A program made the position numbers and the translations under genes. From Apostichopus japonicus (lineage: Eukaryota; Echinodermata; Holothuroidea; Aspidochirotida; Stichopodidae), in contig NC_092575.1 in the NCBI RefSeq assembly GCF_037975245.1, positions 28,419,341-28,483,340 of the forward strand: DNA of 64,000 nucleotides, given 5' to 3'. The notes beneath the pieces were generated by a model. The model did no database searches and was not told the DNA's origin. It was given only the letters and a program-made list of their open reading frames with translations. Positions 1 to 64,000 of this stretch are shown piece after piece. How positions within the stretch are numbered: the first letter of the stretch is position 1; each line of letters opens with the position of its first letter.

Positions 1-2600
1 AAAAAGTAAAGCTTGTATGCACTTCATACTTGAAAGGTAAGTTTGCATTTTTGCAAGAAGCTTGCTGGTTACTTGAAGTCAGTATTCGTCAACACTTTTA
101 AAATCTTGTTTTCAGTTTTACTGCTTAATGTTCTTATGCAAAGTGTTGCAAAGAATCACTAAGTCAACTGGCTTTTTTGTAAAGATTGGAAAGAGTTAAT
201 TACAACACGGCTTTATCATTTTTCCAAAGTGATAATCTTGTATGTACACGTAGGTTCATATTCTACAAATTGTTCCCAGACTTTTCAAAATGCTAAATTA
301 CATGTTAAAATGTCTCATAGAAGTGATGTGATTGTTCAAGATTCACATCGGTGGTCATTTCTTGAATTTTGAAACTTCTGTTTATTGTGTTGGGCTGCCT
401 TTTGGCAATACTCTCATCAAGCCACACAATATCTGTGCACTTAACTGAATATACCTCAGTGTAGTAGGTCTAGTGCCGTTGCAAATGTTTGATTTATGTT
501 TGTGAAGTGCCTCGGGAGAGCAAAAATGAAACAACCTGAGGAGCACAATGCAGCACACAAAACATACATGGCAGCACAAGTATGGACTATTCAACTCTAA
601 GATCTGTGTAACATGGGTGAGGATGAGAATCAGTGTTTGCTTATTAGTTGACAGCAGAGATGACCCTATTATGTCCAACTAAAGACCGTAGCTGCATGTA
701 TATCAAACTGGGAGAATATTGGTGTAACATCAGGCTATGAAGGCCATTGAAACTAGGGGAGAATATCGGTATCATGCCACATATTAATTGGCATTATAAA
801 CTGTACCATAAATATTCTCATTTCACAGTAAAAGGAAATATCAGATCCTTTTGTTCCGGTGATTGAATCAGGCATAAAGCCAGGTGAGGGAGTGGGAGGA
901 GGAGGGAGGGGAAGGGGGAGATATCCTCTGTAGATTAATTTGCTCCTATTCTGTGTCGCCATCATGTGTATAAAAAAGTTTGCATGTTTAACAGGCTTGG
1001 TGTTATCCTTTAAATGGTTGGTGCCCATCCTACTTAGAATTAGTGGCTATAGACCTGGATTGGATAGACAGAGAAGCCTTGTTATTAGTCTGTGGATATC
1101 CATGTACATATTCTGTTACAGCGACATCTGCTGGTAGGTAAGCGTCACATCATGCTAATCTCAGTGTTAGATTTACAGGCACTCCTCAACGTTTGTATCC
1201 TTACTATACTCTGGTGCTGTTTAAGTAAACAATCAGAGAGTTGAGTTTCTATTTTTCCATCTTTGATGAGGAAACAATTTAATCATACAACAATGTCATG
1301 TGATGTACAAGCATGTGGTCAACTTACAAAGTTAATAACAACAACATTGGATTATTTCAGTAAAGAAGAAGGCTTCATATCTTTCGTGTGATGGTAAGAT
1401 TCAGTGCCAAGAAGTTATAACTACAAGGGTGCCCTCATGCATGTAGCTTTTGTTGTCTCTGTTCCTGTCCAGGCACATTTTTTCTTTACAGTACAACTCA
1501 TTTAGAAAATTCCAATCCAGTTACTGTTACAAGAAAGTTGTTGCATCATATACTGTACAAACTGGTGTTACAAATGTAGTAGTTTTGTGGCGCCGCGGAC
1601 AGGATTGGGAGGGAGGGAGGGAGTGAAAAGGAAGGAGAGGGGGAGGGGGGGAGGGATTATGAAGAACTTACACAATTCAGTTGTGACACTTACTAGACTG
1701 AAACCATCAATATACTGAAGCAGTACTGTTTGAAATCCTTGTCACAATTTACTTTCGGTTTGTGAAATAACTTGTTCTTTTTATATTGTGTGTACAGAAC
1801 TTTGAACAGGTACCAATTGTACACTGTACAGTTAATCATTAGCCCACAACAGGAACAGTTGTAGATCAGGAAATGTCTCTTATTGTACTGTACTGTGGTC
1901 CCAGCCAGGATAGTGAATCTATTATGCAGATACTGTAGTCTTGTACAGTACAGCACAAGTCAAAATAAAGACCCTCAATTAAGTTGTACATAATGTAAGA
2001 AACTCACCTTAATTAAGTAGTAATTGATACATCTAACTTGGTAGTCAGTACATGTTACTACCAGTTGGTTGCCAGACTAGACTAATATAACAGGACTCCC
2101 TGAATATCAATGCCCTAGTGTGAATTTAATGTTTAGTTCACACACATTACTGTGTGTGAGATCATGGAGTTTCAGATGTCAAACTGTATGCCTGACGTGT
2201 TTGTAATATGCTGTGGAATGTAACCATTGATAGACAAGGAAATAAGAGTATAGTTAACTGTGTCACATGAGCTTGTATTCCTTCTTGTATGTTTACAAAT
2301 CAAACAAGGCCGATTCCTGTTTCCACATAATACTGTTAAAAATCAACAAGTTTGAACTACTGACATGTTCAGTGCTCAAAATGTCAAGCAGTATATATTC
2401 TTTTTTATCTTACGTTAAGTATTTGTTGGAATGACAAATACTTCCTTAGGCCTGATAATCCTGAATAATATCAAAGGTTATACAATACAGGGTGCTGTAC
2501 TTAATAATAGGCAAGAATAGACAGTTTATACTGAGTCTGTACTCATACTTACAGCTTCTCTACCTATGTATTTAGATTCACCTTGATGTAATTGTACCCC
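1..2600. other. Non-coding AT-rich flank
   Basis: No reading frame here resembles a protein domain; the small open frames lack recognisable motifs. It lies upstream of the MTMR gene and may contain its promoter and first exon(s), which I could not identify. G-rich patches occur at about 880-925 and 1607-1656 (see findings). Confidence 0.6.
1607..1656 (+). other. G-rich tract, G-quadruplex potential
   Basis: Four consecutive GGGA units, followed after about 20 bases by further GGGAGGGGGG-type runs. This fits the G3+N1-7 quadruplex rule on the plus strand. Function is not known; it lies in the flank upstream of the MTMR gene. Confidence 0.5.
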
Positions 2601-2611
2601 TACTTGTACAT

Positions 2612-3975
2612 TGATAGGAACACCTACAGTCTAATCATATTATTCATGTACCAAGTGATGATAGCAATACCTACAGTCTAATCATGTTAATCATGTACCA
2701 AGTGATGATAGCAATACCTACAGTCTAATCATGTTAATCATGTACCAAGTGATGATATGAACACCTACAGTCAAATCATGTTACTGTAATCATGTACCTG
2801 GTGATGATAGGAACACCTACAGTCTAATCATGTTAATCATGTACCAAGTGATGATAGGAACACCTACAGTCTAATCATGTTAATCATGTACCAAGTGATG
2901 ATAGGAACACCTACAGTCAAATCATGTTATTCATGTACCAAGTGATGATAGGAACACCTACAGTCTAATCATATTATTCATGTACCAAGTGATGATAGGA
3001 ACACCTACAGTCTAATCATGTTAATCATGTACCAAGTGATGATAGGAACACCTACAGTCAAATTATGTTATTCATGTACCAAGTGATGATAGGAACACCT
3101 ACAGTCTAATCATATTATTCATGTACCAAGTGATGATAGGAACACCTACAGTCTAATCATATTATTCATGTACCAAGTGATGATAGGAACACCTACAGTC
3201 AAATCATGTTATTCATGTACCAAGTGATGATAGGAACACCTACAGTCAAATCATGTTATTCATGTACCAAGTGATGATAGGAACACCTACAGTCGAATCA
3301 TATTATTCATGTACCAAGTGATGATAGGAACACCTACAGTCAAATCATGTTATTCATGTACCAAGTGATGATAGGAACACCTACAGTCTAATCATATTAT
3401 TCATGTACCAAGTGATGATAGGAACACCTACAGTCAAATCATGTTATTCATGTACCAAGTGATGATAGGAACACCTACAGTCTAATCATATTATTCATGT
3501 ACCAAGTGATGATAGGAACACCTACAGTCTAATCATGTTAACCATTTACCTGGTAATGATAGGAATACCTATAGTCAAATCATGTTATTCATGTACCAAG
3601 TGATGATAGGAACACCTACAGTCTAATCATGTTAACCATTTACCTGGTAATGATAGGAATACCTACAGTCTACTCATGTTAACCATTTACCTGGTAATGA
3701 TAGGAATACCTACAGTCGAATCATATTATTCATGTACCAAGTGATGATAGGAACACCTACAGTCAAATCATGTTAATCATGTACCTGGTGATGGTATGAA
3801 CACATACAGTCGAATCATATTATTCATATACCTGGTAATGATAGGAACACCTACAGTCAAATCATGTTAATCATTTACCTGGTAATGATAGGAACACCAA
3901 CAGTCTAATCATGTTAACCATTTACCTATAAGAATTCATACCTACTGTACAGTCTAATCATGTCTGTCAACCATG
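2612..3975. repeat. Minisatellite, ~47-bp unit, ~28 copies
   Basis: A tandem array whose unit contains GATAGGAACACCTACAGTC, then AATCATGTTAATCATG, then TACCAAGTGAT; spacing between matching points is 47 bp (for example 2821 to 2868). Two sub-variants alternate: TTAATCATGTACCAAG versus TTAACCATTTACCTGG, the latter concentrated in the last third. Units are non-coding in all frames. It ends about 1.5 kb before the first recognised MTMR exon. Confidence 0.95.
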
Positions 3976-5452
3976 TCATGCTACCAGGGGACATGTCAAC
4001 AATCATGCTAGAGGATAATCCCATATTAAGATTAAAGGCCATCAACAGCTTTGATGTGTGCTTGGGTCACATTACTTAACATAAAAGGTCTACAGGCTGA
4101 GAAGGAATTAATGTGTGTTTACAATACAAAGAGGACATGTTTACTGTACGTTGACTTTGAGATGATAGACAAAGGCATGTTCAATGAATCATAAATTTAC
4201 AGAACTTTATATTCTTGTCCAATGAGAAAGTTTTGTCCTTAAATTTGCAATTGCCGGTATTGAAATCAACTGCACTCAGTAAAATTATGTCATTGATTCT
4301 AATATGGTGTGTGCTATTAATAAACCTATACTTCATCTTTGGGGATTTCCCATTAACTTAAACAGTTTCGGAAGCAGTCAGACTGGTTGAATATGTGTAC
4401 CAATACACAGTCATTCACTAATTTGTCACAAGAAATGGTAAGACATGCAACTAATTGCAATGTAGAGTTCTGTGATATTAAATGTGGCCAAAATTCAACA
4501 CTTACAGTAGGAAGTGGATTTAAGTCTAATGTTTAGACTTGTCTGCGTGGGTGATATCAGTTCAGTTTACAGTCATGTAGATATGGTAGTACTGTAAACA
4601 ATCACATCGTCTGTGAGTTTATCTTATAGTATAGATTATCAGTGCTTTAGAGTTATAGTTGCATACTGCCTGAACAGTTCAAAGTTTGACATCTGTTTAC
4701 ACAGTGCTAAAAGTCTGTAAACTCTGTACTTTCGTTTTTAACGGTGCCAGGTATTGCAACAATCAAAACAGCGGTTTTTCCTTCAGAACTGTATCTTTGT
4801 ACAGATATAATGGAGCTCATGATGTCATAGTTGATACATGTGATGTTTGTTATTTTCTCTGAACACATCTGATATAGTTTGTATTCATTCTGAAGTGACA
4901 GTCACTGCTTGCTAGTGCAGTCAATGGATCAGGATCATTGGATTTCTGTATAATGTGTTTGATTCTTCGACAAGTTTCACTGGAAGGAACAGCTTATTAT
5001 TTTTTTTCACCCGCTCTGATGTCTGGAAGCAGTCATTATAACACATGTATGGACAATTGTACTGTTGTTTGCTGTTGCAAGAGATGGTCTGAGAAATACG
5101 TTCTGTAGAGTTTCTTAGACTAGAAACTCTTGAAGGAATATTCTAATTATTCAGAAGCAATATTTGACTATACACGGTGTACAGTAGAGTTTCTGTAATA
5201 TTGGCATGTTTCGTGTTATCTCCTCGATGGAGTCGTCCATGGTATGCTGAAGGAAGCGTTGATGACATTTCTTCTGTACTTGTGACTGATGTCGACAGGA
5301 TCTTCTGCCTTCTAAGCTATGAATGCATCCAGTATTAAAGCTCTTTAATCTGTGCAGTGCTACCTGACACAGGTACATACTCATTGATGATGGGTCCTGT
5401 AGAACCCTTTGTTTTTGTTCAATCCCTTTACTCTGACATTTTACTTCTGCAG
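3976..5452. other. Non-coding region before first visible MTMR exon
   Basis: I see no supported exon or RNA gene. The stretch ends in a polypyrimidine-rich acceptor (TTACTTCTGCAG at 5441-5452). The upstream exon(s) carrying the MTMR start codon could lie here, further upstream, or outside the window. Confidence 0.5.
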
Positions 5453-5659
5453 GACGATGCAGAAGAACAGGATCATACCAAATTGGACCCCAGGGATAGT
5501 TACGAGAAACCCCCCATCTACAAGGAGGACCCTGACTTGGAAGTACCATATCCGTTACTGTGTGGGGAGCATGTCCTACGCATCGGTAAAACTACAGAGG
5601 CCATCTTCATCCTCAGCAAGTATCGTTTCTTTGTGAAGTACAAGAACTCCTTTACAAAT
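5453..5659 (+). CDS. MTMR exon: N-terminal part of PH-GRAM
   Basis: Acceptor TTCTGCAG, donor GTAAGT. It encodes 69 residues, an acidic lead (DDAEEQDH) followed by the first GRAM strands (GKTTEAIFILSKYRF). The frame is open upstream across the acceptor to an ATG at 5357, but the splice site and the conserved start point argue that this upstream part is intron. Confidence 0.85.
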
Positions 5660-8600
5660 GTAAGTTGAACATTGGTAAATAATTCAGGTGGGTTTGGTGC
5701 AGGTAGAAGTAGCCAGCCAACATGGATGAAGTTTAGGAAGTCTGCTAGTACTGTAGTCTGTCTGTTGTCCATTGGATAACCTTGAATGCTTTGAAGAAGA
5801 ACAACATCCCTTAGCTGTAGAATTATATTCTAACAAGAATATACACATTTGGATTGGGTGGCTCCTATAATTTTGGAGTTGAGTACTCACTACCATAGGA
5901 GTCAGCGACTCGAAGTAGCCCTGTGACTCCTCAACACGATGGCTATAAAAAGAATTTTAAAGTAGACCTATCTGTACACACGATCAGTTGATCTAACAGT
6001 AATGACAACGAGGCATGTACAGTAGTACACTGGGCCTAGTTGCTGTAAAACACAATAGCTCTTGCCAAATGTTGGGATTTAAATACATCATACCTTGCTC
6101 CCAATTTACATGCATAATAAATATTCCTATATTTTCTTGGCCATTTATGAAATATCGTAGAACTAACAATCGCTAACATTAACAAGATTGTTTATAAGTA
6201 GGCTTATACATGCCCCCAGCACCAGTAGCAAAAGAATAAACCAGTGTTGTTTATATGACATTTTATTGTTTAGAGCTTTCAGTAGAGAAAGCCTACTTTT
6301 TGTCAACACATGGAAATTCCCTGCTGTACAAATAGACAAAATTATTGCAAAATCTACAATTAGGAGTGGAGTGACTCATGCAAGCCTATCACACATATGG
6401 GAAGTTATCAATGAGTGCTTCCAAAACTGATTTTCCATTTTTAAGTCACTATTCCAACAAGGATTTTATTGAATCAGACAACTGCTGAACAATCCTTATA
6501 AATCAGATATGGCTGAGTTAAGATGTTTTACTGAGAATAATCACATGGTATCTAAGCAGAGCTAGAGCAGAACTGGTAAGATGGAATTATTAAACAAAGT
6601 TTTATGTTTGGTTCAACTTTGACAATATTTAGCATTGCCACATCCATGAGTGGTTAATGTGTTGACATATCGGCCATCTGTTCTCCTCTTTCCTACTCTC
6701 AGATTCCTGTCAGACTGATTGAACAGCTGGAAGTCAGAGAACATTTCTTGATCATCCAGTGCAAAGATGGAAAAACTTACAAGTGAGTTTATTGTGAATA
6801 AATTACAAGAAGTAAAGATTGCTAAGCAGACAGCAATTTTACTAGACGTATCATGAATGGGGAAAATATGATTGTGATTGATCAGACTGATGCAGTTATT
6901 TACTGCTTTGACTTGATTGTGAAAGTACCACAACACACATATCAAAGGGGAAGTAGAACAATGAGGCCTGTTGTAATAGCTTGTGCACTACATAATCAAG
7001 TAATGTATAAACAGAATGGAGAAGAACAAGGATAAGAGTCGCCCTTGTTTGTAGTTCGCATGTGACTGTGTGTACTGTTGTTATCTCAAATGTTGAAGGT
7101 CTTTCACCTACAGTACTGTAGCAATTAACTAACAACTACAGCTATTAATAACAAGCACAAGATAGGCATCTAATAAAGTTGTTTGTTACATTAGTGATCC
7201 CTCCCTACACAATAGTATGATCTGGAGTATGATCTCCTTATCCCTCTGAAGTATGATATCCCTGTGTAGTATGATCTCCCTTTGTAGTATGATATCCCTG
7301 TAGTATGATCTCCCTTTATAGTATGATCTCCCTTTATAGTATGATCTCCCTGTATAGTATGATATCCTTGTAGTATGATCTCCCTGTCTAGTATGGTCTC
7401 CCTGGTTAGTATGATATCCCTGTAGTGTGATCTCCCAGTACTTAGCATGATCTCCCTGTGTGGAATGATCTCCCAGTAGTATGATCTCCCTGTGTAGTAG
7501 TATCTCTCTGTAGTATGATCTCCCAGTAGTATGATCTCCCTGTATAGTATGTTCTCCCTGTATAGTATGATATCCCTGTATAGTATGATATCCCTGTAGT
7601 ATGATCTCCCTGTATAGTATGATCTCCCTGTATAGTATGATATCCCTGTATAGTATGATCTCCCTGTATAGTATGATATCCTTGTAGTATGATCTCCCTG
7701 TCTAGTATGGTCTCCCTGGTTAGTATGATATCCCTGTAGTGTGATCTCCCAGTACTTAGCATGATCTCCCTGTGTGGAATGATCTCCCAGTAGTATGATC
7801 TCCCTGTGTAGTAGTATCTCTCTGTAGTATGATCTCCCAGTAGTATGATCTCCCTGTAGTATGATCTCCGTGTGTAGTATGATCTCCCTGTAGTATGATC
7901 TCCCTGTAGTAGATACAGAGCGAGGACAGTATACAAACAAACATGTTTCTTCTTATAAAACTTGACCTAACAATGTTCTGAAATTGAGTGTGACTAACAA
8001 TTTAGCTAGTTGAAGAAAATAACCCCCTTGCTAACCCCCTCCCCCCTCCCCCCTCAGTGTAGTGTCTGATCTTTATGCAGTCTGTGGGTGCTAAATGACC
8101 TATAGCAAACTGTATATTTTAAAAATATGTTTAATGACCTAGATATGCATGGCATGAAATGGTTTGACCATCTGTGAAAATGCTGTAAAGAAGGAAACTA
8201 TATAAAAGCATTTGGTTGTGTACCAATGATGCTAACAATATAACTGTATTTCCTGAACTTCCTCAGAGACATTCACATACATAACTATGAACTCTTTCAG
8301 TCTATTGATACTGGTTATATATTTACCTTGTGTTTAAAGTCCCTAAAGCCTAAATTTAGCCAGACATAACCTAATTAATATCAGTAAGTCATAATCAACT
8401 GCATCATCAGTTATTGAGCCAAATTTGCATTTAATTATTATTGTTGTTATTTTTTTTTTAAGTGGGTGGAAATCCAGCCATAATTTCGTCAAAGGAAGTT
8501 GAGTATGACAAAAGTATTTTCATTTGGTCAGCAGTTTTGAAAAACGTGTTTTATTTCCTCGTTGGTAAACGATCAGTTTGTTTTGATTTGATAGATCAAT

Positions 8601-11600
8601 ATTCATAAACTTAAAGAGAATGTATAATGAATCAAATCCAAACAGAAATGAGATAATGTTGCATATTTTCTAATATCAGTCAAACTCACTTTCTCTTTAG
8701 TTTATAGTATGCACAGTTAGCACCACCTAGCACAGCTTATAAACACCATGTGGTGAAGACAGGGTGAAGACTTTGTAGAACAACTTTCAATGCATTTCAA
8801 TTTCATGGTTGTGATGTCTCACAAGGCTCTTGTTCATAAATTGACCAAATTGTTTTCTGTTCATTTGTGTGATATCCATGGATGGTTTCCATTACTGGAG
8901 CCAGGAATGGGTAGTGTACTTCATGGTTTCATGTAAAGTTTCATATCATTGTACCTGTACAGTGTGTCACAGACAGTTGTTAACAGAGGTAATGAATTGT
9001 TATATACATAATCGACTATTCTACTTATTGTTGGATAAAAATAGATATGAAAGAGGAAGTTTAATAGCAAAGTACACCCACATACTGTTTACCATTGTGT
9101 CATTTGTTTGTAGTTATGGATGTGACGTTAGCGGTGATTGTCTGATACATATGAATGCTAGATTTAGTAGGTTATGTGTGAAGGAAACACGTCCAGAAGG
9201 ATGAATGCACAGGAAGTGTGTATTGTGAGGTGTATATTTACATCATTTAGCAAAGGTTAGGGAAAGCATTTTATGAAATTTGATATAAACTGTGTTTTGG
9301 CAGTTGAACTAATTATGCAAGGTGACACAATTCTAAAATGCTTATCAGGCTATGTTTGGGAACATTTGCACAATGTAGAAATGTATATAAAGACTACTCA
9401 GTCAAGTACTGTACACAAATTGTATTTATTATGTCTTCTTCATCAAGACCTACCACATGAAGACATGTGCAAAATGCACAGTATTGATAATATGCTCTAC
9501 TTAACTAAACATCCTTCCCAATGGTGTACATACTGTAGTACTTCCTCAAGACAAACAGCCTCTACCTACATTAAACAATTGCAAGAATTCCTTCTATAGC
9601 AGAACAAGTTGGGTTTGTTTGGAGCGTAACATACTGTAGCTGTATTGATTAAAGATACATGTCCAACTGCTTTTAACAGAGTATTTATTACAAGATCTAT
9701 AGACTACAGTAAGAGATACATTATGGACGATCAGTTGGTCTAAGCCTTGTCTGTGATGAAGATTCTTTCACAGAGAGCATATAATGTTCCTGTTGATTAC
9801 TTGAATTCCTCGTTTCTGAGACTAGAGCTGATCTTGATCTGAAATGTGAGGCACGAGATGCTGACATATCATGTTATAATTTGAATTTAATTACCTAAAA
9901 CGACAGAAATACAAAATTATTTATTTCAGAGACTCTAGCTATGTAGTTTAACCACTTTTACTTCTTGAGAGTTGGCAAATTATAGTGACAAACAAATAGT
10001 TAGATTCATTCAACATAAATTGATATATGATATTATGTTATCTCTGTTTGTTGTTTTTATGGAGGGCGTTGTGGTCAAGTGGTTAAGGCAGTGGACTTGT
10101 GATCTAAGGATTACAGGTTCGAGCCCTGGCCAGATCATTACGTTGTGTCCTTGGGCAAGGCGCTTTATCTCCATTGCCTCTCTTCACCCAGGTGTATAAA
10201 TGGGGACCTGCGAGGTAACTTGTAAATATAGTTGCGTGCGCCGGTTTGTGGCTGCACCCTATTGGAAGTCCCCCGGGGGACACGTGGTTGTGGTGCACTG
10301 TGGTGCCCCAGGAGAGACTGATTGAATTGTGCACACTTTGGTGTGTGGGTGTGACAAGTTACCAATGACCAGGGGTTAAGTTGTAAAGTCATGTGAGGAG
10401 GCATTAGCCTCATACAAGACTGTAAACCTTCAACTTTAACTTTATGTATTTCTAAGACCTTGTGTGAAATGTTTTCTAACAAATGTAATCAATGTTGCTA
10501 AATGAAGAATGCAGTCACATAAACTACAGTGCGGATTTTAAACTACTCTACAATGGTTATTGAGGACTACTTAATATTGAGTGTTTGAGTATATATCTCA
10601 ACGGTTGTAGAGGACTACTTAATATTGAGTGTTTGAGTATATATCTCAATGGTTGTAGAGGACTAGTTAATATCTCAGTGAGTGTTTGAGTATATATTTC
10701 AATGGTTGTAGAGGACTAGTTAATATCTCAGTGAGTGTTTGAGTATATATCTCAACGGTTGTAGAGGACTAGTTAATATCTCAGTGAGTGTTTGAGTATA
10801 TATTTCAATGGTTGTAGAGGACTAGTTAATATTGAGTGTTTGAGTATGTCTTTCATTGACTTTCCTTCCTTTCTATACAGGGTCAAGTTTTCGAGTGATG
10901 CTCACTGCTTGGAGTGGTCTGGTCTCCTGCAGGATTCATCTCATCCTCCCAAACTCTTGACAGATTTCTTTGCCTTCTGTTTCCATGCCTGGTGCTTCAG
11001 TGAGAAGGGCGATGGCAAGCAGGCCCCAGGGATGGATTTCTTGAAGCCAGGTGAATCTTCTTACATTGTTACTTTCAGTTCTATTCTATGTGATATAGTT
11101 TGGTAGTTAGGCTTGAGACTTGATCCGATATAATGTGGTACTCTAGCATACTTAGTCAAATGTTTGTCTTGCCAAAGAAGGACTTATGTGAGAATGTAAA
11201 CTGTTGCTTAAAATTTGTTGCTGTTAGACCCATTCTTTACAGAGTAGCTTCAGAGTATTATTGTATCAATTACATCAGCCCCACCTGTCTCATATTCATG
11301 TGCTAATTGCACTATTATCTCACCATATTTGTTGCTGTTAGACCCATTTGATAGAGATTAACTTCAGAGTATTATTGTATCATTTACATTGGCCCAAGTT
11401 TTATACCCCTTTCCTTGCATTTATTAGATTGGGGCTGTATAATCTCTGTTTCATGACACAGTATCATGGTGGATCAATATGTTAGTCCTTTTTGTAAGAA
11501 TGGCTTTAGATATCTGATACTCTTAACTTGATTTAGTATCCATTAGGTACAGTATAATGGATTTTATCCACGTGAACTTAAGGGTCAATTTCTCCCCTCC

Positions 11601-14600
11601 TTCATAGTTGTGGATTTGCTGTACAACAGGTCGTTTGGGAATTCATCAGTTTAGGATTCTATTTCTACTGAGGTAGTTGCATGGACTGTATGGACCATAG
11701 AATACATCTTGGTATTGCTACTTCTGTTTGGTTCATGGTGGGATATTAAACTGCACAGAGATAATCTCAAAAAGAGCAAAGAATGGTGCAGCCCAAACCA
11801 AGACTTGATTCGGTGATCGTGTATTTGATATTTTCATGCTGAAAGTGGAAACCTGTTTTCACCGATCTCATTGTAAGGAAAGATTTCAACAAATACTATG
11901 AACAGCACATTCTCTCTCCAGAGATAAAACACTACTGGTTCTATGATATATACTTTTGGACATGTTAGAGATATTGCAGTTTTATTTTGCACATGAATTG
12001 ATATTTGAGATTTCTGATCTCTCAAATTATGATTTGATCTGTCTTGATCATGTAAGTTATATCCATCATTATTTAGCATCTCTTTGGTGTTGTATTGTGT
12101 TACTGTATGATGTTTCATATATATATGTTTCAAATCTTCAGTGTACCATTCTTTGGTGTTGTATTGTACTGTAATATTTCATATATATGTTTCATATCTT
12201 CAGTGTACCTTTCTTGCCAACAGGTAATGCCTTCGAGTATGATTTCTCAAAGGAACGGGACAGACTGGGTTTCAATATTGGAGACGGATGGAGAGTTTAC
12301 AAAAACACAGATTTCAAGTGAGTATCTTGAATTACCTCTGTCTGTTACAAAGTTATGCTGGTAATTAGAGGAAGGCAATCTTATTTTATTCCTATTTTTC
12401 TTTCATTCTTCTGATGGTGTGGTTGAGGTTAGGGACGAGGGATAGTTCTAATATTGCATTAGATTATCTACACAAAGCAATTGGCCAGATATTTCATGTA
12501 ATATTTTTGTTGTCCATCTTCACCAATGAATCAGTTTAATTTAAAGTTGTTGATCCTCATCATAGTCATGCTTCCATACTTCACCTCACCTCACCCCTCC
12601 CTCTTGTTCCCATCCCGCACCCCCTCTCACCCTTTCCCATGCCTCATTTTCTCTTAGATACTGTTATCAGTACTCATCTGCTACTTGGCAAATAGCTAAT
12701 TAAATCAGTTTTGTTTCGCTGAGACTGTAAGCCTCTCTCACACTGTTCATAGCAGTCATTAGAGCGCAGATATAATCTCTTTTTGGTGATACTGACAAAC
12801 AGAGCTGTGATTTGAGTTACTCTGTATTGAGCCAAGTGATTCATATGAATGATGTCTGATTGAGTAGTGGCTAATTATTAACAACAAAGTAAGTACAAAG
12901 GTCATATTATCAAGGTTGGTATAGACTCAGATATCTGTGTGTACATTGTGTGTAGAGCGTGTGTGTGCTTGAATCGTCCTACTCTCCTGTTGTGATATGT
13001 ACAGTTATACTATGATATAAGTCAGTGGGGGAAATAACTGTCTTTGTAGACCAATTGCTGGTATTGTGTGTGATTGATAGGTAATAAATCAAAGGGGTTT
13101 GTTGTAGAATGTCTGTAGTTGGGGGGGGGGGGTGGGGGGGCGGGAGTGACCATTGTAAACTTTATAGTTTCTGATATACTTTGAGCGATGGTGCTAGATT
13201 TAAAAGGAAATTTAGATTTTGAAGAAGATAAAGATAAACAAAGTGCTTTCACAAATTTATGTCCCTGACTCTTGTTGTGGAATCTCACCACTTCACCAAT
13301 GCAGTTCTAAATTGCCTTAAATCATCTACAATCCTGGCATTTATGTCATTAATATTTTCTTCACATAGCAAGCATTAAAAAAGACCATGATAACTGCAAA
13401 AATACAAACGTAACTTATTGTCACACTTTTCCGCAGTGGTTAACATTTTTTGCGAATGTCCATTACTGTAAGTTTGATATGGTACCAAAATGTGAACTAA
13501 TCTCTCCTGCATTAATAGGATAGTGAAGTAGAGAAATTTCAAGGAAGCTCTGTTGACCGTCTAAGCCTTGTCAGTGATGAATATTCTCTGATAGAGAGGT
13601 CTGATCCTTCTGTGAATTTCTTGAATTCCTCGTTTCTGGGACCAGAGCTGTCCTCAACACAAACCTCATCTTGCAGTCATCACTTCTTCAAAATGTTTAT
13701 TTGTATACATCGTAGATTTATGACTTTGGAACCTTTTCATGGAAATGTTTATTTGTATACATACATGTGTGACTTTGGAACTTTCTCTTGGAAATGTTTA
13801 TGATGTAGTTAAATTAATTTTATACTGCCATTGATTCCTGTAAGCTTCATTGTTTTCAGGTCATACATTTCCAACCCTCTCTCTCTTCTTTCCTGGTACA
13901 GACATAGCACCACCTACCCGGAACAACACATTGTCCCTGCCAAGATTAAGGACGAAGACATTCGTAAGATTTGCAAGTTTAGGTCGAAAGGAAGATTTCC
14001 CTCTGTGGTTTGGCGGTAAGTGTGGTGATTATTTGAAGAGGGAATAATATTTGTATCTCTCTCATGCTGTTTAAAGCCAACTAGATAGTCAAATATAAGT
14101 AGTATAAGTCAGCAAACTGTTACTAAAGTTATCAGAAGTAAGTAATTTACTGAATGCTAGAGAACCAGCAGGTACTGTTGTCAGTGATTTATTCAGTAGA
14201 TCTGTATGCTGCCCGTAACAGCTCCATCTTTAGGTGGGGGGAGGGGAGGGGGGTGACAGGCAATACTGTTAAAGGTTATAATTGAACATACAGGAGAGTG
14301 TCAGTTACATTTTAATACTAGATTACTACAATATATTTGTATGTGAAAAAACCAACTAAAGCAAGTACACAAGATGGTTGACTTCTCCATGGTGCCACTG
14401 TCTCTCTACTAGGCATCCCCGGAATGGTGCTGTGATTGTACGGTGTGGGCAGCCAGAGGTCAGCGTGTTTAACTGGAGGTGTAAAGAAGACGAAAGGCTG
14501 ATTGATAGCTTTCTGCAGGCTTGTAGTACGGACGGATTCCAGAGATGTGGACCCAGTATCATGAATGGACACGCTGTGTCATCAGACAAAGGTACGCCAC

Positions 14601-17600
14601 CTAACAATTGTTTGGACATACATATTCATTGATTTATGAATATTCAACATTTGGCAAAGCTGAAATGCCTAGCAAATATTTAGTGCAATGTTTCATCAAA
14701 GTTAAATCATTTATGGATATTTAGACACAAAAGCCGGTTAGATGTGCTAATGAATGTTCATTATTGGATTAATTATACATGCTATTCATGTTACTATAAA
14801 TATTATTTTGTTTTTGGACGTCCTCAACACATTTTCTCCCGAGGGCAATGTTCTGTTGTATACTTTGCCAATTCTCCATTGTGAACTCAGTGAGTTGGAC
14901 TAGATATATTTGAACATCTCTACTGATATTTTGTTTCCTGGAGATTGGTGTGCACTCTAAGAAAGAAAAGAAAGATTCTTACTGTAGTGTTAGTTTAGGT
15001 TTAACTATAAGCACAATGAGCCCCAATTTCCTGTGATTATATTATAATTCTTATGCCAAATGACTTCATTTATGAAGCAACTTTCCTTTTGTGAAAACAA
15101 AATCTGAATACATCATTTATTTCCTTGTTTGACAAACAGAAAGCAACTTGCAGTTATCCAAGGCTAGTCTGTCTCCTTCAAAGAGAGTTTTAATTCTGGA
15201 TTTGAGGTCATACGCATCTGCTTATGCAAATAAGCTGAAAGGAGGCGGCTATGAATATGAAGGTAAGATGGGATTATCTCTTTATATAGTGTTTATGTCA
15301 GAGGTACAGTTGGAGAAAATAAATATTAGAGAAGAGTCAGAATCAATAGTCTAAGACTATCCAAGGATTAGGAATCGTTAGATTATCTTAATCTTGAAAT
15401 GGACATTCTAGACCTAGACTGTTTGAATGTGTTCAGTTTATTAATAACAAGAAGTCTTGACATTAATGAGATGTGGAGATAACTCACCATTCATTGGCTA
15501 CCCGACCAGTGGAGTTGAGTCCATATCTTTAAGATGGCTGTGTTCTAGCTGCTTGTTCCTTGTTTGTCATAATCATATTCAATGCAGATTATTACACATG
15601 ACAAGTTATTTAATTACATATGCCTCGAGTAGTCATGACAGATATATTTTCCTGAGTGGATAGTTATACAGTTTATATTTAATGTTTTAATTTCATATAA
15701 AGATCTTGATGGAATCCTTTCATTATGTGATAGTTTTATTACTATGTTTGTAGATTACTACGAGACAAGCGAAACTCTCTTCATGGGTTTGGTGAACATA
15801 CATTCCATAAGGAAGAGCTTTCAGAGCCTCCGGACACTCTGTAGCTCAGCTACAGAATCTTCCAGGTAAGATCAAAGAAGACAGGAAATCAAGTCTTTCA
15901 TGTGAAGTTTTCACATTCTATGGACAAATACAAAGAGATGTAGTCTACACCCCCCACCCCTACGTTCGCACCACTCACCTAGCCTCACCTGATGTTATTA
16001 TGCACTTTGTGGGGAACCCCTCATGCTGTCCTAGTAAAATCTGTTCCTAAGTATTTTCTCCATCTTCCTTCTGAACATTCTTACCCTTTAATATGTTAAT
16101 AATGCCATGTGAAGCATTAACTTGCTGTGATGGATAATCTCATTGACATTTACATTAAGTGTAAAATTGTTGTGCAACCTTCTAATGCTGTTAGTAACCT
16201 CGGTGTGTAATAGTTCCACTGTCAACAAGACTTGCAAAATGAGGATAGATAGGAAAGTTCATTTCTTGGTTTCTTGGAAACTGTTGCTAAGCAACCACTA
16301 CTTTGAATGAGCTTCAACTGTTATTCATGCCTAATCGTGACTGACTTTGGTGTGTATCTCTTATTAAAGTCTGTGTTATTGATATGTTTACAGTAACTGG
16401 CTGTCAAAGTTAGAATCCACGGAATGGCTAAACCACCTTGCTCTCCTGCTCAAGTCTGCTCATGTGGTAGTTAACGGTGTCCACAAAGAAGGCCGGCCAA
16501 TCGTGATCCATTGTACTGATGGGTGGGATCGTACCACTCAGGTGGTGGGGCTGGCTGAGATCATGTTGGACCCTTACTACAGGACCCTGGAGGTTAGCCC
16601 ATTTATCCCACTTTTGTGAATCTTAATTGAAATGTGTAATCCAGATATGATAATTTGATTAATATTCACCCATTTTGAGACCATTTATCCCACTTCTGTG
16701 AATCTTATTTGAAATGTGTAATCCAGATATGATCATTTGATTATTGTTCACCCATTTTGGGGGAGTTGTTAGATTTGCTGCTTTCTAAAAGCTCAGTAGA
16801 ATGGCAGTCTAATCACCTTACAAAGAATTGTTTTCAATATAAGAATACAGTGGAGAAAGGCAACATTTGAAGCATTCTTGTTAATTCTATTTGACTAAAG
16901 TTAACTTGTTGTCCTGTTGACTCTGATATATTTCAACCATAACCAGCCCTCATTCTTACTAAACCAACATATCATAAATATGAAATATTATAATTTTATG
17001 ATTATTATTATTATTATATCATAAATAGCAGCTGCATAATGGAAGGATGTTCACAGATTGTACAACTATGCTAACCTTCTCCTCTATTTTTGTTTTTGAA
17101 GGGTATCCAAGTTTTGATCGAGAGAGAATGGCTTGATTTTGGTCACCAGTTTGCTACTAGATGCGGTAATGATACAAATGACAATGATCTCAATGGCAGA
17201 TCCCCAGTATTCCTCCAGTGGCTGGATTGCCTGCATCAACTCATTAAACAGTTCCCTACTGCCTTTGAATTCAACGAAACATTTCTGGTAAGTCCCTCCT
17301 GGACAGCGGTACACTTGTTACAATTGTTCCTGTTCTATCTAACAGATTAACAGTGTTTTTGTGCAAATAATCAAACCACTGTTTTGTTTTTTGCTCAAGC
17401 AGGGACAAGAATTTGGTAGAATATTTTTTTCCTCAAAAATATGTTCTTGGAAATCCTTGTATGGGTAGTCTTATTCCTGAACAATTTAACATTGGCCTTC
17501 AAAATGAGAAGATGATACCATACTTTATGAGAAAGTTTTGTCATTTGTTCAAGGGAAATAATCAATTTTTGATAACTTCTCATTGTTGCTATGACAACAA

Positions 17601-20391
17601 GGATTCCTCCTGTAAGTGTTATTTTACATGTTTTAGATTGGATCATGGTTTGTTACGTCGATAATTCTTCCTCCCATTTTTCAGATTAAATTGGCGGAAC
17701 ATGTCTACTCTTGTCTGTTTGGAACATTCCTCTGCAATACAAAGAAAGAAAGGTTGGATTGTGTGGTTCAAGAAAACACTTGTTCCGTCTGGGCCATCTT
17801 ACAAGTGGAAGCCCTCACTAATAAGAACTTTCTGTTTGATCCCAAAACTGATCACGTAAGTCAACCTTTGCTCCAAGAAGTTATAACTCAAGTGTTTAAT
17901 ACTTTTAAGTGGACAGTCTCTGTTAGAACAGGGAAGCACTGTTAGTTTTTGTATGCATGGTTATTGTGCATTATTTCTTGAGTGTGTGATATTATAGCAA
18001 CGAAATGCTGATACGGAGCTGTTTGTTGTACAAATTGTGCCTCAGTTTATGAATAAATTTATAAACTTGTTGACTGGAGGGTTCCTTCTCCTTTGGTTTT
18101 CATGACAGGTACTGCACCCCTCCTGGAATATTTGTGATCTCCATTTCTGGTCGAAGCTGTTTATGTCAGAAAGTTCTCGGTCGGAGGTTGAGGATGGCTC
18201 AACATGGGCACACAGTGAAACGTCAGGGATTGGTAGCCCAAAATTACCCAGAACCCGGTCATTTGATGACATTCACAAAACGGTTTGTGAAGATGGAGAA
18301 AGAAGAGCAAGTTTTGTGGAAACGACTTCATTAGCAAGGACATCCAGCGATCCAAATCTTAGCGATTTGAGGTTAGAAGAATTTGTTGGCACTCCTCCTA
18401 AAGGGACGTACATGATATCATCTACTGAGGTGGAATCAAAGGGAGGCACCCAGGAATCTGATTGGTCAAATGATCAAGTGGAAACTGCTCACAGTGACAA
18501 GAATGAGAAGATAGAATACAAGACAGATGAACAAGGAATACAAGATAGAGCTGAAGATAACAGTAAAATTATGATGCGAGAAGATTCTACGCTTCTCCAG
18601 TCTTTGAGAAGAGAGGAAGTAATACAGGAAATACACATGCAGAGCTCTACGGATACAGTAACCGAGGAGACCCCCCGGGATGCCCCACCTCCTCCAACCC
18701 TGGCGATGTGTAATGGTTATCACAGCGAGGAATTAACAGGAATTGAAGATGGAGATAGAAATCATAATAATTCTGAGAATCATTTAGTACTCAAGAAGAG
18801 TTCAAACATTAGTACTAGCACTAGTGATATTAGTAATTCTCATATCGAATGTCGTAGTCGGAGACTCAGGAATAGGAGCTCAGATCCTAAAGAAGTCACT
18901 CGAGATGCTGAATCGTCTCTAAGAAACTTAAGAATTAAATCCAGTGAATCACATAATCACGTAAGGGTGAAGGACAGGAATGGTTTGTCCACTTCTCCGA
19001 CCAGTTTGTTTAGGTCCAGGTGCTTCTCTGGTCCCAGAAGCCCATCAGACAGAAACTGTCCACTCAGGATAGGGAAACATCTAGATGAAGATGGTTTGAC
19101 CAATATTTCATCAGCTAATCACAGACGACTGGTAGAAATAATGATCATTTCAGAGAATGAGAAGGAGACGTTGAGAGAGGAGATTTTTGAGCTAAGAGAA
19201 CAGCTCAAGCGATGTCAGGTGGATTGTTGGCATGACTACCATGGCCTATCAGACAAGCCTGCAAGCTATGAGGTAAGCATAATAATTATAGGAGATGATC
19301 AACAACTTTATCAATAGAGAATCATGAGAACAGGGGTATGGTCATTATTGTGAATGGTTGCATGACTGGTAAAGGACATCTGACTGGCTTGGTACACATC
19401 CTATAGGACATGTAGTATGTCTGCCAGACTGGTAGAGACATCTGACTGGCTTGGAACACACCACATAGGAAATGTGATATGTCTGCCAGACTAGTAGAGA
19501 CATCTGACTGGCTTGGTACACATCCTATAGGACATGTGGTATGTCTGCCAGACTGGTAGAGACATGACTGGTCTGATAGAGTTGTGGGGAGATATTAGTG
19601 TCAGACTGGTAGAGGACATCTGACCAGTCTGATAGGACTGATAGAAGATATTACTAATAAGGTATGTCTGACATCTGCATTATCCCACTCAAAGCAGTCA
19701 ACTGAAATTAACATTTTAGGCATATATCAAAATGGAATAATGGGTATGTAAAACAGGTGACTTGGAAATGCTATGTAAGTTTTTCTCCTCTGTAATTCCA
19801 GGTTGCTACTAACTTGACTGTAGAAGATGATGAGTTGACGCCTTCCTCTGTACCAAACTCCTTACACTCTGATGCCTCCTGGGAACAACTGGACGATAGA
19901 GATCAAAGCCAGACCCTGTGGGTACCTGACCATGCGGTCACACACTGTCCGTGTGGTCATAAGTTCAACCTGATAACCAGAAGACACCATTGCAGGTAGA
20001 TTGGATACACCTTGTAGAATCACCCCATGTCCCACATCAAACTCGAGCCGAAATGTCCTGGGATGACATGATAATTGTCCTATAGTTTTCATCCCTAGAC
20101 TAGAAGTTCATTTCTAATTTTTGGCAAGCATGCATATTTTGTAACTTAATGATATGTTTGATTATTCTGTTCTCCTGCAGAAACTGTGGACGAATCTTCT
20201 GTGGCACTTGTAGCAATTTTTTCATAGCCATTCCGAGGGAGCAACTTTTCCATCCGCAGCGGGTCTGTTCGCAATGTCACTCATCTCTCGAAGAGCAACA
20301 GCCGCAATCTAGCAGATTGTGTTCTAGTCAAACATCCCTGGATAAGGACGGAAACTTTATGAAAGCGGTAACTGTCATTGGCCAGGGGTGA
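5453..20391 (+). CDS. MTMR3/4-like: Myotubularin-related phosphatase with FYVE domain (MTMR3/MTMR4 type), 14 exons, 5' end missing
   Basis: Phosphoinositide 3-phosphatase, expected to remove the D3 phosphate of PI3P and PI(3,5)P2 on endosomal or autophagic membranes. Exons: 5453-5659, 6703-6782, 10881-11050, 12224-12317, 13902-14015, 14413-14591, 15140-15262, 15754-15865, 16394-16592, 17102-17287, 17685-17855, 18109-19272, 19802-19995, 20181-20391; all junctions are GT-AG and keep frame, giving 1,067 codons then TGA. Counting from the first visible codon: PH-GRAM about 30-150, phosphatase about 190-565 with P-loop HCTDGWDRT (Cys400, Arg406), disordered Ser-rich linker to about 880, coiled coil about 883-915, FYVE 973-1040. 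Similarity to vertebrate MTMR3/4 extends through the whole catalytic domain (LDPYYRT, EWLDFGH, VFLQWLD, YSCLFGTFLCN). The initiator exon is not identified. The cysteine loop is intact, so it is not a dead myotubularin. Confidence 0.95.
7195..7917. repeat. Short-unit minisatellite with internal higher-order duplication, in MTMR intron 2
   Basis: Units of about 15-20 bp built on TAGTATGATCTCCCTG, with variants GATATCC, GGTCTCC and CCCAGTAG. A stretch of about 160 bp (from near 7381) recurs with near identity 314 bp downstream (from near 7695), so a block of units was duplicated together. The minus strand is open for 249 codons because the unit has no stop; this is not taken as a gene. Confidence 0.95.
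9735..9842 (+). repeat. Dispersed ~100-bp repeat, copy 1
   Basis: Begins GGTCTAAGCCTTGTC and contains TTGAATTCCTCGTTTCTG followed by AGAGCTG. A second diverged copy is at 13553-13655. No coding content or tRNA-like boxes; family unknown. Confidence 0.6.
10061..10440 (+). mobile_element. tRNA-derived SINE in MTMR intron
   Basis: The head resembles a tRNA gene: A box around TGGTCAAGTGG (10072) and B box GGTTCGAGCCC (10116-10126), correctly spaced for RNA polymerase III. The body includes TTGGGCAAGGCGCTTTA and ACCCAGGTGTATAAATGG, a central block of a kind seen in many metazoan SINEs. The tail is AT-rich (CAACTTTAACTTTA). The small open frames across it are not genes. Confidence 0.8.
10547..10850. 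repeat. Minisatellite, 48-51-bp unit, ~6 copies, next to an exon acceptor
   Basis: The unit contains GGTTGTAGAGGACTA, TTAATAT, GAGTGTTTGAGTATATAT and TCAA. Early units are about 48 bp; later ones carry a short insertion (CTCAGT). The array ends about 30 bp before the acceptor of the MTMR exon at 10881. Confidence 0.9.
10881..11050 (+). CDS. MTMR exon: end of PH-GRAM
   Basis: Encodes VKFSSDAHCLEW and FFAFCFHAWCFSEKG, matching the end of the MTMR3/4 GRAM domain and the entry to the phosphatase linker. Its acceptor (TTTCTATACAG) sits only about 30 bp after a 48-51-bp minisatellite. Confidence 0.85.
11205..11400. repeat. Diverged direct duplication in MTMR intron 3
   Basis: A block beginning TTGTTGCTGTTAGACCCAT and containing CTTCAGAGTATTATTGTATC occurs twice about 115 bp apart. 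Two copies only, with no coding content. Confidence 0.7.
13553..13655 (+). repeat. Dispersed ~100-bp repeat, copy 2
   Basis: Diverged partner of the block at 9735-9842: it shares GTCTAAGCCTTGTC, then a GTGATGAA..ATTCT segment, then TTGAATTCCTCGTTTCTGGG. Same orientation, in a different intron of the same gene. Confidence 0.6.
16394..16592 (+). CDS. MTMR catalytic exon with CX5R P-loop
   Basis: Encodes NWLSKLESTEWLNHL, then IVIHCTDGWDRTTQVV, then LDPYYRTLE. The P-loop has the nucleophilic Cys, the transition-state Arg and the Asp expected of active myotubularins; Thr replaces the more usual Ser after Cys. The exon ends in phase 0 at GAG|GTTAGC. Confidence 0.95.
16604..16770. repeat. Two-copy tandem duplication after the catalytic exon
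   Basis: A block of about 78 bp containing CATTTATCCCACTT, GAATCTTA and TGTAATCCAGATATGAT is repeated once, starting about 12 bp after the donor of the catalytic exon. Confidence 0.8.
18109..19272 (+). CDS. MTMR large linker exon
   Basis: A 388-codon exon. The first ~20 residues (VLHPSWNICDLHFWSKLF) close the phosphatase domain. The rest is polar, rich in Ser, Glu and Asp and low in hydrophobics, with a Pro patch (DAPPPPTLA); it is predicted disordered, as in MTMR3/4. The end (ENEKETLREEIFELREQLK) is a heptad-like coiled coil, which in this family supports dimerisation. Donor GAG|GTAAGC. Confidence 0.9.
19379..19640. repeat. Short tandem array, ~61-bp unit, ~3.5 copies
   Basis: The unit contains CTGACTGGCTTGG, CACATCCTATAGGACATG and GTCTGCCAGACTGGTAGAG. 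The last copies degenerate. It lies in the intron between the coiled-coil exon and the FYVE exons. Confidence 0.85.
19802..20391 (+). CDS. MTMR FYVE zinc finger, two exons
   Basis: Exons 19802-19995 and 20181-20391. All three FYVE signatures are present: WVPD, the basic RRHHCR patch that contacts PI3P, and RVC near the end, with eight zinc-ligand cysteines in CxxC pairs. The intron interrupts the last Arg codon of RRHHCR. After FYVE the protein ends with a short tail, so FYVE is nearly C-terminal as in MTMR3/4. Confidence 0.95.
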
Positions 20392-20831
20392 AGCTCATAC
20401 CCCTTGCCTGGGTAAAGATGAATAAGATTTTGATAATAGCAGAATACAATTTACAAAAAATTAAAACATGACTTCATTGAGATATTCTAGCATATTGTTA
20501 GGAAAAGGTCAGAGGAAGCCTTGACCGAGTTCTCGTTACTTTGTCAGCCTAATCTTAGACTCTTATCACTAATCCCAAGCATTAAAGTGTGCCATGATAT
20601 TGATGGATGAATTTTTACTTTACACAAAAGTGAGTTTAAAGATTGTTGACTAGTTATGCTTGTAATGCTGATTCCTTCGTTCATGACTGCAAGAGTTTTG
20701 TTTTCCATATTCAAATATCTTTCCTCAAGTATCCTGTCAATCTTAAATCAAACAGGAAGTGTTGTTTAAATTTTACTACCTTTCAAAAAGGTTTATGTAA
20801 TTCAAGTGCAATTTGCAAGTTAACAAATCGA

Positions 20832-20837
20832 AATAAA
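20832..20837 (+). terminator. Candidate polyadenylation signal of the MTMR gene
   Basis: AATAAA about 440 bp after the TGA codon, in the first AT-rich stretch downstream. Placement is plausible; no transcript evidence is available. Confidence 0.4.
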
Positions 20838-22680
20838 GGATGACTCTGTGGCTATCTGAACATAAAATATTGTTTATGAACACTTTCCATCCTGTTTTGT
20901 TTTGGTTTATATTCAAAGATTTGGTTTGCTCAGATCAACATAGTTTGTGGTTCCTCAAAGATTACAGATGATAATGCTCTGCCTCTTTCTTCTTCTTCGT
21001 TCTGTAACCAATCACTGTTCCCTCTTCTTGGTTATAGTACAATCAAGGTATGAGCTTAGTCTCACAAAGTGTTCCTTAAAACAAGGCGTGTTGAGGTAAC
21101 CTATGCGGCTGTTGCACAAAAATCCGGAAAATTTTGTTATTTAATATAAAAATATAGTTATATGTTTGTTCATTGTTTTTGATTTTATATCTGAAATTAT
21201 TTTTTGTATTGCCAATCTAGGAGAAATTATATGTGTTTGAGTTTCAAAACGATGTATGATATAAGTATAAATTGGGCAACTGTTGGATGTTATGGGGCAG
21301 TAGTAGGGTGGCTTGAGGGCATCTCTCAAGGCTGAAGCCCAAGGTAACTGCAGAAGCAAATAAAGGGCAATGGAAGGGTAAAGACCATGGGCCCTTGGCA
21401 AAAGGGACAATTGGAAGGGTGATGTTTTTAGGCCCCACAAAAGGATAATGTAAGGAATCAAGTTAATTTATCAATTAAATTGTCATTAGCTCCTGTGAGA
21501 GTTGGGATCTCATGTTTTGGTTGCATAACTAAGCAAAAATACAGGGAAAATTTAGCTTGATGAAATGTTTGGTGTGGTTACAGGGTCAAGCTAAATGAAA
21601 GTAACATGACAAGATCATAAATATATATATAAGTTGTTTTGCAGAACTCAGAAAGTAAATTCTATCTTGGCCACAATAATAAAATTAAAAGAAAAAGGAG
21701 CAGAAATCTTAATTTTGATGAATATTTTAGCTTGCAAATTAACGGGGGCTTAAAAGTTTCCTGGCACAGCTATATTGCTATGTATTTATTTTGACTGGTA
21801 AAGTGCAAATGACAGTGTACCGATAATTGTCTTGTACACAAAGCTATCGTTGTAACAACTGTTAGGCATATCACTGTTGCCCTGGCAACCTGATCAGCTG
21901 CGATGCTTGAGGATACCTGAGACCTCTGTCCCCCCCCCCTCCCACCCCTCCACTAAGTAATGTCAGACTAACACTCCAGTACAGGTTTAAAAAAAATCCT
22001 GTGCCAATGTATTCTGTCATTGTACCTCCTCGCTGAAAATTAATTGGTTAGTTTCTGTAAAAGCTTGAAGGTAAAAACTTGCTTGCTTTATAATTCAGGT
22101 AGAGACAAGGTGACGAAGGTTTCTTGTGACAGAAGTATCAGATTTCATGCGGGCAAAACTTGTCAATGAATCTCTGTAAGAGATGGTAATACATATTGTA
22201 ATATGCTTCAAGCTATAAAATGCAATTTATTAACAGTAGACTACAAGCTATGGCTATCTCTATCAACAAATATGTGTGTTTGGTTTATATATTACTCTAT
22301 TGGTTAGCTTTGTTATTATTGTTGATATTTTTATTAATTGTTTACACCCCTCCATCCCTTAATGGAACTATTGGAAGATGTAATATGTGTAATACACAAC
22401 ATATTGCAAAGAATGAGTATTGTCACATCACTGCCATTAAATGTTAATATTAGCCAAGGTGAAATTAAACCGGTAAGATAAACAGAATTTCTTTGGTTTA
22501 AACGGAAAGTAAAGTTCTTTTCTACATCTTTCATAAAGTTAAAGAGATAATCCCTTTCATTGTTAAATAAACATAGTATACAACTGATGTTTCTAAACCA
22601 ATGCAGTGGCTGGTTCTTAATGGGAATACATTTCAATTCAAAGTAAACAAATGCCTCCTATCTCTTTCTGATGTACAATT
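20838..22680. other. Intergenic region, nothing recognised
   Basis: AT-rich sequence between the end of the MTMR gene and the pyrimidine tract. No domain-bearing frame, tRNA-like boxes or tandem repeats stand out. Confidence 0.5.
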
Positions 22681-23345
22681 GTCCCCCTCCCCCCCCCCCC
22701 AAATGAGAGCTCATAACCCCTTCCTCTTCAGCCTATGAAGTTTCCCCTTTCCTCAACTCCTGAATTGTCCCCTCAGTTACTTCAACCCCTGAAGTGTACC
22801 CTTCCTCCTAAATGCCTGAAGTGTTGCCTTTCCTCAACCCCTGGAGTATTACATGTCCACCCCTTCCTCCTCTACCCCTGAATTTCCCCCTTCCTCCTCT
22901 GTGCCTGAAGTATCCCCTTTCCCCAACCCCTGAAGTAACCCATTTCCACCCATTCCTCTACCCCTGAAGTGTCCCCTTCCAATCTTTCCTCCTGTGTGCC
23001 TGAATTGTTCCCCTTCCACCCTTTCTGCCTCCGAAGTGTCCCGTTTCCAACGGTTCCTACTGTGTGCCTGAAGTGTCCACTTTCCTCCTCCCCCCCCCCT
23101 GAAGTGTTCTCTTTACAGCTTTTCCTCCTGTGTGTCTGACGTGTCCCCATTCCAGTTTCCTCTGCCCCTAAAGTGCCACCTTGTCATCCCTTTCCCCCTC
23201 TGCCTCTGCTGTCCCTTTCCTCCTCTGCAATTGAAGTGTCCCCTTTCCAGTTTCCACCTCATCCTCCCTACCCTTGAAGTTTGCCCTGTCCACCTTTTCC
23301 TCCTCTGTGCCTGAAGCGCCCTCACACCAACCCTCCTCTCTACCC
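22680..23345. repeat. Long degenerate polypyrimidine minisatellite
   Basis: About 660 bp of C/T-biased plus strand made of loosely repeated CCCCTGAAGTGTCCCC and TTTCCTCCTCTGTGCC motifs, with unit length varying around 30-45 bp. Minus-strand frames are long only because the unit is purine-rich (Gly/Glu/Arg runs). It has triplex (H-DNA) potential. Confidence 0.75.
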
Positions 23346-23818
23346 CTGAAGATAAAGGAAGTTGGGGTTTGTAATAATTCCTTGTTTTCAGCCCTCAAGG
23401 GGTCATGGTTTCAAACTCATGTGATGAGATGGAAACCTCTTTATCAGGTGATATCTCTGCTCTTCCTCCTCCTTTAGCCTTCTAATATCTTTTTGAAGAG
23501 GTTGATGGTCGAACTACATCTCGACTTGGCGTAGTTCGAGAGATTCACTAGGAAATGCGTCAATGTGGGGTAATACATTTTCACCACTAATATATTTATT
23601 TCCACATTATTTGTTAAAGTCTTATGAAACATTCATGTTTATTGAGTAGAATTGGGCACCAACATGCGTCCTCCCGTTGGTGGGGTACCCCCCCCCCCAC
23701 ACACATATATATATATATACTTCCACTCCACGGTGATATGCTATAGTTTCGAATCCAGTAGGTTGAGTTCGCCGGAATGAACAGAGCCGAGGGCAACGTT
23801 ATGAAATACTTTGTACCT

Positions 23819-23824
23819 TTTATT
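23819..23824 (-). terminator. Candidate polyadenylation signal of the SLC16-like gene
   Basis: AATAAA on the minus strand, about 80 bases after the TAG stop at 23904. Position is typical of a short 3' UTR. Confidence 0.5.
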
Positions 23825-23903
23825 GTTTTTTTTTACACCAGTTTATGCAAAAGGCTGCAACTCATGTTTAGCATACAGCGCCACCGATATGAATATACCA
23901 CTA

Positions 23904-26900
23904 CTATGTCAGACAGGGTGATGGGAACCATGGTAGAGTAGCCATTAGCATGGACGAAAGCAGGAATTCTATCGCCAATGCGAAGAATGAAGCTTTGTAA
24001 GTTCCTGTCACCTCAAACAAGAAACCTGCAAAGGAAAGAAGAAAAGCCGTTGGCTAGATGGATTGTAGAAATGAACCAATGATTAACTGAATAGCAAAGG
24101 GAAAAATGAAATAGATGAATTGAAAATATGATATATTATGGTGATCAAAAGATGAAGACATGATTCCAAATAAACCAACTTACCCATTGGTAATGCCCCA
24201 AGGACCAACCCCAGTCCACACGCTACGCAAGTAATGGTTACCGCCTCGTCAACCAATTGTGTTCCGAGCAGCTCCTCTCCCAGTAAGTATGGGATATTGT
24301 TACCTAAAGGCCTCATCAAGCCGAGAACTAAAATGAAAACAGTACAGCATGTTTGTAAGTGTTATCTATATTACATTACCTGGCTAAATCATGGAACCAA
24401 TAAACTACGTACTGCAGCTGTTTAAAATAATATCCCAACAATGCTCACGGCTGCCTTTTTTCTTACAAGGAATAATTCAAAAATTGAAGAAAAAAAGAAG
24501 AAGAGAGAGGGGTGGGGCAATCAAACAGACAGAAAAAAAAGTGTTCAACCAGTATTCTAGCCAAGCATTTTGTTTTTGCTCTGTTCAAATTTGTTGACAT
24601 TTTTTTTTATCTTTAAGTTTTTTCGTTGCTCATTTTATTTTTTTAAGGCAATAATTCTGCATGAGATTTAAACTTACCAAAGGTCAGCAGGAAAATCTCT
24701 GAGTAAATCTTCACGAAAGGAAACGTTAGAGAAATGGCGATCATTACTGCATTGTGTAGCAGAACCAAGTGAACTTTCTGGAAAGGAAGCCTCTCCCCAA
24801 AACACCCCAGTATGAGCTTCATTATTAAGTCCCCGACTGCTATCATAGTTACAAGGATTGCTACTCGGTAAGGAGAGATATTGTCCGTCTCGTAAAAGCT
24901 TCCCTGGAAGGTAAAAAAGAATACACATTAACCCAGTTGCTTCACATTTCAGGTTTCGAAAAGGAAGATCAGGAAATGATCTACTTCAAATTACACTGAG
25001 AAAATGAATCAAGCTTGATCCCTGAATAATCTAATCCATTTCACAGTTCATTTGTTCGGGATTATATAACTTGACATGGAAACGTAATCATGTTATATAT
25101 TTATTTAAGGTGTTAAGCTCCTTTAATCCCTTTTATCGGAGCAATGCTGAAGAATTCCACCGGACTTCAAGGTTTCCCTGATGTGACTATCCGTACTTGA
25201 AATTGTTTTAAATATGCTTTTTATTTTCCCCTCAATCTTTTCCTCGCAGTCTTTTCTGTCCTGTTTCTTCGATTATATCTTGGGGAAGGAAGCAAGTCAC
25301 CCCCCCCCCCCCCACACACACACGCACACAACCCTTAATATGGCATTTTGGGCTCCTTCGATTCTCTCCACGATCATGCTTAAGCTAACAGGGCCAACTA
25401 ACTTTTACGCTGCAGTTGTGGGATCTTCTTTCCAGCAGTCGAGGAGACGTTCAACCTCCACCCCCCCCACCCCAACCTCTCCCGTTGGTATACGTTCCGG
25501 ACGGTACCGCACCTACCACGTTGGTGAGATCGTCGGTCCATAATATCCTTGGTAAATGTTGTAGGGTACGGGGGCGCACTCAACATATTTTACAGCAGAA
25601 GCGAATTCCGAAACAGCCTAATGCAGATTTGTTACGCTACTACTGTAGGGTCTTGAACAAGACTATATAATATGGTGTGATTCGAACTGCTGTTTTCTGC
25701 CTTGCCGCATGGCACGGGTGGAGGGCATTTGCTCGATTAGGAGGAAGCAGAGGTGCCTATAGGGCTAGTACGGTAAATGTCTATATAAAGAAGGGCAAAA
25801 TTCGGAGAACTAGTCCTTCGACCTCTATATGTAGGGGTGCCGACTATATAAACAGAGCTAGCTAGTGTAGGAGCGTTCAGTGATGCGATGGTCAGACATC
25901 ACCACCCGCTGCTGACCTAATATAGAAGAAGGCCAGGGTGGCCAGAGTTGTGGTCAGGAGGCCAGGGCTGTGGTCAGGAGGCCAGGGTTGTGGTCAGAAG
26001 GCCAGGGTGGCCAGGGTTGTGGTCAGGAGGCCAGGGTTGTGGTCCAGAATCACAGTGTGATGACACGATCGATCGGTGTGCTCTGGACCCATCACCTGTA
26101 CATCAGGTCTCAGCTCAGAGATTATCATGCGCCGGAATCAGTTTCAGAGACTGGCAAGGTGTGAATCACAGTGATGTACATATGTGCCTTGTTTGCATGT
26201 GTGCTTTATAGCATTCTCAGATGAACGTGTAGGTTATGCGTTACCAATCCAATCACCCATGAAACACAGGATAAAGAGCAATGATGCATATATAGGTGTA
26301 TGTTGACGGATTTCTTATTTTGTAACAACAGTAGCAAACTTATACCCGTATTAAAACACGGGACGATAGTGGTATCAGATAATAAAAAAAAAAGTTCCAT
26401 GAAGCTAATTTATATTAACAATGCCATAATTTAACACGATTTCGTTATGCTGGCATAAAATGGGCTTGTCTCTAACTGTAAAACATTGAACCATTACCGA
26501 GTCGTTAATGGACACACCCGAGACCAAGACGAGTGTGTGTGTGAAAGAGTGCGGAGAGGGGGGGGGGGATGGCGTGACAAGGCATGGTTGGCAAGGTCTT
26601 TCTAAGTGGAAAGTTGGACCATACTTCTTCCATACACCCTATTCTTTGATGAAGTTCATTTCTCAAGTTTTGGATATGATATCTCTATTACATGAACCGG
26701 TCGTGTATTCAAAGGATTAGTTTGCTGGTTGGATTCGTTAATTCCTTAAATTTTCTTTCTTGTACCTTAAAACCCAAACCACATTTTTTTTACAGAGAGA
26801 ATGACTGATGTCATCATGGCATTTGAGCTGCAAAAAGAGTTTGTTTATAAATATTTAAAAAATAACTTCAATAAAAAAAAAGCTTGCATTTTTTATGAAA

Positions 26901-28124
26901 TTTTTCATAGATATAACTTCGATAACTATTCATAATTATGTGTCGCAATTCCAGGATAAATCAACAAGAAGCTTATGAATGGAAAGTAAAACGAGTTAGA
27001 TAGATGTAGGAGATAAACTGAAAAGGGAAAAGAGAAGATTAGGGGGGGGGGGGGTAGGGAATAAGAAGGACGAAGACAGGCAACTGTGTTCCCTAGCGAG
27101 GCGTTGCCCCTGAACTCCACCCGACCCTAAAGCGCCGTCTGGTCCCCACGCCTTCTGGGGGAGCGCGGCCCGCGCTTCTGCGGCCCCTTATGCGCCATTG
27201 TAACCTGAAACCCCAAGGCATATGTTGGAATCCCTCAGCTCCGAGAAATAAAAGTCTAGCTATGCCCTGAGTTACTTACAACATTAATGTAATATCCTGT
27301 CCATGCCATTTCGATTAAGCAACATCCAAAGAAATAAAACCACGCCCTGGGATTCTTGAGAACAAACACCCAAACATCTGACCATTTCTTCGTTCTACCC
27401 TCGTGCTCATATAACGGAGTTCCCTCCTCATTCTTTCGTTTCACCTTTTTCCCGCTGCTTGAAAGTTTCTGTGCAATGGTTTGTCCGTCTTCAGATGATT
27501 TATGTTTAGTCAATTCGCAATAATCGTATTTTCTTGATTCTGTATCAACTTCGCCAGAAATCGTTCTTTGAGGATTTTTCAGATTTTCCTGGCCGTCAGC
27601 TCTCAGAAGGCAGTCTTTTTCGACATTTCCATTGGTAGATAGATGCTCGGGTGGTTTTATCAAGTAGGCAGCCGGTAGACAAAAAAACACAACAATACCT
27701 GATAAAACCTGGAAAGTTTCCTGCCAGCCAATAGTCGTTAGACAAAACTGGACGAACGTACTTAGTAATAGTTGACCTGAAACAGAAAGACAGCATGTAA
27801 TTATAAAACAAATAGTTGCGTTCTTTTCATTCGGAAATGACGTAATTATTTTCCACTCCCACTAGATACTAACACCATGAGGTATTTATTCCGTCCAGAT
27901 ATGTGCAGAAGCTTCACAAGTTAACAACAATCACAGTAACAATTCCCGTATTATTCATATTATGATAATAATCATAAATATAACCAGCAGTTTACTTTTC
28001 GACGCTTAAGCGACCACAAATGTGGGAGAAATCCGCAAGGGCTTATGGGTTACAAACTCACACGTTGGGTGGCTTCCAATTGAACAATTTAACTCATATG
28101 CATGATATACGCTAGGTAAATCTG

Positions 28125-28175
<51 letters not shown>

Positions 28176-31100
28176 TGTGTGTGCGTGTGTGTATGTGTGT
28201 GTGTGGGGGGGGGGGGGGGTTGTGTGCGTGTGTCTGTGTGTGTGGTGGTCTCTTCTGTCATACCTTCAAACGACTGAAGAGAGAGACTAACTTACCAAAT
28301 GATGTTCCGCTCCCAGCTATTAGAGTTCGATAACTGACCTGCGCTGGAAAGTGTAGAAGTATCACACAAGTGCCAGCATAGAAGATAAGGTTAACGCCAA
28401 CTCCATACAGAATACCAAACAGCACATACAGGTGGATGACGTGTGTCGCAAAGGAGGATAAGAGGAGGCAAGCGGCTGTGATTAATACCCCAGAGAGGAT
28501 GGTTGTTTGATAACCAAATAGTAGGGCTACAATGGTGGCAATAGGGCAAGATAGCTTGGCTGATGCCATGGCCAATGAACCAACCATACCTGCAGTTAAG
28601 GACGAAGAATAATATAAAAGTCCAGTACTTTCAGAATGCGGCCAGATTTTTTTATCTATATATGGTTTAAAGCACATATGCATCATCACAATATACTATT
28701 ATCTTAATAAAACGTTTATTATTATTGTGTGATAGTCTGGTACATTTTCTAGTTCTGGGCTGAGTGATCAACTTGTCAAGTCCACAAGGGTTTCTTACAG
28801 ATGGTGTTACATTCACTTCCATTACCTCCTTTCAATTTCACGTCGTATCTTTCTGTCTATGATGTGACTCTATTAGAGGTTCAATGTTCCAGAATGACTC
28901 GTCAGTCTATTTAACATGTTCTCATTTGTGTTTGTTTTATTCGGCCTCAGCCTGTAGAAGACCCTCTTACTTTATACACAGTGGCGTTGGAAGGTACTTT
29001 TGGGTGGGGGGGGGGGGGCTGAAGACTGATGGCCGGCCTGGGGCAGGGGTCTAAGGGGAGGGGGTGTCCCCCTCCCCTTTGGATTTTTTTTGCATTTCCA
29101 GGTGGCCTCAGATGCAATTTGGTGCAATATAGCACACTTCAACACCCACTCCATTTTGTAAATAATTTTGCATTTTCACCTGGCCTTAGATGCAATTTGG
29201 TACTCCAAATGAGATTTTTTTCTCATTTGGAAATGAAAAAGGGGTTTTCTAACCTGTGAAGCGGGGGGGGGGGGCGGAATGATACTTCCGCCCCTCCATA
29301 TTTTTCACTGGGGGCTGGCGCCCCCCGCCCCCCGGTTCCTACGCCCTTGTTTATACATGTTCTTAATACTGCACGTATGTGCTCATAACATTATTTTACG
29401 AAAGCTGTGAATCGAGACAATTTACTAGACTTATCCTATTGTACTGAGACATGGTGAGGAAATGGGGGACCGCGACCTGGGCGGTGTTTTATCCTAGTCC
29501 ACTCAGCATACACGTATTTCACTGTCTAAAACTAAGCCAAAACTAGAACAACTGTCACAGTGTGACAGTGTCACTTGTCATTTAGCCTCTGAAGAAGATC
29601 CTGCTAGGATCGAAACGTCAGGCCAACTTACTTTTACACATTCTATTACACAGGCTCTCTAGTGGATAAGCAGTTTGCTAACAGGTTTAATTTATTTTGA
29701 TTTATATCTATTTATGTACGACTTTACACAGTTACACTACGTTAAATAGCCCTATACACAACTGCAGTCAGACTAAGATGTGTTGTATCTTACATCAATT
29801 CACTGCGTTGTTGACACTGTAAAGTTATCCCTGTGTATTAATTGTCACTGTGTCGATGATATCACAGGGCGTTCCGCTACACGGCGCGCAGGCTGCACCC
29901 GAGTTGCTACACTCCTAATAATCTTTTGTAAGAATCAATTATGTATATATTACTGGGCTACTAAGGTCCATTTGTATATATTTTAAAATGTCGTATCATT
30001 GTACGAGGAGCTTTGCTACTGACACTTGGTTACCATCTCCGTAAAGTAATAACTTTATGCAAACTCTCTTCAGGTACACCGAGCTCTCGAAGACATGTTT
30101 ACAGTGACGAGACATGGATGCAATGTTAATTATATACAACTGATATTATTAGTTTAGGTACTATAAAGGCATGTCATTGTAGTGTTTGAGACAGTACCGT
30201 GGTTCGTACCGTGTATGGTCATCAAGACATGTACAATACAATCAAAGGCATGACAAATCTAGCATCATTTACCACACCATGAACACACCATCCAAATGCA
30301 ACACAAAACTCATATGGAAGCACATAACTTGAGGCATTAACATTTGGCAGAATTTACCAACACCATGAAAGCACCATCCATATTCAACACAAAACTCATA
30401 TGGAAGCACATAACTTGAGGAATTTACATTTGGCAGAATTTACCAACACCATGAAAACACCATCCATATGCAATACAAAACTCATATGGAAGTACACAAC
30501 TTGAGGCATTTACATTTGGCAGAATTTACCAACACTACGAGCACACCATCCAGATGCAACACAAAACTCATATGGAAGTACACAACTTGAGGCTTTTTTA
30601 TTTGGCAGAATTTACCAACACCATGAACACACCATCCAGATGCAACACAAAACTCATATGGAAGTACACAACTTGAGGCTTTTTTATTTGGCAGAATTTA
30701 CCAACACCATGAACACACCATCCAGATGCAACACAAAACTCATATGGAAGTACACAACTTGAGGCTTTTTTATTTGGCAGAATTTACCAACACCATGAAC
30801 ACACCATCCAGATGCAACACAAAACTCATATGGAAGTACACAACTTGAGGCTTTTTTATTTGGCAGAATTTACCAACACCATGAACACGCCATCCAGATG
30901 CAACACAAAACTCATATGGAAGTACACAACTTGAAGCTTTTTTATTTGGCAGAATTTACCAACACTACGAACACACCATCCAGATGCAACACAAAACTCA
31001 TATGGAAGTACACAATTTGAGGCATTTACGATGTCAAACAAGGCTGCATTGTGTTTCCTGCTGTCGAACATATGTCATTCTCATATGAAGTTATTTTGCA

Positions 31101-31867
31101 AAACATTTTGCAGATTAAGCTAATAATTTGGCATGAAGGTATCATTTTCTTTGCCTTCCGAACAGTTCACGAAATTTATATATCTTACACTTTGAAAAGC
31201 TTTATGTGTTTAAAAAAGTAGAATATTATTTTCATGAAATATGACGCACAAGCAGGCTACAGAACCTTGACTTCCGTTTGCTTATGCTGTTATAAATTAA
31301 GATATTAATTAGGGTTAGTGCTAGGGTTTCCGAAGTCCATCCCATCACCAACTTCTTACCTATATCAACCACAGTAGCATTCATTCCATTTTGAATGTAT
31401 GGGAACATCAAGTTATAACAAAACATCGGCCCGTATCCAAAGGCGTATAGCACAAACATAGCACCACAAGCGATCCATTTTTCATGTATCTTAAATATCC
31501 CCATCTGAGAAAAGAGGAAAAGATGTGTTTTGTTGTTGCAAAGTCAAGTTTTATATATATATAAATATTTATAAACTGTGAAATTAAATATCAATCCAAT
31601 TTCTTCTTCGAGATAAGCATGAGACCTTACTGGTACTCGTGACTGAGTCGGGCAGTCTGCTAGAAGAACTGACCGGAATGTAAGGCAGCCAATGGAACAG
31701 GTCACACATTCTGCACACGTGAATAGAGGTTGTTGTTTCCATGGGGATCCCCTCCATTTATCTCCAAGCATTCCCGAACTAAGCGGGTAGATTGAAATTA
31801 ACTTCATTGAAAACCGTTCGGATTACACAAATTCAGTATTTTAGTATGTCGTCATGGAGTAACTTCC

Positions 31868-31930
<63 letters not shown>

Positions 31931-32324
31931 CTGGTTCACTTTTTTACACCGTTTATGCTGGGACGTTATAACAGAAACCCCTGAGGGATTCCCATCATTG
32001 GCTTATCAAAGCCGCAAATTGACCGAAGTCAGTCTCTTAGATTCATGTTTAACGTCCATGATTATGAATTGTCAGTTGGACGACATATATTAATCTTGGA
32101 GTAAATCGAACTCGGGACCTTATGATTGAAAGGCACCGGCGTTAACCACTGAGCTAACACTTCACAATCCTACAACCATCATCCCACCATCATCCTACTA
32201 TCATCCTACTACCATTCTAAACCATATCAGCCACTCAACATCAACATGTTTATCATCACACTTCTCCCCAGCTCCCCAAACACTTATTTATAGAAGGGGG
32301 AAAAGATTAACTTACCTTAGCCAT
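23904..32324 (-). CDS. SLC16-like: Divergent monocarboxylate-transporter-like MFS carrier (SLC16 type), 7 exons, complete
   Basis: Exons in transcript order: 32324-32316, 31504-31360, 28589-28296, 27776-27280, 24903-24678, 24327-24184, 24025-23904. All introns are GT-AG, phases match, and the product is 478 aa from ATG (context AAAATGG) to TAG. Hydrophobic segments fit 12 TM helices: TM1 near residues 12-35, TM2-TM6 in exons 3-4, a charged cytoplasmic loop of about 100 residues (about 190-290), TM7-TM12 after it. Loop length and the 6+6 split are those of SLC16/MCT proteins, as are the TM11-TM12 junction (LGALPMG then FLFEVTGTY) and the TM2 region (GSLAMASAK). The two MCT signature motifs are degenerate: TM1 reads HEKWIACG and the TM5 entry reads LHFPAQVSYRTLIAGSG. 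The substrate therefore cannot be inferred; an orphan SLC16-like carrier is likeliest. Confidence 0.85.
25928..26046. repeat. Short tandem repeat, ~20-bp GC-rich unit
   Basis: Units of GGTTGTGGTCAGGAGGCCAG type, about six copies with GGTGGCCAG interruptions. It lies in the intron between SLC16-like exons 4 and 5. Confidence 0.85.
28126..28250. repeat. Compound microsatellite (TA)n-(TG)n with G run
   Basis: An alternating TA stretch, then TG-rich sequence, then a run of about 14 G, then TG again. It begins about 45 bp beyond the donor of SLC16-like exon 3. Confidence 0.95.
28979..29349. mobile_element. hAT-type MITE with perfect 8-bp target duplication
   Basis: The left end reads CAGTGGCGTTGGAAGG and the right end GGTTCCTACGCCCTTG, an imperfect terminal inverted repeat starting CA(G). 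It is flanked on both sides by TTTATACA (28971-28978 and 29350-29357). The 371-bp interior is non-coding and rich in G/C runs, with a GGGGGTGTCCCCCTCCCC block. hAT superfamily elements make 8-bp duplications and often have CAGTGGCG termini. Inserted in an intron of the SLC16-like gene. Confidence 0.9.
29570..29625 (+). repeat. Penelope-like 3'-end motif with hairpin
   Basis: CTGAAGAAGATCCTGCTAGG followed by ATCGAAACGTCAGG. GATCCT and AGGATC form a six-base-pair stem. GAAGAAG-hairpin-CGAAACGT patterns recur at the 3' ends of some invertebrate retroelements, which I recall mainly from Penelope-like elements. No reverse transcriptase or GIY-YIG frame is adjacent, so only a tail fragment is claimed. 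Confidence 0.4.
30265..31033. repeat. Minisatellite, 86-bp unit, ~9 copies
   Basis: The unit contains CACACCATCCAGATGCAACA, AAACTCATATGGAAGTACAC, AACTTGAGGC and TTTGGCAGAATTTACCAACA. Matching points at 30601 and 30687 give 86 bp. The first copies diverge (GGCATTAACATTTGG); the middle ones are nearly identical. It lies in intron 2 of the SLC16-like gene. Confidence 0.95.
31872..31924. repeat. (AT)n microsatellite
   Basis: About 26 uninterrupted AT dinucleotides in intron 1 of the SLC16-like gene. Confidence 0.95.
31975..32162 (-). mobile_element. tRNA-derived SINE (family B), copy 1
   Basis: Read on the minus strand: A-box region TAGCTCAGTGGTTAACGC, B box GAGTTCGATTTAC, then a body with TGGACGTTAAACATG and GACTGACTTCGGTCAA. 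It shares head and body with copies at 57596-57846 and 55370-55500. Inserted in intron 1 of the SLC16-like gene. Confidence 0.8.
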
Positions 32325-32969
32325 TTTCTCCGTCTGTGATACAAAACAATCTCACTAAATGTAAAGCAAACATCTATACTTAACATTTGTTGAATCAACA
32401 TTTTCTGCTATGAATTGGAAAACTCAAATAAAAAATTTAAATGTCACTAAACTTTTATGAGGAATTATTTTCTTGGTAGTAGAGCCCCCGAAAATGATTT
32501 GATCTGTGGGTATATGTTTATCTAAACTTGTAAAAAACATTCAATTTAGACTGGAGGGCAAACATTTTATCAATTCCACAGTCGACTTTTACGAACACCA
32601 GAAAGATGTTTTTGAACGCTATAAAATATTACGCCGATTCACAGAAATGAAAAAAAAGAATGTTATGAACATGTCATACAGTAACTGACAATTTCAAACA
32701 GCTCAGAGAAATAGGAGATAGTAGCATTTTTCATTTGACTGCCACTTGTGCTGTGAAAACTACTTTTTTTCTTTTTCTTAACAACCATCATTCAGGAATA
32801 AATGTGAACAATTTCTTCTTTAGGTTGGAGGAAGTTTGCCTAGATCTCTTGTAAGAGTAGAGCCTTGGATAATAAAGTATAAAACCCTTCTAGTTTTAAA
32901 ATGCCAAAAGTTTAGGATTTGGGGAGTGACATATTGGCAATTGCGTTTGACATCTGTAGACTGTTAGTT

Positions 32970-33005
32970 ATATAGATCACTGAAAGTTGGTCGAAACGTT
33001 GACTG
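32970..33005 (+). repeat. Second CGAAACG retroelement-tail-like motif
   Basis: GATCACTGAAAGTTGGTCGA followed by AACGTTGACTGGACC resembles the motif near 29577-29610. Short and isolated, so the assignment is tentative. Confidence 0.25.
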
Positions 33006-33343
33006 GACCAAACCTGAACGTAGAAAAATGAACTTACTTGGAATAAATATGAACTACTGAGACAGTAATGACCTGTAAAGAAAGCCATCTAGCTTGCATA
33101 ATGTAAGTTTGGCAATTGCTTGGAATGTAACTTTTCTTCTGTGCAACTGACTCTGGTATAGAAAACTTTGCATACATCTCAAGTCAAAGAATTAACTTTA
33201 AGATTGAAGTATTTAGCTTCCGCTTGGAATACTTTCTTTTTGAGGTGGATAGAAGAGAGGAGGGGTGGGGATAGAGAGGAGGGGTGGGGATAGAGGGGTA
33301 GCTGGTATACAGAGAGGGGTGTGGTGGGTAGAAATGGACCTAC

Positions 33344-33557
33344 CATTGTCAAGTTTCAGTCTCTTGAGAATATCAAGAGGGTGTCCAGTTGCATGTACTT
33401 CATGAAGATGGTGGTAAAGCAAAGTTGGTAGAGGTCTCTTTGGTGGACGCACGGGCCGGGAATTTTTTCCCCAAACAGGTGTGCAATTGTGTGAAAATAG
33501 TAGCTCATGATTGGTCGGAAAAGTTACGTCATCACCATAGAAACCTTCACTTCGAGG
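33344..33557 (-). other. Possible unassigned exon
   Basis: The minus strand is open for 71 codons and ends at a good donor (AATG|GTAGGT). Its last third reads like ordinary protein (LYHHLHEVHATGHPLD). There is no ATG in frame, the acceptor side is weak, and its phase does not fit the SLC16-like start exon. I do not recognise the protein; it may be chance. Confidence 0.2.
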
Positions 33558-33804
33558 TTATCAAAATGTCTGCATCCATTCGTTGCAACGAAGATATACC
33601 AGTTCAAAATTACCCGCAGCTTCTCGTATCTTTGGAATTGACATATTTAGCACACTAGTTTGTTATGATTGTATGATCTACTATCGATGTTTGATCAAAG
33701 TTTTCCGTGAAGGCATTAATCGATAACATCGCACAGTGAAAGTTTCGTACAGGGTGCATCACATATGTGCTGTAGGCCTATATGTATGTATGTATGTGTG
33801 TATG

Positions 33805-33965
33805 CAGTGGCGGAGCTAGGGGTATTGGTCAGGGCGAGAATGGTCTGTAGGGTCGCTTTTGACACTATCTAAGCGGAGCGCCACCAGAGGTTGGCGCGGA
33901 GCAAACATACATTTTTTGAGTAAAGATACTCCCAAGTCCAACTTAGTACACGAACGTCTGATTTG
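33805..33965 (+). mobile_element. hAT-like 5' end fragment
   Basis: Starts CAGTGGCGGAGCTAGGG, a typical hAT MITE terminus, and contains the CGGAGCGCCACC..GGTTGGCGCGGAGC hairpin block also seen twice within 34475-35722. No matching right end with target duplication was found, so it may be truncated. Confidence 0.5.
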
Positions 33966-34474
33966 GCAATTTAACAGGCTCGAAATATATAGCCATAATA
34001 TGACGTCACGTTATTAACCAAAGAACATTATATTTATAGAAACATGTCGAATTTGGCAACATGTCTGGATGTGTATGTTGTAATGACGCCATACTGCAAG
34101 TCCATAACATTCTCTAAAAGGGGGGGGGGTGTACGAGTTATTATGGTACGGGATAAACAATAACAAGACACACATATGACTCACCATCTCTAAAGATTGA
34201 GGACACTATTGCTAGGAAAGTACTTTTCAAGTTTTCATCTTTAGAGTATACATCTAGCCAGTTTGTGTTTTATTCTTCTAGGTGTATCAAATCATTCGAC
34301 CTACCAACACGTCCATGGAGTTTGAGGTAAATTTTTCCTCCCACCAATAAAGTCCAATGTCAACTTGTCTGATTATTTCGAACTATACATTTTCCGATCC
34401 TCGAGGGCAAATGTTACTTTTAGTTAAGGCATGCAGAAATCGACAGATTTGGCTTTGGTTGGGATTCCTTTTAC

Positions 34475-35722
34475 CATGGGTGGCGATCTGTTTCAAATAT
34501 TGGGGGGGACATTTGCTTGGATGCAGGCGAATTACTATCAAAGCGGAGCGCCACCATTGGTTGGAGCGCAGCGTACAAGAAAATTTCTGGTTTTGATAGC
34601 CCCCAGATCACCGGAAATGGCACTTCTCGGGCTTGAAACCAGATGTACACTTTTGCATGAGAACCAAGTTTTTCCTAATAGTTTTTTTTTTTCATTCATA
34701 ACCTTTTTTCAAGATTGTCACCAGTCACACATCATGTTCGACCTCATTGCATGTCCTGTGGATCATTGCTTTTGTAGGTAATAACGCCCCACAATACCCG
34801 TAAGGCCACTTTTCAAGGTTTTAAGCCCATTATTTGTTCAGAATTTGAATAATAAATTCACTTCAAAACATACCCATAATGTTGCACAAAATTTCATCTA
34901 TGGACAACCAATATAGAAAAAAAAACCTCAACCCCTAACAGACCGGTCAAAATTGCACGAGTATAGAGGGAAGTATGATGAAGAATGTTGGTCAAGGAAT
35001 TTTCGAAAATTCAGACACAGTTAAATTATTGGTGTAAAAATATTAAAACCTCTTATAACGGCAACTATAAAACTTCGATATCATAGAAAATACCCCCCAA
35101 AAAATGCTCGAGGGGGAGGGCGGTCTCCACCCTTCACCCCCCCTCCCTTGGCTACGCACCTGCGGTTAGAAATCTTGTAGGAAACAGGCTAAATGGAAAC
35201 CCAGTGAACCCATATGGATGTGGATCATACATATGATTGTACGTACTTACACGTACAAGAGGCAAACCAAATTTCATTACGGATGCGGTCCGTCTAGAGC
35301 TATTCATTTCGAAAAAAAAAGTAAAAGCTACTTTCGGTCATATATAGTAACAAATTGTGACACGGTTAGACAGGCTCCTTGCGAGGAATTTGCCAAGGGA
35401 GGGGCAAAGCTTGTACCCAGACTTTCTAAGCGTAGCGCCACCATAAGTTGGCGCGAAGCGCAAAAGAAAATTTTGGCCGAAAATGCCTCCCAGATCGCTG
35501 GAAATGGCACTTCCCAGGACTTGTAAGTTACATCTAAGCCTTTTCTATTGTGAAATGATTACTAGCGATATCATTAAAAATTACAAAACATATGCTAAAA
35601 AAATACTATGCCACCAAATATTGGGGGGGGGGGGGATATTTGATACTATATCCCCCCACCTAAAATATTGGGGGGGGACATGTCCCCCCCGTCCCCCCCC
35701 CCCCCCATGATCGCCGCCCATG
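34475..35722. mobile_element. Non-autonomous hAT-like element, 1,248 bp, with perfect 8-bp target duplication
   Basis: The left terminus CATGGGTGGCGATC and right terminus GATCGCCGCCCATG are inverted repeats with one mismatch. Both are flanked by CCTTTTAC (34467-34474 and 35723-35730). The interior holds long G and C runs near both ends and two copies (about 34540 and 35430) of a block with GCGCCACCA..TTGG hairpins followed by AAATGGCACTTC. No transposase frame. Confidence 0.85.
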
Positions 35723-35854
35723 CCTTTTACCATAAACAGGCTGATATTTACTGTAACAACCCGCTTCTGTACACGTACAGTAACATTCACAGCCAAATTA
35801 CGTAACGATATAAGGCTATTAGCATGAAGCTGAACAGATTATCTTACTTTCGAA

Positions 35855-36150
35855 ACGCGTCCGGTTACCATCGGTCCGTTTCTAATTTACCTACCATCAC
35901 TGTTTCCTAAACTTTCGCTCCAGCTAACACACCATAAATGCGACCTTCGTGATTCTTGGTCAGAGCTAGCTACAATCTTGCATTGTTGTACCGTCACTCT
36001 TTCCAAAACTTCGCTCTAGTAAACAGTGCAGCGCAAATTCAATTTGCATTTAAACGCGTCCTTCGTGAATCCTGTAGTCCGAGACGACGGAAGGTCCTTT
36101 AGGTACCTTCACTCTTTCCAAACTTCCGGTGCATGACGTGCGTGAACAAC
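35855..36150. repeat. Degenerate tandem repeat, ~120-bp unit, ~2.5 copies
   Basis: Copies share ACGCGTCC, CCTTCGTGA, CACTCTTTCC and AACTTCGCTC in the same order. Diverged and non-coding, between the hAT-like element and the LINE fragment. Confidence 0.55.
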
Positions 36151-36664
36151 GTAACAAACAGCAATAACAACAAACAAACACACAACCATGATGCTTTAAA
36201 TATTCATCCCAGGATACTTGTATTATCACACTCTTATGTTATTTCAAATAGCGCTTAACGCTGTGGAAATTAGTAGCGCAAGTGCAGGAGTTGATTAAGC
36301 AGTCTAGTTTTAGAATCATCAAACAAGTCCGCCCCTTTTATTACTCATTCTTCGGATGAAAAACTTTTATTTTAAGTTTTGAGTATTTTGAGTATTTAGT
36401 ATTTTTATCGTTTATATAACGATCTTTCCAAGGATCATTCTTATTGCATGCAGTCAATGGTTATTCAATGGACGCGTATATTATCAATTAGCCGTATTCG
36501 CAATTTCACACTGAACTTAGTAACGGTTGTCCAATCTCCGGTTAATTTGTTCGCCGAATATATGCTCAACTAATGTTTTCGGGTCAAATTGGTTAGTTAC
36601 TTTTTTCTGAATCATGTTTTCCGACTACTGCACCATTGATTATTACACCTCCATGTGTCTCCGT

Positions 36665-37970
36665 CACTTCAGCAGTCAGTCTTTGATCAGAGAGTCTCAA
36701 TATGGCTTTTGTCAAAAAAGGTCTTGTCTCACTAATATCCTTGAGTTTATGGAAGATGTAACAAGCTCACTAAATAGGCAGAGGTCTGTAGATGTTGTGT
36801 TCCTGGATTTCCAGAAGGCCTTTGATAAAGTTCCCCACCAGCGTCTTTTACTTAGGCTGAAGAGCATGGGTGTCATAGGGAATTTACTGTCTTGGATCGG
36901 GAATTGGCTTGGTAATAGGGAACAGAGGGTGGTAATTAATGGCTGTGCTTCTTCTTGGCAGAACGTTACTAGTGGGGTTCCACAAGGGTCTGTATTAGGT
37001 CCCCTGTTGTTTGTTGCCTATATAAATGACATCGACGGAGATATTTTGTGTACAGCTAAGAAGTTTGCTGATGACACCAAATTGTATTCTGAGGTCTCTT
37101 CCAAAAGCGATTCTGAGAAATTTCAAACGGATTTAGATATGATTTTTTCCTGGTCTCAGGGGTGGCAAATGCTTTTTAATATTGATAAATGTAAGGTAAT
37201 GCACATTGGTAGTAGTAACCAAAAGTTTACATACAATCTAAATGGTGTGGAGTTACAGGAGGTCTCTGTTGAAAGAGACCTAGGTATCTACATTGACTCG
37301 TCTCTGCAACCTTCCAAACATTGTCTTGAAGCTGCTAAAAGAGGTAATAGGGTTTAGGTATGATCAAGAGGAACTTCAGTTTTCTGAAAGAGGACATCGT
37401 AGTTAGGCTTTATAAGCAGTTGGTTAGGCCTCATCTGGAGTATGCTGTGCAGGCTTGGAACCCTTATTTTGCTAAGGATAAGGAAGTACTTGAAAAGGTC
37501 CAGAGGAGGGCTACTAGGATGATTAGTTCCTTAAAGAGGGTTCCTTATTATAGGCGGTTACAACTGTTGAATCTCACCACACTGGAGCTTAGGAGGTTAC
37601 GTGGGGACTTGATCCAGGTTTTCAAGATTGTGTATGGTTTCGACAATTTATCTTTTACCGACTTTTTCATGTTTGCAAACAGTAGTTGTACTAGAGGTCA
37701 TTGTCTTACACTTCAAAAGTCGCATAGTAGGATTAATATTCGGCATAACTTTTTTTTCTAATAGGGTTGTGAATGAGTGGAATGGTTTGCCTGAGAAAGT
37801 TGTACTTGCAAGTAGTGTCAATGGGTTTAAGCATGCTTTGGACAAGCACTTTAAGCATTGTAATCGGGTCTGAGTGTTTGTGTCTTCAGTTTTTCCCTCT
37901 CTTTATAGGGTCCTTGTTGGGGACTTAAGTGTCCCTCCTGATCCTTTTTTCTACTAAACTAAACTAAACT
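36665..37970 (+). pseudogene. 5'-truncated, frameshifted LINE reverse transcriptase (CR1/L2-like)
   Basis: Encodes RT motifs in order: SQYGFCQKRSC (finger), VFLDFQKAFDKVPH with the first catalytic Asp, SGVPQGSVLGPLLF, and FADDTKLY (the YADD box as FADD), then a CR1-style C-terminal region (LVRPHLEYAVQAWNPY, KVQRRATRMI, NEWNGLPEKVV). The endonuclease domain and N-terminal RT are missing. A one-base loss near 37356 and an extra T in a T run near 37757 break the frame, so it is dead. Stop at 37871. The 3' end has a short ACTAAACTAAACTAAACT tail (37953-37970), as in LINEs with microsatellite-like tails. Confidence 0.9.
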
Positions 37971-40028
37971 ATACCCCTCCCCAAGCTTCTAAAACGGTAA
38001 GACGTCTCTGTTGTTGTACGTACCATACTAAAAAAAAAAAAAAAATCTCTAACTGGTCCTCTGGGGGGGGGGGGGGGTCACTAGATCATCAAATCGAACG
38101 ACGTGGTTGAGGTGTCATCCAGAAAATTATACCAGGGAGTTTTGATTCTCCAACACCTCTTCTACTCGATTGTATATGTGTTTTGTCGTATAATGTCCAG
38201 ACGTGCCTCACAAAGTAAGTAGAAAACCTCGCAACATTCGTACGATCTAACCAATAATATACCTAGCCATTTATGTGTATCTTCGCTATATGTTACAGGT
38301 GTAAATCAAAACTACAGTATGGAATATTGCCTTGAAAGGTAATGAGGGCGGAATTGAAGAACTAAGCATGTATAGACTCCGGATGTGTGCCCTGATTAAT
38401 TCACTTTGGCTTCGGCTTTGAGTACGTTTTCTGTATGCTTCCGTGTTGGACGAATCTAACCGTAATAGTAATTATAGACTTCGCGAACCGTGTTACGGTC
38501 ATTTCCGACTTTGCAAGCCGCTGCAAACATGCTAACGGAATTATTGTTGCAGATTCGCATGTGTCAAGTCAGAACGATGTGACGATTAGTATAGACAAGC
38601 GACAAATGTTTTGAATGTTGAACCATAGTCATACGAAAGCATGTTGTGCATCTTTTGAACTGCAGGCTTACTACCAAATCAGCAGTTTCAATTACCACAA
38701 CTAAGAAAAGGATATAGCTGTTTGAGGCTGTGACAGTACCTACGGAAAAAGTATCACAATTATATGTTACACATATAACAATGCGCAAGCGGCCTTGAAG
38801 CATGGGTTACGTAGTTGTTAAATGTATTTGAATTGAGATGAAAACAAAGTGACACTTTGTCGTTTAAATCCAGTGGACACTTGGCTTATGATTCCAAAAT
38901 TGCAGCTGGCCTCCTTAAACAGTTAAAATGATACACACCGATTTACAAACCGAACAATTCCAAATAACTGCAGTTAGGGCTAAAAAACAACAACATATTT
39001 TCCACCACTAGTTTTCGATTTGCTGAAGTGGATGACTCAGTTTCCTATGTAATTAATTACGTGACGAAAGTTTATAGCTAATGAGTTTCTATGAATCTCA
39101 TACAGAAACAAGAATGACATTGAAGAAATATAGCCCCAGTATAACAACTATCAGCAGTTTATCCCATTATACACCACCTACCAGTTCAGATAGGATTGTT
39201 ATAACCTACTAGAACTAATGTAATAGTGCTTAAGTGACAAGAAACTGAAATTTGAGGTTCGGGGGGGGGGGTGGGGTTTCAACTCGTCAAAATGCCAAAC
39301 ACCTGAAAATTACCGACTTGTACTCTTCCAAATCTGGAAAAAAAACTATAGTCATCAAATCGTCAATATTTAGCCTAGATATTCTTCATTTTGGCGAATT
39401 CATGCATCTTGACAAATCGTCTATTTTCAGAGTTTTGTCACTTTGCCGCAGTTACAGTATTAACGATCTTAATTTAATAAGCCGATGCCTATTTCCTACA
39501 TTCCATCGGCATTTCAAATCATATTTTTCATGATATATATGTTGGGTTTTGTCTTCATTCACACAAAATTGACCATATCTTAAAGATGACACGTATAGAC
39601 AACAGCTTCAAACTTTGAATTGTAAAATATGATTTATTTTTTTCTCAATCGAGTACAAATGCAGATGAAATTATATTGCAAATATTATACAGCAGAGATA
39701 TGCAGAACATGATTTAAGACTTTCAAAGAAAAACTTGATTAAGAGCTGCACGAAAACTACAGTGAGGTCACTCAAATTATTACACTTACAGAGGATTAAT
39801 GCAAGGAGGATACCCTGTTACGATAATCAGAGTTGAGTGAAATTTAACAACTCTGCGAGATAGGCATGTTTGGACCCGCAAACCAAGTAAACTCATAAAT
39901 AAATGTGGAACTAGGTCAAGTCCAACTGAAACCTTAATATCTCTTTAACTTATCTGTGCATAAAAATCACTGAGCTATTAAGCGACCCAAATAACTTATA
40001 GCCAGATGCGTGTCTAAGAAACTCAAGC
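37971..40028. other. Gene-free stretch
   Basis: Contains poly-A and poly-G runs near 38031-38080 and a G run near 39259. No supported exon, RNA gene or tandem array. Confidence 0.5.
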
Positions 40029-40394
40029 TTAAAAGGTGTGAAGACTCGCACAAAAAGAAACATCTACTGCCGGTAATCTGACCTAGTTTCGAATGAGGTG
40101 TAACAGAAGTGTTGGACGTACACCACCATCGATCCCAGAAAAAACACACACAGCTTGCTGCCGTTGGTAATTAGACACTAGTGTACAGTCAGTACATACA
40201 GCTGCAGTCAATACCCAAAGCACAGTGTACAGACAATTACAGCGATGGACATCTCTGGTCCAGTTATCATTATCCCTTTTCATTACTGTCTGTATTTTGT
40301 AGCCACAAGAAAAAAACTTCACTTGCAAGCAACGGAAAGTTAACTTTTTAAAGATGGCGGCACGCTGTTTAGGGCGAGTCTTCAATGCATTTAA
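40029..40394 (+). mobile_element. TTAA-flanked MITE, copy 1
   Basis: Bounded by TTAA at both ends, with inverted termini: left AAGGTGTGAAGACTCGC, right GCGAGTCTTCAATGCAT. Interior about 330 bp, shared with 59530-59894 and, inverted and truncated, 53940-54173. TTAA targets are used by piggyBac- and Kolobok-type transposons; the superfamily is not determined. The minus-strand open frame of about 100 codons also exists in the 59.5-kb copy but shows no domain. Confidence 0.8.
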
Positions 40395-41480
40395 TAAGCA
40401 ATTTCCAAATTACTCCACCACAGATCCTAACAGCATCCTTGCTATATAGATTCAGGTTTCAAAGGCATCAATTTGGGCACCACAATGGCATCTTTCGAGC
40501 TAAACAAACCCTCACAATATCCCTTACATTCTTACACAACAAGGTGCGATGTTTAGTGATGGAAAAGTTAACTAAAGCCAGATGGACCTGAATGATCCAC
40601 AATGATTAATACAGATTTGAAATATGATACATCAAGCTAATGCACACTCATTCAAGGTTTCCTTATGGCAAATGTATATAAATTTCTAAAACTCCAACAT
40701 GAAAGACTCAATACATACTACTGTACGAAGTCACAAAGTAATTCTACTTCCAACAAGGCTGATTTTCTAACATTATAGTAGGTGTAGGAATGAAATTACT
40801 AATGGGTAGAGAACACTATTATTAAATTAATAATTATTTTAATAAGATGCTTTTCTGTGAGAATACATTGTATGTAAATCCACTGACCAGTTGTGGATAA
40901 AGACAATGTCAGATATTTGAATATATTTATATAAATGTAACAATTCTTTCTTAATTTAGAACACTTTAACTCTCATCTTACAAAAGTGCAGTAGAATAGG
41001 TAAAGGTTCAGAATTCTAAGATCTTAAATCACAATGCCTAAAACAATTTGAAATTTGAAATTATTCTAATATTACTGCTGTGTATTGAGTTTGTGTAGCT
41101 TACAACTATTATAAAATTAATGCTGTGTATGGTGTTAATTGTGTACAGAGCTTACAACTATACTAAAATTATCTTGGTCAGCTTAAGTACAAAAGGTTTC
41201 CCTTTGAGAGTTAAATTACTGTAAAAGACAAAAACACTTGCACTATCTAATCAGTCAGTTTATAGGCCAGGGTGAACATTTAAGGACAGATATTTAAATA
41301 ACATTAAATGATTAACATAAAGTTGTCTCAATGCTGAGCAAAGCACATAGTTTCTAATTCACAACAAATATTCAAAATACACATCAAAATGTTAAAATTG
41401 AAAGGAATTATAAGAAAGATAACACAAAATTTACAATTCAGCTGTTTCTACCTATTCATGGGTTGGATTCACTGAAAGAT
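40395..41480. other. Gene-free AT-rich stretch
   Basis: No supported coding or RNA feature; low complexity and AT-rich. Confidence 0.5.
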
Positions 41481-41483
41481 TGA

Positions 41484-42005
41484 ATGACACTAACTTAATG
41501 TTGGACTTCTTGATAACAAACCTAACATAAGAAAATATGTTTGACTTCTGTTGATCTGATATAACCTTAAAACTCCACTAAGAATAATGTGCTTGACCTC
41601 TGTTGATCTGATATAACCTTTGAACTCAACTAAGAATAATATGTTTGAACTCTGTTGATCTGATATAACCTTTGAACTCAACCAAGAATAATATGTTTGA
41701 CCTCTGTTGATCTGATATAACCTTTGAACTCAACTAAGAATACTGTGCTTGACCTTTGTTGATCTGATATAACCTTTGACCTCAAGTAAGAATATTATGT
41801 TTGACCTTTGTTGATCTGATATAACCTTTGAACTCAACCAAGAATAATATGTTTGACCTCTGTTGATCTGATATAACCTTTGAACTCAACTAAGAATACT
41901 GTGCTTGACCTTTGTTGATCTGATATAACCTTTGACCTCAAGTAAGAATATTATGTTTGACCTTTGTTGATCTGATATAACCTTTGAACTCCACTAAGAG
42001 CAATG
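41484..42005. repeat. Minisatellite, 52-bp unit, ~9-10 copies
   Basis: The unit contains AAGAATAATATGTTTGACCT, CTGTTGATCTGATATAACCT and TTGAACTCAAC. Matching points at 41581 and 41633 give 52 bp. Most units carry TTGACCT motifs, the reverse of the AGGTCA nuclear-receptor half-site, but this may be coincidence. Confidence 0.95.
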
Positions 42006-42417
42006 TTTGACCTCTTTGTACTCATGAAAGACATGCATATGATCTTTTCCCCTTTGGTCCACAATGCATATCACATAGATGAACAAAGGTCTACTAGCAT
42101 ACCTTGCATGTATAAAGAATAGGACGGTTTGTGATATTGCACTTCACATGTAGGATTACTAACTGTACCAGCTGCATTCAAATCAAAACATTGCACAAAT
42201 GGGAAGTTAAATATAGCTATGAAATTACTCATATTTGTTTACATTAATGTGATTAGTACTGTTACTCACATCACCCTTAAAGCTACCTAACATGATAAAT
42301 CCTAGTGGCTGCTGACAATTTAACATTATTTCAACCCTCATCAAAACAAATCTAGAAAAAAAATCTATACTGACACCAACCGTGCCAAACGATTGCTTTG
42401 AAAATATTTTGGGCAAA

Positions 42418-42423
42418 TTTATT
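42418..42423 (-). terminator. Candidate polyadenylation signal of the TIR-HEAT gene
   Basis: AATAAA on the minus strand directly beyond the distal edge of the 12-unit terminal-exon array. If used, the whole array would lie in the transcribed 3' region. Confidence 0.3.
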
Positions 42424-42436
42424 TAATACTCTGATA

Positions 42437-44461
42437 TTTGATATTGAAAACTGTGGCATACTAACTATAACATATTATTTTGACACTAAATTAGCCAGTA
42501 ATGACCACATGCTGTAATTAGTACTAGTTGTATCATCCAATCAGTGTCTCCTGATCATGCTACTCTTCAGTTTTTCTTCTTCCTTATCCAAGAGTTGAGT
42601 AACCCTGATGTTGAAAACTGTGGCATACTAACTATAACATATAAATTTGACACTTAATTAGCCAGTAATGATCACATCCACATGCTGTAATTAGTACTAG
42701 TTGTATCATCCAATCAGTGTCTCCTAATCATGCTACTCTTCAGTTTTTCTTCTTCCTTATCCAAGAGTTGAGTAACCCTGATGTTGAAAACTGTGGCATA
42801 CTAACTATAACATATAAATTTGACACTTAATTAGCCAGTAATGACCACATCCACATGCTGTAATTAGTACTAGTTGTATCATCCAATCAGTGTCTCCTAA
42901 TCATGCTACTCTTCAGTTTTTCTTCTTCCTTATCCAAGAGTTGAGTAACCCTGATGTTGAAAACTGTGACATACTAACTGTAACATATTGATTTGACACT
43001 AAATTAGCCAGTAATGACCACATGCTGTAATTAGTACTAGTTGTATCATCCAATCAGTGTCTCCTGATCATGCTACTCATCAGTTTTTCTTCTTCCTTAT
43101 CCAAGAGTTGAGTAACCCTGATGTTGAAAACTGTGGCATACTAACTGTAACATATTGATTTGACACTAAATTAGCCAGTAATGACCACATACTGTAGTAA
43201 GTACTTGTTGTATCATGATCCAATCAGTGTCTCCTGATCATGCTACTCTTCAGTTTTTCTACCTCCTCATCCAAGAGTTGAGTAACCCTGATGTTGAAAA
43301 CTGTGGCATACTAACTGTAACATATTGATTTGACACTAAATTAGCCAGTAATGACCACATACTGTAGTAAGTACTTGTTGTATCATGATCCAATCAGTGT
43401 CTCCTGATCATGCTACTCTTCAGTTTTTCTACTTCCTTATCCAAGAGTTGAGTAACCCTGATGTTGAAACTGTGGCATACTAACTGTAACATATTAATTT
43501 GACACTAAATTAGCCAGTAATGACCACATACTGTAGTAAGTACTTGTTGTATCATCCAATCAGTGTCTCCTAATCATGCTACTCTGCAGTTTTTCTTCTT
43601 CCTTATCCAAGAGTTGAGTAACCCTGATGTTGAAACTGTGGCATACTAACTGTAACATATTGATTTGACACTAAATTAGCCAGTAATGACCACATGCTGT
43701 AATTAGTACTAGTTGTATCATCCAATCAGTGTCTCCTGATCATGCTACTCATCAGTTTTTCTTCTGCCTTATCCAAGAGTTGAGTAACCCTGATGTTGAA
43801 AACTGTGGCATACTAACTGTAACATATTGATTTGACACTAAATTAGCCAGTAATGACCACATACTGTAGTAAGTACTTGTTGTATCATGATCCAATCAGT
43901 GTCTCCTGATCATGCTACTCTTCAGTTTTTCTTCTTCCTTATCCAAGAGTTGAGTAACCCTGATGTTGAAACTGTGGCATACTAACTGTAACATATTAAT
44001 TTGACACTAAATTAGCCAGTAATGACCACATACTGTAGTAAGTACTTGTTGTATCATCCAATCAGTGTCTCCTAATCATGCTACTCTTCAGTTTTTCTAC
44101 TTCCTTATCCAAGAGTTGAGTAACCCTGATGTTGAAACTGTGGCATACTAGCTATAACATATTAATTTGACACTAAATTAGCTAGTAATGACCACATACT
44201 GTAGTAAGTACTTGTTGTATCATGATCCAATCAGTGTCTCCTGATCATGCTACTCTTCAGTTTTTCTACCTCCTCATCCAAGAGTTGAGTAACCCTGATG
44301 TTGAAAACTGTGGCATACTAACTATAACATATTAATTTGACACTAAATTAGCTAGTAATGACCACATACTGTAGTAAGTACTTGTTGTATCATCCAATCA
44401 GTGTCTCCTGATCATGCTACTCTTCAGTTTTTCTACCTCCTCATCCAAGAGTTGAGTAACC
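42437..44461 (-). repeat. Tandem array of ~12 units (167-173 bp) derived from the terminal exon and 3' UTR of the TIR-HEAT gene
   Basis: The unit boundary CCCTGATG recurs at about 167-173-bp steps from 42603 to 44460. The unit nearest the gene is the real end of its last exon. Each other unit keeps, on the minus strand, a CAG followed by the same 64-nt coding tail and stop, varying in sequence (LLDKEEEKL, LLDKEVEKL, LLDEEVEKL) but, where I checked, not in length. Indels (for example CATCC versus CATGATCC) lie just beyond the stop. See findings. Confidence 0.9.
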
Positions 44462-45259
44462 CTGATGGATTCCTTGGCCAGTGGACTGTCCATTATCCTC
44501 AAGGCTGTCAGGGCCGCATTCCTCACGTTTGAGATGATATCATTTCTCCTGCAGGGAAACAAAACGTTTGTCATTCAGGGTAAAATAACTGATCCACCAA
44601 CACAAACATAACCCTGTGCCCTCTTGGTAAGATAACTGTCTAGTCAATTGTTTAGGCTCGGTATACACATGATTTAGTGTTCATTACTTCCATCTTCTGC
44701 CTTTAAATTAAAAGCATTTTGCCACGATTATGGAGTATGACAAAGGAGTGCACCATCCTACCTACCAGATGTCCACCAGCAATGGGATTGCTTGAGAAGA
44801 TTTCAGGTGACCCAAAGACAAACAGGATGCCTCTCTCACCATTCTGTCATCATCTTTTAATTTAGCCATTAGGGTTTTGATCACCCTCTGGTTTGTTGTA
44901 CCTAAAAAAAAAAAAAAAAAAAAATATGGGAGAAAGAGCAGGAATTAGTTTTATGTGTTGGTTCTCCCTTTGTAGAAATGTCAAGAATGTTATATTGATT
45001 GACTATTTGGACTTCAGAACATTGTTAACAGCAATCTATGTTTCATTTCATGAGCACAATTTGCATATATGCATTATTACCTACAAGGATCCAGTACTGT
45101 ATACAACTTGAGGATAGAATGATAACTACAGCCCATGAATCAAGTTTGATATTTTACCTGTTTTTCCAATCGCAATGGCTGCCACAGTCCTGATGTTGGC
45201 ATCTTTATCTGTTAAGAGGCTTTTCAAAACACCAACTACAGATGCAGTCTGAAATTGAC
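44398..45259 (-). CDS. HEAT-repeat exons (5-7)
   Basis: Exons 45259-45158, 44901-44766 and 44548-44398. Each encodes about one short HEAT repeat with the D-x-x-V/I-R-x-x-A/E pattern, roughly one repeat per exon. The basic tail MIRRH precedes TGA. Confidence 0.85.
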
Positions 45260-48200
45260 CTGAAGATAAGATAAGAGACAACATACCAATTTGAATTGTT
45301 ATATTTGGAGAAAGGGTTAATCGGAGAGGTGGTTAGAGTTCTCTTAAGCTTACTGGGAAATGGAACAGAAACTGATATGTATGCAAGATGAATATTGAAT
45401 GAACAAAACTAACAAATATGGTTATCATATTAGTGTCAATGTAGATGTATTTTATATTTAGTGTTCACCGTACTTGTTCTGCTACTTTTGTACACATTGT
45501 GCAAAATTTGGACATAGCAAGAGTGACCAAAGAATTATTGGCTAAATGAAACCTAATGCAACTGCTGGTATCATTCAAATTACACATTTTGTTTCTGTTT
45601 TGTATGGCAGGCATAAAACTTTGCTAATGGTTGATAAATTGATACTGGAATCTACTATACAATTATTTATCTTATTTGTAAATGCATGATTACTTGGTAC
45701 GTGCTGTACATAATTGCTTCTTCTTCCACTTTCTTTGGAATGATGCATAGTACAACTGATACTCTGTGAAGTCACATTTTGGCTATCTTGTTTCGTAAGT
45801 CCCTAGTATATAAACATTTTTAGCAGAAATAAACGTTTGGAGCCTGAACCAGATTTGCAAGGCTTGATTGTGGGTGGTCATAGTTTCATTTAGTTTACTG
45901 TGGGTATTGCTCAATAAGTTGATGCTCCCATAAGGATAGGTTTGATCATGGCCTATTAATATTATTACAAATTTATTATAATATTAACAGGTGGAAGCCA
46001 TACATTTGTGATAACTAACTAATTTTATATGATTAAGTAAGCCTGTAGGCTTTAACTATAGTTTGATTGGTGTGTTTGTTAAAGTTGAATTTGCTATCAA
46101 TAATAACTCCAAGAACAGCAGCTTCAGGGATGGAAAAAGGTTCTCATAAAGTATAATTTGATAATTATCAGTATTCCTGACGCTGAAGACGAGTCGATAA
46201 AAATCATCAGTAATGTCAAGGCTTTACTAAAGAAGGTTTAGAACAGATCCTTACTGAGTTCCAGCACTGAATGTAAAAGGATCAGATGTCTGACATTGAA
46301 GCTTATCTTCAATTTGCAATCTTTCAGGTAAGAGGATAGCAGTAATATGTAATTGACTTCATGAGAGTTAAGTAGTGATGTTAAATGTGCCTGATGAATG
46401 ACGACTGCACAAAGTCATTGCCAATAAAAAGAAACAAATTGTTAGGCACTTCATTTTTCAAACAATAGAATGAGTAATTCAAAGGAAATCTTGTCCCAGC
46501 AATGAATTCCATACTCTTAACATGAGTTATAGATTATTCATATATGCTGTTTTGAAACTTATATGACATATTTTTGAGAACCAGAGATTTCAGTCTTAAG
46601 AAAAGCTTACCTAGGTTGTTTATGGCAATAAGTCTAACTGTGCTGTCCATGTGGAATATTTCTTTCATAGCAATCTTTCCTCTGGCATAGTCCATGACTT
46701 GATGGTAGAACCTATCACAATCTCCTTCCAATTTGGCACCGCCGCCACAAAACGACACATACAAACGCTTGGGAAATGTCTTCTTCAGTGATAAGATTTC
46801 TCCATAGATCAAATTAATAATCCAGGATACTTTATCTTCTGGCATTTGCATCAAAATCCTCTCCTTGTAGCTACTCAAAAAGGCAGCTCGAAATTCAGTC
46901 CAGGGAATTTCAGTTTTGTCTTTGAAGTTCTTTTCCCAGAAATCTGGAATTCCTTTCTTCTTTTCTTTCATCATCGACAGCCTTACTCTCTCTCTCCATC
47001 TGTTGCAGGTCATAGGATCTGCAGCACCTGACGATTCCAGCTCTCGCATCATGCTGGAAGGTACTTCAACCATGGATGACCTTGGTGATCTGGAATCTGT
47101 TACATCGTGGGATAGCACCTTGAAAATGGATTTCACCAGCACAGGTAAGAACTCCTCACTGTAAGCACCATTTTGATCCACTTGAAAGAAACTCCAGTTG
47201 AGTTTTGCCACGATAAGTTTCCTACAATGAATCAGTGTGATAACAATGAAAATATGAAGTTTAGGTGGCCAAAAAAAAAAAATTAATGGGAACCTTATTT
47301 CCCATTCCCCCAAAATTTAGGTAATAGATCAAGCAGCCTTTACAACATGAATGATAAACTCTTTATAACTTAAGCACCTGCTTGTGCTACTAACACTGTC
47401 ATACTATGCATCATTTGAGTTATCACACAGCTATGACATCATATTCACAAATTTCCTTGTAGATAATACTTACCATTAACTCTGTTAACAACAGTAAGTA
47501 GATGGTAGGATGATCAATAGAGGAATTACCCATAAGACATGACTTACATCAATAGCTATGGCCAGCAAAAGTCCTAAGGTCATTTGCTTCATTAAATACA
47601 AACTGAAATTTATCTGGACATCTAGTTGCCAACTCAATGAGATATATATAAATTAACATAGAAAGTGAAGGATGGGATAACTCATTCTATTGCAATCTTT
47701 TGGGCACATTCATGAACTTTCTGCACAACTGCTATATGATTGGAATCTGTACATGACGGGCTACCATTACACAGTTAAAGTAACATCAACAAGCAAGGAT
47801 GGAACACTTAGCAAACAGACTTGTGTTCAGAGAGCACAGATGATCACAGAAGACACCTTCTGGTTTAAGAAATGCAGTGGATGGTTCCACTATTGTTGCC
47901 AACATGATCTCTACTTTCTGAAGTTGCTGAAGGTTAATATGGATTACCAGCATACATCTACTTCAGCCAGATGACTAGTGTCAGTGTTACACACCTTTAA
48001 AGTCTAATGAAGGCTAGCAGATATGTATTGTACAAGTAAGTGAACAATGGAAAACTTACTGGGAAATAATATACAATGGAAAAGAGCAAGGACATTTATG
48101 GTTAGAAATAGGAATCGAACCAGCGACCTCTAGATGACCTCTAGATGACAAGCCCAGGACTCTACCAACTGAGTTATCTAACCCTATAGTTGGTGGTGAT

Positions 48201-51200
48201 CTCTACATATCCATTTATTTGCTGGAGGGGGGAGGGAGGGGGGCAACCATGTAACCAGGGATCCCACCCCAGGTTGACTCTAGACAACCCACAAGGCGGC
48301 ACAGAAAGGATGTCAGGAGAAAAATCACCTTTTAATTAATTTAGTAAATCAATAACTAAGAACTGACAGGAAAATTATAAATGGAAACGAGCCAAGCAAC
48401 TTATGGCTACAATGGGATTCGAATCAGTGACCCGAAGAAATATGATTGACTCTGCTGACCACCGGATGACCGTTACAAATTTGTCATGCATCAGCACATC
48501 TATTTAGGTCAGTGAAAATAAATCAACAGAGGTTTTTATACCCTTCAATTCTTCATAAAAAGTTATGGGTACTTTATACCAGGTTAATTGAAACTGGAAT
48601 GTGGAGTCTGACAAGTTCCATTTACCCTTAATATATTTGTATCTACAGGTAGGCTAGTATCTTAGCTTTGAATAAACTTTCACAAACATAGCATATTTTC
48701 CTGCCCTAAGCTAATGGGACACACACCATACCTGACCATATATGCCTAAGGGTGCTTAAATTACACTAGATCCGGATCAGATACCCTGATGTTATCAGAC
48801 AATCATCTCTCCATGGGGTAAACTTTGATCCGGACGCATGTACACTTGAGTTGAACTCTAATCCTCTCCTGCTATTCACCAGATGTTGGTAAAAAATTGG
48901 ATTGTAAATGTGTCATGCGCAGCTGCGGATCGTGTAGTACGAATACTCTGAAAAATTTCGTTGCCATGGTGTACAGCCTTAGGGAGACACAACTACGCTA
49001 TGCACGGCCCACATGCACCCAATCTACGTCAGAATTAGCACGTGCATGATACAGGACTGGAATTTCACACAAGAATACATGTGATGTAATGCGGTCACCG
49101 GATATCTCTTGTCACTGTTGATGCGGAAGTGTTTACATTGCAAAATTGATCTTGACGCCCGGATCAGATCCTGGTCTCTGCAAGCATCAAATAGGAGGAT
49201 CAGATCCGGATCTGAACTGTTTTTACACTACGTGATCCCGAAATAAAACAGTTGAGTAAAACACATTAGATACACCATCTCAACAATTGTCCGCCCCGCC
49301 TGGACTAGCTAACTTGATCTGTCCTTTATCTTCACCATTTCACATTCATTGGCCTGTGTGTACATTCCAGTAGAAAGCATCAAGATACTTAGGAAGCTTT
49401 TACACTAGATACAGATCACGGCTGTAGTATGTATACCCAGTTCAGATCTGGATCTGATCCTCCTATTTTGATGCTGGCAGTGACCAGGATCTTATCCAGA
49501 TGTCGGATCAAGTTTGCAATGTAAACACTCCCATACATAACTGAAAATATTAGCTTCCTAAATGGAAAAGGTAACGAATAATGTTCTTTGTGACAAACAA
49601 AAAATAGTCAACGATATCACTGTGTCAGAAATCAACTAGTGACAAACTATAAGTGAATTTAATATTAAAACTATCTGACCAAAGACCAAAAAGAAATTTG
49701 TTAAGTCCTTGCTTGGAGATTGAAGGCCATACATTTAAACAAGTTTGTAAAGGAGCAACATATTGCTAAAAGCATCATCATAGTGTTAGTTTATTCTTCA
49801 ATCACAGACAGTTAAAGAGGTCACAGAAATAGGTGGCGCTACAAATGAATATAAAAATTTAAAATAACTATGTGCGATAGCAAAACTGAATTTTCCCTGC
49901 CCAAAAGCTTTTTCACATGGTCTATTTCACATCCGTTCCTTCAGGAAAAACTGTAGATTTTAAAGGGTAAAAAAGCAAAGTACATACAATGAAAAATCCA
50001 GAGCTGCCTCCATTAGCTTATAGTCATGCACAGTGACTGGAAAGATGGGCTTGTCTGAGATATAAGCCAGGGCAACTTCATCATTCAGAGACTTAGAGCC
50101 AATCGAATCCAAGCTCAGAACAACCAGAATTACCTGTAAATCATGAGAAGGGGTGACTTTACAGTACACTTACACTTTACAGTACACTTAACAGAGCACT
50201 TTAAAGGGCACTTTACAGTACACCTTCAATACAAAATAACTGCAATTTACCTAGTAAAAAACCTTATGCATACTGCATTACCAGCATCATGAACTTTGCT
50301 AAATATGCAATCATGAACAAATTAAAAACAGCCTTGGGTTTGTTCTTGTTTATACAGCTGTTGCAATTTGTTGGATATTTCTGGTACACGTTATCAGAAG
50401 GATTTGTAATTCAATGTACTAAGAATGTTAGCATGTACCACTGGGCATTGAAAGTAGTTTGTTGTGTCTGGGTCACAATTTAAAAAGAACATTATTTTGA
50501 TATTACACCAAATTATATCGCAATGTAATTCATTAACACACCAACCTAGATATATATAAACCAATATTAAAAAAAAAAGAAGGAAATACAGAATCAATCA
50601 AGTCAATGACTATGACTTGAGTCAGACAAGCTATTGCCAAAGACTTGACTAGATCTTAAAATGACATTTTTTTTACCTAATGAAAGTAAAGAAGGAAATA
50701 ACAAATGAGCCAATTTGGTTGTTGCCTAAACAGTTTTACATGTAGCACTGTATATGAATCACACGTAAAGATGCAAATTGGAAAATAATATATTTGTTAT
50801 ATTTGTTATTTCTTCTTTATTACTTGATTATGATTACCAGTCAAGTTGATGACATACATTGTTATGGAATTTTTATTCAGAATTATTAAATTGATCAAAA
50901 TCACTCAGAGAAGCTGAATTCATGAATGTATTCAATTGCTCACTTGGTATAGTAATAAATTTACAGAAAAATTAATTCTGAATTTGTTAATATGATACAA
51001 CATCGGTGAGTAGAAATTGTTTCTGTGGGAAGTGAATAATGCTATATTATGCAGTTTTGTCAGTAAACCTATGCAAAGTCATATATTATGTGTAATAATA
51101 AACTGAATGTCTCATGTTGCTGATGCTAAAACCACATGTGACAATCCATTATCCTAGCCAATAATGAATTGGCCAACACTGGTTTAGAAGTGTAAGTCTG

Positions 51201-52442
51201 TACTATTTATGGAAGCAATGTTTTTATTTTGACTATCGTAACAGCATAAGTAATGGACATATTTACCATGTTGTGTTAAGTTTGATAGTGGGTGTCATAC
51301 TGCAAGCTAATCCACTAATCTATACCTCATGAGAAAGATGACTTACCTTAGCCTCTAGGAGAGCAATACCTTTCTCTTCACCCTTTGCTAGATCATTATG
51401 CCAGATGGAAAAGCCATGCTCTTGAAGCTTCCCTAGAAGATGAAAACTGATACAGTTAATTCATAAATCATGTGTACAATATGGTTACGTTGAAATTAAT
51501 ACACACTCTTTCTCTCTCCTTCTTATACATAGAGGAATACAATTCTTTTTGACTTTGATGTTAATTACTAAGGGGTTAATCAACGGTCTAGCGTGCGTTA
51601 CTCACAGGATTAATGCACGATCGGGGGATAATGCAAGCGATGCACGAGGGCGGAGCCCGAGTGCATCCAGCGATAGCATTAACACCCGGAGTGCATTAAT
51701 CATGTGAGTAACGCACGCTAGACCGTTGATTAACCCCATTCATTCATACACTACCATTTGTGTGGGGGAAAAATGATAAAACAAAACTTTTTTGGTTACA
51801 TATAACCAAAGATTTATTAAAGTGATGCCCCGTAATTTTATCGTGCGTTACTCACAGGATTAACCACGGTCAGCTGACCTGAATGGACCAATAGGATTTA
51901 GGAATCTTTACTAAGTATGAATGAATATATACTTAATGCTAACTTGAAAACCAATCTTCCACAAATCCTCTGTTATGCACAGTACAAAGAAAGTAAAATA
52001 TTATACCAAAGTAGGAATGTTGATGGTTTTCAATTTAATATGATCATGCTAAATTGCTAATGATGAAGTGAAAACTGATGGCTTACTACCACAGAGAGCT
52101 TCAACATATCTCTCACATCATGTGACAGAATGAAAAGATGTGATCAGCAGAAAGTTCATAACGACATCAGAGTGACATTATCATGCTACAACATGCCTGC
52201 CTATTCCTTAACAACATTTTCATTGTTGGTTGAGTTTTGTTCCAATTTCATGGGACATTCAACATTAAGGACTGAAAAGTTTTACACTGGTTTGAACACA
52301 CTATGTCTTGATTTTAATGTGCAATACAGTAGTCTTTCCCATTGTTGACTTTAATCTTACCAGATATGAAATTAACAAATGATTCATCCTTCTTGATGTG
52401 GCAGAGAAAGACATCTGCCCCAGTGTTAGCAACTTGTGCCAT
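44398..52442 (-). CDS. TIR - EF-hand-like - HEAT repeat protein, 7 exons, complete
   Basis: Exons in transcript order: 52442-52361, 51432-51347, 50133-49988, 47221-46611, 45259-45158, 44901-44766, 44548-44398. All junctions are GT-AG and in phase; 1,314 nt encode 437 aa. The ATG (AACATGG) has an in-frame stop upstream. Residues 8-105 form a TIR domain: ADVFLCH strand A, HGFSIWHND at the BB loop, KVILVVLSLDS, NDEVALAY with Glu75 where SARM1-type TIR NADases have the catalytic Glu, and PIFPVTV. Residues 199-217 (FWEKNF..KTEIPW..FRAA) closely resemble the EF-hand-like domain of Cbl. Residues 295-425 contain four HEAT-type repeats (STVRLIAINNLG, ANIRTVAAIAIG, RMVREASCLSLG, SNVRNAALTALR). Likely a cytosolic signalling or immune protein; the order is the reverse of SARM1 (ARM-SAM-TIR). 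I know no named orthologue. Confidence 0.85.
44903..44925. repeat. Poly-A/T run at an exon acceptor
   Basis: A run of about 20 A on the plus strand (T on the minus) forms the polypyrimidine tract directly before the acceptor of HEAT exon 6. Confidence 0.8.
46611..47221 (-). CDS. Central exon with Cbl-like EF-hand motif
   Basis: 611-nt exon encoding residues 106-308. It holds the end of the TIR domain, a Ser-rich linker (about 140-190), the FW-x-K-x-F..KT..PW..FR motif (46888-46941) and the lead into the first HEAT repeat. Acceptor TTGTAG at 47222, donor CTAG|GTAAGC at 46611. Confidence 0.85.
48095..48195 (-). mobile_element. tRNA-like sequence (SINE head or tRNA pseudogene)
   Basis: On the minus strand: GGGTTAGATAACTCAGTTGG, then GTAGAGTCCTGGGCTTG, then GGTTCGATTCCTATTTC and a closing TAACC. 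A and B boxes are intact, and the ends pair like an acceptor stem. GATGACCTCTA is duplicated between anticodon arm and T arm, which would disrupt a working tRNA. A degenerate second B-box-like site (CTGATTCGAATCCC, minus) lies near 48412-48426. Confidence 0.6.
49129..49529. repeat. Inverted repeat, ~91-bp arms
   Basis: The arm at 49129-49219 (starting AGTGTTTACATTGC, ending GGATCTGAACTG) is the diverged reverse complement of 49438-49529. Both contain GATCAGATCCTGGTC-type and GGAGGATCAGATC-type blocks. A related GATCCGGATCAGATACC piece is near 48769. It is probably a DNA transposon pair or one element with long inverted ends, in the largest intron of the TIR-HEAT gene. Confidence 0.7.
49988..52442 (-). 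CDS. TIR-domain exons (1-3) of the TIR-HEAT gene
   Basis: Exons 52442-52361, 51432-51347 and 50133-49988 encode residues 1-105. Exon 1 supplies strand A, exon 2 helix A to the BB loop and the next helix (GEEKGIALLEAK), exon 3 strands C-D with the candidate catalytic Glu. An acceptor-like TTTTTACAG at about 52526 suggests the first coding exon begins there, with an upstream non-coding exon; a 14-codon upstream ORF then precedes the main ATG. Confidence 0.8.
51572..51737. mobile_element. Foldback element, 47-bp inverted arms with one mismatch
   Basis: The left arm starts GGGGTTAATCAACGGTCTAG and the right arm ends CTAGACCGTTGATTAACCCC; the arms match over 47 bp except one base. The centre also pairs (GATGCACGAGGGC with GCCCGAGTGCATC), so nearly all 166 bp can form one hairpin. 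A lone arm segment (GTGCGTTACTCACAGGATTA) recurs at 51843-51864. Confidence 0.9.
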
Positions 52443-52569
52443 GTTCTCAAGGTGTTTTCAAGGTATACACTAGTTCGCTGCATCAAAGCTGACAGCACAT
52501 TCCACTGTATACACGAAGAAAAGTCATCTGTAAAAATAAGACAAATCGGTAAATTAGTTACATACATCC

Positions 52570-53590
52570 ATTCTGTACTCAAAGCCATACCATTCTGAGA
52601 TGAAGAAAGGTGGAACTTCAAAGCAACTGTAAGTTAGTTATGTACATTCTGTACTCAAAGCCATACCATTCTAAGATGAAGAAAGATGGAACTTCAAAGC
52701 TTCTGTAAGTTAGTTTTGTAGATTCTGTACTCAAAGCCATACCATTCTAAGATGAAGAAAGGTGGAACTTCAAAGCTTATGTTAGTTAGTTATGTACATT
52801 CTGTACTCAAAGCCATACCATTCTAAGATGAAGAAAGGTGGAACTTCAAAGCTTCTGTAAGTTAGTTATGTAGATTCTGTACTCAAAGCCATAGTATGCC
52901 ATACCATTATGAGATGAAGAAAGGTGGAACTTCAAAGCTTCTGTAAGTTAGTTATGTACATTCTAAACTCAAGCCATACCATTCTGAGATGAAGAAAGGC
53001 GGAACTTCAAAGCTTCTGTAAGTTAGTTAAGTACATTCATACTGCCATACCATTCTGAGATGAAGAAAGATGGAACTTCAAAGCTTCTGTAAGTTAGTTA
53101 AGTACATTCTAAACTCAAGCCATACCATTCTGAGATGAAGAAAGATGGAACTTCAAAGATTCCATAAGTTAGTTATGTACATACTGTACTCAAAGCCATA
53201 CCATTCTGAGATGAAGAAAGGTGGAACTTCAAAGCTTCTGTAAGTTAGTTAAGTACATTCTGTACTCAAGCCATACCATTCTGAGATGAAGACAGATGGA
53301 ACTTCAAAGCTTCTGTAATTTAGTTATGTACATTCTGTACTCAAAGCCATACCATACTGAGATGAATAAAGGTGGAACTTCAAAGCTTCTGTAATTTAGT
53401 TATGTACATTCTGTACTCAAAGCCATACCATTCTGAGATGAAGAAAGGTGGAACTTCAAAGCTTCTGTAACTTAGTTATGTACATTCTGTACTCAAGCCA
53501 TACCATTCTGAGATGAAGACAGGTGGAACTTCAAAGCTTCTGTAATTTAGTTATGTACATTCTGTACTCAAAGCCATACCATTCTGAGAT
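52570..53590. repeat. Minisatellite, ~74-76-bp unit, ~13 copies, 5' of the TIR-HEAT first exon
   Basis: The unit contains CTCAAAGCCATACCATTCTG, AGATGAAGAAAGGTGGAAC, TTCAAAGCTTCTGTAAGTTA and GTTATGTACATTCTGTA. The array starts about 45 bp upstream of the likely 5' splice acceptor of the first coding exon, in the promoter or first intron. Confidence 0.95.
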
Positions 53591-53939
53591 AAGAAAGGCT
53601 AGAACTAGTAATAGCATGAAAAGAAGAAGGCAGACTTCAGTTGAGGTATATTGGCAAATGAGAATTCTAAAAGTGAGTCGAACAATGCACAAGTTTGTCA
53701 TTGTTATGACTCACTCATACTGCATCAGGTATTGTCAGTCAAATGTGGGCAATTTTCTTAATTGGTTAAGTTACTTGTCTGTTACTCAGGGCTGCATCTT
53801 TATGAGTCAATAACACTAAAATGGTGTGGTATGCAGGACTTCCTGCTAGGAACCTGAATTCTCTTGCAACCTGAATTCTCTTGCATCAGGTTGTTGACTG
53901 TTGAACATTCAAATTAAACATTCACCTTTCTTACCTTGT

Positions 53940-54173
53940 TGTGATACCTTGTTATCTTTAGCTGGACCTGAGATGTCCATCGCTGTATTGTTTGTACACT
54001 GTGCTGTGGGTATTGACCGCAGCTGTATGTACTGACTAATTACCGATAATAGCAAGCTGTGCGTGTGTATTTTCTGTGATCGATGGTAGTGTCTTCTGTT
54101 ACACCTCATTTGGAACTAGGTCAGATTACCGGCTTTGGACGTTTCTTTTTGCGCGAGTCTTCACACCCTTTAA
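53940..54173 (-). mobile_element. TTAA-flanked MITE, truncated copy 2
   Basis: The right end reads GCGCGAGTCTTCACACCCTT followed by TTAA. The interior matches the reverse complement of the first two thirds of the 40.0- and 59.5-kb copies. The other terminus is missing near 53940. Confidence 0.75.
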
Positions 54174-55369
54174 TTTTAGAACGGACAGGTTAGCCTAGTT
54201 TTCAATAGAGACAGTCCTTCAGGATCAACCATTTGATGTTACAGCCTAGCTAGCTATATATCTTTGTTAGTCACTGACATCACATTTCAAACGTACAGTA
54301 GTATTAGTAGCACTAAAGAAGTCAGATAAAGCCGTCTGTGTTACCTCAGGCACAATGCACTTGAATGCTGCAGTTGCAAACTAGAGCACCCCCTATTTTC
54401 TTGAATCTCCATATTTTTTGCATAAAAAATGTAAAATCTCCCTAGTTTCGTGACAACCATGTTGGCAGATCTGAAGAGCCGATAACCTCTGATCTTCTGG
54501 TTCTCACTGAATTCTTGGACAAAGTTTACTCACTTGCATTAGCCTACATTTATTTAGTCATAATTAAGCAAATTATGTGGAACCTATGGAATCACAAAGT
54601 CAAGTTAAGGCTTTCTGTTTATGTTTGCAATGTCAAACTTGTGTTAGATGAACAATGTAATGAGAGAGCAGTCAATCCAGCTAGGCTTATTGTGACTCAG
54701 CAAAACTGGTATAGTCAAGTTTACACCGTTGCTACAAGTTACAAGTACGAAGAGCACAGAACTAAATAAGCGCTAGCCTAGGTGCACTGACGCTAGTATT
54801 ACTACGTTTGGCGTAACGTTAGGCCTGGTTTGAACCTACAGTAGGCCTAGTTCAACTCGGTTAATCTCGCGGCCGAGTTAGATCTGTTCATTTTCAATAC
54901 AATGATTCCATAATAATAGGGTTCGAGTAACTGAAATCTAATTAACCCCTTGAAACGAACCGTAGTGTGTTGTCTAACCGTTACCTATGCAGAGCCTTGG
55001 TCACTCATGCCTTCATTGGTAGTACAGCGTTGCAGACGACCTATTCGGAATCTATCATTTTCAGACTACTCGGTTTTAGCGTACATAATAATGAGCCACA
55101 CTATTCACTTCTCTATACCGAAACGAATAACTACTTAGACTCAAGATAACTCGGCCCAGTACCGTGCAGAACTTGTTATAGATTTCTGTTTTAATATTTC
55201 CCAGGGGCTGTGGCGTAGTCGAGGGGCGAGGGGGTTGAGGGTGAGCCACAAGCCCTTTATACAGTAATGAGAAATCATATCTGAATCTGAATATGCATGT
55301 TTTTATTGTGTCTTTTTTGTTGGGATTAGATTGTCTTTATCAATTGATTCAAGGATTTTATTGATATTA
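54174..55369. other. Gene-free stretch
   Basis: No protein-like frame, RNA gene or array is recognised here. Confidence 0.45.
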
Positions 55370-55500
55370 TATGTATGTATTTTAGATCCTCCTGCAAGCA
55401 GGAAATTGCGAAGAAGCCTCATTGACTTATCAAAGACGCAAGCTGATCGAAGTCAGTCTCTATTACACTCATATCTAACGTTTATGATTATGATTTTTAT
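55370..55500 (-). mobile_element. SINE family B, 5'-truncated copy 3
   Basis: The minus strand carries the family body (GACTGACTTCGATCAGCTTG, TTCCTGCTTGCAGGAGGATC) and the ATACATACATA tail, but no tRNA-like head. Confidence 0.7.
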
Positions 55501-55709
55501 TGATTTTATAAAGCAAGTCAGTCAATTTTTCGATTTGTTACATCAAAAGTGTACATTTCCTTCAAATTTCAAACTAGCTTATTTCGAACTTTCTACTTGT
55601 AATTAATTGGCGTGTCAAAATTCCCAACTATTAGTATAACAAAAATTTACTATATATCTGGAAATATTGACTTTTCATATCGTAATTTCTAATCGAACTT
55701 ACCTTTGTG

Positions 55710-56440
55710 CATAGGCGTAGGAGGCGGGGGTGGGGGGGGGGTTGGGGCGGCACCCCAACCAAACATTTTTGTGAAAATTCGGGCAATATGCTGAGAATTT
55801 TCGGGCACCTACTGAAAGAAAAATAATGTGCAATGTGTTTTTCAATAGTTAAACTGATATTATTATTATTATCATTATTATTGTAACGACTTCCCCAATA
55901 ATTATAACCAATATGGAAGGGTTATAACACGACAAATGATTGTATGTTATTGGCATGCGATGTAATAACCGATGCATGCCTATATGCAGGGATGTGCCCA
56001 GGATTTCCTGAGTGCCGGGTATACTGATCGCCGTCCTGGGGGAGGGGTCTTAGGGGGAGGAGGTGTGCCCCTCCCCATTGAGAAATTTTTCGATTTTTGA
56101 AGGCGCTCAGATGCCAAATGCTGGCACTTGTGTAGCTTTTTAAGCACATACACTAGTTTTGCTAACAGTTTACATTTTCAATTTTTTTTGTGTGTGAAAT
56201 ATATTGTTAGGAATGTCGTGATTTTAGATGAAAATAGTGCTGGGTTAGATTCACGATTTTAAGACAGTGCTGGGCGGTAATTTTTAGTGCTGGGCGGGGT
56301 CGCCCAGCGTGGGCACATCCCTGGATATGCACATTAAAATGTTGCACGCGCGGAGCACACGAACAATGTGGGTTATATTTTCGAGCGAGTCATTACATCT
56401 CCCCCCCCCCCCTAAATCAAATTGGGCTCCTACGCCTATG
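55710..56440. mobile_element. hAT-like element hosting a second, nested element
   Basis: Ends CATAGGCGTAGGAGGC and GGGCTCCTACGCCTATG are inverted repeats. Flanks are CCTTTGTG (55702-55709) and CCTTTGGG (56441-56448), an 8-bp duplication with one difference. The interior is non-coding, with G/C runs near both ends, and contains the nested element at 55987-56323. Confidence 0.8.
55987..56323. mobile_element. Nested MITE with CAGGGATGTGCCCA termini
   Basis: Left CAGGGATGTGCCCAGG and right TGGGCACATCCCTG are perfect 14-bp inverted ends. ATATGCA-like flanks are present on both sides but imperfect. Its GGGGTCTTAGGGGGAGG..GCCCCTCCCC core resembles the core of the MITE at 28979-29349, so the two are distantly related. 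Confidence 0.75.
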
Positions 56441-56448
56441 CCTTTGGG

Positions 56449-57595
56449 TACTGTAAGATGAAAAGTGAGTGCTTACCGCCATATGATCATTTTCCACACA
56501 ACTGTCTAGGTTATTGTACATGGGGCCAATGTTTCCACACGGACAAAAAAAAAATTACACATAATTACATAAAATTACAGCAAAATGGCACAGCTCTTTA
56601 ATCACAATAAAAATTGAAAAGGAAGTTATCATTGAGAAAAGAAGGACCTATAGGGTGGGTTACATATTGATCAATAAAACGGTTCACTTTGGGGGTTTCG
56701 TTGAAGTTGGGTTGGGGCACTCTACTACAGCTCTACTAATTAAATTGTGTTGTACAAAGTTTCCACTGCACTGTTTTATCTCCGTGAAGTATTGTGCCAA
56801 CGAATTTTCCCGTTATATTGCAAAATCTTGACGTGGGACTTGGGAGCGCCTGTGCATGTTGCCGCCTCTATTGTGCCTCCATTAACATGGTCCGTTAATC
56901 TGATGATGTCATGTGCGCAGTCTCAGTTGACATGCTACCACATGGGAGATTGCGTATTAGCCTAGTAAGTATCGTCTGGGCATATTATATGTACGGTGAT
57001 GACAGACACATCCCAGGTACCAAGTCTGTTCAAGCTTTTGCAGTGACTGGTCTACGTGCATAGTTCTGACAATATCTTCACTCGGGTAGGTACTATTTCT
57101 TCATATCATCTCAGTTTTTTTTTTCGCAGAGTGTTTACGTTGGTATATTAATCATCCCCTTAGTTATATCCTCTCTTTGTGGTATAGTAATGCCAAACTG
57201 AACTTCATCTTTTTACGCGCAAGCTGTAATCTGTTCTCATGCCCGTTAGTTTTACTGTTACTTGTTACTGTTAGCCTAACTTCCCTAAGTAAGCCAAATA
57301 AGTGTCGTAAGGACTAGCCTACACTGTGGTACAGCCTAAAGACGTAATTTAGCCTTCGCATCAGTGTCCTTAAGCCCAAGTTCTAACTTTTAAGGTCGAA
57401 ATTTGGGGCTCTTACAGTCTTAGTTTAAAACAAAAAATGGAATTTAATAAACCAAAATTAAAACGAATATAGGTTAGGCCTGGACAAAAACGGATGTTGA
57501 CAAATCAAAAAGGTCTAGGCCTAGGCTAGGCTACATGCATAGTTGAGCGTAAGTTAAATACTCCTACTAGTCCTAGCCTAGGCCTAGGTTACTTA
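56449..57595. other. Gene-free stretch
   Basis: No protein-like frame. The part near 57510-57590 is dense in CTAGGCCTAGG-like palindromic words. Confidence 0.45.
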
Positions 57596-57846
57596 TTAAA
57601 ATGTATGTATGTATGTATATGTGATCTTCCCGCAAGCAGGAACTCGCGAAAGAAGCCATGAAGGCTTATAGACTCGCAAGCTGACCGAAGCCAATCTCTC
57701 GGCACACATCCATTTAACGTCCATGTCAGGAAGTTGTTATTGAACAACACCCTTGCCAGACGACACACATTGCTGTCGGCGGGGAATCGAACCGGGGATC
57801 TCATGACTGGGAGATGCCGGCGTTAACCACTAGGCTATACACTCCG
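57596..57846 (-). mobile_element. SINE family B, full-length copy 2
   Basis: Minus strand: tRNA-like head with A box TAGCCTAGTGGTTAACG and B box GGTTCGATTCCCC, a body of about 130 bp with GGACGTTAAATGGATG and TTGGCTTCGGTCAGCTTGCG, then TTCCTGCTTGCGGGAAGATC and an (ATAC)n-like tail. The most complete of the three copies. Confidence 0.85.
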
Positions 57847-57890
57847 CCATACACTCCGCCATACACTCCGCCTATACACTCCGCCAAAAT
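57837..57890. repeat. Short tandem repeat, ~12-14-bp unit
   Basis: CATACACTCCGC-type unit repeated about four times at the head end of the SINE, probably expanded from the SINE's first bases. Confidence 0.85.
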
Positions 57891-59529
57891 ACACATATGA
57901 GTCGTTCTCTAGTCAAAGTCTTAACTGTTCTAGTTTGGACTAAGTTAGGGTCTACTTAAAATTATAAGAAGATGGAAGAGGTTCCTTATTGAGTATTTGG
58001 CTTGTAATTATTTAGCTGGTATACTCATTAAAGATCAGCTCTAATGGATCATGCTATAGCTAGGAAAGTTTTTGATTAAAAATTGACCTGCAACGGTCGC
58101 ATCACGACCTCAGGCTCCACAAATAGCCTGCATAGCTTCTAATTGGCTCTTTGTGTAAATACTGTGTGCAAGTGTAGTCATTAATCATACAGTGTCACAC
58201 AAGCCAGGTCGTTTACGTAATCTCCAGAAACTTTCCCATGATAGTGATATAGTTGGGGTCTATACAGTAGACCTTTAAGTCTAGCTTTGGTGAATCTCAT
58301 ACATGGTATGAACGCTGTAAAAACCTGGCAGACCACCATAATCAGGGTTGCAGGAAATTTGTTGTCCTCGTGGGAATTCAACATGCGCATACACAAGAAA
58401 AAACCCCATAAAGGAATATTAATAAATACATAAGCCAATTTGATTTGTTCTTTTCATTTTGAATTACCCTTTCAGGTATCATTTTAACCTTCCTCATATC
58501 CAACAACATTGTGTTTCGAATATCCAAAGTCACATTCCAGATGGTTTGACCAGCAAGTAACTTTAAAAATCCATTCTACATAAACTTAACAAAGAATGCA
58601 ATTTGAAATGTAATATCATTTTTACACATTCATACTTTGTATGACATTTACGAATGTAAAATAAGTACTGTACATTACGTCTATTCATATATGACTGTAG
58701 CTGTTACTAAATTTATGTTTGAAAGAGTTGCTTGGCTTAAAGTGTCAATGTGTGTTTGCCACATTTTTACTTCAACCTTTCCAGCTTACTGCCCTACAAG
58801 CTCAGTGAAAATGACACCATTCCAAGCAATTTTCAAATTAATAATCAATTTTTTTATTGAGTTATCTGTCGTTAAACATTTTGAGCTAAATAAAATTCGC
58901 CAGATATATTTAATGAGTCTGTAGATTCTACAAGCCCCACCCCACAGACCGTTAGGTCTGTGTGCTAGCCTGTGTTAGGTCCATTCTCTTGCATAGTATC
59001 TTTCTTTCTGTTTTACCGATGTAGCATGGAAAATTATGTCATTTCCTTCAATTGCAAGGAATAGGCAGGTGATTGCAGACATTTCCTCCGTGAAATTGGG
59101 TAAAAAAAGTGGACGATATGAGTATATATACGTAACATGTGTGCAATGAACATGCTGATATGGGCGGTCTTAGTGATTTTACAATAAATTGTTCACGCCA
59201 TAAGTGTAACAGGATATAAATTTCTTTCTTTCGATTGCAACAGCTTTTCTCCATTAAACCCACCTGGTCAGAGTGCATTTAGAATAAGAAACATTGAATC
59301 TGCTTTGTAGGTTTGTTTTTGGAAATTCATCAGCAAACACAGATTGAGACTTTAACTATTCAGCAAACATGCAACAAGCTTTCTGAAATATTTAAGATAC
59401 TCCATACCCCATTGTAAACCTACCAAGCTCTGCTTCCATCATTGTTAACATTACTTTTACAGTGTCGGGACTATGGTAAAGCCTATGTACAGTATGTACA
59501 GTAAGTACTATAATATGCAAATTACAGTG
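57891..59529. other. Gene-free stretch
   Basis: Open frames are short and without motifs. No RNA gene seen. Confidence 0.45.
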
Positions 59530-59894
59530 TTAAAGGGAGTGAAGACTCGTGCACAAAGAAATGTCAGATGTTGGTAATCTGACCTAGTTTCGAATGAGGT
59601 GTAACAGAAGTGTTAGACACCACCATCGATCCCAGAAAATACACACAAAGCTTGCTACCGCCAGTTTACAGACACCAACATACAGTCTATATATGCAGCT
59701 ATGCTCAATACCCACAACACAGTGTACATAGCAGTGATGGACATCTCAGGTCCAGATAAAGATAACAAGGTATCACGTTTCATTACTGTCTGCATTTTGT
59801 AGCGACAAGAAAAAACATCAGTTGCTATCAACGGAAAGTTAACTTTATTCAGAGGGCGGCATGTGGTTTTTGAGCGAGTCTTCAATGCCTTTAA
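59530..59894 (+). mobile_element. TTAA-flanked MITE, copy 3
   Basis: TTAA at both ends; left AGGGAGTGAAGACTCG, right CGAGTCTTCAATGCCT. Same length (365 bp) and interior as the 40.0-kb copy, with small indels. Same orientation as copy 1. Confidence 0.8.
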
Positions 59895-62460
59895 GGACAT
59901 GTTGTCACTCCTTGGACAGGATGTATACATGGTACCAGCAGCCATTAATCTTTTATGAGCTAGCTCATAAGGGAACTGACTGATAGCATTGCTGTGATAG
60001 CATTACTGTGTATGCTGTTAGTCTTCAAACCTTTTTTCTGACTTGTTTGAGGGAATGGTTTATGGCAAATCTGATATATTTAAATTATATATTCAGTTTT
60101 AGTTTGCATGATACTGTACTAATTTTTTTCACAGTTCAAAACCATGTGGGAGGAACCATTTTCAATATTATGTATAGCTCATTCGCTGAGCGGCTGTCAT
60201 CCTAATGTTTGAAAATTCATTAACTGCTTAAAATGAAAAAGTGTTTAACTGCATTGAGTTCTATTTGGGGTATTGGTGCAGTCAGGGATTGGAAAGGTTG
60301 TATTAATGATCAGAAACTTATTGGCAGTTTTCATCACAAAGCAAATATGTCCATTTCATTAAGAGTAGTGGTCTGCAAGTGTTTAGGCCCATGAACCAGG
60401 ATTGTTGTTGAGGGCTAACCCTCTATCCAATTGGTTCCCATCCCTAAGAATGAATGTTCAGAATTCATGAAAGCTACTGTATATAGTAGGTTGGATTATG
60501 GACTTGATGTACAAAACATACGATTTTATAGATACAGTATTTCCATCGACAAGGTCCAATAACGATCGTCAGCTATTTGCCACATGGTCAGAAAAACCCA
60601 ATATGCACCCAAACTTGATCACAATCCACTATTGGTTCATACCTCAAAGTTTGGGGAGCATGGTGTAATGGTGAATCCATGAGACTGTATTTTCATACCT
60701 CTAGGGAGACTGTTGCTTCTGATTTTAGCAACATGTTGGCATGAACATTTCTACATTGTACTATAATCATCAGTGGCTGAAGGGGTTGTATTAGCAGGCA
60801 TACAGAATGTAATGGCCAATGGAGCTGAAACTTTCTTTTCTTCTGGTTCTGACTTATCAGCATCAATCCACTAATTGAGTACAAAAAAATTAAACAGATC
60901 ACAAATCCACTTGTCAGTCTGGTTAATTTTGTGTAGATAAAGATATATACTTGAAGTGACATTTTCTAGCACATTTATATCCCACCCTGCAACTTCCATA
61001 GAAACAGTTGGGCACTACCAGTATACATTCTTAGTCATGTATTGTACAGAGCCATTGATTAAACACACCTCCGATATCATTAGCTGTGATTGGTTCATAG
61101 ATGGAGGTGTGTCCTTGTTCAAATATTGACAGGAAATAATACTAGTTGTATGCTGGTTAAGCCATACCATGCAAACGTGGCAAGCTTCTATTATTAAGAA
61201 TACTTCAATGCAAAGCAGAAGTACTGTATGTACATGTACTGTTGATGTGTAGTTCTACTGTAGCTGGTAGCACTGGATAATTAGTCCTCAAAGGGTCAGC
61301 AACTTAGACACAGGTGTCCAAGCTTGTAGAAACAGTTTAACATGCTCCAAGAACATTGCAGCTGAGGCAAAGAAGAACCTATTTAATGAGAGGTAGGTGG
61401 AAAAGTGAATACAGAGCTATAATATAAATATACATCATGCTTTAATAGTTGTACTGAATTTGGTTGCATTTGAATCACTTTGCTTCATTCTTATCATAAA
61501 TTATTCAATATTATTAGGTCAAATTAAATCTGGATTTTTTGAGTATGTCAAATTTATGAGTATTTCAATAAGTATTATATTGTTTCTCAGCATGTACAGT
61601 ACAGTAATTGATGTAAAATACTACCCTATTCTTTTGTAATTGAAGGTATACTTTTTGATTAAGTAATAAGTATTAATTGATTGCTCTGCATACACTCTAT
61701 ATTTTGTACAGGAAATTTTAACAAGAGTTCTAGGATATTACATGTATGTAACATTTACAATTGATTAGTATTGCAAATTTTTAACAAGTTATGTCAACGT
61801 GAATTGAGAAAGATTTACAGGAAGGTCAGGGATAGTGTTAATTCAAATGGTAGCCTTGAAGTAATTAATGTAGACTCATTATTTGAATAACTATATAGCT
61901 ACTGTAATATAGACTGGAATAAACCAAAGTATATATCAAGCAGCCAACCAGACTTGTGATATTGTAAGGCTATGATATCAAGAAGCCAAGTCATCTAGGC
62001 CATATGATCTACTGTAGCGTGGGCTAATTCTTTGTGGTTTATAATATCTGGGAGACAAAGGGCCCAATTGCCAACTATATGTAGGCCATGAGTTGTAAGG
62101 TGACAGGCCTCTAGGCCATGAGATTGAGGGCCCAAGACTAATAGGCTGTGAGATCCAGGACCCAAATCTTCTAAGAAGTCTAGTGACTAAGAGTTCTAAA
62201 CTTCATTCAACAGTAGAATTTGTTGGTGCAATGGTTTGTCTCAAACCTTTGTATCAATCATGAATCTGCAATTTTGCGGTCTCTTTTGTACTTTGAACTT
62301 TTGTGCAAAATTTGAGTTAAAGCTTCTTGTTCAATGAAGTATTTAATCATTTGTAAGCAAAATATTTGAAAATTTGGCCTCTGCCTTCTGTTGAAATGAA
62401 ATATGAGACTAAAATGCCCAAAAAAATAAACAATTTTGTTGTTGTCTGGACCATAGTGTA
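59895..62460. other. Gene-free stretch
   Basis: AT-rich, with many TACTGTA and TGTACAGT words. No supported gene. Confidence 0.45.
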
Positions 62461-62464
62461 GAGC

Positions 62465-62905
62465 TAGTATGTACAGTATAAATAGTACAGTTTTACCAAG
62501 CATGTCTGTTAAATATACTGTATGTCTGAAGAATGCAAGTGAAGCAACAGTGCACCAGTATGTAAATAGTGCTATGTCAGTTTACAGTGCACCAACTGGT
62601 ATGTACAGTATAAATAGTACTATGTCAGTTTACAGTGCACCAGTATGTACAGTATAAATAGTACTATGTCAGTTTACAGTGCACCAGTATGTACAGTATA
62701 AATAGTACTATGTCAGTTTACAGTGCACCAGTATGTACAGTATAAATAGTACTATGTCAGTTTACAGTGCACCAGTATGTACAGTATAAATAGTACTATG
62801 TCAGTTTACAGTGCACCAGTATGTACAGTATAAATAGTACAGTTTTACCAAGCATGTCTGTTACATATATGTCTGAAGTATGCAAGTGAGGTTACAGTAT
62901 GTACA
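62465..62905. repeat. Minisatellite, 44-bp unit, ~7 copies
   Basis: The unit contains ATGTACAGTATAAATAGTAC, TATGTCAGTTTACAG and TGCACCAGT. Matching points at 62645 and 62689 give 44 bp. Each unit has TATAAATA flanked by GTAC; the array is bracketed by two copies of TACCAAGCATGTCTGTTA. Confidence 0.95.
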
Positions 62906-64000
62906 GTATGAATAGTAATACAGTATGTCAGTTCACCAGCCACACCTTTACAGACATTAATATCCCATCCTATATAGTAGACCCCCAATACAGTAGGTTT
63001 TAAGTTCACTAACTGATTTTATAGTTTTGTCATGTCCATTTATTTTATATTAATCTTTAGTTGATCTGGCATCTATACTAGCTAGTGACATTTTCCTTTC
63101 ATCATGGCAGCAGATGTTTCAATAATCTTAACAGCTGCTGTTTGAGATTACAGCCAAGTTCATTTCCCTTCTAAGCTGCCTCTGCTTGTTAGAAGAAGGG
63201 AAATGTTTCTCTCTCAAAGTATTTCCTTGGTTAGATAATTGTAGATAGATAACACAGACCATGTTGTAGCTATTGCTATCCTTGTGCCTCTCCAATGACC
63301 CACTTAAACCTGTGCACCATTTGACTTGTGTAGTAATTAAACATCTCTCAGACAGAGCAGTGTAATATTTAGTGTCACCTAGAGACCCACAAAGCTGGCT
63401 ACAAATCAGCTGTTAATACTGTACATAGATATTATAACTTACTGTACAATAGTGTAGACAAAATGCAGACATTAATTGCAGATACGTGTACACATGTATG
63501 TACTATAAAGTATTTCTTTTTGTCATTCCAAAAACCTTCACTAGTTGCCTTAAAGTTGGATTTTGACAGACTGTTATTGGTAACATTGTTTGCTGATTGC
63601 AATTAGAAGTAGGATGAGACCTGCATGTTCTGCTACTTGGTGAGGTTGGGGTACAGTGTGAGTACTTCAGCAAATTAGTGGACAAGTCTAGAGAGTGAAA
63701 TACATTTTCTGTGAATCTATGGACTTGTATAGAGTAGAACAAAGCAAGCATTCAAATCTGCTCAGTCAGTTTGAGAGTAATATTCTCAAAGTCATTTAGT
63801 CTTCATTATACCTCAATTTGTTATGTTGGAGATCAACCAGATGTGCAGTAAGTGCATGCAGTAATTAACAGCTGTGCTTGATCATCAAGTCTCTTAATAT
63901 GTCAGGAAAGAAACTTTACAAATAAAAAGACTTTAAAACATTTCTGAGGTAACTAGAAGTATTTGACATTTAATAATTTGTGCTGGTTTGGGTATTAGGA
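62906..64000. other. Gene-free stretch to window end
   Basis: No recognisable coding sequence. One short inverted repeat at 63161-63205 (see findings). Confidence 0.45.

Follow-up and report, generated by a model that had tools for sequence, protein, structure and literature searches.

The window, i.e. the entire stretch of 64,000 nucleotides from Apostichopus japonicus that was analysed, harbours on its minus strand a gene of seven exons for a predicted protein of 437 amino acids, in which an N-terminal TIR domain is followed by a candidate EF-hand-like block and by C-terminal HEAT repeats (Table 1). The analysis confirmed this locus as a real animal gene, with an exon chain that was read in silico. 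All introns (6/6) are of the GT-AG type, their phases match in each case and the frame stays open to the stop, in line with the initial annotation, which had proposed this uninterrupted model. An in-frame TGA can be read off the sequence 18 nt 5' of the ATG. Coding-frame scoring placed the frame of the model at the top of the six frames in all seven exons, with thin margins in exon 1 (-0.03 versus -0.08) and exon 7 (-0.06 versus -0.09). The joined coding sequence scored 0.02 versus a mean of -0.36 and a maximum of -0.06 in a best-of-six null obtained from 1237 pieces of 600 nt, a comparison which penalises stops and is hence largely an open-frame test. At its 3' end the gene runs into a tandem array, the last unit of which holds the 70 bp that close exon 7; these bases (82-151 of the exon) recur in 11 more copies downstream of the gene, which are 92.9-100% identical.

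Table 1. Features of the TIR-HEAT locus (positions are those of the window).
Feature	Position	Strand	Content	Basis
167-bp tandem array, 12 copies	42439..44467			repeat search
Exon 7	44398..44548	-	aa 388-437 and stop; HEAT, C-terminal tail	splice sites/phases, Pfam
Exon 6	44766..44901	-	aa 343-388; HEAT	splice sites/phases, Pfam
Exon 5	45158..45259	-	aa 309-343; 102 bp, phases 1-1, about one HEAT repeat	splice sites, Pfam, PDB matches
Exon 4	46611..47221	-	aa 105-309; likely TIR end, linker, Cbl-type EF-hand-like block, HEAT start	
Cbl_N2-like EF-hand-like segment	46864..46956	-	aa 194-224	Pfam; paralogue above cut-off at same place
Exon 3	49988..50133	-	aa 57-105; TIR third strand, Glu75 region	splice sites/phases, alignments
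Glu75 codon	50077..50079	-	catalytic-Glu column of TIR NADases	position by hand count
Exon 2	51347..51432	-	aa 28-56; TIR second strand, shortened BB-loop/alpha-B	splice sites/phases, paralogue alignment
Exon 1	52361..52442	-	aa 1-28; start codon, TIR first strand and start of first helix	splice sites/phases, Pfam

The profile check which the initial annotation had suggested for TIR and HEAT gave matches above the Pfam cut-offs for TIR_2 at aa 11-117 (E 8.8e-9, 36.3 bits, cut-off 28) and, in the C-terminal part, for HEAT_2 (E 1.6e-20, 73.6 bits, cut-off 27.7) and HEAT (39 bits, cut-off 23.5). A weak Arm match across the HEAT part stays below its threshold (13.3 bits, cut-off 20.6). Matches to HEAT-type PDB chains begin at aa 276-298, and about four repeats can be read by eye in the stack. 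The middle block resembles Cbl_N2, the EF-hand-like domain of Cbl, with scores under the cut-off of 22 both in the whole protein (19 bits) and for exon 4 alone (19.9 bits, E 0.0011); the match covers 31 of 84 profile positions (33 of 84 in the paralogue described below), and Cbl chains in the PDB reach E values of only 0.6 and 0.14 with the two proteins. In a single-sequence fold of exon 4 (mean pLDDT 38.3), a helix-loop-helix spans the Cbl-like segment, with too little confidence to be used as evidence. Exons 1-3 alone score 38.4 bits with TIR_2, slightly above the value for the whole protein, and the match extends into exon 4 without gain in score. The link between TIR and HEAT is therefore not credited to exon 4 alone. 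The proposed order of TIR, EF-hand-like block and HEAT was thus recovered with Pfam, with Cbl_N2 under the cut-off here. Neither a SAM domain, the absence of which had been noted before, nor a death domain was matched in the protein by Pfam at E values up to 10. The protein would be located in the cytosol.

Another gene with this layout lies at G000:C7:16311993-16333131 on the minus strand, with nine exons, GT-AG introns and 409 amino acids (hereafter the C7 paralogue). The two proteins are 32% identical across 432 columns (E 2.5e-73), and in the C7 paralogue all three Pfam profiles pass their cut-offs (TIR_2 89.8 bits over the full length, Cbl_N2 23.7 with a cut-off of 22, HEAT_2 60.2). The TIR of the window protein hence scores lower than that of its paralogue, and its HEAT_2 part scores higher. 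By hand comparison, five of the six introns of the window gene are common to both genes in position and phase; in the C7 paralogue the counterpart of exon 4 is split by three further introns and one HEAT intron is missing. This agreement, together with the same domain order on another contig and an alignment over nearly the full length, indicates that the window gene is more than a product of chance. The exon at C7:16318196-16318326, which came out of a splice and similarity scan and has the right phases, completes the TIR profile, and with this match to exon 4 of the window gene the TIR_2 score climbs from 81.0 to 89.8 bits. A rival exon at region 18608, ranked higher in that scan (score 46 versus 33), was rejected as a repeat, since its sequence recurs inverted at region 16106; this choice is a judgement. 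Genome searches at E <= 0.01 with the window protein (22 candidates scored) and with the C7 protein minus its exon 4 (21 candidates) gave 11 matches each, all of them in these two loci, and the window gene is one of two family members detected in this genome. Over 397 codons the pair has a dN of 0.64 versus a saturated dS of approximately 3.1, values which describe both lineages together and not the window copy alone.

With regard to SARM1, the human TIR found only C15:10298405-10299483 in this genome (2/2 matches, 66% and 47% identity). This TIR is preceded by a SAM frame (SAM_2, 4.4e-11) and by a 443-aa ARM frame that matches SARM1 chains of the PDB (best 1.9e-87), both upstream of it. As judged from these predicted ARM, SAM and TIR pieces, the genome's own SARM1 is a separate locus at approximately 10.298-10.334 Mb of contig C15. 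The window gene is no orthologue of SARM1, the best genome copy being the C15 locus, and Pfam does not recover the SARM1 layout of N-terminal ARM, two SAM and C-terminal TIR in its product. The reversed order that had been postulated relative to SARM1, with TIR first and HEAT last, was borne out by the same profiles. Among PDB chains, a profile built from the two TIRs matched bacterial TIRs best, AbTIR among them (1.5e-7), followed by SARM1 (1e-5), a TLR15/TLR2 chain (7.5e-5), MyD88 (0.048) and TLR1 (0.24). The description of this TIR as SARM1-like is consequently loose: the profile has bacterial TIRs, for instance AbTIR, ahead of SARM1 and the TLR chain close behind it, and the genome has a SARM1 of its own. 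The profile may lean toward an enzymatic ancestry, though only modestly, because the TLR15/TLR2 chain is almost as near as SARM1.

The window protein combines a TIR with an alpha-solenoid and is neither SARM1 nor TLR, which places it among the orphan TIRs. Orphan animal TIRs with Armadillo-type folds are already published, and judged by the passages cited here the window gene is a variant on these. Aplysia has ARM-TIR genes, 11 in the table and 10 in the text of the source, which were defined by strict (IPR000157+IPR000225) or relaxed (IPR035897+IPR016024) criteria (PMC9334734), and a figure legend lists the ARM-TIR category for oyster as well (PMC4346834). A TIR_2 scan of the sea cucumber genome gave at least 35 matches (54 candidates scored); the window gene and the C7 paralogue are absent from them, presumably as a consequence of the division of their TIRs among several exons. 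Seven TIR_2 matches on contig C9 (23.38-23.80 Mb) point to several TLR-like genes; three of these matches were read by eye, and LRR-like repeats are present in two of the three. Bacterial or viral relatives of the whole protein were confirmed neither among three pattern matches in IMG/VR nor among 23 in GTDB contigs, by a short-peptide scan that finds close relatives only, and plasmids gave none by tblastn at E <= 1e-5.

Glu75 is correctly numbered. In alignment and profile it falls into the column of the SARM1 catalytic glutamate (WVHKE), which we take to be E642 and used as anchor for the SARM1 numbering, and into that of the AbTIR glutamate, presumably the catalytic one. The placement at the catalytic position therefore stands, as a matter of sequence. 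The window TIR and SARM1 are 26% identical, and pocket residues were mapped by sequence alignment, not structure. Compared to the C7 paralogue, the BB-loop/alpha-B region is six residues shorter, and SARM1 E596, K597 and L598 lie opposite a gap. All six gaps are inside exon 2, by which a missed micro-exon or splicing artefact was ruled out. Furthermore, the column of the ligand-binding Trp falls into a gap of the window protein in the SARM1 alignment, residue spacing puts Ser71 at Glu minus 4 (a weak match, E 0.16), and Trp is absent from the window protein between residues 39 and 113. The C7 TIR looks canonical, with a full BB loop of approximately SARM1 length and Y-C before K-D-E, versus S71-L72 in the window protein; the surroundings of the glutamate are kept (D-E-V-A-L-A-Y versus D-E-L-A-L-A-Y). 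According to a legend in PMC7075850, W71 and E75 of SARM1 bind the ligand, the Trp sitting four residues before the Glu. Taking Glu75 as a sign of catalysis was overstated, as passages of the same survey report this Glu for >70% of all TIRs, >90% of TLR1/2/6/10 and <10% of MyD88, and regard it as no predictor of catalysis by itself, being common to TIRs without reported activity (PMC7075850).

On balance, we give slightly better than even weight to the reading that the window TIR has diverged into a scaffold whose catalysis is probably weak or absent, within a family of two genes in which the C7 TIR is canonical. The HEAT and EF-hand-like parts may serve as a sensor of some state or as the site where a partner binds; the TIR would act by assembly with other TIRs, perhaps including the C7 sister, which would make the protein an adaptor, modulator or pseudo-enzyme. 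We infer TIR assembly and a loss of catalysis for the window copy. This copy more probably than not lacks strong NADase activity of its own, because the BB-loop/alpha-B region is eroded and the aromatic residue before Glu75 is missing; NADase activity as such is possible, more so for the C7 paralogue. It appears distinctly unlikely that both genes constitute an undescribed TIR-EF-hand-HEAT family with an enzymatic C7 member and a pseudo-enzyme in the window, whose calcium- or partner-sensing arm would control mixed TIR assembly and an NAD signal.

SARM1 has an ARM array larger than about four repeats, and this bears on the initial annotation's own reading, an active TIR NADase gated by a C-terminal HEAT solenoid as a mirror image of SARM1. 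We regard this reading as unlikely, but worth consideration. The catalytic-column glutamate, a TIR profile that bacterial TIRs match best, among them the NAD(+) hydrolase AbTIR, with SARM1 next, and the intact loop and Y-C-K-D-E of the paralogue are consistent with it, whereas the six lost residues, the missing aromatic at Glu minus 4, a glutamate shared with TIRs without reported activity (PMC7075850), the small HEAT stack and the lack of a SAM match in the Pfam list argue against. It would be premature to label the window protein a SARM1-like enzyme. There is only a small probability for a TLR-pathway adaptor or decoy, as hypothesised for ecTIR-DC proteins, that acts only by binding receptor TIRs: the genome has several TLR-like genes, as on contig C9, and there is a TLR chain among the matches of the TIR profile, but MyD88 and TLR1 match poorly and no death domain is in the Pfam list. 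Such a role overlaps the preferred scaffold reading, the sole difference being the partner. A decaying copy, either pseudogene or unexpressed gene, is very improbable, since pocket erosion, the low TIR_2 score and the minisatellite in the terminal exon would fit, but every splice site and all 437 codons are intact, dN of the pair, though not of the window copy alone, is well under dS, and the HEAT part outscores that of the paralogue.

As it stands, the finding overturns nothing established. A 2020 survey names SARM1, in the passage cited, as the only metazoan TIR with known NADase activity (PMC7075850). If the preferred reading is true, a family with intact and eroded pockets would offer a natural comparison of the TIR features needed for NAD cleavage, and the position of its solenoid, opposite to that in SARM1, would allow asking whether a TIR can be gated from its C-terminal side.

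Compared to known systems, SARM1/TIR-1, the ARM-SAM-SAM-TIR NADase, likewise joins a TIR to an alpha-solenoid and has the catalytic-column Glu, whereas the window protein has the reversed order, HEAT instead of ARM, an EF-hand-like module, no SAM found, a shortened BB loop and no Trp ahead of the Glu. Among solved TIRs, the bacterial AbTIR, 7uxr and Cat1 come closest in the sequence profile. AbTIR shares with the window TIR a spacing of 12 residues between the strand-C serine and the Glu (hand count), but has a Trp at Glu minus 4 where the window TIR has Ser, and six residues are missing from the window TIR ahead of strand C (gaps of 2, 3 and 1). The ARM-TIR proteins of Aplysia and oyster are, as here, cases of alpha-solenoid plus TIR outside SARM1, with ARM instead of HEAT. 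The layout of ecTIR-DC 6 (ARM, Death, TIR; PMC6836662) differs from that of the window protein. For the other ARM-TIR and ecTIR-DC proteins the cited passages give neither the domain order nor an EF-hand-like module, and the likeness to the window protein lies in the pairing of TIR and alpha-solenoid. The closest counterpart in domain order is the C7 paralogue, with the same succession of TIR, Cbl_N2-like EF-hand-like block and HEAT.

The seven-exon chain, which the initial annotation had drawn by eye, was reproduced by script: all six introns are GT-AG, the phases agree and in silico splicing gives a single open frame of 437 residues. A codon-usage score trained on three open frames nearby put the model frame first of six in every exon, by a narrow margin in exons 1 and 7. 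For the spliced coding sequence the score was 0.02 against a best-of-six null with mean -0.36 and maximum -0.06 (1237 random 600-nt pieces), although this comparison is largely an open-frame test because the score penalises stops. A 167-bp minisatellite of 12 units (42439-44467) begins within the last exon, and the last 70 bp of coding sequence have 11 further downstream copies with 92.9-100% identity.

The proposed order, TIR first and HEAT last, is borne out by Pfam, with TIR_2 at residues 11-117 (8.8e-9) and C-terminal HEAT repeats (HEAT_2 1.6e-20, HEAT 5.4e-10). In the central EF-hand-like block, residues 194-224 match the EF-hand-like domain of Cbl, but below threshold. Among the ten Pfam families matched there is neither a SAM nor a death domain, in line with the claimed absence of SAM. 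In the PDB, the HEAT part matched synthetic HEAT-type proteins, best a synthetic fusion (1.1e-40), followed by alphaRep proteins. Exon 4 holds the Cbl-like segment and the HEAT start, and the TIR_2 match extends 13 residues into it. However, exon 4 alone is no proof of the TIR-HEAT link in this copy, because exons 1-3 alone outscore the whole protein for TIR_2 (38.4 vs 36.3 bits). The predicted fold of exon 4 alone is of low confidence (pLDDT 38.3). Support for the TIR-HEAT link comes from the splice phases and a second gene.

This second gene was found when the protein was searched against its own assembly (671.6 Mb, 35 contigs; E <= 0.01; 22 candidates scored), which returned two places only, the window with 9 of 11 matches and contig C7 with the other two. 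The C7 gene, modelled from 30 kb around the match, encodes a protein 32% identical to that of the window gene (432 alignment columns, E 2.5e-73), the identities being distributed as 46/127 in the TIR, 4/30 in the linker, 24/90 in the EF-hand-like and 66/150 in the HEAT segment. TIR_2 spans the full profile (2.4e-25), HEAT_2 reaches 2.5e-16 and Cbl_N2, the EF-hand-like domain of Cbl, scores 23.7 bits against a cut-off of 22; Cbl chains in the PDB were matched weakly (best E 0.14). Searching back with the C7 protein, its exon 4 left out, returned only the same two loci (8/11 and 3/11 matches). By manual comparison, five of the six window-gene introns have a counterpart in the C7 gene at the same position and in the same phase. 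The region of window exon 4 is split by three extra introns in the C7 gene, which lacks one intron of the HEAT part. Pairwise dN is 0.64 and dS about 3.1 (saturated), values that describe both lineages jointly. The shared layout, alignment and introns show that the architecture is inherited and no chance join.

Coordinates of the modelled exons, the second gene and the SARM1 frames (exons in window positions)
Feature	Position	Strand	Remark
Exon 1	52442-52361	minus	scripted rebuild
Exon 2	51432-51347	minus	scripted rebuild
Exon 3	50133-49988	minus	scripted rebuild
Exon 4	47221-46611	minus	scripted rebuild
Exon 5	45259-45158	minus	scripted rebuild
Exon 6	44901-44766	minus	scripted rebuild
Exon 7	44548-44398	minus	scripted rebuild
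C7 gene	C7:16,311,993-16,333,131	minus	nine-exon model, 8/8 introns GT-AG, 409 aa
SAM frame	C15:10,301,668-10,301,985	same as SARM1 TIR	upstream; SAM_2 4.4e-11
443-aa ARM frame	C15:10,332,341-10,333,669	same as SARM1 TIR	upstream; matches ARM part of SARM1 chains, best 1.9e-87

Glu75 lies opposite the catalytic glutamate of SARM1 (BLASTP and local alignment, 25/96 columns identical; score equalled or beaten in 2 of 2000 shuffles), and a profile of the window and C7 TIRs places the same column on the catalytic glutamate of AbTIR and on 7uxr. Hence the proposed position holds, but it does not by itself predict an active enzyme, since a TIR survey states that the glutamate does not necessarily track activity and occurs in this column in >70% of all TIRs and >90% in TLR1/2/6/10 (PMC7075850). 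There, the SARM1 ligand is bound by both W71 and E75 in the survey's numbering. In the window protein the residue at Glu minus 4 is Ser71, and residues 39 to 113 contain no Trp; around the glutamate the C7 protein reads R-Y-C-K-D-E. Furthermore, six C7 residues have no counterpart between Trp38 and Ala51, and as this gap falls within exon 2, it is a feature of the genome sequence and no artefact of the model. SARM1 E596, K597 and L598 align to the gap, in a numbering anchored on E642.

Against solved TIRs, the two-TIR profile ranked 7uwg (4e-8; aligned letters identical to AbTIR), AbTIR 8g83 (1.5e-7), 7uxr (1.3e-6), Cat1 (7.1e-6) and SARM1 (1e-5) ahead of MyD88 (0.048) and TLR1 (0.24), with a TLR15/TLR2 chain near SARM1 (7.5e-5). 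Because bacterial TIRs and SARM1 precede MyD88 and TLR1, we lean modestly to the view that the family may be of NADase-type descent, with the window copy eroded. Given the damaged pocket, this copy would most likely serve as an adaptor, modulator or pseudo-enzyme, perhaps in relation to the C7 protein; the HEAT/EF-hand-like arm of the window protein would dock to a partner and its TIR would join TIR assemblies. The rival reading, an active NADase gated by HEAT, is less likely for this copy; we would rate it higher for the C7 gene.

A SARM1 or rearranged SARM1 copy is ruled out, as the genome's SARM1 sits at a separate locus. The human SARM1 TIR found one place, C15:10,298,405-10,299,483, in two pieces (66% and 47% identity), on the window's own contig at a distance of about 18 Mb. 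On domain content, the locus C15:10298405-10333669, read as separate TIR, SAM and ARM frames with intervening exons unjoined, is the genome's SARM1.

Elsewhere in the assembly, C9 carries seven TIR_2 matches at 23.38-23.80 Mb (L006, L007, L008), four in open frames of 1041-1058 aa; three loci were inspected by eye and in two of them LRR-like repeats precede the TIR, which indicates a TLR cluster. C13 has seven matches and C16 four; the one locus read among them, L002 (C13:25676341-25679571), is a different TIR type (VFISYQWDHQ, SENCNKE), likewise without Trp at Glu minus 4. The window also holds myotubularin-related phosphatase exons (16383-16616 and 17075-17347) and a FYVE finger (20104-20388), all on the plus strand and presumably MTMR3/4-like, MFS-type transporter exons (27259-28695, minus strand, both frames under the Pfam cut-off) and a reverse transcriptase frame (36611-37354, RVT_1 7.2e-28), LINE-type by reading.

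IPR016024 takes in HEAT as well as ARM. The literature describes 11 ARM-TIR genes in the table (10 in the text) and 17 orphan TIR genes in Aplysia (PMC9334734), an ARM-TIR class in oyster (PMC4346834), TIR with ARM domains in choanoflagellates (PMC6040629), and ecTIR-DC families that apparently have no vertebrate members, are widespread in invertebrates and are hypothesised adaptors or regulators (PMC6321704, PMC6836662). The combination of TIR and Armadillo-type fold is thus already known. A protein with precisely the order TIR, Cbl-type EF-hand-like, HEAT was not found in our search of open-licence full text, seen in part; it may already be described in Gerdol et al. 2017, the most probable source. 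With its TIR joined to an Armadillo-type fold, the window protein resembles the published orphan invertebrate TIRs.
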